Assembly (NCBI RefSeq): GCF_963576615.1 | Contig: NC_088717.1 | Location: 53,572,526-53,636,525 of the forward strand | DNA length: 64,000 nt | Reading direction: 5' to 3' | Source: Watersipora subatra | Lineage: Eukaryota; Bryozoa; Gymnolaemata; Cheilostomatida; Watersiporidae | Shown: positions 1-64,000 of the stretch, in pieces | Position numbering within the stretch: the stretch's first letter is position 1 | Layout: each line of letters opens with the position of its first letter | Program-made: the position numbers and the translations under genes | The notes under the pieces: generated by a model | The model's database searches: none | The model's input: the letters and a program-made list of their open reading frames with translations, nothing else | What the model was told of the DNA's origin: nothing

Positions 1-291
1 TAAATGTACACTTATCCACAGCTATAAATATGCATATTTTATGGCTTAGTAAAACAACCAGAAAGAGCCATAAAAAATCTGGTCATGGTACGACCTTCCT
101 TTAATTAAAGAATCGTCGAGACTCACAAAATGTTGTGTTTTGAAACCTACCGAGCTTCTCTTTGACAATGGTTCACCATATAAAAAAGATAACTATGTAA
201 AGTTACAAGATAAAACAAAGTACTTTTTGCGTAAAACGAATAATATAGTACATAAAAATCTGTGTTAATTTGTTTTCCGCCTTTATTTCAG

Positions 292-539
292 ATGAGCTAG
301 TAACTCTTGGAGGTATACTAGTTGCCTGTACATTTACAAATATGCCCTGTTCTTCCGGTGGCAGTGGCTTTGTACTCACTCTTGCTGTCACCCCTTGTCT
401 ATGCACATGCAGCGCTTGGACTAACTGGGGCACCTGCAGCGCAACCTGCGGCTCAACAGCTACACAAACAAGACTACGTACTTGCAATGCTGATTGTTCA
501 GAACCTACTTTCGCAACACAGGCATGTCCGGGTGTACCA
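292..539 (+). CDS. A1 exon: first visible TSP1 module
   Basis: The acceptor is tatttcag at 284-291 and the donor is GTGAGT from 540. The exon begins with two bases completing a split codon and ends in phase 0. Its 248 bases equal the homologous A2 exon (29769-30016). It carries a short beta-like leader followed by the CSAWTNWGTCSATCGS core. The exon is truncated on neither side. Confidence 0.85.
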
Positions 540-3500
540 GTGAGTGTCTTATTTCAGTTTTTCTTCTAGTTGGAAAACTGACTCCCTTGTATTTAGATTT
601 GATGTAACACTATTTTGTTACCCTCACAAGTTTTTTATATGTTTTAGGAACTATGAAAATTATATTCTTAATACATTTCTTTTAAGCTATAATATGTTCA
701 TTTCAGTCTATGTAAATAAACCGCCAAACTTTGTATCATTAATTACATATTATTATATTATAAATACTAATAAGTAGAAAATTTCACTTACCAGCATTGT
801 CAGTGACTGATAGCAGTTTTTAAAAGAGATACTTGCAACAACAGAAAGAAATGTTTGAAAAAACTCTTAATAACTTGCTGACAGACAGTCTGTGGTGCTG
901 ATGGAACGTGGAACACTTGGGATTCATGGAGTACATGCTCAGTGACTTGTGGTGGATCTGCACAAACTCGTGCGCGCACTTGCAACAGACCAATAGGAGG
1001 AGCTGATTGTGTTGGAATTTCATCAGAGACGCAGAACTGCGCAACGGTAGATAAACATTAGAAATACTGAAATGAAATCTTATCCTACCATGATTAAATC
1101 CCTGAGATAAAACTTCTCTCTGAGATTAGTCTAACATTCTATTGCAAATGTGCGATCAGGTTAGTCGAAACTATAGCGGTTAAATTAGTCACAACCTTTT
1201 GTTCTAATTTGCTTGTGTTCTTGTCATGAATCAGTAAATAGCAACTATTATCTGTCTGTTAAGTATTGCGTTTTTGAGTGCCAATATTTTGTATGTTTCT
1301 GCTTCTAAATTTCTTTAAATTTAGTGCACTTGTAAAAATTATACACGAACAATAAGTAGACGGTTTCATTTATCCACAATCTCAGTGACTGATAGCAATT
1401 TTTAAAGGAACTACTTACAACAACTACAAAAGTGTTTAAAAATTTTTTTGAAAATTTGCTGACAGACAGTCTGTGCTGCTGATGGAACGTGGAACACTTG
1501 GGATTCATGGAGTACATGTTTGGTGACTTGCGGTGGATCTACTCAAACTCGCACGCGCACGTGCAACAGGCCAACAGGAGGAGCTGATTGTGTTGGAATT
1601 TCATCAGAGACGCAGAACTGTGGAACCGTAGATATCAAACTTTTCAACTTTTGAAAACTGATCACATGATTCTTGTCACTGAAATGAAAATAAAAAACTG
1701 GGTTCAGTGAAATTTTGATGTAATTTAATAACCATTAGAAATACTGAAATGAAACGTCTTTTCTCTTAGATTATCTTGCAAATGTGATATCAAGTTTGTT
1801 GAAATTATAGCAGTCAAATTATTCACAGTCTTTTGCTCTAATTCGCTCTTTTTTTGTTGAAAATCAGTAAATAGCAATTATTAGCTGGAACAAATATCCT
1901 TTGAGAATATTGTTTCTGAGAGCCAATATTTTGTATGTCTCTGCTCCTATATCTCCTTATATTTAGTGCATGGGTAACAAGCATACATGAACAAATAACT
2001 TGAATGTTTAGGCTAGCTGTCCTGTTTGTACGTGCAACCCGTGGCAGAACTGGTCAGTTTGTTCCGTTTCCTGTGGTGGAAATGCCTTTCGAACGAGGAC
2101 TAGGACCTGCTCTAACTGCGTCACATTCATGCCTGTAATAGAACAAACAGGTGTCTGCCAAGGAGTTGCAGTAAGTACCACTCTGTTGTTGCATTGAATC
2201 TTATCCGTTTGGAGTTTAACAAACTAGCAAAAGTGTGTATTGGTGTCTTTTTAACAACAGTTGTCAGAGGATCAGCAATTAGAAAAAAGATGGCACTGTA
2301 AATTGTCACAATGTTTTCTAAGGGATTGAGTAGTTGTTCTTGTATCAGTTACTTTAAAGGTTGGCTTGCAATAAAATTCACATTACAGTTATTTGGTACC
2401 AAAAGATTCACCATGTCTGACTCTGTAGTGTTGTAAGTGCCAAATATGTGGAAATGTGATTACAAGCTCTTAAAAGCTCAAAAATGAAAAACCGCCGTAC
2501 ATTGGAATCTTTTTATTTCGATGACGTATCCATGAAATTTGGTTATTTTCTTGTCACGTATGTTCTCATGTGAATTGAAAAGCCAATAAAAAGCTCAATG
2601 TAAAACTTATCGTAGCACTAGTTTATGACAAGCACTTCGGGTTTGACCGAAGACCCCGTATCAAATATAGATGCTCACTACTTTACAGTTTTGTTTCGGC
2701 CTGGTCTAATCGGCAAGTCGTAATCTGATCATGTGACCCAATTCTTCGCAAATAGTTTTTGCATTTATGTCATGATTATCAGACAATGATATGTACTCCT
2801 TCAAGCTAAGGCTAAAAAATTAAATGAATTTTTACAGTAAGTTATAAGGTATCACTGCTAAAAGTGACAGCATTACAATGATGATAAAACAGACGCGTAA
2901 GAACAATAGACATGGTTTTATTGAATGCGTGAAGTATATTTGTGAAAATATTTCGACAAATAAGGTTGCATGAAAGTGTAAAGAGAAACCATCTCTCACA
3001 ATTACGTCACATTTGAGCCGTTTTGGAAAGAGAATCCAAACTACGGCGGTTTCGTGTGGCTGCGATTAACTGTTCGTTTTTGAGCTTTTAAGATATTGTA
3101 ATCACATTTCCACATATGTGGCACTTACAACACAACAGAGTAAGACATGGTGAATCTTTTGATACCAAATAACTGTAATGTGAATTTTATTGCAAGTCAA
3201 CCTGTAAGAACACGCAACAGTATGATCTCTCAGAAGTAATTGTATAATTTATTACCCAAAATTCAATTATGAAATAGACTTACTTTTACGTTCACTTGGA
3301 TTATATTAGTGCAAAATTGTTTTAGCTGTTGCAATTGTGAACACAACAAGAAATATGGTTGTGCTCCAAGTAAACAACAGATATCATCAGAATAACTCAA
3401 AAAAAATTACTTTACAAACATATTTTATAAGGTTGATCTTACATGTTTCATTTGCTGTCAGTTTTATATTATAGTCCTAACAATTTTCTACCTGTTTTAC

Positions 3501-4934
3501 ACAACCCAGAGTAGATAAAAGCCAACTGAAAAAAAAAGTTTTTGCTAACGTGGTTTTTAATAAACGCAAACTTGCAAAAGTAAGAAATCTCTTACCTATA
3601 TATATAAATATGAATAGTTTGTCCAGCTACAGCGATTAGCATGTAGCAATGACCAATCAGTATCGCAGGATTTGACCTTGGAACTTCCCGATCACTAGGC
3701 AATTTCTTAACCAATTAAGCTGCGCAAGATGCACTGAATTAGTCGCGCAATATGAGTCGTTTTCAGGGTTGAAATACGCCTAACACTCTGCCTTATGCAA
3801 TGCCACTAAAGCTTGTTTTTACAGATCAAATTAGGAAGTTTACTAGCTCACTCAAATTGGCCATTGGTAATGTGCCAGGCTAATGGCAAGTGGCAGTCAA
3901 CTACATTACCTGCCACTGTTTATAAGCTGTTTTTAGTACTCGTGCAACGTCCGTCATTCAGTTAGTTTTGCCATAGAATGCATGCAAACAGCCCCGTGCT
4001 GAAATGTTTTTAACTCTATTAAATAACTATTAGGCTTAATTTAAAACATTTCATAAAAATAAAATGCAATGGGAGACGTCTCTCCTTTTCTGGAGATGCT
4101 AGTTCAACACTTATTACATCAAAGATCTATTAAAGCTTTACACTATTACTTGTACTTAAACAGGCAGAGTGTCCAATGGATGGAATGTGGACACAGTGGG
4201 ACAACTGGAGCACATGTCCGGTAACCTGTGGAAGTTCAAGCCAATCTAGAATGAGAATCTGCACTGATCCAACCGCAGGAGGTCAAGATTGCCCCGGTTC
4301 ATCACAAGAAAGCAGACCCTGTAACCAGGTATGCAAGAAACAGATTCATACAGGAGTATTGTTGTAGGATAATCTTCTAAGAAAAAATTTATTGTGCACA
4401 AACTAAAACATCTTTTGCAAACGTTGTTTTTAAAAAAAACTTATTATAAAGTAAATGTACATTGCTGTTCCAAGTACGCTAACATCACAAACTAATGCTC
4501 TCAGAGTCTCTAGCTACTATACGATACTTTACAAGATGACTTCTAACACACTTGACTGGTACCTTGGTTTCATTGCAAATCTACAGCAGAACTAGAACTT
4601 GCTCTGTATTAGATATGAAAGTTTTTGTAGGAACAATAGACAGCATCTACATGTACATGTATATAATATTCAAACGAATAATATAGCCTTACAATTATGA
4701 TCTCATACTGCTTCAGTAGCTTCATACATAAACAAAAATTTGTTGAAGAACTTTTGCTAAATTACGTTTGTTTCTAATACGCAGGCTGCTTGTCCAAATC
4801 CAACATTTCCTCCCGGTCGCCGAGGCAACAGAAGGCGGGGTGGAAGGAGGAGACGAAACAGAAATAGAGGAAGGCGGAGAGGATGCAGAGCTACAGCTTT
4901 ACGGAGAGCTTGCAGAAGTGCTAGAAGAGGTTGA
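292..4934 (+). CDS. A1: secreted TSP1-repeat protein, 5'-incomplete, premature stop in tail
   Basis: Six exons are visible: 292-539, 885-1046, 1466-1627, 2012-2170, 4164-4328 and 4785-4934, all GT-AG and in continuous frame. They encode five TSP1 modules, with motifs such as WTNWGTCSATCG, WNTWDSWSTCSVTCGG and WTQWDNWSTCPVTCG (WxxW C-mannosylation-type Trp plus six Cys), then a basic tail. Exons 885-1046 and 1466-1627 are tandem duplicates. The tail stops at TGA 4932-4934, where paralogue A2 has an Arg codon; beyond it the frame still reads ARAACIARQCG and a TAA, so about 12 residues including two Cys are lost. Exons corresponding to A2's first four would lie left of the window. TSP1 modules are normally extracellular, binding glycans or matrix; the specific role is unknown. 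The gene may be functional with a shortened tail or an early-stage pseudogene; I saw no other lesion. Confidence 0.82.
885..1046 (+). CDS. A1 exon: TSP1 module, tandem copy a
   Basis: The acceptor is gctgacag before 885 and the donor is GTAGAT. The exon is 162 bases with phase 0 at both ends. It reads TVCGADGTWNTWDSWSTC and onward, with six Cys. A second acceptor-like cag four bases downstream would break the frame, so 885 is preferred. It is a near-duplicate of 1466-1627. Confidence 0.85.
1466..1627 (+). CDS. A1 exon: TSP1 module, tandem copy b
   Basis: Same length, phase, acceptor context and donor (GTAGAT) as 885-1046, with a few substitutions such as TVCAADGTW in place of TVCGADGTW. A2 has only one such exon (29260-29421). 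Flanking intron sequence is duplicated with it. Confidence 0.85.
2012..2170 (+). CDS. A1 exon: TSP1 module
   Basis: Acceptor tgtttag, donor GTAAGT; 159 bases, phase 0-0. It reads ASCPVCTCNPWQNWSVCSV and onward. The A2 counterpart is 28742-28900, same length. The spacing after the third Cys differs from the other modules (CSNCVTFMPV), so this is a divergent TSP1. Confidence 0.85.
2358..3203. mobile_element. TTAA-flanked long-inverted-repeat element, copy C1
   Basis: The start (aggttggcttgcaataaaa) and the end are reverse complements for roughly 190 bp, imperfectly. The left flank is TTAA (2354-2357); the right flank is degenerate (GTAA, 3204-3207). No transposase frame is visible, so it is non-autonomous. 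It sits in an A1 intron. Further copies are at 53094-53967 and 56489-57366, with a fragment at 27317-27495. Confidence 0.8.
3600..3990 (-). mobile_element. tRNA-headed SINE-like repeat, copy E1
   Basis: Read on the minus strand, 3740-3650 resembles a tRNA gene with an A-box-like AGCTTAATTGGTTAAG and a B-box-like GGTCAAATCC. The segment 3765-3985 is homologous to 11735-12045 (shared ggcaagtggca, caactacattacctgc and tgtttataagctg). It lies in an A1 intron. The SINE call rests on the promoter-like boxes. Confidence 0.5.
4164..4328 (+). CDS. A1 exon: last TSP1 module
   Basis: Acceptor ttaaacag, donor GTATGC; 165 bases, phase 0-0. It reads AECPMDGMWTQWDNWSTC and onward. The A2 counterpart is 27814-27978, same length and over 90% similar by eye. 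Confidence 0.87.
4785..4934 (+). CDS. A1 terminal exon: Arg-rich tail, truncated by TGA
   Basis: Acceptor tacgcag. It encodes AACPNPTFPPGRRGNRRRGG and further Arg/Gly/Asn-rich residues, then stops at 4932-4934. Homology to the A2 terminal exon continues past the stop to a TAA at 4968-4970, so the stop is a nonsense change. No canonical AATAAA is seen just downstream. An acidic open frame (4768-4983) on the same strand is the wrong frame. Confidence 0.82.
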   Translation, partial: AACPNPTFPPGRRGNRRRGGRRRRNRNRGRRRGCRATALRRACRSARRG

Positions 4935-5329
4935 GCAAGAGCAGCCTGCATTGCTAGACAGTGTGGATAACCTAAAACTTTAGTTGTAAAATATAGCAAA
5001 TATTCAGTACAAATTTCAAGAGTAAAATAATATTTTACTTTTAGATTTTTACTCTTGAAATACTATATTATAGTAGACATGTGGTGAGGATTTTTAATAT
5101 TACTACACTCTAATGTTTTAGCATCTTACATTTAAGTTTATATAAAGTATATCATTAATAGTATCCATCACCTTAACATATCTTAAGGTGATGGTATAAA
5201 ATATTTCTATTTTGAACTTTTATGAAGTTAGTTTTTAACGACGCATGAAACCAATAATTATTGCTTATATTACTACAAAATTTGCAATATTAAAGAATTT
5301 ACTATACATAGCTTGAGAATGTTTACTTT
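4935..5329. other. A1 3' flank
   Basis: AT-rich sequence colinear (inverted) with 26490-26760. A small palindrome (caccttaacatatcttaaggtg) lies near 5168-5190. There is no gene. Confidence 0.6.
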
Positions 5330-5520
5330 TTTCTGAACATTACATCTACACACTTACTCTTCACTGAACATTATTACATCTACATACTTACTCTTTACTG
5401 AACATTACATCTACACACTTACACTTTACTAAAGATTTCCTCTACAAACTTACTCTTTACTGAACATTACATCTACACATTTACTCTTTACTGAACATTA
5501 CCTTTACATACTTACACCAT
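5330..5520. repeat. 31-bp-type minisatellite, short array (~6 copies)
   Basis: Repeats of ctgaacattacatctacaca with cttactcttta. This is the reverse complement of the ~49-copy array at 33425-34960. The unique-looking flank (5520-5625) also matches 33330-33410 inverted, so the two loci share an origin. Confidence 0.8.
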
Positions 5521-5639
5521 AACAAGTCCCTGTATCGAAGCTTGTCTGTACAGTCATTTCATTGGCTACTTTTGATTTCTCATAGCTTCACTGATTTACA
5601 TTTAAGTAACCAACAAACAGTCTGTATGTACTTGGTGAC

Positions 5640-6905
5640 AGAAATACATGTATTTGTAGTACAAGCGTTTAAAAGAATCTATTTATACTCGCTTATATAA
5701 AGATTTAGTTTTTAAATTCTTCAGTAACTGAAAAACAAACATGAGTTTGTCATCATGATAATCAACACAGTGTTCTTTCTAAAAACAGAAATAGTACATT
5801 ATCTACATATGGTTCAATTTACATTTAATACATGCATGTGCGCATCTATGTATGTTTACCACTGTTGCAAGATACACCCACACCTTATTAGCCCGATAAA
5901 AGTAAGTAAGTCGGTGGCTTCTCAGGTAAAAATGATTGGTAACAAAGTTGCTGATAAAGCCTGAAACTATGAAGGCGTACAGAGACAAGATTAAATAGAG
6001 TATTTTACATGTCTGAACAGCTTTTGGCTTAGGATAAATACAGTTGACTGCAATTAATAAAAACAAAACAGAGTTGTCTTCTCCTGTTTATTAAGAGCGC
6101 GACTTCCAAGCTAATGCAGTTTTATATTGCTACCATTAGCATTAATTTTTTCAAAAAATTTTCCTAATTTGGTTACAAGCAGCGAGAGGATTTGAACAAT
6201 ATACTTATAAAAAGATTTCTGCCCATTGTCCTGCTTACTGTTTAAAATTATGTTTTAGTGAAACAAAGTAGATTCAGTAAGTCTAGTTTCTTATTAAAAC
6301 AAAAGCATAATACAAATATTGAAATTTGAAAGGAAGAAAAAGAATAACTGGCCCTTTATTTCATATAAAAAATCAATTTTAAAATTCATCAGAGCTATTG
6401 CAGAGTGTAGACATAAAGTAACCATAAATAAACCAGTAATAATGAATAATTAAGTCTGTATTAGCTATGTATTTGGATGAGTAGTGCGGCTGCATAGCCT
6501 AACATCACTAATACAAAATTTAATATGATATATATACACAGAATACTATAAAATATTTTATAACTATATAGCGGCAAAACAATCATTATGATAGTTTTTC
6601 TGTCATCGTGATTATTTACCAATTTTTTCTAGACTTATTACTTATAGACAGTCAGAGTTGTCTGTTCTTTCCAAACCCAGTTTAAAGCAACTACCAGTTT
6701 CCATGAACATGGAAAGTAAATACATACAGTCAGAAGCCTGGGTATTACAAGTTATCTAGCCTGTCTTGACAAACTGTTGTTTTTGTGGAGTTGTCGCAAA
6801 AACAACAGTTTGTCAAGACTGGCTACAAGTTATCTAACAAATAACAGAAGCTCATGCAATTAGCCTACTTACTTAATCTTCAGATTATTGCAGAATCATC
6901 TATTA
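5640..6905. other. Non-coding arm sequence
   Basis: No gene is seen. It is homologous, inverted, to 19141-21540 in pieces. At 6764-6820 there is a hairpin: agcctgtcttgacaaactgt and its near-complement acagtttgtcaagactggct, separated by a short loop. Confidence 0.6.
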
Positions 6906-8339
6906 TCTATCTATTATCAGCTTTGATAACTTCCTTACACCTTTTCGGCATGCTCTCCACCAATCGCGCCAAGCGGTCGTGAGTAATTACTCGATGCCAA
7001 GCATTGATTACCTCTTCAATCAATTTTGCTTTAGTGGTTGGCTTGTTCCTTGCTATAATGATGCCAATTTGGTGCCAAAGGTTCTCAATGGGGTTTATGT
7101 CTGGTGACTGGGCTGGCCAGGGAAGCAATCGAACATTCTTAGTTTGGCACCAATCCTTAACTTTTTTGCTGTGTGACAAGGCGCGTTGTCATGCTGGAAA
7201 ATCCATTCATTGCTGTCAGCCCCATAGAGATCTTTTGCTTGGGGTAGCATTCCTTTTTCCAGAACTTTTAAACACTTTTCAGCATTCATTCTTCCCTTGC
7301 AAACTTCTAATTGACCTGGTCCTTTCATGGAGAAGCATCCCCAAATCATTACTGAAGTTGCACACTTGACGGTAGGCAGAAGGCACTCGGGTTTGTACTC
7401 TTCACCAGTTCTTCTAACATGAATCTGACCAGCATGATTTTGTGCTGTAAAGTTTGATTCATCACTAAAAATGACCTTAGACCATTGCTCAACTGTCCAA
7501 TGTTGGTGCTCTTTTGCCCATTCTAAACGCCTCTATCTGTGAACTTCGGTGAGAAACGGCTTTTTGCGTGGTTTGCAGCCTTTGAGTTCGTTTCTTAGTA
7601 GAACTCTTCTGATTGTAGAAGGGCAGACGTCTTTACCAGTAGACTCCTTCAGTTCTCTACACAATTCTACACTGTTAAAGATGTAGTTGCGTCAAAATTT
7701 AAGTTGATCTTAAAAGAAAGCATTTTTTTTCTCTATCAGTTGATATGTTGTTTGTTGTGTTACGCGATCGCATTGCCAAGATATTTGAAGATTAAAACCG
7801 AAAAAATCTGATCACCGTAAAAACGCTCAGGCCACAAAAACGTGCCCAGCCTCGCCAAAAATGATGTCACGCGTTTGGCAACCTCTCTCTATCTCTCGTA
7901 TTCACATCGGCTATTTGCGATAAAGGTCTAGTCTTACGCGGCTCTATTGGCATATATCTTATTTTGTATTTGCTCGTGTTGGCTAGAATACAATTTTAAA
8001 TCCTGCTACAGATGCATTATTATGAATGTTTAAAAGGCCTCAAATAACGAAAATTGAAAGTTTGTTCTACTCACTTTCTCCAAATGTTGTGTAAACATTT
8101 GGGTACCGACTACCAATTCTACCGGTCTACGGTAATTCTGTCTAGTCACTTTACGTAGAACGCGGTCTTTGTATCAGCACAGTTCTGCAGCTACCCATAT
8201 AAACGATATACAGCCTCCCATAAGCCCCGCCCACATTATGTCGCCTATTACCTATTGCCTACGTACTAGTTTCTTACTAGTTTCTTACTACTAGCAAGCC
8301 ACCTCTTTGAAAAGAATATAGACAGGGATAGAGTTTTAA

Positions 8340-8430
8340 GGATGAGAAGTCTGCTGCAAACTGGATTTGAACTCACATTCTCCAGTTCTGCGGACACCCA
8401 TATACCATATCCGATTCACTACAATATTCT
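8340..8430 (-). other. tRNA-like / B-box-like segment inside the TTAA element
   Basis: The minus strand carries GTGAGTTCAAATCCAG preceded by a tRNA-arm-like TCCGCAGAACTGGAGAATG. It could be a nested SINE head or chance. No complete cloverleaf was assembled. Confidence 0.25.
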
Positions 8431-9148
8431 GCAAATCATGTTTTGCATTATCTTCAACAATATTATTTTATTATATAATTTTTACAAGCAAAAATATTTT
8501 CATCTCGGCATAAAGCTTTTATTAAAAATATTCATCAAGTCGTGGCCACTCACATAGTATTAGCTGATACAATAAGACAAATTCATCTACTGCAACAAAC
8601 TCAAACAAAACATCATCCAGCACGCATCAAGTCTTGCTTTCTCCTTTATAGCAGTTTCCACACTGACAAAGCTTCTTCGGCTGGTGGGACGACATAAACA
8701 TTCTGTAATCAGTAAAACAAGTAAATGTAAACAAAGTAGATGCAATAAATATGTCATTCATAGATATGTCATTCTAAAGCGTATCTATTGACAGCTTCCA
8801 AATTGGGAGTTAAATAGATTGCGAGTGTAATTTTAAAAACAAATAAACATTTAATAAAGGCACAAGTACGCCAAGCCAACGATTCGAAGCTTTGGTTCTG
8901 GAAATTAAAGATTTGCAATGATCAATCGATTTTACCCACTTCCTACGTGTGACAATAATTTGTAATCATGACTCTAATTTACCAAAGAAAATTCGAAAAA
9001 AATATTATAGCTAGGTAAAACGGCAGATAAGCTATGAAACGATGATTGGAGATAGCAAAGAATTATCATTTTATTAATTAGTATATGTATTTATGACTAT
9101 AAAAAATATTACATTTACTAAAGTATAGAAAACTCTATGTTAATTTAC

Positions 9149-9280
9149 CCCCATTCTGTCTTCTTCTGCAGCAAAACGCTGCTGACGCCTGTCAGCTTTG
9201 GCCATAGGCTGTCTACTCTAATCTTTTACTAAACGTTGCTCAGATAACTCTGAGTAGCGGTCGCTCGAACTTGAAGCCAT
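9149..9280 (-). pseudogene. Possible vestigial first exon of the TTAA element
   Basis: From ATG at 9280 the minus strand reads MASSSSDRYSELSEQRLVKD, a TAG, then SRQPMAKADRRQQRFAAEED and RMG in the same frame, ending at a donor-like GGG|GTAAAT. That is 44 codons in phase 0. A TATA-like TTTATATAGACC lies about 130 bases upstream. The composition looks protein-coding, unlike its surroundings. I do not recognise the family. Confidence 0.3.
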
Positions 9281-10488
9281 TTTAAAACTATGTATAACTT
9301 AGTAATTGTTGAAACGCGTTGAATCAGTAACGATGAGCATGAATTCTCTAGCGATGAGAATCTTCGAGATCACAGACAACGCGTTTTACGAGTGATAACA
9401 TTTATTACGGTCTATATAAAAATTTCGCGATTGTGATTGGCTAACGAAGCGACCTCATATTTATCGCTCGTGGTTTCGTTTCAGAAAACAAGCTGGTGAC
9501 GTCACGAAATTGGCACCCGCTGGAACGTGAGCTTTTTAAAAGAGGGCCTCATTCAAACGCATATATCTCTGGACAGGTTTGGTCTACAAAGACAAAAATG
9601 GCATCAAATTGTAGCTGATGTTTTAGCCTTTTATGGGTCCTAATTTCATTTTTGACGCAACTACATCTTTAAGGCGCCGATTTCTTGTGCTAAGTTGCAC
9701 TAATGTTTATTCTGCACCGAGCGTAACTGTCTTTTTTCGTCCTCTACCCTTTCTTTCCTGTAAGTCATCTTGCTCACCAAACCATTTGATGGTGTTACAA
9801 ACAGTACTTCTAGCAACATTTACTTCTTTGGCAATCTCCCGATGTGATTTGTCTTCTTGGTAAAGGTGTACGATGACTGCTCGCTTTGCTTCTGTAAGAT
9901 GACGAGGCTTGATGTCGATGTTTGACTGAATGAATCTACCAACGCTAGAAGTTCACTTTTATAGCAAGTTAGCAACTTCAAAGACAAATTATTCTGTTGT
10001 GCAAAACGTAACGACATGAGGATTGTTTCACACAACGTCTTTGATCTGAGTAGCATCACTGCTTCAAGTTTGAACATAAATAAAATAGAGGTTTAATTTT
10101 ATTCAAAATGAGTGAAAATGCCAAAAATAATTGCTAACCTTGACTCTCTCTAAAACTTATCTAACATTGTTGCTTTAAACTAAAATTAGTTTCATCAAGT
10201 TCTACTCATTCTAAGCTTTCTTTCGATGTATACTATGTCTAGGTTCTACTCAATAACAAGAGCCTAATGAGGGATTTAATCACCTTGAGTGCTGAGCACT
10301 AGCAATGACCAAGTTTTATAAGGTGGTCCATTTATTTTTCACACCACTGTAAGTATTCAAACTGTCAGTTAACAAAAACTGAAAAATTAAATTTCAAGTA
10401 TTTTGACACATAGAAATTTCAGAAGAACAAAGCTAGTTTTCAGCAGTTTGTTTCTTGTTTTTTATCACCTGGCGGTGTTGCCCGGGTG

Positions 10489-10800
10489 ATGAAAAAGTCT
10501 TTGTACGGAAAGTTGATTTATATTTAACATATAACAATATTTGCCATTCTAACTTTCAAATTACATATCATGAGAAAAGTTTTTTGTTTAGTTGAAATAA
10601 ATTAGGAGAAAAATAAAAACAGCTGTTAAGGTTTTCAAACTTTGTCAAACAACTGTAACTTGCAAACTTCATAATTTCAGAGATGTGTTTCATTGAAATA
10701 AATTAGGATGAAAAAGTAAAATGTAAAGCTGTTTAAATGTAAATCCTTAAGCAAGAAGTAATGGCAAAATATAGTCTGTTTTGTTACGAATCCAATGAAA
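10489..10800 (+). repeat. Dispersed repeat family B, copy 1
   Basis: It starts with a cggtgttgcccgggtgatg head, then aaagtctttgtacgg, tatttaacatataacaa, gccattctaactttcaaa and gaaataaattaggagaaaaa. Other copies are at 18575-18995, 22005-22140, 34968-35160, 51840-52240 and 58215-58535. There is no coding frame. Confidence 0.7.
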
Positions 10801-11510
10801 GATTATTTGGTATACATTTATATGATTTTAGTTTGTTTCAGTGTTGGCGTGCAAGAATTGGCATGCTAAAGCGCATGCAAACAATGGCATGCAAAAATAT
10901 CATAGGCTATAGATGTACATAGAGCAGTATAGAAACCCATAGTCATTACCTAATGCAATCACCTCCTGGTAAAAATCCTCATCATTAAAAATAGTAACAA
11001 AATATTATGTTAACCTTAGTAACTATAGGTACCTACAATGACTTTAGTGCATTTTGTGGTTATGATCTGCAAGAAAATATAACATTACAATGTACTACAT
11101 GGAGAGTTTTTAACTTCGAGACAGAGGTGCAACATAAATGCTGAATCTAACTTATATGAATTTAGCTTTCTAAAAACATGCTTGCAAGAAGTTTTAGTAT
11201 GTATTTTAATAAACTTTAAATAAAATTTTATCATTTATTCGTGTTTTTAGTTTTTACCATAACGGATAACCCTGAGCTCGTCGTGGCGAGCAACATAGAT
11301 TTTTTAATAACGTATATAATCAGTACACAAATCCTCAAATTTTAAGCTCAAGATCAATTATTGTTTATATTTGTTGGGGTGGAACAAATTAGACCTAAAA
11401 AGAAGATGAAGAAGCACCGTGTTGCATATACTTAAGTTCCAATATACATATGCATAGGTCCCAAATTATTCCTTAACAGGAGCATCGTAACGCGTAGGCG
11501 CAATGCTAAA
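10801..11510. other. Unrecognised AT-rich non-coding sequence
   Basis: Nothing recognisable apart from short alternations of tggcatgc and gcatgcaa at 10855-10895. Confidence 0.5.
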
Positions 11511-11529
11511 ATAATAGCTATAGCTGGAC

Positions 11530-11705
11530 AATCACAATGACAAATACACGAATATACACACAAACTTTGAGAAATATATATAGATGTATCGATATATATA
11601 AATGTCAAAGTGTGTATGTGCGTGCGTGCGTGCGTGTGTGTGTGTGTGTGAGTGTGTGTGAGTGCATGAGTGTGTGTGTGTGCATGTGTGTGTGTGTGTG
11701 TGTAT
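11530..11705. repeat. SINE-like tail plus (TG)n microsatellite
   Basis: aactttgagaaatatatata (11562-11582) matches the tail of the tRNA-headed repeat at 22308-22480. An interrupted (TG)n tract follows at 11611-11702. Confidence 0.55.
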
Positions 11706-11709
11706 TTTC

Positions 11710-12043
11710 AGCTATAGTTATAAAAATTCAGGGTTGAAATATCAGTTTTATGCTAGACTTGATCTCGCCAGGCGAATATCTTACTAACTAAATTATGCAA
11801 GATGCATTGAAATCTGTGGCTATATGAGGCATTATGTTAGCTAAAATAGGCATAGCATTCTGCGTTACAGAAGCAATATGACTAAAGCTTGCTCTCATGG
11901 CTCATATTAGTAGGTTTAGCAATACTAATCAAATCAGTCTTTGGCAATGTTCCAGGCTTATGGCAAGTGGCAGGCAACTACATTACCTGCAACTGTTTAT
12001 AAGCTGCTTTTTAATACCCGTGCGGCGCCATGCATTTGGCTAG

Positions 12044-12045
<2 letters not shown>
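11710..12045 (-). mobile_element. SINE-like repeat, copy E2
   Basis: Homologue of 3600-3990 in the same orientation. The tRNA-like head is degraded (11760-11810). The copy ends in a TA microsatellite. Confidence 0.5.

Positions 12046-12110
<65 letters not shown>
12043..12110. repeat. (TA)n microsatellite
   Basis: Nearly pure TA dinucleotides, with short ttatat and gtatgta interruptions. Confidence 0.95.
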
Positions 12111-12112
<2 letters not shown>

Positions 12113-12980
12113 ATCACAGGAACTTTAAAACCCTGTGATCTGTTATTTTATGGTAAACAGGAAATAGGTAATCTTTCAAATTCTCCATGCTATTATGTGA
12201 GCTTTTCAAAAAAGATTTCAAGTCTTGGAGCTATCTACTTTTGGTGATCGTAGTAGCTCTGAGTGAGGCGTGAACTTTAATTGATGTTATGCTGGTGACT
12301 GAGCATTGACTCTTTAAATTCTAACTACCACTTTGATGTCGCCCTATAGTTGAGGACCTAAGACTTAAATTATGTTGTATCGTGTATTTGCTACAAGGCT
12401 TTGAGGTTCAAGCAAGTAAAGTATATTAGACTATCTTCATATAGGCTAGAGGGTAAGTTTTTACTTGCTTGGCTGAATATCTCAAGCAAACTGTCAACTC
12501 CGACAACAATCAATTCAATTTAACCTCAATTTCTGACCCCAATGAGTAACCTAATGCAATCCCTACTGTCTACCTCTCATATATTCTTCACAATTTCATG
12601 GGCTAACAAAATCGTTCAAGCAGTAATAGCAGGTCAAGAGTAAAACAAGCATATGATTTGAACAAACTAGTTTACACAAAACTCAAATCAAAACTGCCTT
12701 CTAAAATTTAGTATCCTTGTGTACAAGTGAGCCTAACAGTAGACTGCTAATTGGTGAGAGTGGAGATCTCTCAGAATGCACATAGCAGCAAAGCAGCACA
12801 TCAGTAGCCAAATATGCACACTATCATGATAGAACATACAATATTATAAAACAATTGTGGTAAAAAAGACAAGCTAATGTTAAAAAACTTCCTTAAAGGT
12901 GCATCATATGCTATATTTTAATTTTTTACTGTCTATTTAGTGAATCTTTTTTATGTAAGATAGTTCTGCGCTCCTAATCT
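12111..12980. other. Unrecognised non-coding sequence
   Basis: No coding signal or known repeat is recognised. Confidence 0.5.
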
Positions 12981-12984
12981 TTTG

Positions 12985-13785
12985 ACTCTTTTTCATGTTT
13001 CATCAGTAAAGTTACTGCTACCTTCTAAAAGTTTTTATTTTCAGTTTATGATGAGTCATTTCTATTAGCTATCAGCATCATTCACTTTTACAGCATTTTA
13101 AGCTGACTATTACCCTAGTTTGAACTCTAATAACATACAACATGCAATTTAACTTAAACATAAACCATTCCAGGGTCAAATCCATGAGTAAATAAGGAGC
13201 CACAAAAAAAGCTTACATCAGTAGCTAGAAGTCAGTATGAGTATTCACAGAGAGAACTAACTGAACACTATTAACAGAACCTGCCTGTCTATATAAGAGT
13301 TTTTAAATTGTCTTTTGCCTGAACTGAGCTCTACTTCTTAAATCTTGTATACTGGTCAGTATTTTGTACTTGCAAAGGCTAGAACAGCGAGCTGCTTGCA
13401 TCAAACTAAACTTTCGTTTATTTGAAATTGTTAAGTTTACTGGGAAGATAGAAATGAATGCTTCAAATATTTATAACGTTTTCTACATAAAAAAGGTTGC
13501 ATTTGTAAAATCATTTTTCCTATCAAAAACTTTTACTAAAAACTCAAAGTTATTATTATTATTATTTATATAAACAACATAATTTTGTTCAATTTGATGT
13601 TGGAGTGTGCGGAGCGCTAATAGCTACTAAGGAACGTTTTGGAATTGTCCTCTCTGTATTGAAAAATTGTTGAATAAGAAAAGATATCTTTACTGCGTCG
13701 AATGACGGCTGTTCGCACAGAGCTGTCTAGCAGTTTATGACAAAACCATTTAGAAATGGTTTTTACCACATTCTCAATTATTTCT
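12985..13785 (+). repeat. Direct duplication D, copy 1
   Basis: Shared with 23560-24320 in the same orientation: gtttatgatgagtcattt, ttcacttttac, acaacatgc, tcaaatccatgagtaaataa, gaacactattaacagaacct and gagtttttagattgtctttt-like blocks appear in the same order. It is not part of the inverted arms. No protein is evident. Confidence 0.75.
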
Positions 13786-16590
13786 CAAGAATTGCATACC
13801 TGCTTATCCTGTGCGCTTTATCAATACATCTGACAGTCCCTCACAATGAACTAGACTGCCAGTGTACTAGTATAAATAACAAAGATATTCCTACACACCA
13901 TTATTTCTCCAAAGTGCGGCAAGAAAGCAGTAATTTTAAGGCTAGAACTAAAATTTTCATTATTCCCATTAAAATTAAGAACTTGCATCGACTTGATAAT
14001 TTCCGCTATATTAATTTCTTTATGTAATACAAACCACAACTTTACATAAAGTTCTTTTTCATAAAACTTATTTATGTTATGTGGACTTTACGTAATATGA
14101 GGTATATATTATAGAAGCTTCTACTGTACAAATTCACCGCTCCATATCTCAAACAACCAGGCTGATTTCTCCATTCATTTGCTTTTATAAAACTAAAATA
14201 ATTTTGAGTTATTGTTATTTGTAACTTTTTTAATTCACAATAAAACTTTACAAAAGATTCTGAGAAAACTTGTATTTTCTTTTTACGTTTTAAAATCAGC
14301 AAAAGATTCTTTGAAGCATCTGCAGCCTTGTTCTTACGTACATCTAACAAAATTATATGCTGTTAGGAGACAGTCTATGTGAATGCAATTTTACTCAAGG
14401 CTTTACTTATCTCAACAACCATGGCTGTATCTGCTCATGCTTTTTATTATTCCAAGTGAGTTTTCAGCAAAAAAGTTTAATCAGTGACGTAAATACACAT
14501 TTAATTTGGTTGGCAAAATTATTTCTCTCTATAATCATTTTATAACATAAACTTGATAAGTGGTACAAATACGAGTGACATCTGGTACCTGTTACTGAAG
14601 CCATAATTCATGCCAAAAATGATCCGGTTGCATGTTTTAACCAAATTTAATGAATTTTATATTGGTCGTAGAAGCAAAAATGTGTAACTAATCTATGATC
14701 TATATTACTGGTGGCAGAGATTAAGCGTTGAAGAAGGTGGTTAGGTTTCCATGACAACATGGAATGTGAAATACTTAATAAGAAATATGCACATAAATCA
14801 AATTCATCTCATTTTAGAAGCTGAGGCTATCTACTTTTAGTAAGTTGGAGGCACAAGATCTGAAATGGCCTAACACTTTCATGTTATGAATTGGCTGAAA
14901 AACCACTGCAGCCATTGTAGTTCTGCATCAGTTTTGCTAATTAGCAATAATGTTATTTATCAAACAAATGATATTTAATAGGCTATACAGTTGTTAATTA
15001 CTGTACCAGCACCATATGAAATGCAATGCACGCAAGTGATATTCATTTGCATAATCTATTTTTCCCAGATGAACAATTTACTGTAAAATTTAGCTGCAAT
15101 TCATGTAAAATCTTTAAGTTGAGGTTTTAAACAAACTTTATCACTACATTAGGTTTGATCACACAAGTAATAAAAGTCAAAAACATTGAGTAATAAACAA
15201 TCAGTATAATAAAAATAATAATAAAGAACAGACAACTTCTCAGTTTATTTCTCAGAAAGTTGATGTTGCGAAAAATATAGTGAAGATTTATTTGCAATTC
15301 ACGACTTTTTTATGTTTGATAAGATGTAATTGCCAGGATATTTCAATAATAAAATAAAGCCTCTCTTACAGCATTGTATCTAATTCAACCAATGTGTTGT
15401 AAGCTTTAGAAACTTACACACCCTTTTTAAGTAAAACAGAACTAATGCCTCAGACCAACAAAACACAACATCATATATGTAGTGCTCGCTGCTTTACTAA
15501 ATTTTAAGAAATCAGTTTAGGTATTAGCTTTCAGGGAAAGTAAAAACTGTTAGTTTTGTTTGTAGATCTTGTATATTGATTGTCATTGATTTGTTTGGTA
15601 AAAAGTTGTCATTGTTTATTGATTTTTTACAGTATCCAATCTTTATTCCTTTATTTTTTGATCTCACAGTAAGTCTTTTTGAGGCATCATAAGTCATTTG
15701 AAGTCATCATATGCCATTTTATATCACTGCATAAACTGTAATTCAAAGTAAGCATTTGTAGATGACTTTAGATGATTTAAAGAGTGAGATAAAAAATCAA
15801 GAAAAATTTTGTCAAATTCAGTTTTACATTTCCTTCTTTTTATAACTGATCAACTCTTCTATGTTTGCATAAATGTTTAACATCTGCTGAGTTTTACCTA
15901 CTATCAGTATAAGAAACTGATTTATTACTATTCCAGATGTCTATGACTATATTTTACACAAACATCATCACTACATTAGGTTTGATCACACTAGTTATGA
16001 AAGTCAACAATAAATCCAAAAAGGAAAATTATCAATCCGAGATAATGAACTCTACACTATATGTTGTATCAAAGGGAAAAGATTTTTTATTGAAACTTTT
16101 TATCTCAAAAATTCATGAAGCCTTATTTGTGACGAGCCTTGTCACAAATAGCTACGAGCCACCGTGTTGCGAGGGCTCTTTTAAATTTTCAATCAGATAC
16201 TCTGCAGCGCATATGAAAAAACTTTAACACAAATCACTAAGGTACTTTCAATCCATGAACACGTACTTTGAGGGCAATTGTTCTTAATGCATGCGAAGCA
16301 ACATTTTTGAGATTATAATTTAGTGAGCATTTAAGAGGCTGGCTCTAACAAAACAGACTCATTTTTGAAACCAAAAATTTCTGGCATCCTGTCCGAAGGC
16401 GCAGAGCATATGCGTTTGGATTAAATTGATGAAAAAATTTTAAACTGTATCGACAGACTTTTTAAAAGACAGACCGACACACGCACACGGAATGATAGAG
16501 TGGATGTATCAACACAGATGTATTTTAAGCATTCCAGTGTATATAATGAGATACTATTTTTGCTTTGCTGTCTTCTTTAATATAAAATAT
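13786..16590. other. Unrecognised non-coding central spacer
   Basis: AT-rich with no gene seen. A small internal duplication is present: cactacattaggtttgatcac occurs at 15141-15161 and 15969-15989 with similar flanks. Confidence 0.5.
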
Positions 16591-16599
16591 TTTGAATTA

Positions 16600-16770
16600 C
16601 AAATCTATATATCAAGTGATAGATTTTACCTGCACAATCTATTTATCAAATGATAGATTTTACCTGCACAATCTATATATCAAGTGAAAAATTTTACCTG
16701 CGCAATTTATATATCTAGTGATAGATTTTACCTGCACAGTTTATATATCCAGTGATAGATTTTACCTGCA
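16600..16770. repeat. 34-bp tandem repeat, ~5 copies
   Basis: The unit is acaatctatatatcaagtga followed by tagattttacctgc. Copies differ at a few positions (for example ctatttatcaaatg and ttatatatccagtg). Confidence 0.85.
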
Positions 16771-16880
16771 CAATCTTCCTTTTAAGTATCATATTCTGTT
16801 TTATTTTTTCCACATTGATTTTGTTATGTTAGCAGATCGGCTATACCCAGTAATGGCAGTAATAAAAAGTTCAAATTTTT

Positions 16881-17349
16881 TCCATATATGATAATACATT
16901 CAATTGGTGATTGTGTGGGCAGTTTCCTTATTTCCATATATGATAATACATTCAATTGGTGATTGTGTGGGCAGTTTCCTTATTTCCATATATGATAATA
17001 CATTCAATTGGTGATTGTGTGGGCAGTTTCCTTATTTCCATATATGATAATACATTCAATTGGTGATTGTGAGGGCAGTTTCCTTATTTCCATATATGAT
17101 AATACATTCAATTGGTGATTGTGTGGGCAGTTTCCTTATTTCCATATATGATAATACATTCAATTGGTGATTGTGTGGGCAGTTTCCTTATTTCCATATA
17201 TGATAATACATTCAATTGGTGATTGTGTGGGCAGTTTCCTTATTTCCATATATGATAATACATTCAATTGGTGATTGTGAGGGCAGTTTCCTTATTTCCA
17301 TATATGATAATACATTCAATTGGTGATTGTGTGGGCAGTTTCCTTATTT
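16881..17349 (+). repeat. 52-bp minisatellite, 9 copies
   Basis: The unit begins tccatatatgataatacatt and ends gggcagtttccttatt. Copies are near-identical. The variant gtgaggg (in place of gtgtggg) occurs only in copies 4 and 8, pointing to amplification of a four-unit block. There are no unique spacers, so it is not a CRISPR array. Confidence 0.95.
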
Positions 17350-18570
17350 GTTCAAAATGTAGAACTGGTACTCGACTTTAATTTAGATAGATATGAATAA
17401 AATATGATTCATTTATATGTTTGTGTCGGTGTTACAAACAGAGAAGTATTTTTATTCCTACTTCCTAATTGGTCTATGCGTTGCTACAATTGACCAATCA
17501 GAACAGAGTTTGAAGCTAATGGTTCTCATAAGATCTGGCTTCATGGCATTTTCTGGTGCACATTTTTTGATGCAGTTTAAATGTGTTCCGATGTGCTAGT
17601 TGACCGTTAGCCTTAATGTTGAAACTGGATGATACGAATCAGTGCTTTAAAATGTTTTAGTCTTTGTAGCCTAGTAAATGGGGGTCATGTGATACGCCCT
17701 TCCCGAGAATGCTTGATAAACTCTCCTAAGACTATGGCAGTTAAAAAACTGTGTCAATAATCAAACAACATGCAATCTTGGCTCTGATTTATTAGTATCT
17801 CTCAGTCCATCTGAAATCAAGGTTGGAGGTTGGGAAAAAATATTGTACTGTACAAGATTTTAAATCATTGTTTTAGCAGACAAAAAGATTGCACAAAGGT
17901 TTAGTACGGCAAGCCAAACTTTCTTAACTTGTTATTTGTATAGCAACTAGCTGTGCTACTAAAACAGAGTTTGTACAAACTGGGGTTATGAAACCATCGG
18001 TCTTTAGGACTTGTATAGTATTGACAGTGTTGTTCAAAGATTGCTCTATAAAATTAGCCTAAGATAACAAAGCAGTTTTAAACTTTCTTTGGAATTTTCA
18101 AATTAAAAACAAACATTTTTTGTGTAAGTTTTGTAAACACCTCCCGAGTTAGACAACAGTTAGTTACTTATGTTGATGACATTATAGCCAATTCAGATTC
18201 AGATTTATGTGATTACACAGATAATTAAATTAGCAGCATGACTCTGATGGTGATGAAAGCAATAGTTTTGTAAGAGTTATGAACACTGTAGAGGATCTTT
18301 CTAGCTTCGTAGGGATCGTAGCTTCACATAGCTTTAGAATGCACAAAGTATCGATACATTGAACTTTTAACATAGCACTATTTGTTACTGTGTTGGCAAA
18401 ATAAAATATATAACAAAGGTGTTCTAGATAAAGTTTGAAAGTGAAAAAATTGTATACTCATCATGAAGCAAAATCGGCAATTTTCGGTAAAATGGCTGGC
18501 AGTAGGCCGATAGCTAAATTTGAACATGGATGGCAGTGAAAGGATTAAACACACACTTCTATGCAGGAAT
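17350..18570. other. Unrecognised non-coding sequence
   Basis: No coding signal or known repeat is recognised. Confidence 0.45.
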
Positions 18571-18574
18571 TGTT

Positions 18575-18995
18575 ATTATTAATTCAACATATTCAGGACT
18601 TTTATTTTGTTTTTCAGTTCATAATAATTGTATCATTGTTGAATCATCTTGTACTGTAATGGTAACAAAACTGTCTTAATTTAGCTATTACTTGCTAATT
18701 ATTTCACGTTTATCTCCTAACCCCAATTATAGTTGTTTAATTTTTTGTAATTTATTTGACCTGCACAAAATATTTTCCTCATGGTATGAAGCTTGAAAGT
18801 TACAGTTGTTTGACAAAGTCTAAAAACCTTTACAGTTTTTTTTAGTTTTTCTGTCAATTTATTTCAGTTACACAAAAACTTTTCACATGAAATGTAATTT
18901 GAAATTAAGAATTGGAAATTTTGTTATATGTTAAATACAAATAAATTTTCAGTCCAAATTTTCTATCTGTTCGGCAGAACAGCTAGTCATCAACT
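18575..18995 (-). repeat. Dispersed repeat family B, copy 2
   Basis: Inverted relative to 10489-10800 and at the equivalent place in the right arm. It is longer than copy 1 at its inner end. Confidence 0.7.
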
Positions 18996-19130
18996 AAAAA
19001 TTAAAGCTTTTACAGCGATAAGTAAGAAAACTAACAGCTGAAAACTAGCTTTTTTTCTCGTCAAATATCTGCAATGTTTTAAAATGTCTAAAATTTATGT
19101 TTTTCAGTTTTTGTTGACTGACAGTTTGAA

Positions 19131-19141
19131 TACTTAAGTAG
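19131..19141. other. Empty target site of the left-arm Tc1 element
   Basis: The right arm reads continuously through cagtttgaatacttaagtag and ggttctgcaataatctgca, whereas in the left arm the same flanks are separated by 3.4 kb of Tc1. A TA dinucleotide is present at the junction. Confidence 0.75.
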
Positions 19142-19289
19142 AGGGTTCTGCAATAATCTGCAGATTTAGTAAGTAGGCTAATGCATGATCTTCTGTTCTT
19201 TGTTAAATAACTTCTGATAGCCAGGCTTCCAGTTGTATGTATTTACTTTCCATGCTCATGATAACTGGTAGTTGCTCTAAACCAAAAGT

Positions 19290-20760
19290 GTACAATATGT
19301 TTTTTGAGGGCCTCTTTTCAATATTTGAACAACACCTAGACCCAGCAATCCAAAATAATGTAATTTAATGGAAAACTTTGTCTCGAGTTCAAGACATCAA
19401 GAAAATTTTGTAATATAAGGAAGTATATTTCTTGCAAACAATAAATACAAACTTTTATTAGCGTGAATCTGTAATATTGAAACAAGAAATTCAGACAAAA
19501 AATAAAGCGCAGATCGAATAATTAGTGTGAAACTTACGTGTGGCACTTAATTAGTGTGGTACTTTACATTTTTACACAACTTTTCAATGCCTGCTTTTAC
19601 TGACGTAGTAGCAACTCGAAGTTGACTGTTCAGGTGTTCATAGGTGAGTTGACTTCGGTACATTTCTTTAGAAAAATTCATTTTTGAAATAAACGGTTCG
19701 CAACAGTATGTACTGCCAAAAAGGGATAACATGTTTCTAGCATGCAGCTCTAGATTTAGATACTTTCCAAATACATATTTCTCATAAAAGGCTACTAAAT
19801 CATTATTAGTATAATAATGATTTAGTAATAAATCATTATTAGTATAATAATGATTATTAGGTATTATGAGTATTATGCTCTCCTCAAATCAGCATCTGAT
19901 TGTAATTCTATCAGCTTCATTGGATAGCGGTCAGAACTGCCTTCATGTACTATGTCAAAGGACTGAGAAAATACCCTACAGGATGAAAATATTCGCGGAG
20001 TTAAGTTTTGCGCAAATTGCCCTTTTCATGCATATTCGCCGACTAATTTATTCGCGGATGAACGCAATCACTCTCTATTAAAGGTTAACTCTATTGTGGC
20101 TAGCAATAGAGTTAACCTTTCACATGCGTTTTATTTAAAAGAAGAGTTATTTTCATTTTGGTTAGCACTTACCACCAATAATCTTTCGTGATTTTTTGGT
20201 TCGTGGTCAGTAAACCATAAAATGTCTGTTCAACCTTGACGTCTAATATGTCCGGTTCAAAGAATGCATAAATAATATTATTGAAAAGATAACTTTAAAA
20301 CACCAGCATTGCAATGCAGGGGCCACATATCTTAGCCTTTGGGCTGGATTGTGGCCCCTGGGCTGCGTGTTGCACATCCCTGCTCTAAACTATATTTTGA
20401 AAGAGCAGACTACTCCAACTGTCTATGCATAATTGTTCCAGAAAAAGTTGGTAAATATTCATGATGGCAGAAAGGCGATCATAATGATTCTTTTGCTGCC
20501 ATGTAGGTATATAATATTCTGTAGTATTTTGTATATGCACACCAAATTAAAATTTTGTATTGTTGGTGTTAAGCTACGCAGCAACGCTACTCATTTAATT
20601 GCATAACCAATACAGACTTGAATACTCATTTTTACTGGTTTATTTATAGTTATTTTAAATAACTACAAGGTTATAGTTACAGTTATTTATAGTTATTTTA
20701 AGTATACTTATTTGAAATAACTATAAGTGGACCAGCCTTAATAAATTTTAAAATACATTT
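19290..20760. other. Non-coding, with small palindromes
   Basis: No gene. taaatcattattagtataat repeats and palindromes occur at 19795-19860. A 17-bp perfect hairpin is present at 20081-20121 (aaaggttaactctattg, 7-base loop, reverse complement). Runs of taactataagt-like palindromes occur at 20640-20730. Confidence 0.55.
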
Positions 20761-20769
20761 TTCTATATA

Positions 20770-21540
20770 AAATAAAGTGCAAGTTATTTTTTTCTTCCCT
20801 TCAAATTTCAATATTTGTATTATGCTTTTGTTTTAATAAAAAACTAAACTTACTTAATCTGCTTTGGTTAACTAAATCATCCTTTTAAACAGTAAGCAGG
20901 ACAATGGGCAAAATAATTGTTATAAGTACAATGTATATTGTTCAAATCCTCTCGCTGCTTGTAACTAATTGGTAACTAACCTTTTAAAAAATGCTAATGG
21001 TAGCAATATAAAACCGCATGTGTTTACAAGTTGCACTAATAATAAACAGGAGAAGACAACTCTGTTACATTTTCACTTTTATCAATAGCGGTCAACTATA
21101 TTTATCATAAGCCATATACTGTTCAGATATGTAAAATACTCTGTACGCCGTCAACTATATCAGACTATATCATAGTTTCAGACTTAATCAGCAAGTTTGT
21201 TAACACTTATTGTTACCTGAGAAGCCACCAACTTACTTACTTTTATCGTATTAATCAGGTGTAAGTGTATCTTGCAACAATGATAAAACATGCATACATG
21301 TACATGCTCACATGCATGTACTTAATATAAATTGAACCATATGTAGATAATGTACTATTTTTGTTTCTAGAAAGAACACTGTGTTGAATAATGTCTATCA
21401 TGATGACAAACTCATGTTTGATTTTCGTTTACTTAAGAATTTTAGAAATAAATCTTTATATAAGTGAGTGTGAATAGATTCTTTTACACACTTGTGTTAC
21501 AAATAACTCTGTCATCACATCAAACTACCAGTCATGTCAG
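20770..21540. other. Non-coding right-arm sequence
   Basis: Inverted match to 5640-6350 of the left arm. No gene. Confidence 0.65.
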
Positions 21541-21544
21541 AATT

Positions 21545-22004
21545 TTGTCACTTCCATAATTTGTAATAGTTTTTGGTGAATGTCTAAAATGAGAACATAC
21601 CGTAGTCTGGTCAATAACTATTATGGCTAAAAATTTAAAAATTACTAAGCTTTTTTTCATTTTTACTATCAAATTGGAGTTGTCATCTCTAGAGTCATGT
21701 CTGCTTCTATAATACACAAACATTTGTTTCTCTGTAATTGTTTTATTTTTCTCTTGTTTATCTAAAAACCAACCATAATGCTATATTTAATTTGTTACTA
21801 GTGATTCTTTCTGTAAGCAAGTTCTGTTCTTTTAATTTTCTTACCCTCTTCGTGTTTCTTCATTCCCACGACTAATATTTAAAAGTTTTGTTTTCTGCTG
21901 AGTCATTGTGAAGCAAAAGAGCATTTCCCTTTACTCTCTACAAGAGCAAATATACCGCGTGAATAACCAGTGCAAATATATGTTTGAGCAATATATATAC
22001 AAAC
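21545..22004. other. Unrecognised, right-arm specific
   Basis: No coding signal. It has no counterpart in the left arm. Confidence 0.45.
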
Positions 22005-22140
22005 TAGCTGTGCTGCCCGGCGTTGCCTGAGTAATAGAAAAGTCTTTGGACAGAAAATTGATTTGTATTTAACATATAACAACATTTGCCATTCTAACTT
22101 TCAAACTACATATCATGAGAAAAGTGTTTTGTATTATAAA
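22005..22140 (+). repeat. Dispersed repeat family B, copy 3 (5' part)
   Basis: It starts at actagctgtgctgcccggcg and runs through the tatttaacatataacaa and catatcatgagaaaag blocks, then breaks off. Confidence 0.7.
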
Positions 22141-22307
22141 CCATGAGAAGTAGAGAGTTGCTTGCTATTAGCCAGCGCGCTATCAGCCAAAACGTTTAAT
22201 AGTGTGATCGAACAGCATCTCGTGATGTTGTGCTATGACCCACAATTCCGCTGGGTACTTGCTCTCATATAATGACTTAGTGTATATTGGCAAGTTAGCA
22301 ATTCAAT

Positions 22308-22490
22308 CTCTGTAGTCTAGTGGGTAAGGCAGTCAGAGTGGCGAATGGCAGGGTCCAAGATCGCATCTTCTTCAGCATGAAATCTTTATTCCAAGATTTG
22401 AAGATCTATAATAGACGGATTGATCTAAAATCAAACCTACGAATAGACATACGACCAACTTTGAGAAATATATATATAGAAGGTACATGA
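22308..22490 (+). mobile_element. tRNA-headed SINE-like repeat
   Basis: A tRNA-like head has an A-box-like tagtctagtgggtaaggc and a B-box-like gggtccaagatcgcat, followed by a tail containing accaactttgagaaatatat and a TA-rich end. The tail recurs at 11562-11582. Confidence 0.5.
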
Positions 22491-22599
22491 AGTCAATGCT
22501 TGTGCAAGTAACAAGAACAAGCAACAAAATGCAGAGAGCTTGCCGCTTTCTCAGCTATCTTATCAAGCTCATTATATTCAGCCTTGTCCTTCTTATCAA

Positions 22600-23025
22600 G
22601 CTCATTCTATTTTTTTTCCTGCGACCTTGGGCCCGCGGCCCAAGGTGACAGGAAATTTTTTTTTTCAGAACAGGTTTACCTATGGCAGTAAAATATTGGC
22701 TCCTGATTGGTTTTAGTAATTGAGTTTTAGTAACCAAAATTTACATCATTACATTAAAAATTAATAGTTATAATTAGAAAAGAACACAAAATTCCAAAGT
22801 TTTATTAAAAATGGTTTAAATCAATGAGTGAGCGCCCTTTTACGTTTTAACAGCACTCTTTGAATGATAACATAATTTTTACTACGCCATTTGGAATTTT
22901 GTGTTCTTTTCTAATTATAACTATTAGTTTTTAATGTAATGATGTAAGTTTTGGTTACTAAAACTCAGTTACTAAAATCAATCAGGAGCCAATATTTTAC
23001 TGTCATAGGTAAACCTGTTTGAGGA
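22600..23025. repeat. Foldback element with ~130-bp arms
   Basis: 22670-22795 and 22893-23022 are near-perfect reverse complements (for example aacaggtttacctatg against cataggtaaacctgtt, and aattccaaa or tttggaatt at the inner ends). The loop is about 100 bp. A GC-rich palindrome (ccttgggcccgcggcccaagg) lies just outside at 22623-22643. No target duplication was identified. Confidence 0.8.
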
Positions 23026-23112
23026 CAAGATTTCGCAGCGGGGCTGACTTGATCCTGCTAGCCAAGCTGGCTATTATGCAATCACTCTCTGCTCACAGTG
23101 CATGACACTTAA

Positions 23113-23468
23113 GCCTGGTTCCCATATACGTCGCAAAGCACTGGCGACAGCACCGGACGCTATTAGCGATGAAATGGGAATCTACGAGCCAGGTAACGCC
23201 GAGGACCGCCGGTAGTTGCCGGCGGCAACGCAATAGTTCCTGGCAATAGTTCCTGGCAATAGTTCCAAGCAAAACCTTCCTGAAATTCACTGTACAGGTG
23301 AAGGTCACCATTATAGAAACGACATGGCGAGTGAACATTTTATTTGATTATGCGATTATGTTTAGCGATGCAGCTTTATATGTGAGCAGATGCCGCCGAG
23401 CCTGGCGTCGCAATCGTTTTGCTGCGCAAGTTACCGCCGGAGTCTCGCAATCAATATAGGAACCAGGC
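23113..23468. mobile_element. 356-bp TTAA-flanked MITE
   Basis: The ends gcctggttcccatat and atataggaaccaggc are inverted repeats flanked by TTAA at 23109-23112 and 23469-23472. The interior is GC-rich (gccgccggtagttgccggcg) compared with the surroundings. There is no coding frame. Confidence 0.85.
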
Positions 23469-23559
23469 TTAACTAATGACCTTTCAGCCAAAACACTCAA
23501 TGCTAGTACTTGGCTGCCTGACACTGCATCATCATCATCATCAATTAGCTATCAGCATT

Positions 23560-24320
23560 CCACCGCTGTTCTTTAAAATGTTTGATTTTTAGTTTATGAT
23601 GAGTCATTTTTGTTAACTATCAGCATTATTCACTTTTACTGTATTGTAAGCTGATTATTAACTTAGTTGGAACTTTTAATAACCTACAACATGCCATTCA
23701 ACTTAAACATAAATCATTCCGTGATCAAATCCATGAGTAAATAAAGAGTCACAACATCAGATCACATCAGTAGTTAAAAGTCAGTATGAGTATCCACAGA
23801 GAGAACTAATTGAACACTATTAACAGAACCTGTCTGTCTGGATAAGAGTTTTTAGATTGTCTTTTGCCTGAAGTGAGCTTTAATTAATATGTCTGGCAGA
23901 CTGGATATTTTAGTGCTTATAGAGGCTGGGCTAGTGAGGTGTTAGCTTCAACCAAATTTCTGGTTACTTGAAGTTGTTAAGTTCATCGGGAAGGCATTAA
24001 GTATATTGAGAAGATAGAGATAAGTGCCTCAAATATAAGTAGTTTACATAAAAAAGTTGCATATGTAAAATAAGTTTCTCTGTTAAAAAGTTTAACTAAA
24101 AATTCAAAATTATTATTATTAATAAACACATTTTGTTCAATTTGCTGCTGGAGTTGGCATAGCATAAAAGTAAGAAACACTTTGGAATTGTTTTCTCTGT
24201 ATTGGAAAATAAGTTAAAAATAAAACAAGATATTTTTACTGCATCCAATAGCAGATTTTTGCGCAGTGCTGTCAAGCAGTTAATAACAGCGGTATTTTGA
24301 GATGGTTTTTTACAATACTC
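23560..24320 (+). repeat. Direct duplication D, copy 2
   Basis: Same-orientation homologue of 12985-13785. It starts near a (cat)n tract at 23527-23541. Confidence 0.75.
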
Positions 24321-24639
24321 TCAAGTGGCATAGTCAATAGCATTATATAATACTCTGATATCTCTAATAGATACACAGAGCATACAGAATCCAGACTGAA
24401 AAGCTCTCTCACCTAGCCTTTTCTAAATAACCCTTATAACAAGTTATTAGTATTACTCACTAGTACTTCACTGCATTCAGACTACTGAGCTAGTGTGTTG
24501 ATGTTTTAACTTTGTTGTTGTTGTTATAGTTTTCATGCAGTACCTTCGTTGTAAATAGTGATAATTTTCTTATAGTCTCATATTCTCTAGTAACAAAATG
24601 TCTGTAGCTCTATATACTATATTCTGCGAGAATCATGTT

Positions 24640-24850
24640 TCCAGTGTCAAGTGCCAAGTGTCAAATTTCATGTGCAAAATGAGATGAGCCATGGGCTACT
24701 TGTTCCGATTCATGTGCTAATTCAAGCATTACAGGCCAAGGGTCATATGTCATGTGATATATGACACTTGGCATGTTTCATGTGACATATGCCGAGTGTC
24801 ATATGCCAATTGTTCTTTGCCATATGTAGTGTGCCGAGTCTCATGTAGCA
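24640..24850. repeat. Degenerate catgtgccaagtgt-type repeat, block 1
   Basis: Many imperfect iterations of catgtg, ccaagtgtca and catatgc. A second block is at 25745-25870. Confidence 0.6.
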
Positions 24851-24854
24851 AATA

Positions 24855-25740
24855 CGAAGTACATTGGACGCTTCTACAACGTAAATAATTCGTTCCAGAA
24901 ACGTTCACGTTATAGGAATTTTACATTTTACCAACAGTAAAATACATGGAAATTTCCTAATTCATTTCAAGATCTTTCCAAACACCTTTTTGGTAAAACA
25001 AAACTAGACAACTTTCTAACTTGTTGGCAGCACCATAACTGTAATATTATTAGTTTGTATCAACAACTTGTCTCTTCAACTCTGGTCAATTTCACTGGTT
25101 TTGTAGACTATGTTGGTGGTAATTTTCCAATGAGTTGAAGAGAACTCACATATTTACCGTCCATACACAACAATTTGTTCATTTTTTCTAAAGGCCAAAG
25201 TCTATTTTAAAAATTCAAACTAAAATCAAATATTTTATACGTCTACAATAAAGCAGAACAGAAATATTTGTTACTTTAAAAAGAGCGGCGTCTACCTGTT
25301 CATCGTCTATCTGCATCCAGAAATCAAGGTTCGGATAAAAGATAATTTCCAGCAATACTCCTAACTCGTGACATTCAGATTGGTAGATCGACACTGTAAT
25401 GTCTGTACCAATTGATACCGTTTAAGTATTTATTAACAATTGCGCCACTACTTATTTTATGCTTTGTCGACACCTCCGACGATTTATCATGACAAACTAA
25501 AATGTTATGGAGGCAGTACATGTATATATAATAGATATAATGCTGTATGCACGTTTTTTTATCACAAATGTGACGAGATATGTTACCATTCAAATCGAAC
25601 TTGTGAAGTTGCCCCTACTTGACATTTAATGTTAAATGGAATTTTTACGCAGGATGAATCAAAAACTTGGCATAAATTTTTTACAATATCTGGAATTTTT
25701 GCTTTAGGATGTATTCACTATAGTATAGGAGCATCTACTG
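24855..25740. other. Segment between the two degenerate repeat blocks
   Basis: The composition and sequence differ from the blocks on each side. It may be an insertion that split one array, but terminal repeats were not identified. Confidence 0.35.
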
Positions 25741-25744
25741 TACC

Positions 25745-25870
25745 CTGTGTTACGCACCACATTCTGTGTCATATTTTTGGTGGCAAGTGTCATATATCAT
25801 TTGTCACTTTTCATGCCTCATGTGCCAAGCCCCATGTGACAAATGTAAGGTGCTTTGTGTGACCTAATGT
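25745..25870. repeat. Degenerate catgtgccaagtgt-type repeat, block 2
   Basis: Iterations such as ggcaagtgtcatatatcatt and catgtgccaagccccatgtg. Related to 24640-24850. Confidence 0.6.
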
Positions 25871-25874
25871 ATGG

Positions 25875-26489
25875 CCAACTGCTGTGTCATACATTTTGTG
25901 GTAAGTTATTGCTCCAAGTGTTTATTATTCTGGCAAAAAATCAGGATATTCAAAAGGTTTTTAATCCAGCAATTTAAACCTTTGCGGAGTAACTAACATC
26001 AACAACCCTATATTACTAAACCATTACGAAGAGATAATCTACCCAAAGCACATTATAAGTTTTTTTATTAGAAGAAATATGTATGAAATATTTATTGACT
26101 AAAAAGCGACAAATGAATGGCTTCAGCCTTGCTCCCGGGATGTCAAGAAGAGTATCTGGATTCTGAACTTAAATTTCTTCTGTACCTTAACATAACATGG
26201 ATTTGAAGACCTATTACAGCGTTATAGTACTAAAAGGATTTTTGAAGTTCTCGCACTCGTAATTCACTCAGATGCAGTGGCTACGCCGTTCCTCTGACTC
26301 AGGAGATTTCAATTGAGATAAGCTTTTGGTCAGCGCTAGGACCACCCAAGACAGTTTAATTAGTCCTGCTAAGTCATTTCAAGGACATGAAATAATCCAA
26401 GTATTGTCAATTACAGTATAACAAAAGCATGTCATACTACTCGTGCTTGTGTTGCATGCTCTGAATATACAAATAACTGCTTTGTTTTA
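25875..26489. other. Unrecognised non-coding sequence
   Basis: No coding signal or known repeat seen. Confidence 0.45.
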
Positions 26490-26761
26490 CAGCTGTAGAA
26501 ATACAAATATTCTCAAGCTTCGTATAATAATTTTTTTAATATTGAGAATTCTATAGTAATATAAGCAATATCGGTTTCATGTGTTGTTAAAAACTGACTT
26601 CATAAAGGTTTTTAATAGTCATATTTAAGATCAACATGATAGATATTATTAAAAATACACTTTGTGTAAGCTTAAATGTGAGATGTTCAAAATTTTCGAG
26701 CACAATTAATTTTAAAACTCCGCACCGAATGTTTAGTATATATTACACTTAAAGTTATAGG

Positions 26762-26947
26762 TTATCCACACTGTCTAGCAATGCAAGCTGCTCTTGCACG
26801 ACCTCTTCTAGCACTTCTGCAAGCTCCACGTAAGGCTATAGCTCTGCATCCTCTCTGCCTTCCTCTGCTCCTGTTTCCTCTCCTTCTTCCACCCCGTCTT
26901 CTGTTGCCACGGCGAGGTGGAGGAAATGTTGGAATTGGACAAACAGC
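26762..26947 (-). CDS. A2 terminal exon: Arg-rich Cys-containing tail
   Basis: Acceptor aatttgcag; stop TAA at 26764-26762. It begins AVCPIPTFPPPRRGNRRRGG and ends ARAACIARQCG. Five Cys are spread among Arg clusters, more like a disulfide-linked cationic peptide than a typical intracellular RGG domain. Confidence 0.87.
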   Translation of the reverse strand, partial: AVCPIPTFPPPRRGNRRRGGRRRGNRSRGRQRGCRAIALRGACRSARRGRARAACIARQCG

Positions 26948-29900
26948 CTGCAAATTAGAAACATTAAACCTAATTTAGCAAGGTTTTCTCAATAAATATT
27001 TGTTTTCAAGTATGAAGCTATTGAAACAGTATGATACCATAATTTTAAGGCTAAATTATTTGTTGTACAAAATTTCACCTACTGAATTAACAATTCTAAA
27101 ATATTATATGCATTTTATATACATGTAGATACTGTCTATTGTTCCTACACAAACTTTCATATCTAAGACAGAGCAGGTTCTGCTAATTTTGCTTGTACTA
27201 TTGTATAATGTATAAACATGCTCACAACTATTTGCAGCTCTTTCATCCCTTGTGAGCTCTAATTATTTGTGTACTGATCAGCATGTCAGTAAGATCAGTG
27301 CTAAGGAAGAGGTCTAAAGGTTGACTTGCAACAAAATTCACATTACAGTTATTTGGCGTCAAAAGATTCACCATGTTTTACTTTGCTGTGTAGAAAGTGC
27401 AAATATGTGGAAATGTGATTACAAGCTCTTCAAAGCTCAAAAACGAACAGTTAATCGCCACCATCACGAAACCGCCGTAGATCAGAATTATTAGGTTGAA
27501 AGTTTATGTCAAGGATTTTAGAAAAAATTATTTTACCTGATGATAAGCTTAAATGTGACACTTTTCATTATTATCAATGAGGGCAAGGTACTAGTCAATT
27601 GTGTTAGAATTCATCTTGTCAAGTATGGTATAATAACTGAAGACTTTAAGAGTGTTTGAGACACTAAAGTACTTGGAACAGCAATGTACATTTACCTTAT
27701 TATAAGTTTTTTTAATTCTGTCTGAAAAATGTGTTTCAGTCTGTAAGCAAAAAGATTGTTTTTGGATAATCATCTTGCAATAATACCTATGTATGTAACT
27801 CCCTATTAAATACCTGGTTACAAGGTCTGCTTTCTTGTGTTAAGCCGGGACAATCTTGACCTCCTGCTGTTGGATCAGTACAGATTCTCATTCTAGATTG
27901 GCTTGAACCTCCACAGGTTACTGGACATGCATTCCAGTTGTTCCACTGTGTCCACATTCCATCCATAGGACACTCTGCCTGTTCAAGTATTGTGTAACGC
28001 TCTAATATATCTTCGATACAATAAACGTTGAACTGGCAGTTCCAGAAAAGGAGAGATATCTCCCATTTGTGATTTATTTTCATGAGGTGTTTAAAATTAG
28101 ACCTATTAACTATTTAACGGAGTTAAAGAGCCTTCAGCACAGCAGTGTTTTTTACATTTACAAGTTTGCAATTACTAAAAGCTATATTAGCTAAAAAATA
28201 ATTTTTTTCAGGTAACTATTAATAGTAGATAGATACTTACTCTGGATTGTATAAAACAAGTAAACAATTATCAGGACTAAAATATAATGAACAGCAAATG
28301 AAGGCAGCAAATATAAGGCAGCAAATGAACAACCTTATAAAATATGTTTGTAAAGTAATTATTTTTTGGTTATTCTGATCATATCTGTTGTTTGTTTGGT
28401 GCACAACCACATTTCTTGTTGTGTTCACAATTGCAGCATCTAAAGCAATTTTGAACTAATGTAATGCGAGTGAATGTAAATGTAAATTTCTTTCGTAATT
28501 GCATTTTGGGTAATCAAGTATACACTCACTTTTGAAAGATCATACTATCGTGAAAAACAGCTGCTACAAGAACATAGCTACTTAAAACCGTCAGAAAACA
28601 TTTTGAAAATTTACCGTGCCATATTTTTCCTAAATACTGATCCACTGAAAATTGCTGTTAAAAAACCACCAACATAAAATGCTGCCGATGTGGTGATTTC
28701 TAAACTGATAAGATTCAATGCAACAACAGAGTGGTACTTACTGCAACTCCTTGGCAGACACCTGTTTGTTCAAGTACAGGCATGAAAGTGACGCAGTTAG
28801 AGCAGGTCCTAGTCCTTGTTCGAAAAGCATTTCCACCACAGGAAACAGAACATACGGACCAGTTCTGCCATGGGTTGCACATACAAGCAGGGCAGTTAGC
28901 CTAAACATTCAAGTTCTTTGTTAATGTATGCTTGATGCCCGTGCACTAAATATAAGGAGATATAGGAGCAGAGACATACAAAATATTGGCACTCAGAAGC
29001 AATATTCTCAAAAGTTATTTGCTCCAGGTAACAGTTGCTATTTACTGATTTTCAACAAAAACGCAAGCAAAATAGAATTAATCTCAGAGAAAAGAGGTTT
29101 CGTTTCAACATTTTAATCATGGTAGGGAAAGGTTTCATGTCGGTATTTGTAATGGTTTTTAAATTGCATCAAAGTTCTACACAATCCTGTTATTTATTTT
29201 TATTTTAGTGACAAGTATCAGAGGGTTAATTTTTAAAAGTAAAAGAATTTTATAGCTACCGTTCCACAGTTCTGTGTCTCTGATGAACTTCCAACACAAT
29301 CGGCTCCTCCTGTTGGTCTATTACAGGTGCGTGTGCGAGTTTGGGTAGATCCACCGCAAGTCACCGAGCATGTACTCCATGAACCCCAAGTGTTCCATGT
29401 TCCATCAGCGCCACAGACTGTCTATCAGAAAAAAATTTTAAAAAATTTCAAACATTTCTCTACGCTGTTGCAAGTAGCTACTTTAAAAATTACTATCAGT
29501 CACTGAGATTGCAGATAAGTGAAACCATCTACTTATTAGTATTTATAATATAATAATATGTGATTGATTATAATACAAAGTTTGGCTTTTTTTCCCATAT
29601 AGTGAAATAAACTTGTTATTTTGAAGGATGTGTATTAAAAATATAATTTTCCTTGGTTCAAAAACATATATCAAAAATTTGCAAATGCAGCACAAAAGTG
29701 TTACTCCAAATCTAAATACAAGGGATTCAGTTGGTCAACTAGCGGATAGACAGATATAAGACACTTACCGGTACACCGGGACAAGCTTGTGTTGAAGAAG
29801 TAGGGTCTAAACAGCCAACATTGCAAGTACGTGTTCTTGTTTGTACAGCTGTTGAGCCACAGGTTGCACTGCAGCCGCCCCAGTTAGACCAGGCGCCACA

Positions 29901-30904
29901 TGCACATGGACAACTCGTGACAGTGAGAGAGAGTACAAAGCCATTACCACCGGAAGAACAGGCCGTTGATGAAAATGTACAGGCAACTGATTTACCACCG
30001 AGAGATAGTGTCGCAGCTAAAATGGGTGCAGGAAAAATTAACGCTGATCTTTATATACTATATTATTCATTTTACGCAAAAAGTATCATGCTTCTATGTT
30101 GTCACTTTGCATAGTTATATTTTTATATGATGAACCATTGTAAAAGAAAATTTTATAGGTTTTAAAACACAGCATTCTATTAATCGGTTAGCGAAATTAA
30201 CAGAATTTCATCTCATTACCAGATGTTTTTGTAAATGGTTCCCATTGGTTATATTTATTTACTGTTTCTATATTTATAGCTGTGGATTAGTGTACACTTA
30301 TCAACTATATAGTGTATAGTATACTTACTAGAAGCAGCTGAGGCACTATCTTGAACCCCAAACTGATAGGAGCTTCCTCCAAGCAATGGAGTTGGTGAGC
30401 AAATAGTTTGTCCAACGCTAAAGGGAACTACAGGAGTTCCTAAAACAGGTCAGACCTCAGTTGCGATGCTTCACATGAGACACATTAACAAAGAGCACGC
30501 TTTTAGGTTTTAAAAAAATGGTATAAAATTTATTCCTAACAAATATGATGATAAAACATAGCAGCATTCTAGACAGTAGTTAGGTCCCGCAGTAGTCTGT
30601 CAGTTATGTTGGAATAATAAAAACCAAAAAACTCAAAGGCAAAGTTCTACTAAAGTAAAAGTCGTAAAGCCCAATTTAGATTTGCAACTCTTCAATAATC
30701 AGATTTTTTAAGCTTTAGTTGGGAATATGAAAAAAGAACAAAAACCAAACAGGGTACAGACTAATCAATAGAACCACAATTTCACAGTCACTGAAGCTTC
30801 TATCGGATAAGGGGTTGGAGAGAAAACTGGACCGCTACTGAGATTCGAAATTAGTCAAGAACTGGTGGACGATCCTAAACATCAATGTGGTAACCAGTGT
30901 GCTA

Positions 30905-30987
<83 letters not shown>

Positions 30988-33900
30988 AAATTCCTAAGAA
31001 TTATGGGCTAGTATTACTAAAATTAGAGTGCTCAACAAATATATTGGAGCAGCTATATACTAATAAATCATTTAAAAGCAATACTTATCTTTTTTCAGCT
31101 AAGAAGTATTGCTTTTAAATGATTTATTAGTATATATATATATAAATATATATATCTTGGCACACTGGTTGTATATAAATATATATGTGTGTAAGTGAGT
31201 AGGTGAGAACCAGACAGCAATACCAGAATGCACTGTGCTTGTGGCAAATGTGCTGAATTTCTTTAACGCTAAACGTTTATCTCCTCCTTCCTTGACTTAA
31301 TATATTAGTATTTGTAAATATTTAGTGTTGTAATGCTATAAAATACATTTTAAATCGATATAACACAGCGCAATGCAATTCAATGTAATGTAACGCAATG
31401 CAGTACAGCATGAGGCTATACAACACAATGTTATGCAATGTTGTAAAGTGCTGTAATGCAATGCGGTATAAGGCCATGCAGTGTAGTTCAAAGTAGTGCA
31501 GTGCAATATAATGCAACGCAAATGCAATGCAACTTGATTCAATGCATTTATTGTAATACAATGCATATATAATGCAATATGGTTCAATTTAGTGTCATGC
31601 AATCAAATCTAGTGTATTTTAGGGCAATTTAATGCAATACACAAATCAATGTAATTTAATGCATTTTTATGCACCTTAATATCATTCAAAAAATATGCTA
31701 TGGTTTGATGTGATTTTATGAAATGTAGTGTGGTGTAATATGCTATGGTTTGATGTGATTTTATGAAATGTAGTGTGGTGTAATATGCTATGGTTTGATG
31801 TGATTTCATGAAATGTAGTGTGGTGTAATGTAGTGTGGTGTAATGTAGTGTGGTGTAATGTAGTGTGGTGTAATGTAGTGTGGTGTAATGTAGTGTGGTG
31901 AAATGTAGTGTGGTGAAATGTAGTGTGGTGTAATGTAGTGTGGTGTAATGTAGTGTGGTGTAATGTAGTGTGGTGTAATGTAGTGTGGTGTAATGTAGTG
32001 TGGTGTAATGTAGTGTGGTGTAATGTAGTGTGGTGTAATGTAGTGTGGTGTAATGTAGTGTGGTGTAATGTAGTGTGGTGTAATGTAGTGTGGTGCAATG
32101 TAGTGTGGTGTAATAAAATGCAATACAATGAAAGATGATCTAATATAAAGGGAAGGCTATGAGGTGCAGTATGATGTGGTTTAATAGATATCAGTGTAAG
32201 GTAATGTAATTCAGTATAATTTACTGGATTTTGATGTGATTTCATGTAATTGAATGCAGTGTAATGCATTGTAATGCAATGTAACACAAATTAAAGCAAT
32301 GCAACACAATATAATACAATGTGATGCAGTATGACATAATTTAATGTCTTTTAATGTAGTTCTATACAACTTACTGCAACAAAATTAAATTTAATGCATT
32401 TCAATGCCTTATGATACATTGCAACAATGCGATGTAATAGGGTGTACTGCAATGCAATGTAATGCTGTGTAATGCAGTGAAATGCATTGTGATAAAGTGC
32501 AATGCAATGTAATTTGATGCAATACATCACCATGCATTGTATTAAAATGTAATTTGGTGTTATGAGGGTGGCGATCAACTGATCATTGTACACTATTGAG
32601 ATATACCAAAGGCCAGTGACAAAGAATAGTATGGCTAAATAATAATGGTGTATAGATAGATACAAAGACTTGATTAAATGACAACTCTAAAAGACTCGAT
32701 TAATGAGTTGAGGTAGATGATGAAACAGGAAAAAAACTTTTGGTGACTAGGAGAGTTAGCAAGAGAGAAGCAGATGAATAGGCTGTGATGGCAGAGCGCA
32801 GAGACCAGGATCGGCTGCCTAGTTAACCCAAGAACTGACACTATAGCTGGGCTGAGTCTTGACCCAGCGGGAGACTTGGTAGTAGGTGAGTCAACTCGGC
32901 CTTTAAAGAGGAGCAGACAAAGAGATCGGGAGGAGCAGACAAACAGACCCATTGACTAATAGGATTGAGAAGCGGAGCCTAACGAGTGAAAGCCTAATAA
33001 GTGAAAGCACCTATAAAATGAGACAGAAGATTGCAAGAGACAGAGATAGTTGGCAGTCTCTTACATGTTGTTCTGATGTATGTGCACACACTGATCACAT
33101 TTATTTATATATATTCATAAGATATGTATTTGTCTTATTTGTTGCACTCAGTGTCTTTAATCATGTTGAACAGTAAAGGAAACCAGCAGTTTCTCTACTA
33201 GGTACTAAAACGAGCTTCTTACCTAATAGATTTTGTTTGAGAAATGCTTGTAGACAGTTCTGAAAGTTACATGATAAAACTACTTAAAGATAACAGCACT
33301 TGTACGTACAGCCTGTTTGTTGATTACATAAACGTAAATCAGCGAGGTCATGAGAAGTCAAAGGTAGCCAATGAAATGACTGTGTAGACAAGCTTCGATA
33401 CAGGGGCTGATTACGGAATAACCGTGTAGAGATGATATTCAGTAAAGAGTAAGTGTTTAGGGATAATGTTCAGTAAAAAGTAAGTGTGTAGAAATAATAT
33501 TCAGAGAAGAGTAAGTGTGTAGAGATAATGTTCAGTAAAGAGTAAGTGTGTAAAGGAAATGTTCAGTAAAGATTAAGTGTGTAGAGATAATGTTCAGTGA
33601 AGAGTAAGTGTGTAGAGATAATGTTCAGTAAAGAGTAAGTGTATAGAGATAATTTTCAGTAAAGAATAAGTGTGTAGAGAAAATGTTCAGTTTAGAGTAA
33701 GTTTGTAGAGATAGTGTTGAGTAAAGAGTGAGTGTGTAGAGATAATGTTCAGTAAAAAGTAAGTGTGTAGAGGTAATGTTCAGTAAATAGTAAGTGTATT
33801 GAGATAATGTTCAGTGAATAGTAAGTGTGTAGAAATAATGTTCAGAGAAGAGTAAGTGTGTAGATGTAATGTTCAGTAAAGAGTAAGTGTGTAGAGATAA

Positions 33901-36900
33901 TGTTAAGTAAAGAGTAAGTGAGTAGAGATAATGTTAAGTAAAGAGTAAGTGTGTAGAGATAATGTTCAGTAAAGAGTAAGTGTGTAGATGTAATGTTAAG
34001 TAAAGAGTAAGTGTGTAGAGATAATGTTCAGTAAAGAATAGGTGTGTAGAGAAAATGTTCAGTATAGAGTAAGTTTGTAGAGATAGTGTTGAGTAAAGAG
34101 TGAGTGTGTAGAGATAATGTTCAGTAAAAAGTAAGTGTGTAGAGGTAATGTTCAGTAAATAGTAAGTGTATTGAGATAATGTTCAGTAAATAGTAAGTGT
34201 GTAGAGATAATATTCAGTAAATAGTAAATGTGTAGAGATAATGTTCAGTAAAGAGTAAGTGTGTAGATGTAATGTTCAGTAAATAGTAAGTGTATTGAGA
34301 TAATGTCCAGTAACTAGTAAGTGTATTGAGATAATGTTAAGTAAAGAGTAAGTGAGTAGAGATAATGCTCAGTAAATAGTAAGTGTGTAGAGATAATGTT
34401 CAGTAAAGACTAAGTGTGTAGAGGAAATGTTCAGAAAAGAGTATGTGTGTAGAGATAATGTTTAGCAAAGAGTAAGTGTGTAGAGATATTGTTCAGTAAA
34501 TAGTAAGTGTGTAGAGATAATGTTCAGTAAAGAGTAAGTTTGAAGAGATAATATTCAGTAAATAGTAAGTGTGTAGAGATAATGTTCAGTAAAGAGTAAG
34601 TGTGTAGATGTAATGTTCAGTATATAGTAAGTGTATTGAGATAATGTTCAGTAAATAGTAAGTTTGAAGAGATAATATTCAGTAAAGAGTAAGTGTGTAA
34701 AGATAATGTTCAGTAAATAGTAAGTGTGTAGATATAATATTTAGTAAAGAGTAAGTGTGTAGATGTAATGTTCAGTAAATAGTAAGCGTGTAGAGATAAT
34801 ATTCAGTAAAGAGTAAGTGTGTAGAGATAATGTTCAGTAAAGAATAAGTTTGAAGAGATAATGTTCCGTAAAGAGTAAGTGTGTAGAGATAATGTTCAGT
34901 AAAGAGTAAGTGTGTAGAGGTAATGTTCAGTAAAAAGTCAATGTGTAGAGATAATGTTCAGACCTTGTTTAGTTATTACTTGCTAATGAATTCACATTTG
35001 CATTTAAATACCTTTACAAATGTTTATTTTTTCTCTCAATTTATTTGAACTTCACAAAACATTCTTCTCGTGAGAGTAAGTTTGAAAGTTAGAATGATAA
35101 CTGTTTTTATATATTAAATTAAAGTAAATTGTCTGTGCAAAGACTTTATTACCCGCAACACCAATCATCAACCTAGTAAAGATAAACTCAAAAGATTTGT
35201 TTGAATCTCAATTTTGTTATATCTCACATTAGGTGTAATCTCGGAGATGTCTGGGATTTATTTAATTTTTAAGCTAAGATTGGTGGGGGCATAAGAGTCT
35301 GGTTCACAAGAACTGTAGAGCTTTGAAATCAAAATATTTTTAGCAACCTGCTGTAGAGCAGAGTATGTACGTGCGAAGTTTGGATGAAGTTGAAAAAAAA
35401 ATGCGGGAGCACCGCATTTACATGGGCTAACAGCCAGACACACAAAACACGTGCAGCGTGCACTACAAACATACATACCACACACGGCACACACTGCGTT
35501 CACCGCACGCACCACATACACACCACATACCCCTCACACACATACACGCACGCACGCACACACACTACACACAGGCACACATACACCCACAAAAATAGAG
35601 TTTATTTTTATAGGTCATAAAGTGAAACCTACATCATATTTTGCACTCTATCCCATTATGTTTTATTGTATCAATGTGTAATATTAATACGTGTAATGCC
35701 TCATGTGGTCTTACCAGCATTTGCGCAGCCTGATGTGATGTCTGTGGTAATTTGGGAGCAAGAAGTATGAGTGATGCAGACCGTCTCTCTCTGTCCAAAA
35801 GCATTACACGCCGAAGATTCTAGGTAGGTAACACAACTCTGGACATCAGCGCATGATGTCACTATAAAACAACAATGCAAGTATCTGTTGCACATCTACT
35901 ATTACGTCTATATATTGCTACAACATCTACGCAGCTTACAACTTGCTTTACCCAAAAACCTTATTTTTTACTCTTATCAGGTATGAGGTATTTTAATTTT
36001 TGTTAGAAAAATAATGCTTTCACCTTGACCCTGAGTTCACCCTGATATGTGGCAAAACAGCATACTACCCAAGTATGTTTAAAGTGAAGTAGCAGCTACA
36101 GGGTTGAATACATTTTAATATTTTAACATATATAGCTTGTTATATTTGTAGCAAATTATTTACAATCATACCTACATTTAAGAAAATTGAGATACAAGAA
36201 GAGTTTTAAGCAAGTTTAAACTTTAACATACGAGTAATCTTGGAGATACAAGCCGGTTGTTGATGGGCATTATATTTCTAAGTGAACAAGAGGCCGCTTT
36301 GAAAAACTGCATCACTTACGTCTTTCTCCTCAAATCAGTTTGAACAGTTTTTAAAAGGTCGGCTAAATGTTATAGTGAGCACGAGGCAAAAAGTGCCAAA
36401 CCAAAAACAGATAATGTAACGGCTAAGACGACAAAATTAAAGTAAGTATAGAAAATGTTTAAAACTTAACTTTAGGTGTTCAGTACGTTAAACTAATTTA
36501 AACTAAATTCAAAGTTTTTGTTGCTGTCAAGTCTCTCAAATTGCCGTTAATTACTACGTTTGTCTTGCAGGTAAAAACTTACAGTAGTGTGCATAGTAAT
36601 GTTCCATGCGTGCATAGTAATGTTCCATTTTTTTGAAGGCTTTAACTGCTAAATTAATATATTGTCACTTTGTTAGCATAGGTACTGAGTTACAACTGTT
36701 AAAAACATTTTTTCCACCGCAATATCTTGTTTTATGTGGTCTTTCATAGCAGGGTAATGGATTAATTTGTATTTAGTTGTTGTATATAAAGAATAGTGCC
36801 TTAAGACACAAGTGAAGTGGCGTATGAGCTCTGTCCAAGAACGTTTTAAAATAGTATGTCGAGGCATGATTGTAGCTCAAATCTGTTTTAGGCTATACTT

Positions 36901-37550
36901 TTAAAAGCTAAATTGAGAATTGCCAAATTCTACAAAAACTTAAATGTGTGATCTGTTTGTCTCATAATATATGTCAAAACAGTGTTAGTACAATACAATA
37001 TCAACTTACATTGGCCATGGCAGCAGTCGAGTCCAAAAACCAGAAAACCTACAACAATGTAAATGCAAGCATTGTTAGCTTGGTATAACCTGTGTAATAT
37101 ATAGTAGTTATATTGTCAATAGAACTACTAGATATAGAAATTCATATTAGTTATATATATTCTATAGTTTCTATATATTAGGCAATGTATAGAAATATAT
37201 TGCCCAGAATATTTGTAATTATCTTCTCACACATACGACAAACATAATTTTCTATTTCATGACACTAAAACACTACATCCATCATCATTTGTTTCATTTT
37301 ATGAACTTTCAGTTACTACAACCTACAGTTCACTCTCTCAACTTTTACGCAATACTTTTAGACTACTAAGTAGTAAAACACTTTTTTTCAACTCGGTCAA
37401 TAATTCCTTATTTCTGTTTGTCATTTTTCTGTCAGTATGTAGCGAAAAACATCATTTTTATGATTAACATTGCTAATGGTAAATTTTAACTACACATGCT
37501 AAAATGCAATAAATCTCACCAATAGCTAAAAGACAAGTAAACCTCCCCAT
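26762..37550 (-). CDS. A2: complete secreted protein, Cys-rich module + four TSP1 repeats + Arg-rich tail
   Basis: Nine exons on the minus strand: 37550-37520, 37048-37010, 35861-35715, 30439-30329, 30016-29769, 29421-29260, 28900-28742, 27978-27814 and 26947-26762. They total 1,248 bases (415 codons plus stop), every junction is GT-AG and phases join without error. Protein order: signal peptide (about residues 1-23; MGRFTCLLAIG then FLVFGLDCCHGQ), Cys-rich module, Ser/Gly/Pro linker, four TSP1 modules with WxxW motifs, and a 61-residue tail with about 20 Arg, five Cys, no Lys and no acidic residue. Predicted to be secreted; TSP1 repeats commonly bind glycosaminoglycans or matrix, and the cationic tail could bind anionic surfaces or nucleic acid, which is inference. 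It is the intact paralogue of A1 (tail to tail) and is divergent from B. A TATA-like motif lies upstream. I know no named family with this exact architecture. Confidence 0.87.
27317..27495 (+). mobile_element. TTAA-type long-inverted-repeat element, fragment C4
   Basis: Only one end of family C is present (aaaggttgacttgcaacaaa through to accgccgtagatcagaatt). It lies in a different A2 intron from the one C1 occupies in A1, so it is an independent insertion. Confidence 0.75.
27814..27978 (-). CDS. A2 exon: last TSP1 module
   Basis: 165 bases, phase 0-0; AECPMDGMWTQWNNWNACPV and onward with six Cys. A methionine inside this exon opens a spurious frame at its 5' side (up to 28083), which is intron read-through. 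Confidence 0.87.
28742..28900 (-). CDS. A2 exon: divergent TSP1 module
   Basis: 159 bases, phase 0-0; acceptor tgtttag, donor GTAAGT. ANCPACMCNPWQNWSVCSV and onward. Nearly identical to A1 2012-2170. Confidence 0.86.
29260..29421 (-). CDS. A2 exon: TSP1 module, single copy
   Basis: 162 bases, phase 0-0; acceptor ctgatag, donor GTAGCT. TVCGADGTWNTWGSWSTCSV and onward. It corresponds to both tandem exons of A1. Confidence 0.86.
29769..30016 (-). CDS. A2 exon: first TSP1 module
   Basis: 248 bases; acceptor cattttag, donor GTAAGT. It starts in a split codon and ends in phase 0. Leader ATLSLGGKSVACTF precedes the TSP1 core CGAWSNWGGCSATCGS. Same length as the A1 exon 292-539. Confidence 0.86.
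30329..30439 (-). CDS. A2 exon 4: linker
   Basis: 111 bases; acceptor tgttttag, donor GTAAGT. It encodes TPVVPFSVGQTICSPTPLLG and GSSYQFGVQDSASAAS, a low-complexity linker with one Cys. Supported by phase fit with the neighbouring exons; no A1 copy is in the window to compare. Confidence 0.75.
30440..30890. other. A2 intron 3, proximal part
   Basis: Nothing recognised. Confidence 0.5.
30891..31165. repeat. Nested palindrome around (AT)n
   Basis: Outer inverted ends ccagtgtgctaagatatata and atatatcttggcacactgg enclose a pure (AT)n tract (30907-30980) and an inner hairpin of about 32 bp per arm (actaataaatcatttaaaag at 31058 onward, complement at 31113 onward). Confidence 0.8.
31320..32560. 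repeat. Pentamer-derived satellite with a 15-bp core array
   Basis: The core 31808-32113 is about 20 copies of taatgtagtgtggtg. It is preceded by a 45-bp derived unit repeated at 31690-31808 and flanked on both sides by diverged aatgcaatgtaatg-type sequence. The 15-bp period leaves several frames open, giving a false 201-codon frame. Confidence 0.93.
32690..33240 (+). other. GC-richer repeat, possibly an LTR remnant
   Basis: It contains tcaactcggcctttaaagag and a TATA-like ctataaaatgaga near 33010. A related segment is at 59400-59990 on the other strand (gactcggcctttgaaagag). No TG...CA ends or target duplication were fixed. It lies in A2 intron 3. Confidence 0.3.
33425..34960. repeat. 31-bp minisatellite, ~49 copies
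   Basis: Unit agtaagtgtgtagagataat followed by gttcagtaaag, with many substitutions. It sits in A2 intron 3. The array and its left flank are the inverted homologue of the short array at 5330-5520. Confidence 0.94.
34968..35160 (-). repeat. Dispersed repeat family B, copy 4
   Basis: Fragment with ttattacttgctaat, tttatttgaacttcacaaaa and a truncated head (gactttattacccgcaacac). Confidence 0.6.
35440..35595. repeat. Degenerate (CA)n microsatellite
   Basis: Cac/aca-rich tract with cgcacg and taca interruptions. The Thr/His frames through it are artefacts. Confidence 0.85.
35715..35861 (-). CDS. A2 exon 3: Cys-rich N-terminal module
   Basis: 147 bases, entered after one base of a codon and left after one base (2 + 48 codons + 1). 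It encodes TSCADVQSCVTYLESSACNA, FGQRETVCITHTSCSQITT and DITSGCANA. Gene B exon 3 has the same phases and a similar Cys/Gly-Arg pattern. I know of no named domain that matches. Confidence 0.8.
35862..37009. other. A2 intron 2
   Basis: Nothing recognised except short duplicated phrases such as gtgcatagtaatgttccat (twice, about 36590-36630). Confidence 0.5.
37010..37048 (-). CDS. A2 exon 2: second half of signal peptide
   Basis: 39 bases; acceptor ttgttgtag, donor GTAAGT. FLVFGLDCCHGQ completes a hydrophobic leader. Phase pattern (2 + 12 codons + 1) matches gene B exon 2. Confidence 0.75.
37520..37550 (-). CDS. A2 exon 1: start codon and first half of signal peptide
   Basis: 31 bases from ATG at 37550; MGRFTCLLAI plus one base, donor GTGAGA. 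Gene B exon 1 is also exactly 31 bases with one base left over. An upstream ATG in another frame lies near 37596 and may be outside the transcript. Confidence 0.75.
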
Positions 37551-37610
37551 CCCTACGACGTGTTTGTGAAGGGGTTGAGCTGAGACTGCCACCCATGAGA
37601 TTATATCTTA

Positions 37611-37622
37611 TTTTATATATCA
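37611..37622 (-). promoter_or_regulatory. Candidate TATA box of A2
   Basis: The minus strand reads GATATATAAAAT about 60-70 bases before the A2 start codon, which would give a 5' UTR of about 35 bases. Position only; no initiator was tested. Confidence 0.4.
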
Positions 37623-37624
37623 TA

Positions 37625-38080
37625 ACACTAGTTGATAATTGCCCCATTTAAAAGATTAATATTCTAAGCTTACGGAGATAATCCAGAATTGATGGTGAGT
37701 TGAAAAAACCTTGTTTTTCAGCGAAGGCTGTCAGCCAGAAACAGGTGTGTCCCAATACTAGCTATTGCAAAATATTTGGATAATACACTCTATAGACAGA
37801 GATTGAGGTACATATCTTTACTGAAACTTAGCAGTTAAAGATATATGAGTGAACCATTACCTGAAAGTTAAAGATAATGAATTCTATTCTCTTTGCAATA
37901 GAAATGTACAGAAGAGGTGCATAACCAAATGAAAGAGCAAGCATACTAAAGCCTTTCATAGAACCATTCAGTGGTTCTGATCTTTGTATCCTTTCATATA
38001 TGAAATTTTTCCATATGTAATTTGTTTTTTTGGGTTTGTTTCTCTGTACTGCTTCTGTTTTTAACTATTTGAGTGAGGGT
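37625..38080. other. A2 upstream region
   Basis: Nothing recognised before the satellite. Confidence 0.45.
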
Positions 38081-38085
38081 AAATG

Positions 38086-39192
38086 AAATGATGTGATATG
38101 ATATATGATATGATATGATATGATATGACATGATATGATATGATATGATATGATATGATATGATATGACATGATATGATATGACATGACATGATATGATA
38201 TGATATGATATGATATGATATGATATGATATGATATGATATGATATGATATGATATGATATGATATGATATGATATGATATGATATGATATGATATGATA
38301 TGATATGATATGATATGATATGATATGATATGATATGATATGATATGATATGATATGACATGATATGACATGATATGACATGATATGACATGATATGACA
38401 TGATATGACATGATATGACATGATATGACATGATATGACATGATATGACATGATATGACATGATATGACATGATATGACATGATATGACATGATATGACA
38501 TGATATGACATGATATGACATGATATGACATGATATGACATGATATGACATGATATGACATGATATGACATGATATGACATGATATGACATGATATGACA
38601 TGATATGACATGATATGACATGATATGACATGATATGACATGATATGACATGATATGACATGATATGACATGATATGACATGATATGACATGATATGACA
38701 TGATATGACATGATATGACATGATATGACATGATATGACATGATATGACATGATATGACATGATATGACATGATATGACATGATATGACATGATATGACA
38801 TTATATGACATGATATGACATGATATGACATGATATGACATGATATGACATGATATGACATGATATGACATGATATGACATGATATGACATGATATGACA
38901 TGATATGACATGATATGACATGATATGACATGATATGACATGATATGACATGATATGACATGATATGACATGATATGACATGATATGACATGATATGACA
39001 TGATATGACATGATATGACATGATATGACATGATATGACATGATATGACATGATATGACATGATATGACATGATATGACATGATATGACATGATATGACA
39101 TGATATGACATGATATGACATGATATGACATGATATGACATGATATGACATGATATGACATGATATGACATGACATGACATGATATGATATG
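38086..39192. repeat. Satellite: tgata pentamer passing into 10-bp tgatatgaca array
   Basis: 38086-38355 is mainly the 5-bp unit (tgata)n; 38356-39170 is about 80 nearly perfect copies of tgatatgaca with one visible variant (ttatatgaca at 38801). The diverged edge at 39180-39240 has tgatgtcagg and taatgtcatg. Its minus strand is open in several frames, producing false frames up to 371 codons. Confidence 0.97.
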
Positions 39193-40440
39193 ATGTCAGG
39201 TGATGTCAGGTAATGTCATGTAATTCCATGTAATGCAACAATGTAACACGTTGATTAATTTGTTTTAACTATATGACTGTCATTAGCCGCGGATGCATAG
39301 TAAACATCATCAGATATAACAGGTCACATCGCTGAATAGTTTGCTAGTCAGTAAGGATGGCAGCAACTATAAATTAAATAGTTGTACGTACTACTAGACT
39401 CAATTCTATCAGATAACGATAATATGTCAGTCTTCTGGGGCTATTCTAAAAACAAGTCATGCCCTTGTGACCCATATATTAACTACAAATTTGACTCCAA
39501 CCCACTAGTTTATAATTTATGGAATCAATTTATCATATAGGGTTGCTGGAGGGGACGATCACTGAACTAATGGTACTTTTGAGCAAACTAGAAACTTAAT
39601 GTACAAAGAGAGCTTTGATCTTTATACAAGTTTAAGCTGTTTAAGTTGAGAACCAAATATCAGTCACAATAAAAACCACCTTCAAAATTATTTCATAACA
39701 ACATTCGTATGAACTAGGTTGCTCTGCATGTGTTGCTTAAAATAAGCTTTTTGACATTTAAAATATGTATTTACTACCACGTTAATTAAAAAACTCTCTG
39801 AGCTCATTAGTATTTGTTCAAGCACTTTCTATTTTTCTCCGATCAGCTAAACAGTATCTGTTAAAGTCGCTGTTAAAGGAAAATGATTATAACAATATTT
39901 TAATTGAGCTTTCAATTAGTATTTCAATTAGTATTTCAATTAGTTTGTACTGTAGAACTGCTAGAGGCAAGTGAATTGTAGCAGGAGACATTTATTGTCT
40001 ATTGTGGTAATTAATTAGTTAAAAATAGGATGATAGGTTTAATTCGAAGTTAGTTCTGCTAAGAAAGTGGTATTAAATCTCTATTTGCACAACAAAATAC
40101 TATTTTCATGATAGTTACAGCGAAATGACTTCAGTGCGTTGCAAAGTGTTTTATTCAGATTCTCAAAGATTATGACAGGATATGGTAGGCTGTGACAGGT
40201 TATGGCAGGCTATGATACCAATATGATCAGTACCTAGATCTATATGTAAATTGTTATCATAGAATGAATAGAATGTGCCACTGTCACACTACCAGTAATT
40301 GCTATGAATAACCTACAGATGTATAAGATCTGTGAGATTCAGACCAATTATTCAGTCAAGGAACTCAGACAAGGGTGAGTAAAACAGGTTGAGAAGAAAA
40401 AATGAAAAAGAATATATGTTTGAAAATGGACACAAAATTT
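39193..40440. other. Unrecognised non-coding sequence
   Basis: No coding signal. A small repeat of ggctatgacaggttatggca type occurs at 40175-40215. Confidence 0.45.
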
Positions 40441-40800
40441 TGAAAGATATCTTTTGAAAGTATCATTTTTAACCATTTGTGATCATTTTTGATATTTTAT
40501 GTTATCTGATTGCCAGAATGTTTCAAGATTAAAATTGATAAAATTTGATCGAAATTAAAACACTCAGAAGAAAAATTTACTCAAAATGACTTCACTAATT
40601 GCTATCTTTGCTATAGTTGATAGTTACAATCAAGGTTACAGTGTAAGAGTCTATTCTGGCGGCCATTTTACAACTATTATATAACATATTCGCACTTGCG
40701 GTTGATCCGAGTATTTTAACTGCGATAAGGTTTTGTCAATTTTAATCTTAAAACGTTCGGGCAGTCAGACCATCTCAGGCATCAAAAACAATCACAAATG
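40440..40800. mobile_element. Possible remnant related to the TTAA element at 7679-9668
   Basis: tgccagaatgtttcaagatt followed by aaaattgataaaatttgatc resembles tgccaagatatttgaagatt and onward at 7773-7815. No ends were found. Confidence 0.35.
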
Positions 40801-41655
40801 ATAGAAAAATACTGATAATTTCTGATAAAATCTACTAAAATTTTGAGCAACTTCATCTTCAAGCAGTTGACAAAAGGTCCTATAGTATCATCTTTTTATT
40901 GTGAAAATATGGGAGAAGGTATTCATACTTAGTACAAGTTTGGTTGCATTTGATTGTGGTGAGCTCGGATTATGAACAACTATAACATCTGCTCCTCAAA
41001 AGGGGTCAACCTGTTTATTCTGTCACGGCTGTACTCAGGAACTGATCTTGTAGAACATATATGGAACTGTAAGTTGCACGGATAAAACTCCTTTGTTGTA
41101 TGTCTAAACAATAGTAATATAGTTGAATAGTAATATTTTCTATCTACACCCTTTAGGATGTCACTTTCTATCTAGTTATTAATCTAATCCTCTCCTTATT
41201 TGAAGGTGTGTAAAAACTATGTTGGTATTAAACCAGTTAATGCTTTTCTTATCATTTTAAGGCAACTTTAATGGTAAGCCTTTTTGGATTATGGTTCAGG
41301 TTAGCATAGCTTACTAAACCGCAGTTGTAACCATCCCTATCAATGACTCATAGCAAGTCTTGACTTGAAGTATGGTGAGGTAATAGGTTAATAAAACAAT
41401 ACAATAAAATAATGTTTATACCCGGCTATAGAGGTGAGAATCCTAGTTCTCCGTAGACTTAAATAAGTTTTTTTTTAAATAGCCAATAGTGAACATCTTT
41501 TATTTTTTGTAACTACAAATATATTATTGCTCATCTAGTAATAAACTAACAATAATAACATGCTAATAATGCTTAGTATTAAGTTAATTAGGGCCACAGA
41601 AATATCCACGGAAATTTTCAAACTCAGTATCAGAACGCTAAATTTTGTCTGGATA
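40800..41655. other. Unrecognised non-coding sequence
   Basis: No coding signal or known repeat seen. Confidence 0.45.
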
Positions 41656-41835
41656 AACTATTGGTGCACAGATCAATCGAATTGTAACTATTGGTGCACT
41701 GATCAATCGAATTGTAACTATTGGTGCACAGATCAATCGAATTGTAACTATTGGTGCACGGATCAATCGAATTGTAACTATTGGTGCACTGATCAATCGA
41801 ATTGTAACTATTGGTGCACGAATCAATTGAATTGT
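41656..41835 (+). repeat. 30-bp tandem repeat, 6 copies
   Basis: Unit aactattggtgcac, one variable base, then gatcaatcgaattgt. The variable base runs a, t, a, g, t, g; the last copy has further changes. The 30-bp period keeps frames open on both strands, so the 105-codon frame through it is not evidence of a gene. Confidence 0.95.
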
Positions 41836-41837
41836 AA

Positions 41838-42826
41838 CGTATACCAGTTATACGGTACATATAACTGGTACGTATAACTAGTATGTATAATTAGTACATA
41901 TAACTAGTACGTGTAATTGGTATGTATAACTAGTACGGATAACTGGTATGTATAACTAGTATGTATAACTAGTACATATAACTAGTATATATAACTGGTA
42001 TGTATAACTAGTACGGATAACTAGTATGTATAACTAGTACATATAGCTAGTACGTATAACTAGTACAGATGACTAGTCCTTATAACTGGTATGTATAACT
42101 AGTACGTATAACTAGTATGTATAACTAGTACGTATAACTAGTACGTATAACTAGTACGGATGACTAGTCCTTATAACTGGTATGTATAACTAGTACGTAT
42201 AACTAGTACGTATAACTAGTACGTATAACTAGTACGTATAACTAGTACGTATAACTAGTACGTATAACTAGTACGTATAACTAGTGCGTATAACTGGTAT
42301 GTATAACTAGTACGTATAACTAGTACGTAACACGAGTATGTATAACTAGTATGTATAACTAGTACGCATAACTGGTATGTATAACTAGTATGTATAACTG
42401 GTACGTATAACTAGTATGTATAACTAATACGTATAACTGGTGCGTATAACTAGTATGTATAACTGGTACGTATAACTAGTACGTATAACTAGTACGTATA
42501 ACTAGTACGTATAACTAGTACGTATAACTAGTGCGTATAACTGGTATGTATAACTAGTACGTATAACTAGTACGTAACACGAGTATGTATAACTAGTATG
42601 TATAACTAGTACGCATAACTGGTATGTATAACTAGTATGTATAACTGGTACGTATAACTAGTATGTATAACTAATACGTATAACTAGTGCGTATAACTAG
42701 TATGTATAACTGGTACGTATAACTAGTATGTATAACTAGTACGTATAACTAGTACGTATAACTAGTGCGTAAAACGAGTATGTATAACTAGTATGTATAA
42801 CTAGTATGTATAACTAGAAACAGAAA
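41838..42826. repeat. 13-bp satellite (gtataactagtac), ~76 copies with higher-order repeat
   Basis: The unit contains the palindrome actagt and joins to form tacgta. A block of about 244 bp with rare variants (gtaacacgagtatg, actaatacgt, gtgcgtataactggt) occurs at about 42285-42528 and again from about 42529, showing higher-order amplification. Confidence 0.95.
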
Positions 42827-44250
42827 CAGCTAATGGGTAGTTTCATGAAAAGTCAGCTGTATCTAGTAATGTCTCTCTCCAAGTTTGTCAAAAAGTTAAA
42901 TGTTTCTAGAGTGTTTGTGATGTAATACATCCATAACCGCAACTCTCTCTGTTACATATATGTTAGCCGTTTTCAGCAAGGTTTTTGCAACCCTTCAAGG
43001 CTGAGTAGATCACTATAGACTGGGTTTTAATCAATTTATAAATATTTAAAAAATTTGATTGCTTCATTCTGAGTGACTACTGAAAATCATTAAGCAGGCA
43101 TTGAAAGCAATTCCAAATAAAAATGTGATTTTCTATAATCATTTAATGCAAGGGATAAAGTACAAAGAGAGCGACCATAAAACACTGGCTGAGTTGCTAT
43201 GAAGGTTTATTTGGCAAAGTACTTATCATTCGTGTTGAAATATTAACCACTTACAGATCTGACAGGGGATCATGTAAGGCTTTCACTGCTAATCCTATTA
43301 TAGTCATTAATGGTAACCTGATTCAGGCTGATACAGATAAGAATGTCCTCTACGCAGTTTTAATAAAATATTTTGGGGAGTAGCTAAAGTTGGTGTGTAA
43401 AACATTTTATGTTTTCATAACAAAATCACATTCTTTGCTTTAGTTGAATCACTCTGTCATATGACTGAGCAAAATACTTACTAGGAAAAAGTTTGCAATT
43501 ATGTACATGTAATTATGAATATCTTTCATCTATCTTTGTTAATAAGACATCCTATTTAAGTTTTTCAAAGGTTTCAAGTAAAGAAAAGTGTGCAAGGTAT
43601 TATGAAACACAGCAAGCCCCTCTATAAATAAATGCTAGTATTTCACATATAATTCACTAAATTGTAAAGCGTAATGCGGTTGAAAGCTAAAAATTAAGTT
43701 TCTCCTTAACAATGCAGCTAATAATGTTTTACAAGAGCCTAGGCTCAAACTTTCCTAGTTTTGGAAAAAAGGGCTTTCCTAAATGCATTGAATGCCAAAG
43801 CAACAATTTTCAGGCAAAGTTGCTAACATACATAGATCTGAATTACACTTGTTTGCTGATAGGTTAGTTGTACATAAATTACAGCTAAACCATTTAATCA
43901 GCTTCAGTTACTTTAGCCTCAGCTCAAGTTTATGATAATGGTTTGGTTAGAAGATTAGGTAGTGTACCAAACCAATTGCATGAAAATAAAAAATCTACAA
44001 AGAATTATAGCCGTTTTATGAAAATAAATGATCTCATTTTCAAATCGTGCGCTTAAGAAACTGTAATATAATTCAGGTAAATGTGATTGTGTCATTAAAT
44101 TGCTTTTTTGCGCCTAAAGGTTTAACTTTGACATACCTTTTGACTATATAATTGGCAATATATGTAAGTTTTGGTCAAATCGTTGAGTCTGATAGTGGCC
44201 TGATAGATAATATTACTAATGTCACATGGCCTAACATCGACCATGTTCAA
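42827..44250. other. Unrecognised non-coding sequence
   Basis: No coding signal or known repeat seen. Confidence 0.45.
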
Positions 44251-44251
44251 A

Positions 44252-44539
44252 ACAAGGTATAGCAATCATACAGCGTCTTTTCGGCACCAAATTGAAAGGC
44301 TGGCAACTGAACTCATCAAATATGTTTGGCAGCTTAAAGACAACGAAGTCGAATACAACATCGACTGGTGAATAATCACCAAAGCCGCTGCAAACTATAA
44401 TGAAAAATATGTGTGCAACCTTTGTATCGTTGGGAAGTATTACATCCTATGCAAACCAGAAATGGCTGGTCTTAACAACAAACGAGGTCTTATCTCATCT
44501 TGCCACCATTTAAGTAAATTCATGCTTTCTAAATTTTAA
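44252..44539 (+). pseudogene. Penelope-like element, 3' end of the endonuclease region
   Basis: The plus strand reads SNHTASFRHQIERLATELIK, YVWQLKDNEVEYNIDW, a TGA, then IITKAAANYNEKYVCNLCIV and so on to LNNKRGLISSCHHLSKFMLS and a stop. The pattern TELxKYxWxLKD, CNLC, LNKRxELxSxCxHxxKF is characteristic of the region after the GIY-YIG core in Penelope-like retroelements. One in-frame stop; the rest of the element is absent. A related fragment is at 57375-57940. Confidence 0.7.
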
Positions 44540-44819
44540 CCTTCATAATTATCTATAATGAGTTTAACTGTTTAGCTTACCTTAGATTATTTGGTTATAA
44601 TAATATATAAGAACTAACAGACATTAATTATCACCAGTGTCTGACGAGTGCATGTTTTTTTACCGCCAGCACGAAACTCTAAGTCATACAGTTTTATCAA
44701 ACTTTCACACTTTTTATTATCTATTTTAGATCAGCTCAGGATACTTAGAGCACTTTTATAGATGACGTGACCATAAATAAAATTATTTTGTGTTTATATA
44801 TATATATACTAAAGATATC

Positions 44820-45830
44820 CTATCGAGATCCTAGATTGTATCTCAACAGGAAAGATGGCGATAGGGGACTCAAAAGTTTACAGCAGACAGTGAAAGAGTA
44901 AGAACAAAGCATCAAAGCCTATACAGACTCCATGGCCACTTCAGATAAGTTGCTAGCTGAATTTCAATCGGCTGCTTTGACAATGGAGCTTCGCCCTGAT
45001 GATGAGGAAATTGGCTGATACACGAAACCTCTTCATGGTCCTTACCACTGACAAATATCTAAGGTTGGCGATCTTCACCAGACATATATGTGGCTGAACA
45101 AAGGAAACCTAACAGCCAATACAGAGTCGCTACTCATGGCAGCCCAGGAGCAAGTGCTCCCAACAAGGCAACTCCAAACAAAAATCTATCACACTAGAGA
45201 CGATCCTAGATGCAGACTGTGCAAAGATGCACCTAACACCATCCAACACATCATCAGTGGATGCAAGCAGCTAACAGGAAACGCATACACTGAGCGACAT
45301 AATCATGTTGCAGGTGTTGTGTATAGAAGTCTATGTGATGAGTATAGCTTTAATAAACCACAACACTGGTGGGAAGCTTCTGGTAAGGTCAATGAAAATT
45401 ACTGCGCTAAGATCCTCTGGGACTTCTACATCCGGAATGACAAGCATGTTCTAGCAAACCAACCAGATAAAGTGGCGGTGGACAAAGAGAACAAGAGGGC
45501 TACTATAATAGATATAGCAGTACCCATTGACTACAATATAGCCAGCAAAGAAAAAGAAAAGGTAGAGAAATATCTCCCTTTTGGAGAATAGATTGAAAAA
45601 TGCTGGGATGTAAGAACAACTGTAATTCTATTAGGCATTGGGGCACCGGCGCATAAAATGTGGCTTGCCCAGATACCGACAGCAATCAACTCAGGTGAGT
45701 TGCAGAAAAGTGTTCTATTGAGAACAGCTAAGATCTTGAGGTGAGTGCTCAAACTCCCAGGTCTCTGGTAGGAGACCCGAGTTAGAGCAGAGCTTACCAC
45801 CCATACGGGTTAACTGGGGTGATGAAACAA
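44820..45830 (+). pseudogene. R2-type (RLE) non-LTR retrotransposon, 3' part of the ORF
   Basis: A degenerate reading starts at about 44830 (YLNRKDGDRGLKSLQQTVK); an intact stretch 45088-45591 continues with a zinc-binding motif (CRLCKDAPNTIQHIISGC) and a restriction-like endonuclease motif (QPDKVAVDKENKRATIIDIA, a PD followed by a D about 14 residues on). A TAG at 45589-45591 interrupts; homology continues through IEKCWDVRTTVI, AHKMWLAQIPTAINSGELQK and LKLPGLW. It ends near gatgaaacaatttatatata with a TA tract. 5'-truncated, as is usual for non-LTR elements; the exact clade is not determined. Confidence 0.75.
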
Positions 45831-45900
45831 TTTATATATATATATATGTATATATATATATGTATATAAATGTATATATATATATATATATATATATAGA
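45831..45900. repeat. (TA)n microsatellite at the retroelement 3' end
   Basis: TA dinucleotides with gtatata and tgtata interruptions. Confidence 0.9.
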
Positions 45901-48470
45901 TTTAGACATTTTATCTGAAGAGTGTGATACTTATTGTACCACATGAAACTATTAGTAATAAAATGTTTAACTTATAGAGTGAAGTTCCACTTATACACAT
46001 TTTATAATCTAGCTCAGATTTATCATTCATTGAGCACTCTGTAACGAACTGTGCAGCATCCACTTTGTCTATATATATATATATATTTATTTCTAACTAT
46101 TCTAACCTGCTGAAAGGTGGACGATTAACCTGGAAAAAGACTAAAGGGCCACAATGTTGACTGAATGACACAGGTTTCAATCTCACATGATGCAATCTTT
46201 TTTTAACTTTTAACCATTGCTTCAGACAGATGGATATGGCTCTTATTATAGTAAAGCTTACTCTGTGCTGTGTGCCACGGTTACTCGAGTTATGGCTTAA
46301 AAATAATTTATTTTAGGTTGCAATGGAAGAGAGCCTAACGATTGACTCTCTGAATCGACAACTGCAAACTGAAGGAATGTTTTATTATTGATACGGGGAG
46401 ACACTTTTCTGTTTACCTTATAAAAATCAATTTAAATTTGAGATATACAGTAAATAGAATCATGACTACAAATATATTGTCTATGCTCCTAAGAAGTTAT
46501 GAAGCAGGACGCTTTTCTTTGTCAGAATAACTCACTTATCATACGGAGGTCTTTATAACTTGCTAATTTCTGTTGACGTTTGTTAGGTAGCAAACATAAA
46601 TTACATTTTGAGTGGTGGCAAAATTACAGTGGTAGTAGCAGGTATGACACCCAACCTCAAATTGCTTCTCGCAACTAGGCATGCCTGCGGCCATTGAGGT
46701 TCCTTTGCTACTAGATACAGCTAAGATAACAGAGCTATTTTTAGACACCAATGTACTTACAAACATGCACAGCCTTTGCTTACATCAAACAAAGCAGACA
46801 TCAGACTTAGTATTAGAGCAATTACTAGCATAATGTTATCTTCATGGTAATAAGTTATACAAACAGCACAAGAATTGTATTGATCAATGTGCTATCAACA
46901 CATTGATCAATGTTTTAAATGGAGGTAATCTATTCTAAAATGGAGATACTTTTGTGAATATTTTATATTTATTCCTAATTAGATACAGCCCTTACTTGGT
47001 TAAGCTTGCTAGTTAATGAATGTCTTTCCAAATGCAACCTGTGTTTTATGGTCTTGTGAGATAATCTTGTGCTTGATTCATCACAACCGTCTCCATAGCA
47101 ACAGTTGATTCTAGTTTATTATTTTAGCCACCTATACGTACAGTTAGCTAAGGCGTTATACAAACATATGTTCTTGTGCATGATTGACAGCTTCTCTTGA
47201 CAGTTTTTCTATTATGAATTCGTGAATATATTTTAGTAAATATAGTTTAGTAAATATACTTCAGAAAATATGTTTTAGCATGTGTGTTTATCTCCACCTG
47301 CAGCAACACATCAATTTTTTCCATTCATCAACCAAATTTGAGTTGACTCAAGAGCAGTATCAATGCTGAACTTTCCGAAATTTATTGTATTTGGTAACTT
47401 TGAACTCTAAAAAAATTGTGAAAATCAGTAATTGCGACAAAAATTTATTACTTTTTTATTTAATATTTACATTTTATGAGTTTCCATTTTGAACTGATTA
47501 GCGTATGCACTGGTGCAGTAAGCATTCTCATCTAGCTAATTATAGAATACTTGTAGCTCTAATATTTTAATTCGTTACAACTAAAATGATTATATTAGAA
47601 AAGTTTTATAGATAAATAATTTATATCCTAATATATAATTCGCTAACAGAAACTGAGCATTCAAACTAATAGCTGGAAACTTGCCAAAATATTTTTGCAG
47701 TCTAACCTGAGTTTTACTGGAATCTTTGTGGAAGCATCCTAAACTATCATTAGAATTCAACTAAACTTTAAGTAAAATTCTACTAAACTCTTACTGAAAT
47801 TCTACAAGAATCTAACTGAGCTTTTTACAGGATCATACCTGACCTTGTGGAATCTTACAAAAACTTCTCTGGAATCTTACAGGAGTTAAAAACAATTTGG
47901 TTTCAGAGTATCAATACTTTAGTGAAATGGAGTAGTGACTTCGAGGTAACTCAAGTATGCCAAAGCAGTGTTAAAAAGTTTATTTGACAGAATTAGTGAA
48001 GTTTCAAGATGCAAAAGAACTGCAAATATTTGATAGAAAAAAGAAAAAAGAAATTCCACAGGTAATTTTTACAATTGAACTGAGCCCAGGTTTCTTGGGT
48101 AAAAAATGTCATTAAAAGAATTTCCCAATTGCAAGCAACCTACTGTACTTCCAAAAATTAATTCCAAAGATTTTAAGTTGCAAAGAGTAATTCTAATTGC
48201 TTCCTTTATTGCAACCCAGTGAAAGTTTTAGGCCCTTTGTGCCCTGAAGTTGTAGCCTTTTTTTAAAGTTTGGGCTAACTTGACTTAAGGACAAGACAGA
48301 ATTGCCAGGAATGCGACTAACGTTGTAGGTTTTTAGTGTATGAAACTAGCTAGTTACTAGCTAAATTTATTAGATGCTATTAGATGGTTAGTGGAACTAC
48401 AATTATTACTTTTCAGTACATCATATATAATTGTAATGTGGCCTAGATATTGAGAACACCCAACCAGCAA
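45901..48470. other. Unrecognised non-coding sequence
   Basis: No gene recognised. At 46620-46690 a tggtagtagcaggtatgaca stretch resembles part of the repeat near 48490-48830. A short (TA)n tract is at 46070-46085. Confidence 0.45.
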
Positions 48471-48739
48471 GTTGAGGTTAAATTCCTAAAGGAAGCCATC
48501 AGTGGTGACAGGAATGACATTCAACTTTAAATTGCTCTGGTAGAAACTAAATTATGTGCATAAACATGCGCGTAAACAATCTCTTGAAGATGTGTAGTCA
48601 CCTTAGCTTACAGCAAGCTGAATGTATGCTTGTTTATAGAAACATTAGCATTTTGATTTTTTTCGCGTGCGTCTGAGCCAGATAAACCTCAATGAGTAGA
48701 GGCAAGGCCAGTTTTAAACAATGATTTAAGGGTAGATGT

Positions 48740-48835
48740 CATTCTTGTCACTATCAGTGGCCTTTTTGTCAACTGAACTCCAACCAGTCGTTTACAGCCC
48801 AGGGATTTAGACCCCTGAGACACGGCTGCTCTCTG
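48740..48835 (-). mobile_element. Possible tRNA-headed SINE
   Basis: The minus strand reads GCCGTGTCTCAGGGGTCTAA, ATCCCTGGGCTGTAAACGAC and TGGTTGGAGTTCAGTTGAC, a tRNA-like order of A-box-like and B-box-like boxes. The boxes are imperfect. Confidence 0.4.
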
Positions 48836-48892
48836 TGAATACTATTGTTGTGCTGTACTGGGATATATTACTATCAACAACTAACATGCACC

Positions 48893-49136
48893 ATCTTAGT
48901 GAAAAGGTTTTAGAATTGGTGGTTAAATAAATTCTAAACACTTGAAATTTTATATCAGGAGACAATGACATGTACATTCCGGATGAACTAAAAGTATAAC
49001 AAGAATTAGTTTTTTCGATCAAAACTTAGTGAAAAGGTTTTAGAATTGGTGTTTAAATAAATGCTAAACACTTGAAATTTTATATCAGGAGACAATGGAA
49101 TGTACATTCACAATGATAAAGAGTAAAACAAGGATT
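48893..49136 (+). repeat. ~125-bp tandem duplication
   Basis: cttagtgaaaaggttttaga and ttttatatcaggagacaatg occur twice, about 129 bases apart, with roughly 90% identity by eye. Confidence 0.9.
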
Positions 49137-51839
<2,703 letters not shown>

Positions 51840-52240
51840 GTTTTGCGTAGTTGAAATAAATTAGGAGAAAAAATAAAACAACTACAAAAGAGATTACATG
51901 AAAATGTGAAATAGTTAGCAAGTAATAGCTAAATTAAGTTGGTTTTGTTACAATCACAATAAAAGATCATTCAGTAATTCGGTATTGATACAATTAATAC
52001 GAACTGAGAAAACAAAATAAAAATCCTGAATATGTTGAATTAATAATAACAATTTCTGCATAGAAGTGTGTGTATAAAAAAGGGTACTGCTTCATCAAAA
52101 GCTATCCATCAGAACCTTTCTCATGATATACATTTTGAAAGTTAAAATAGCAAATGTTGTTATGTGTTAAATACAAATCAATTTTCTGACCAGACTTTTT
52201 ATTACCAGGGCACGTCGGGTAGTACAGCTAGTAGTTTGTA
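51840..52240 (+). repeat. Dispersed repeat family B, copy 5 (foldback form)
   Basis: It begins with gttgaaataaattaggagaa in plus orientation and ends with the family head in minus orientation (taccagggcacgtcgggtag, tacagctag). Confidence 0.65.
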
Positions 52241-53089
52241 ATAACACAAATTAGACACCTACCATCATAGCAAGGCTCTCTACCAGACAGATAAGACTAA
52301 GTTTTATACATGTTTATTAAAAGCCTCTCAGAAAAAATATATGAAGTATAAATTTTTATTGTTTTTGTTCCTTCTTGGTGTGTGATGTGAGAATTTTAGA
52401 GACTTCTAGAAGAACTGTTATTTTCATAGTGCTCTTCATAGCAAAACTAAATGTAGGTTGCCTTACGCCATTTTAATTTCTACAATGATGCCTTCATATA
52501 CTGTTGATTAAATATCTGTGCTGCTTCTATTTGCCTTATTATGCCTGCATTGCTAAAAGTTTCAGGGCAGAATGTGTTGCGTTCTATAAATATGTGTTTA
52601 ATGGATGCAAGTACAGAAAAATATTACTGTTTGTATTTAAGTTTTTCTATCAAACTCACTTAAATCATTTATGACAAGCAAACAATTGCCCAGCTTTAAC
52701 TAGACTATATAGTGTAGCTAATGCTGGGAAACATTTTTTCCATGCTTGCCTACAATAAACACATATTTATAGACAGCAACACATCTTGACCTGAAGTTTT
52801 TTAGCAATGCAGGTAATTAAAAATGAGGTCCAATGTTATTAGTTTCTTTAGTTAGCACATTTACCTTACATGTAAGTCATACTCTAAGGAAAGTGGTGGT
52901 ATAAAGGAACGCGGAATGATTGTAACAATTAAAACTCAGTAATGATGGTAATAGAATGGTTTTTAGCAGTCAGAGAAATTACTGTTTGAAGAATATATTG
53001 TGATTTAAAGTTATATTTTGTGCCAAATTTAGCAAAATATGTCGATTATGCGTTTTTCATACCTCCTTTAGTTTGTATTCATTACATGC
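52241..53089. other. Unrecognised non-coding sequence
   Basis: No coding signal or known repeat seen. Confidence 0.45.
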
Positions 53090-53093
53090 TTAA

Positions 53094-53967
53094 AGGTTGA
53101 CTTGCAACAAAATTCCCATTACAATTATTTGGTATCAAAAGATTCACCATGTCTTACTCTGCTGTGTTGTAGGTGCAAAATATGTGGAAATGTGATTACA
53201 AGCTCATAAAAGCTCAAAAACGAACAGTTAATCGCAGTCACACGAGACCGCCATAGATTAGAATATTTTTCAAAATGGCTTAAATGTTACGTAGTTGTAC
53301 AAGATGGCTTCTGTTTACACTTTCACGCAACCTCATTCGTCGATATATTTTCATAAATATACTTCACGCATTCAACAAAACCATGTCTATTGTTCTTACG
53401 TGTCTATTTTATTGCCATTGTAATGCTGTCTCTTATAGGACTGACATCTTATAACCTACCGTGAAAATTCGTTTAATATTTTAACCTTAGCTCAAAGGAT
53501 TATATATCATTGTCTGATAAACATGATGAGCCTGTTAGTCACCTGTGATAATCGAAAAATTCTGCAGAAATTATTCGCGAAGTATGGATCACATGATCAG
53601 ATTACAACTAGACGATTAGACTAAGCCGAAACAAAACTGTAAAGTAGCGAGCATCTATATTTGATACAGAGTCTTCAGTAAAACCCGAAGTGTTTGTCAT
53701 AAACTAGTGCTACGAGAAGTTTTATATTGAGCCTTTTATTGGCCTTTCAATTTACGTGACAACATCACGTGTCAAAACAATAACCAAATGGATTTAGTAC
53801 GTCAGAGAAATAAACTGATTCCGATCTACGACGGCTTTTCGTTTTTGAGCTCTAAGAGCTTGTAATCACATTACTACATATTTTGCACCTACAACACAGC
53901 CGAGTAAGACATGGTGAATCTTTTGATACCAAATAATTGTAATGTGAATTTTGTTGCAAGTCAACTT
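53094..53967. mobile_element. TTAA-flanked long-inverted-repeat element, copy C2
   Basis: Starts aggttgacttgcaacaaaat, ends with its reverse complement; TTAA at 53090-53093 and 53968-53971. Same family as C1 and C3. Confidence 0.88.
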
Positions 53968-53971
53968 TTAA

Positions 53972-54480
53972 AAGACAACGATGCTGACTTTGCTCTGTTT
54001 ATAAAAAAAGCTATCAGTAAACCCAGTGATGCCTGAGATTCATTTCATTATTAACCAGATTGCCCACAGTTGGAAGCTCAGAAAGCTGGTTCCCAAGAGC
54101 CAAATGAAGGTTTGAACCCAACCATTTTAGTGATAGTGAAGTTTTATATTTTAGTGAAATATGGATGGAACAGGCAAAAAATGGAAATGAATAGCATTTA
54201 CACAGACTAACAGACAGACAGACTAACAGACAGACACACAATGTTAATGTAGGAATTATTAATATAGATGTTAGTTCTGTCACACAATCGGTTATGGACA
54301 GCAATCATTTTTGTAGAGATGTAGCCAGGAGTCAGGTCATGTGATTATACCCGCTATCGGATAACCATAAAAACCGGTACGACCTGTCTAGTAGGTTGAG
54401 AGGTCAGCGAATAAACTTACCACCAGGCCTTCAAGCCTGATGGGTGAACTGGACATCCTGACATTTGTCACAGGTCTGTG
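53972..54480. other. Unrecognised non-coding sequence
   Basis: aaacttaccaccaggccttc and gatgggtgaactgg near 54413-54453 vaguely resemble the 3' end of the R2-type element (gcttaccacccatacgggtt), so a retroelement tail is possible. Confidence 0.35.
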
Positions 54481-54554
54481 GTGGGTCATGCCAGTCAGTG
54501 TAATGTGACACGCACAGAGCCACTAGAGCAGGGATTAATCAAATTTTCTTTTAG

Positions 54555-54870
54555 TTGGTCACTGCAACAAGAGATGGGTTTACTCTGCCTTGGCCTGTTC
54601 TTGCCTCTGAGAACCCTTATCACTGCCAAGTGTGTGTTACAAGTTCAGCAAAGGCTAGGAGCATTTTAAACCCTTTTGCAAGCAGTTCTTGGGAAATGGT
54701 TAATCAAAAATCTATTTTGAAGCAAAATACAAAGAAGCCGGATATGGACAGGAATGGTTGGCAAGAAAGAGCTAAGAATAAAGATGATTGGAGATGTTTG
54801 ATCAGACCAAAATGAGGACAGTCATTGTCGCACCCACCAACTGCTATGATGATGATGAGCCTGCAGTAAA
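54555..54870 (+). pseudogene. Possible retroelement ORF tail
   Basis: A plus-strand frame contains TLPWPVLASENPYHCQVCVT and DMDRNGWQERAKNKDDWRCL, with a C-terminal pattern (DR..W...A..R..WR.L) seen at the ends of many LINE ORFs. No catalytic motif is visible, so the call is weak. Confidence 0.3.
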
Positions 54871-54899
54871 CTGAACATTGTTCTAACATAACTGTCTAC

Positions 54900-55585
54900 G
54901 ATTCTTCATTTTACCAAGAAAATGTCTTTGGCGTCGTGTAGATACAGTATAGAGTCTTCAATAAGTTAGACTGCACATAGCCTTTTTACATGGTTTTAAG
55001 GGTTTATAATAACTCAAACATGATACGCTGAAAGAGCTTGTTGTGGAACTGACTTTGGAAACTTTTGAACTTTTCAAGCAGGTTTTTGAAACATCATTTA
55101 TCTCTGACATAGCTGAAGATAATGACAGATCATATATTATAGTAACTTCCTATAATACTTATTATATAATTATTTATTATTATAATAATTTGCATTATCA
55201 TTTATTACTATAATAATATTATTATAATATTATCATAATATTATTATAATATTATTACAATAACAATTCCTCCAACTGTCCAATGCCAGGGTTAAAGGTT
55301 GACACAAACAATAGCATCTTACAGGATATAAACTCGTGAGATACTGTTTGGCAACACAGCACTCCAACAACTGTGCTAATCTATTGCCATTCAGCATTTC
55401 TGAATAGTTGGGCACATACTTATTCTTTGTGGTCTATCACCACTCATGACAATCTCTCATGGCCTACCAGACTACCAGAATGCTAATTACCCTATGTGCA
55501 TGTGTAAGGGTCTTTTCAGCTTGAAAGTGTTAAAAACTGCTGTCTGTCTAAAAGTCCTACTTTTGTCTGAGTTCTGTGTCTTAGG
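54900..55585. other. AT-rich sequence with ttataatatta palindromes
   Basis: 55140-55262 is built of taataatattataa-type imperfect palindromes. No gene. Confidence 0.6.
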
Positions 55586-55840
55586 GTTACAAAAAAATGT
55601 CAGGGAGCTCTCAGCACAGGTGCATGTAAATTACAAAAATATTAGTTCTCCTGAGCTCAGGCTAATAAATCTAATTTAAGAAGTTCGAAGTTTCCATCTC
55701 AAGCCAATAAGCAAACGGCTATTAATCATAGACTTATTTTGATTCAACGATTCAAGCAGTTTGAAGTTCAACCTGTAAATTGAGCGACCTAGTGCACAGG
55801 AACTAGTCAGAGAAATATTTACAAGCCAGAAAACAGTTAG
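55586..55840 (+). repeat. Gene B upstream segment, duplicated at 60000-60570
   Basis: ctgagctcaggctaataaat, atctaatttaagaagttcga and the tttgaagttcaacctg and agcgacct blocks recur in the same order at 60030-60060 and 60515-60555, where the copy is split by about 370 bases of other sequence. It ends about 20 bases before the gene B start codon. Confidence 0.6.
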
Positions 55841-55859
55841 CAGAATAAGTTCTACTGCC

Positions 55860-55890
55860 ATGCAAAAGGTATCAGCGATCCTCGGTTTAG
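55860..55890 (+). CDS. B exon 1: start codon, signal peptide part 1
   Basis: ATG at 55860; MQKVSAILGL plus one base; donor GTAAGG. Same length and leftover base as A2 exon 1. Confidence 0.65.
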
Positions 55891-58800
55891 GTAAGGTCAG
55901 TTCGTTGGTTTGTGAGAAATACTGTGAATCATTGAAAACATACATATAGTATTAAGTACTTGTAAGTAAATTAATGTGGTTCAATTTTAAAAGAATTTTT
56001 GTTGACCCAAAATAGATGCAGATATAATTAATCTATCTGATGCATTATTGATATGTTACGCATACTGTTCTTACATTACTGAAATGTATATACTGCAGGT
56101 CTGTATCTGGTGTGGTGGACCACAGGACAGGGTGAGTTAAATTCAAATGTATATGTATATATACTTACACATGTACATTTATGTGTAAATGTGCATATAT
56201 TTATAATTATAGATATATAAATACAGTGAACTTATGAAACTGAAATCAGAGTGCTCAATGCATAAAGCAAAGCTAAAACTAAAATATTACAGGAAAAACG
56301 TGTGTCTGAGTTCAAATCAATTTATTAGTAAATAGTTTTATGCCTCTGCGAGGCAATTATCAGATAAAATGACTTTGTTCAATAAAAGCAGTAAATATAC
56401 ACAGGGTGTAGTCACAAGCATACAGATTAAAACTAAAGCTGAATCAGGAAATAAGTTGGTAGGAGCTAAGTTACACTACTGTTCTTAAAGGTTGACTTGC
56501 AACAAAATTCACATTACAGTTATTTGGTATCAAAAGATTCACCATGTCTTACTCTGTTGTGTGGTAGGTGTCAAATACGTAGAAATGTGATTACCAGCTC
56601 TTAAAAGCTCAAAAACGAAATGCCACCGTAGATTGGAATCTGTTTATTTATCTGACGTAGTCATTCCAATTTGGTTATCGTCTTGTCATGTATGTTCTCA
56701 CGTGAATTGAAAGGTCAATAAAAAGCTTAATGTAAAACTTATCATAGCACTAGTTTATGACAAACACTTCGGGCTTTACCAAAGACCCCATATCAAATAT
56801 AGATGCTCGCTACTTTACAGTTTTCTTTCGGCATTATTTAATCGTCAAGTCGTAATATGATCATGTGACCCAATACTTCGTAAATAATTTTTGCAGCTCT
56901 TTTCGATTATCACAGGTAACCAACAGGCTCATCATGATTATCAGACAATGATATATACTTCTTCGAGGTAAGGTTAAAAAGTTTAACGATTTTTTACGGT
57001 AAGTTATAAAATATCAGTGCTAAAAGTGACAGCATTACAACGGCGATAAAACAGACACGTAAAAACAATAGACATGGTTTTATTGAATGCGTAAAGTATA
57101 TTTGTGAAAATATTTCGACGAATGAGGTTGCATGAAAGTGTAAACAGAAACCATCCTGTAACAACTACGTCCCATTTGAGCCGTTTTGGAAAGCGAATCC
57201 AAACTAGGGCGGTCTCGTGTGGCTGCGATTAACTGTTCGTTTTTGAGCTTTTAAGAGCTTGTAATCACATTTCCATATATTTTGCACCTACAACACAACA
57301 GAGTAAGACATGGCGAATCTTATGATACCAAATAACTGTAATGTGAATTTTGTTGCAAGTCAACCTTTAAGCAGGTATTTGGCCGCTTGTCTACATGTAG
57401 AGACAAGTTCATTTCGCTTATTTAGGGACGACATGTCAGGCTTGCATAATATGAAAAAATTTTCCCATATACATAGATTGCATTTATTAGTTGCACTGCT
57501 GTATGCATTGGCTTGTTTCAGTAGCTTCCACTTAATTGAGTAATGGGTGTTAGTGTTTTTCAGCTGCCAAATATATTTACTGAGTTCAGTGCTCAGCTTT
57601 CTTGCCTCGTTTCAAAAGGTTGCAGTATGATTGTTGTATCGGGCCTTAAACTGACCTTCTGTTAGCCCTACATAAGTTTTATCAGTATTTTCTGCTGTTA
57701 CTGCATGTGGCTTGATATATGCAAGATGATGTTAGGCATTTCTCATTGAGGGGGCAGTTAGCTTTGACTTTGCAGTTGCACTGTCTGATGTGATGGTCGT
57801 TGTTGTTAGTTGACAGTAGTCGAGAGTTGTGTGCACTTATAATGTTCTTTATGCTAGTGCAGCAACTATAGCTGACCTTGATGTAACTACGATTAAAGAT
57901 CTTATGGAGCTCGTGGTGCTGGGGGAATTCTATTTATGCAAATGTTCCACCTTCTATCAACAAGAGACTAAGACGCCGTTATATAATTTTTTCACCTTAC
58001 AAAGTGAACCACGATATTTTGCCATCCTCGCCATACAAAAACAATAGATTTTTGACTTTTTTCTCCAAACAATATCAACAAAAAGTTCTTTCGGAATTAA
58101 AATTTGGCAGTCGGTATGCTGATTACATGGAAATAATGATGATGCCGATATGTTATTCACCAAAATTTCTCTCACAACGCCTAAAAGAGGCGTTGTAAGA
58201 GGGAGTTCAGTAAATAGGATGTGTTCAAACTTTCAAACTTCATATCATAAAAAAAGAGTTTTGTGCAATTGAAATAAATTAATAGAAAAATAAAACAACT
58301 GTAAAAGTGTTCAAGTGCAAATGTGAAATAATCAGCATTTAATGGCTAAATAAAGTCTGTTTTGCTACGATAACAATAAGAAATGACTTTGGTAATAATA
58401 CTATTAATACAAACTGAGAAAAAAAATAAAAATCATGAATATGTTAACTAATAATAACAATGAGTACATAGAAGTGTATGTGTATAAAAAATGTTACTGT
58501 TGCAGCAGAAGCCATTCATCAAAAATTTGAATACGACGATACTGGTACCGCTAGATACTGGTACCGCTAGATACTGGTACCGCTAGATACTGGTACCGCT
58601 AGATACTGGTACCGCTAGATACTGGTACCGCTAGATACTGGTACCGCTAGATACTGGTACCGCTAGATACTGGTACCGCTAGATACTGGTACCGCTAGAT
58701 ACTGGTACCGCTAGATACTGGTACCGCTAGATACTGGTACCGCTAGATACTGGTACCGCTAGATACTGGTACCGCTAGATACTGGTACCGCTAGATACTG

Positions 58801-61270
58801 GTACCGCTAGATACTGGTACCGCTAGATACTGGTACCGCTAGATACTGGTACCGCTAGATACTGGTACCGCTAGATACTGGTACCGTTAGATACTGGTTC
58901 CGCTAGATACTCGTACCGCTAGATACTGGTACCGCTAGATGCTCGTACCGCTAGATACTCGTACCGCTAGATACTCGTACCGCTAGATACTCGTACCGCT
59001 AGATACTGGTACCGCTAGACACTCATAGGCTACAGCGTAAAAATGAGATATCAGACTGTCGTCATTGGTACATGTACTTTGTCTGACCAAACAGAGAGAA
59101 AATGTAGAGGCAATTCTTACTCAAGATAATATGGTTGTTTACTTGAAAAGCCTTTAGATTTCACAGATTTACCGAAACCAGAAATATGAGTGTACAGAAA
59201 AATAAACAGAAAAACAATTCTCCGTTTAGCTTTTACAGATTTATCGATCCAACTTTAGGATATATATGCACACAAATATATCCTATATAGATATAGGATA
59301 TATTTGTGTGCATATACATGTACATATATTTTATATACAGCTACTAAAACAATATCTTTACCACTTGTAAATCTTTAGAAAGTGTAAAGTTGTTTTCAGC
59401 AAGCGTACATGTAGGCCTTATGTAAAGGAGTGCGCTTCGCTCCTTTTTTTCTCCACAAGGAACCAAAGCACTACTAGGTATAAGACTATATATATTTAAA
59501 GAAATATATATGAATACGTACAATGTATGCATTCAACAGACAACTGCAAGCAATGAGTCTTTCTCGTGCTATGTCATTCATCTCTTCTAGGGCTCCTTAT
59601 ATGTTGTGGTCACTGATGAGCCTTACTTTTTACTCTGGAAGGGCTATCTCGGTAAATGGTCTCTTTCAAAGGCCGAGTCGGGAGGGGGGCCGGTTTCTCG
59701 ATAGCTGACTTGGTAGAAGGTCGGTCTCTCGATTACTGGTTTAGTTATAGCTTGGCCTCTCTTTCTTTGCTCGGTATAGTCACTAGGTGTCTTTATTCTC
59801 GACTCAGTGGTCACTTGGTTATCTCCTAACGACTGGCAGTCAGGTGTTTGCGCTTCGATCGAGTCGAGATCTGTCTCGGTTGCTCTTCCTTAGTTCCTTA
59901 CTAGTTCAAGGAAGCCGAGTCAACCTTGTAGCTCAAACGCAATCGGTCAGACGTGAAGGCTCTTTCCAGCCTTGTGCACCGATGTCTTCGGCCATTACAC
60001 TAAGTTCAACAAACATGAGATGTTCTGAGCTCAGCTTAGTAAATTTAATATAAGGAGTTGAAAGCAATCTTTTCACACCAATCTGCAAAGTAGTCCATAA
60101 ATCATAAACTTGTCATCTTCAAGCTCGTCATCAGCTTAAAATTTTATCACCTATCTGTTTCCGGTTTCGTGTTCTCTATAACTAATAACGAATAAAGCTG
60201 AACTGAGAGAGAGCTGGCATCGCATCTTTTTCAGGCATTTTGTGAGAGATTTCGGCGAATATCATACCAGTGCATATGTTATTTCGATTTAATCTGCATA
60301 CTTGAGAAAGTTTTCTGTTGGTATCGTATGGCGAAATAAAGTTGAATAATTCTTTTGTTTTTTTTGGCAAAGATGGCAAAACATCATGCTCCACTTCATA
60401 AGTCAAAAAAATCATATAACAGGGGCGTCGTATATCCAACCTGTTAGTATCCAACCTGTTAGTATCCAACCAACAGTCCATAAATCATAAACTTATTTCG
60501 TATAGCTCATTATATCTGTTTGAAGTTAAACCTAGATTTTTAGCGACCTATTGCAAGCAAACTAATTAAAAAACAGACATTTTTAATATAACTTGTTCAG
60601 TCTCACGCATTTCATCCTTAATTAGATTCAGTATTTGCTATTCACAGTTATAATAGTGCATGCGTGGATATATATAGATTTACCATGCTGTATATCACTA
60701 AAAACTTCAGGCTGTAAGATTTCTAAAGCACATAAACACCCAACTTTTCTTTTATTATGTTAAGAAGAATCAAATACATAGGCAGTAGACAAGCAGCTAG
60801 TAGTATTATCTAAATGTAACTATGCTTCCATTGCTATTACAGCTCCAGTCATTTTGTTACTTCCACTATTTTCCTGAAAATCTCTAACGACAAGCCAATC
60901 TGCAAATGATTTTTTAGCATGATAAATGGCGAAAAGCTATCTTAATATCATCTACAAAGTTTTATCAGTTTTAAAGACAGTAATTTTATGAGGTCATCAG
61001 CGCAAAAAAATTAGGTTTTTAAAGCTGTAGGAGCAAGGTCATGTCTAAAAGGTATTTTGTAAGAGTGATAATTCTACTGTCTGATTAGCTTCAAACAAAC
61101 TTTGCTCATATTTGTAGATTTCAACAACTGTATCACAATAGCAAATTGTTTCGTTTACTCTGAGGGAAATTGTGACAACCAGGGTAGACGGCAGGTCTGC
61201 ATAGCTTGGACCACCTCAAGTGGGTGTGACCACGATGCGTCAAATGCAGATGGTGTATGTCTTCAAAATA
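55860..61270 (+). CDS. B: third member of the secreted family, 3'-incomplete
   Basis: Three exons are visible: 55860-55890 (31 bases), 56099-56131 (33) and 61142-61270 (129). All have GT-AG borders and join in frame with the same phases as A2 exons 1-3. The product starts MQKVSAILGL then GLYLVWWTTGQA, a good signal peptide, followed by NCFVYSEGNCDNQGRRQVCI, AWTTSSGCDHDASNADGVC and LQN, a Cys-rich module comparable to A2 exon 3 (both have C..Y.E...C followed by G-R and VCI). Homologues of A2's TSP1 exons are expected right of the window, beyond the 17-bp satellite. The 5-kb second intron carries several repeats. The exon homology is my inference from phase, length and Cys pattern, since sequence identity is low. 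Confidence 0.65.
56099..56131 (+). CDS. B exon 2: signal peptide part 2
   Basis: Acceptor tatactgcag, donor GTGAGT; encodes LYLVWWTTGQ plus split codons at both ends. Hydrophobic core followed by small residues suits a cleavage site near TGQA. Confidence 0.65.
56489..57366. mobile_element. TTAA-flanked long-inverted-repeat element, copy C3
   Basis: Starts aggttgacttgcaacaaaat and ends with the reverse complement. TTAA at 56485-56488 and 57367-57370 gives the cleanest target duplication in the family. It lies in gene B intron 2 and abuts the Penelope-like remnant. Confidence 0.9.
57372..57940 (-). pseudogene. Penelope-like element, linker and GIY-YIG endonuclease region
   Basis: Minus-strand reading: QHHELHKIFNRSYIKVSYSC, TSIKNIISAHNSRLL, then a Cys-rich linker (RQCNCKVKANCPLNEKCLTS), a frameshift, then TDKTYVGLTEGQFKARYNNH (the GIY-YIG-type core), a stop after TATF, and ARKLSTELSKYIWQLKN, NKCNLC and LNKRNELVSTCRQAAKYL. 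These are consecutive landmarks of the Penelope C-terminal region. At least one stop and one frameshift; the reverse transcriptase is not present. Confidence 0.8.
58215..58535 (+). repeat. Dispersed repeat family B, copy 6
   Basis: aaactttcaaacttcatatc, gaaataaattaatagaaaaa, ctgagaaaaaaaataaaaat and tgttaactaataataacaat in the family order. Confidence 0.7.
58539..59019 (+). repeat. 16-bp minisatellite (gatactggtaccgcta), 30 copies
   Basis: Nearly perfect at the left; the last nine or so copies contain ctcgtacc or other substitutions. Each unit holds the palindrome ggtacc. It lies in gene B intron 2. Confidence 0.97.
59256..59322. repeat. Hairpin, ~29-bp arms
   Basis: aggatatatatgcacacaaa and onward is complemented by tatatttgtgtgcatatac. 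The loop is only about 8 bases. Confidence 0.8.
59400..59990 (-). other. GC-richer repeat, possibly an LTR remnant
   Basis: Shares gactcggccttt(g/a)aaagag and a general layout with 32690-33240, on the opposite strand. The region has many tctcg and gagtcg motifs. No LTR ends or coding domains are seen. Confidence 0.3.
60000..60570 (+). repeat. Partial copy of the gene B upstream segment
   Basis: Homologous to 55586-55840, interrupted at about 60110-60478. A tandem gttagtatccaacct repeat is present near 60440-60475. No exon-1-like sequence follows. Confidence 0.5.
60571..61141. other. Gene B intron 2, distal part
   Basis: Nothing recognised before the acceptor of exon 3. Confidence 0.5.
61142..61270 (+). 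CDS. B exon 3: Cys-rich module
   Basis: Acceptor tcacaatag, donor GTAAGT; 2 bases + 42 codons + 1 base. Encodes NCFVYSEGNCDNQGRRQVCI and the rest of the module. Same entry and exit phases as A2 exon 3. Confidence 0.68.
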
Positions 61271-61730
61271 GTAAGTAGAATCTGGGTTTAGCATTCAGAG
61301 TAGAAGTTTCTTGCTGCTCTTGTAATTCATTTATGGCAATAAATTTGGGAAATTTAATTTTGTAAACAAGCAGTTCATTAAACACTGTAAAGGTTCTGAA
61401 TGTGTGTATTCAAAATAAATTTCAGAAAATGTCTTTTAGAAATTTTAGGAAGTTTATTGTAACTTTAGGTAATTAACCATAATAATAGAATCAAAGTTAG
61501 CTCTAAAAACAGTTTTCATGTTTCATAGAAATGAAATAAGTTTTTCTTGTATAGAATTGATTAATAAGTGTGCTCAATTTCACTGAAAATCTGTCAATTT
61601 GGTGCCAATTCTTGCATTTGCTTCTTCAATAATAATTATTTTCATATATATTATTATATACATAATTATATATATAATTATAATTATTTTCATATTAAGC
61701 AAATTCACTGAGATGTAAATTTGTGTTCTA
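61271..61730. other. Gene B intron 3, proximal part
   Basis: AT-rich; nothing recognised. An attatatatacataattata-type palindromic run lies at 61625-61695. Confidence 0.5.
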
Positions 61731-61734
61731 ATGA

Positions 61735-64000
61735 GATGCAGTATAACATAGGATGCAGTATAACATAGGATGCAGTATAACATAGGATGCAGTATAACAT
61801 AGGACGCAGTATAACATAGGACGCAGTATAACATAGGACGCAGTATAACATAGGACGCAGTATAACATAGGACGCAGTATAACATAGGACGCAGTATAAC
61901 ATAGGACGCAGTATAACATAGGACGCAGTATAACATAGGACGCAGTATAACATAGGACGCAGTATAACATAGGATGCAGTATAACATAGGATGCAGTATA
62001 ACATAGGATGCAGTATAACATAGGATACAGTATAACATAGGATGCAGTATAACATAGGATGCAGTATAACATAGGATACAGTATAACATAGGATGCAGTA
62101 TAACATAGGATGCAGTATAACATAGGATGCAGTATAACATAGGATGCAGCATAACATAGGATGCAGCATAACATAGGATGCAGCATAACATAGGATGCAG
62201 CATAACATAGGATGCAGTATAACATAGGATGCAGTATAACATAGGATGCAGTATAACATAGGATGCAGTATAACATAGGATGCAGTATAACATAGGATGC
62301 AGCATAACATAGGATGCAGCATAACATAGGATGCAGTATAACATAGGATGCAGTATAACATAGGATGCAGTATAACATAGGATGCAGTATAACATAGGAT
62401 GCAGTATAACATAGGATGCAGTATAACATAGGATGCAGTATAACATAGGATGCAGTATAACATAGGATGCAGTATAACATGGGATGCAGTATAACATAGG
62501 ATGCAGTATAACATAGGATGCAGTATAACATAGGATGCAGTATAACATGGGATGCAGTATAACATGGGATGCAGTATAACATAGGATGCAGTATAACATA
62601 GGATGCAGTATAACATAGGATGCAGTATAACATAGGATGCAGTATAACATAGGATGCAGTATAACATAGGATGCAGTATAACATAGGATGCAGTATAACA
62701 TAGGATGCAGTATAACATAGGATGCAGTATAACATAGGATGCAGTATAACATAGGATGCAGTATAACATAGGATGCAGCATAACATAGGATGCAGCATAA
62801 CATAGGATGCAGCATAACATAGGATGCAGCATAACATAGAATGCAGCATAACATAGGATGCAGCATAACATAGGATGCAGTATAACATAGGATACAGTAT
62901 AACATAGGATGCAGTATAACATAGGATGCAGTATAACATAGGATGCAGTATAACATAGGATGCAGTATAACATAGGATGCAGTATAACATAGGATGCAGT
63001 ATAACAAAGGATGCAGTATAACATAGGATGCAGTATAACATAGGATGCAGTATAACATAGGATGCAGTATAACATAGGATGCAGTATAACATAGGATGGA
63101 GTATAACATAGGATGCAGTATAACATAGGATGCAGTATAACATAGTATGCAGTATAACATAGGATGCAGTATAACATAGGATGCAGTATAACATAGGATG
63201 CAGTATAACATAGGATGCAGTATAACATAGGATGCAGTATAACATAGGATGCAGTATAACATAGGATGCAGTATAACATAGGATGCAGTATAACATAGGA
63301 TGCAGTATAACATAGGATGCAGTATAACATAGGATGCAGTATAACATAGGATGCAGTATAACATGGGATGCAGTATAACATGGGATGCAGTATAACATAG
63401 GATGCAGTATAACATAGGATGCAGTATAACATAGGATGCAGTATAACATAGGATGCAGTATAACATAGGATGCAGTATAACATAGGATGCAGTATAACAT
63501 AGGATGCAGTATAACATAGGATGCAGTATAACATAGGATGCAGCATAACATAGGATGCAGTATAACATAGGATGCAGCATAACATAGGATGCAGCATAAC
63601 ATAGGATGCAGCATAACATAGGATGCAGCATAACATAGGATGCAGTATAACATAGGATGCAGTATAACATAGGATGCAGTATAACATAGGATGCAGTATA
63701 ACATAGGATGCAGTATAACATAGGATGCAGTATAACATAGGATGCAGCATAACATAGGATGCAGCATAACATAGGATGCAGCATAACATAGGATGCAGCA
63801 TAACATAGGATGCAGCATAACATAGGATGCAGTATAACATAGGATGCAGTATAACATAGGATGCAGTATAACATAGGATGCAGTATAACATAGGATGCAG
63901 CATAACATAGGATGCAGTATAACATAGGATGCAGTATAACATAGGATGCAGTATAACATAGGATGCAGTATAACATAGGATGCAGTATAACATAGGATGC
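61735..64000. repeat. 17-bp satellite (aggatgcagtataacat), ~133 copies, continues past the window
   Basis: Very homogeneous. Variants cluster: gacgcag in about ten adjacent units (61801-61970), gcagcataac in several separate runs, catgggatg in scattered units. Because 17 is not a multiple of three and the minus strand has no stop, all three minus frames stay open for 743-798 codons with a 17-residue period; this is an artefact. It lies in gene B's third intron if the gene continues. Confidence 0.97.

Follow-up and report, generated by a model that had tools for sequence, protein, structure and literature searches.

A gene cluster encoding predicted secreted TSP1-repeat proteins with a basic, four-cysteine C-terminal tail in Watersipora subatra

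The window analysed here, a stretch of 64,000 nucleotides (C10:53572526-53636525) from a genome searched over 784 Mb and 239 contigs, holds a nine-exon gene, A2, and part of a paralog, A1, which tblastn of the A2 product on the window placed at its left end (Table 1). The joined A2 exons comprise 1248 nt, or 416 codons (415 residues and a stop), with AG/GT at all internal borders, bearing out the original prediction that nine exons join to 416 codons. The product consists, in order, of a signal peptide (hydropathy peak of 2.96 over ten residues from position 6), an N-terminal Cys-rich part, four thrombospondin type 1 (TSP1) repeats and a basic tail. Extracellular animal proteins commonly contain such repeats; for the whole A2 product, TSP1-type profiles were the only ones that Pfam returned, with four TSP_1 stretches and a score of 85 bits for PF00090 (curated cut-off, 21.6). 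The WxxW motif expected in each TSP1 repeat is present in all four. The O-fucosylation consensus C-x2-3-[ST]-C-x2-G, which marks a modification site and is unnecessary for TSP1 membership, occurs in none of the four A2 repeats, all of which read C-x-x-[ST]-C-G.

Table 1 Coordinates (positions in the window) of the A2 gene, its associated elements and the part of A1 inside the window
Feature	Position	Strand	Remark
TATA-like element, 5' of A2 start codon	37609..37619	-	Identical in B0 and A1; one base off in B1
A2 exon 1	37520..37550	-	Start codon and beginning of signal peptide; length and donor equal in B0, B1 and A1
A2 exon 2	37010..37048	-	Remaining signal peptide, residues 11-24
A2 exon 3	35715..35861	-	N-terminal Cys module, six Cys
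A2 exon 4	30329..30439	-	N-terminal region, second part
A2 exon 5	29769..30016	-	TSP1 repeat 1, preceded by the last part of the N-terminal region
A2 exon 6	29260..29421	-	TSP1 repeat 2; exon present as two tandem copies in B0, B1 and A1
A2 exon 7	28742..28900	-	TSP1 repeat 3
A2 exon 8	27814..27978	-	TSP1 repeat 4
A2 exon 9	26762..26947	-	Completes TSP1 repeat 4 (last Cys); then Arg-rich linker, four-Cys basic module and stop
A2 four-Cys basic module	26765..26851	-	Residues 387-415
A1 exon 5	292..539	+	A1 exons 1-4 fall outside the window, to its left
A1 exon 6, first copy	885..1046	+	
A1 exon 6, second copy	1466..1627	+	
A1 exon 7	2012..2170	+	
A1 exon 8	4164..4328	+	
A1 tail exon	4785..4970	+	In-frame TGA at 4932-4934

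Two further copies of the gene, B0 and B1, lie to the left of the window. Across A2, B0, B1 and A1, exons 1-9 have equal lengths, no indels and conserved splice sites, and 44 of the 45 Cys columns are invariant (the exception lies in the signal peptide, and two of the A1 columns fall beyond an in-frame TGA). A1 and A2 form a facing inverted duplication, with aligned blocks ~72-82% identical outside mobile and satellite sequence and TSP1 exons 6-8 88-92% identical; the upstream flank of A2 is 79-84% identical to those of B0, B1 and A1. Two departures from a uniform cluster were found. The repeat-2 exon is doubled in tandem in B0, B1 and A1 (162 nt each, in frame), so these three genes carry five TSP1 repeats and A2 four; the four repeats originally predicted thus describe A2 but not the cluster. 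In A1, a TGA at codon 50 of the 61 in the tail removes the last two Cys, whereas the tail exon is intact in A2, B0 and B1. Because three cluster genes share exon lengths and splice sites with no indels, the A2 model is beyond chance, and the exon lengths, splice sites, frame and flanks kept in the paralogs support it strongly, independently of RNA data. Judged from these features, A2 is a genuine animal gene for a predicted secreted, adhesive-type protein with a basic, Cys-bearing tail.

A mobile element of ~0.9 kb with inverted ends of ~135 bp is present in three copies that are 83-88% alike (2354-3208, 53089-53972 and 56485-57371), one of them in an A1 intron, while A2 intron 8 contains a single isolated end (27315-27480). 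A transposase-like frame on the minus strand (7098-7532; weak DDE_3 match below the curated cut-off) is adjoined by a frame that appears by eye to continue it (6910-7188), and a retrotransposon-like frame lies on the plus strand (45052-45588; weak zf-RVT match below the curated cut-off). Within A2 intron 3, a 31-bp satellite occupies 33424-34961, its unit recurs as a short array on the opposite strand downstream of A1 (5323-5515), and a 17-bp tandem array (61735-64000) reaches the right end of the window. Scans of the window for tRNAs and for Rfam families (at gathering thresholds) each returned no hits.

Lys, Asp and Glu are absent from the last 61 residues of A2, which include 20 Arg and 5 Cys. 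The intron preceding exon 9 interrupts TSP1 repeat 4 immediately before its final Cys; the first of these five Cys therefore completes that repeat and the tail has four of its own. An Arg-rich tail with five Cys and neither Lys nor acidic residues had been described from A2; those counts stand for A2, but the tail's own Cys number four, and distant members of the family use Lys. The tail carries a charge of about +20 (pI 12), as against -2.5 (pI 5.3) for the body of the protein (residues 23-357). The four Cys lie in a module of ~29 residues at the extreme C-terminus, with a charge of about +8 in A2. AlphaFold2 models of the window's two tail frames (mean pLDDT 59) gave a linker without regular structure and two helices around the four Cys (35-43 and 51-61 of 62 residues), a low-confidence hint only.

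Both the tail and the TSP1 repeats are under constraint in the cluster. Estimates of dN/dS from the six pairs among the four paralogs, which are not independent of one another, were 0.16 for TSP1 repeats 2-4 (bootstrap range 0.09-0.27), 0.35 for the tail (0.15-0.77; P(w>=1) 0.004), 0.64 for exon 3 (0.34-1.27), 0.67 for TSP1 repeat 1 (0.28-1.68) and 1.09 for exon 4 plus the beginning of exon 5 (0.63-2.10), where the exon 4 value rests on few synonymous changes (dS 0.114). The N-terminal values near 1 may reflect relaxation. AGA and AGG, a single transition away from Lys, account for 15 of the 20 Arg codons in the A2 tail, yet the four cluster tails contain no Lys, Asp or Glu codon. In neutral simulations from A2, amino-acid changes as few as those observed arose with P of 0.057 for B0 and 0.0065 for B1, so the B0 pair taken by itself does not show significant constraint on the tail at the 5% level; retention of all four Cys with no Lys, acidic residue or stop had P of 0.053 (B0) and 0.023 (B1).

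The tail also recurs outside the cluster. A genome-wide search for TSP1 repeats gave 160 matches, and 17 loci, drawn from the best hits among the matches listed and mostly on C10, were fetched and examined: the four cluster genes, L015, L017, L019, L021, L023, L024 and L026-L031 on C10, and L032 on C7 (matches on C1, C2, C4, C5, C6 and C8, others on C7 and some on C10 were left aside). A basic tail frame lies behind the last TSP1 repeat at 15 of the 17, all on C10, the link between tail and repeats outside the cluster resting on position and a shared start of the frame; L017 showed no tail in the bases fetched, and L032 has no such tail. Nine loci have an intact four-Cys module (A2, B0, B1, L015 and L027-L031); it is cut in A1 and half present in L026, and at 15.5-15.8 Mb a group of four loci (L019, L021, L023 and L024) has long R/Q/G-rich tails that stop before the missing module. 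Given these full or partial losses, the module is dispensable in some members. A relict of it can be read by eye past the stop at L019.

In the nine intact tails the module reads C-x8-C-x10/11-C-x4-C and ends at the stop or within 3 residues of it, and each row of the alignment has the four Cys, one Ala and many Arg or Lys. The pattern occurred 9 times in the 247 kb of fetched loci (8 in tails and 1, at L032, unrelated), whereas 20 two-base-block shuffles averaged 0.25; its one occurrence in the window is that in A2. Lys is absent from the near paralogs, appears once in the L027 module and replaces Arg in L030 and L031, an exchange suggesting that charge, rather than one particular sequence, matters.

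Genome-wide tblastn with the A2 tail returned five places, a decayed copy in addition to the four cluster genes, and tblastn with the L028 module returned four, all on C10 and each at an examined TSP1 locus; such searches miss diverged copies (the L028 query missed the cluster, L015 and L031), and neither recovered all nine modules. The decayed fifth tail (L039, C10:53527812-53527934, minus strand) has an open four-Cys part and an exon start with a stop and a frame change. The N-terminal part of A2 matched the four cluster genes and, weakly, L015 (E 0.14). An exon-3-like module (28% identity to A2 exon 3), four TSP1 repeats and the tail follow in the same order at L015, with 28-61% identity per matched exon, and counterparts of exons 1, 2 and 4 were not identified there. 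Some distant loci have two TSP1 repeat frames; by eye, an exon-3-like frame was seen in L026 and frames like the start of exon 5 in L026, L028, L029 and L030. A tree of the last TSP1 repeats had no starred branch and required three changes of the intact-module label, a history that fits one origin of the module with subsequent losses but does not establish it.

Searches with the pieces of the product and the tail covered Pfam, NCBIfam and PDB sequences (PHROGs and PADLOC were outside their scope). Pfam contained no family for A2 residues 1-148 at E 1, no hit up to E 10 for exon 3 or for exons 4-5 up to repeat 1, and no hit for the tail; a profile of the module matched no PDB sequence, and module members searched singly at E 1 matched nothing in Pfam (7 and 9 members) or NCBIfam (9 members). 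Similarities of the tail to a ribosomal protein (E 3.6) and of exon 3 to CS2-hydrolase (E 1.4) were at chance level and were set aside. In exon 3, spacing among the first four Cys is roughly ShKT-like; the last Cys spacings differ and Pfam gave no hit up to E 10, so an ShKT assignment was rejected. In prokaryotic and viral collections, the TSP1 alignment yielded 43 and 76 pattern stretches, respectively, and no relative, and among titles and abstract openings in the literature no such protein was named, which is not proof of absence from print. The profile searches thus placed the whole product in no characterised family and, with a tail that recurs and is constrained, the initial suggestion of an unnamed architecture and a new-looking family has held up.

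Known TSP1 proteins offer partial parallels. Tandem TSP1 repeats with WxxW link A2 to properdin and thrombospondin-1, which are among its best PDB sequence matches; those matches run through the TSP1 repeats only, no other domain of either protein was found in A2, and the basic Cys tail and the unmatched N-terminal region set A2 apart from both. Properdin has six to seven TSP1 repeats and an N-terminal TB-like domain, in contrast to the four repeats of A2 and its N-terminal region without a match. R-spondins bind LGR and ZNRF3/RNF43 receptors, and their tail assists binding to heparin/heparan sulfate proteoglycans. Passages of one R-spondin paper describe proteins that join a Cys-rich part to a TSP1 repeat and a basic tail, with binding of heparin or heparan sulfate proteoglycans by the TSP1 domain (PMC6971977). 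On that description, RSPO1-4 and A2 have in common a Cys-rich N-terminal part, TSP1, a basic C-terminal tail and secretion, which for A2 is predicted. The last 58 residues of A2 contain 20 Arg and no acidic residue, in keeping with a basic tail of this kind. Unlike R-spondins, however, A2 yielded no furin-like repeats, their hallmark, in Pfam, and its cluster has four or five TSP1 repeats instead of one and a conserved four-Cys module in the tail; on the first of these differences, together with the four repeats of A2, membership was rejected. Straightforward membership of A2 in one of the known TSP1 families (properdin, thrombospondin, spondin or R-spondin) is very unlikely on this evidence: the PDB sequence hits to thrombospondin-1, properdin and others that favour it arise via the TSP1 repeats, and TSP1-type profiles were the only ones for the product, with none for its other pieces.

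In our best reading, by analogy, the A2 family would work like an R-spondin without being one. We infer secretion, disulfide pairing, polyanion binding and the roles of the modules, and consider it about an even chance that these are secreted TSP1 proteins held on an anionic matrix by a disulfide-braced basic tail, with the repeats as a stalk and the N-terminus binding a target. The family would comprise tandem and dispersed secreted animal proteins in which a fast-changing Cys-rich N-terminal region precedes the TSP1 repeats and the basic tail. The module, which follows a disordered basic linker, may fold as two short disulfide-linked helices. Anchoring on anionic polymers (mucins, sulfated glycosaminoglycans or another matrix) would fall to the tail, with the TSP1 repeats serving as a spacer and stalk for adhesion and the N-terminal region binding a variable target, meeting changing partners. 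A body of pI 5.3 with a tail of pI 12, the exchange of Arg and Lys, and a variable linker together suggest that selection keeps positive charge on a small disulfide scaffold, and matrix anchoring would be the plainest use of scaffolded positive charge in a secreted TSP1 protein. The linkers differ strongly between members, in the manner of low-complexity sequence, which counts against such an anchor, as does the partial or complete loss of the module in A1, L026 and the 15.5-15.8 Mb group. A bolder version, which we put forward tentatively and think probably overreaches, holds that the module is an undescribed domain, a disulfide-braced basic helical hairpin, by which a TSP1 stalk became a polyanion-anchored and diversifying recognition family. 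Such a family would have a fast-changing N-terminal sensor, would have lost its anchor repeatedly and might serve innate immunity or mucosal defence.

Other readings of the tail were weighed against matrix anchoring. One takes it for a chance open frame in purine-rich DNA at the end of the gene, an artefact that the AGA/AGG-rich DNA, the stop in A1 and the P value of 0.057 for the B0 pair might suggest; but acceptor, frame, length and four Cys are equal in B0, B1 and A2, dN/dS is well under 1 (0.35, P(w>=1) 0.004), the B1 pair gives P = 0.0065 and the module recurs in diverged loci, so that paralog conservation, neutral simulation and dN/dS leave this account scarcely credible, and we treat it as ruled out. 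The tail could instead be cleaved after secretion to free a cationic, disulfide-braced peptide of ~29 residues, antimicrobial or signalling, with the TSP1 part as its carrier. Compactness, C-terminal position and a charge of about +8 suit such a peptide, R-x-x-R occurs six times in A2 (with four starts in the linker and two in the module), and a fast-changing N-terminal region would be fitting for a defence protein; yet A2 contains no R-x-[RK]-R site, the module has no PDB sequence or Pfam match, and several members lack the full module yet have a basic tail, which fits an anchor better. We regard release of a peptide as unlikely, though a serious alternative.

The proteins might also be structural components of a secreted material (an adhesive, mucus, thread or mineral matrix) whose basic tails cross-bridge anionic partners. 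Flatworm adhesives carry TSP1 repeats, and the R/Q/G repeat tails of the 15.5-15.8 Mb group resemble structural low-complexity sequence. The term thrombospondin type 1 occurs once in each of two papers on flatworm adhesion (PMC6410801, PMC8621496). Fast change limited to the N-terminal part would be unexpected for a bulk structural protein, however, and the genes have no tie to gland or matrix here; this role, too, seems improbable to us.

How a secreted TSP1 protein is retained can seldom be read from its sequence. A compact basic Cys module at the end of the protein, which diverged paralogs have kept while swapping Arg and Lys and which others have lost, would represent a new anchor or, should the tail be released, a new cationic peptide, and this set of paralogs supplies natural pairs with and without the module.
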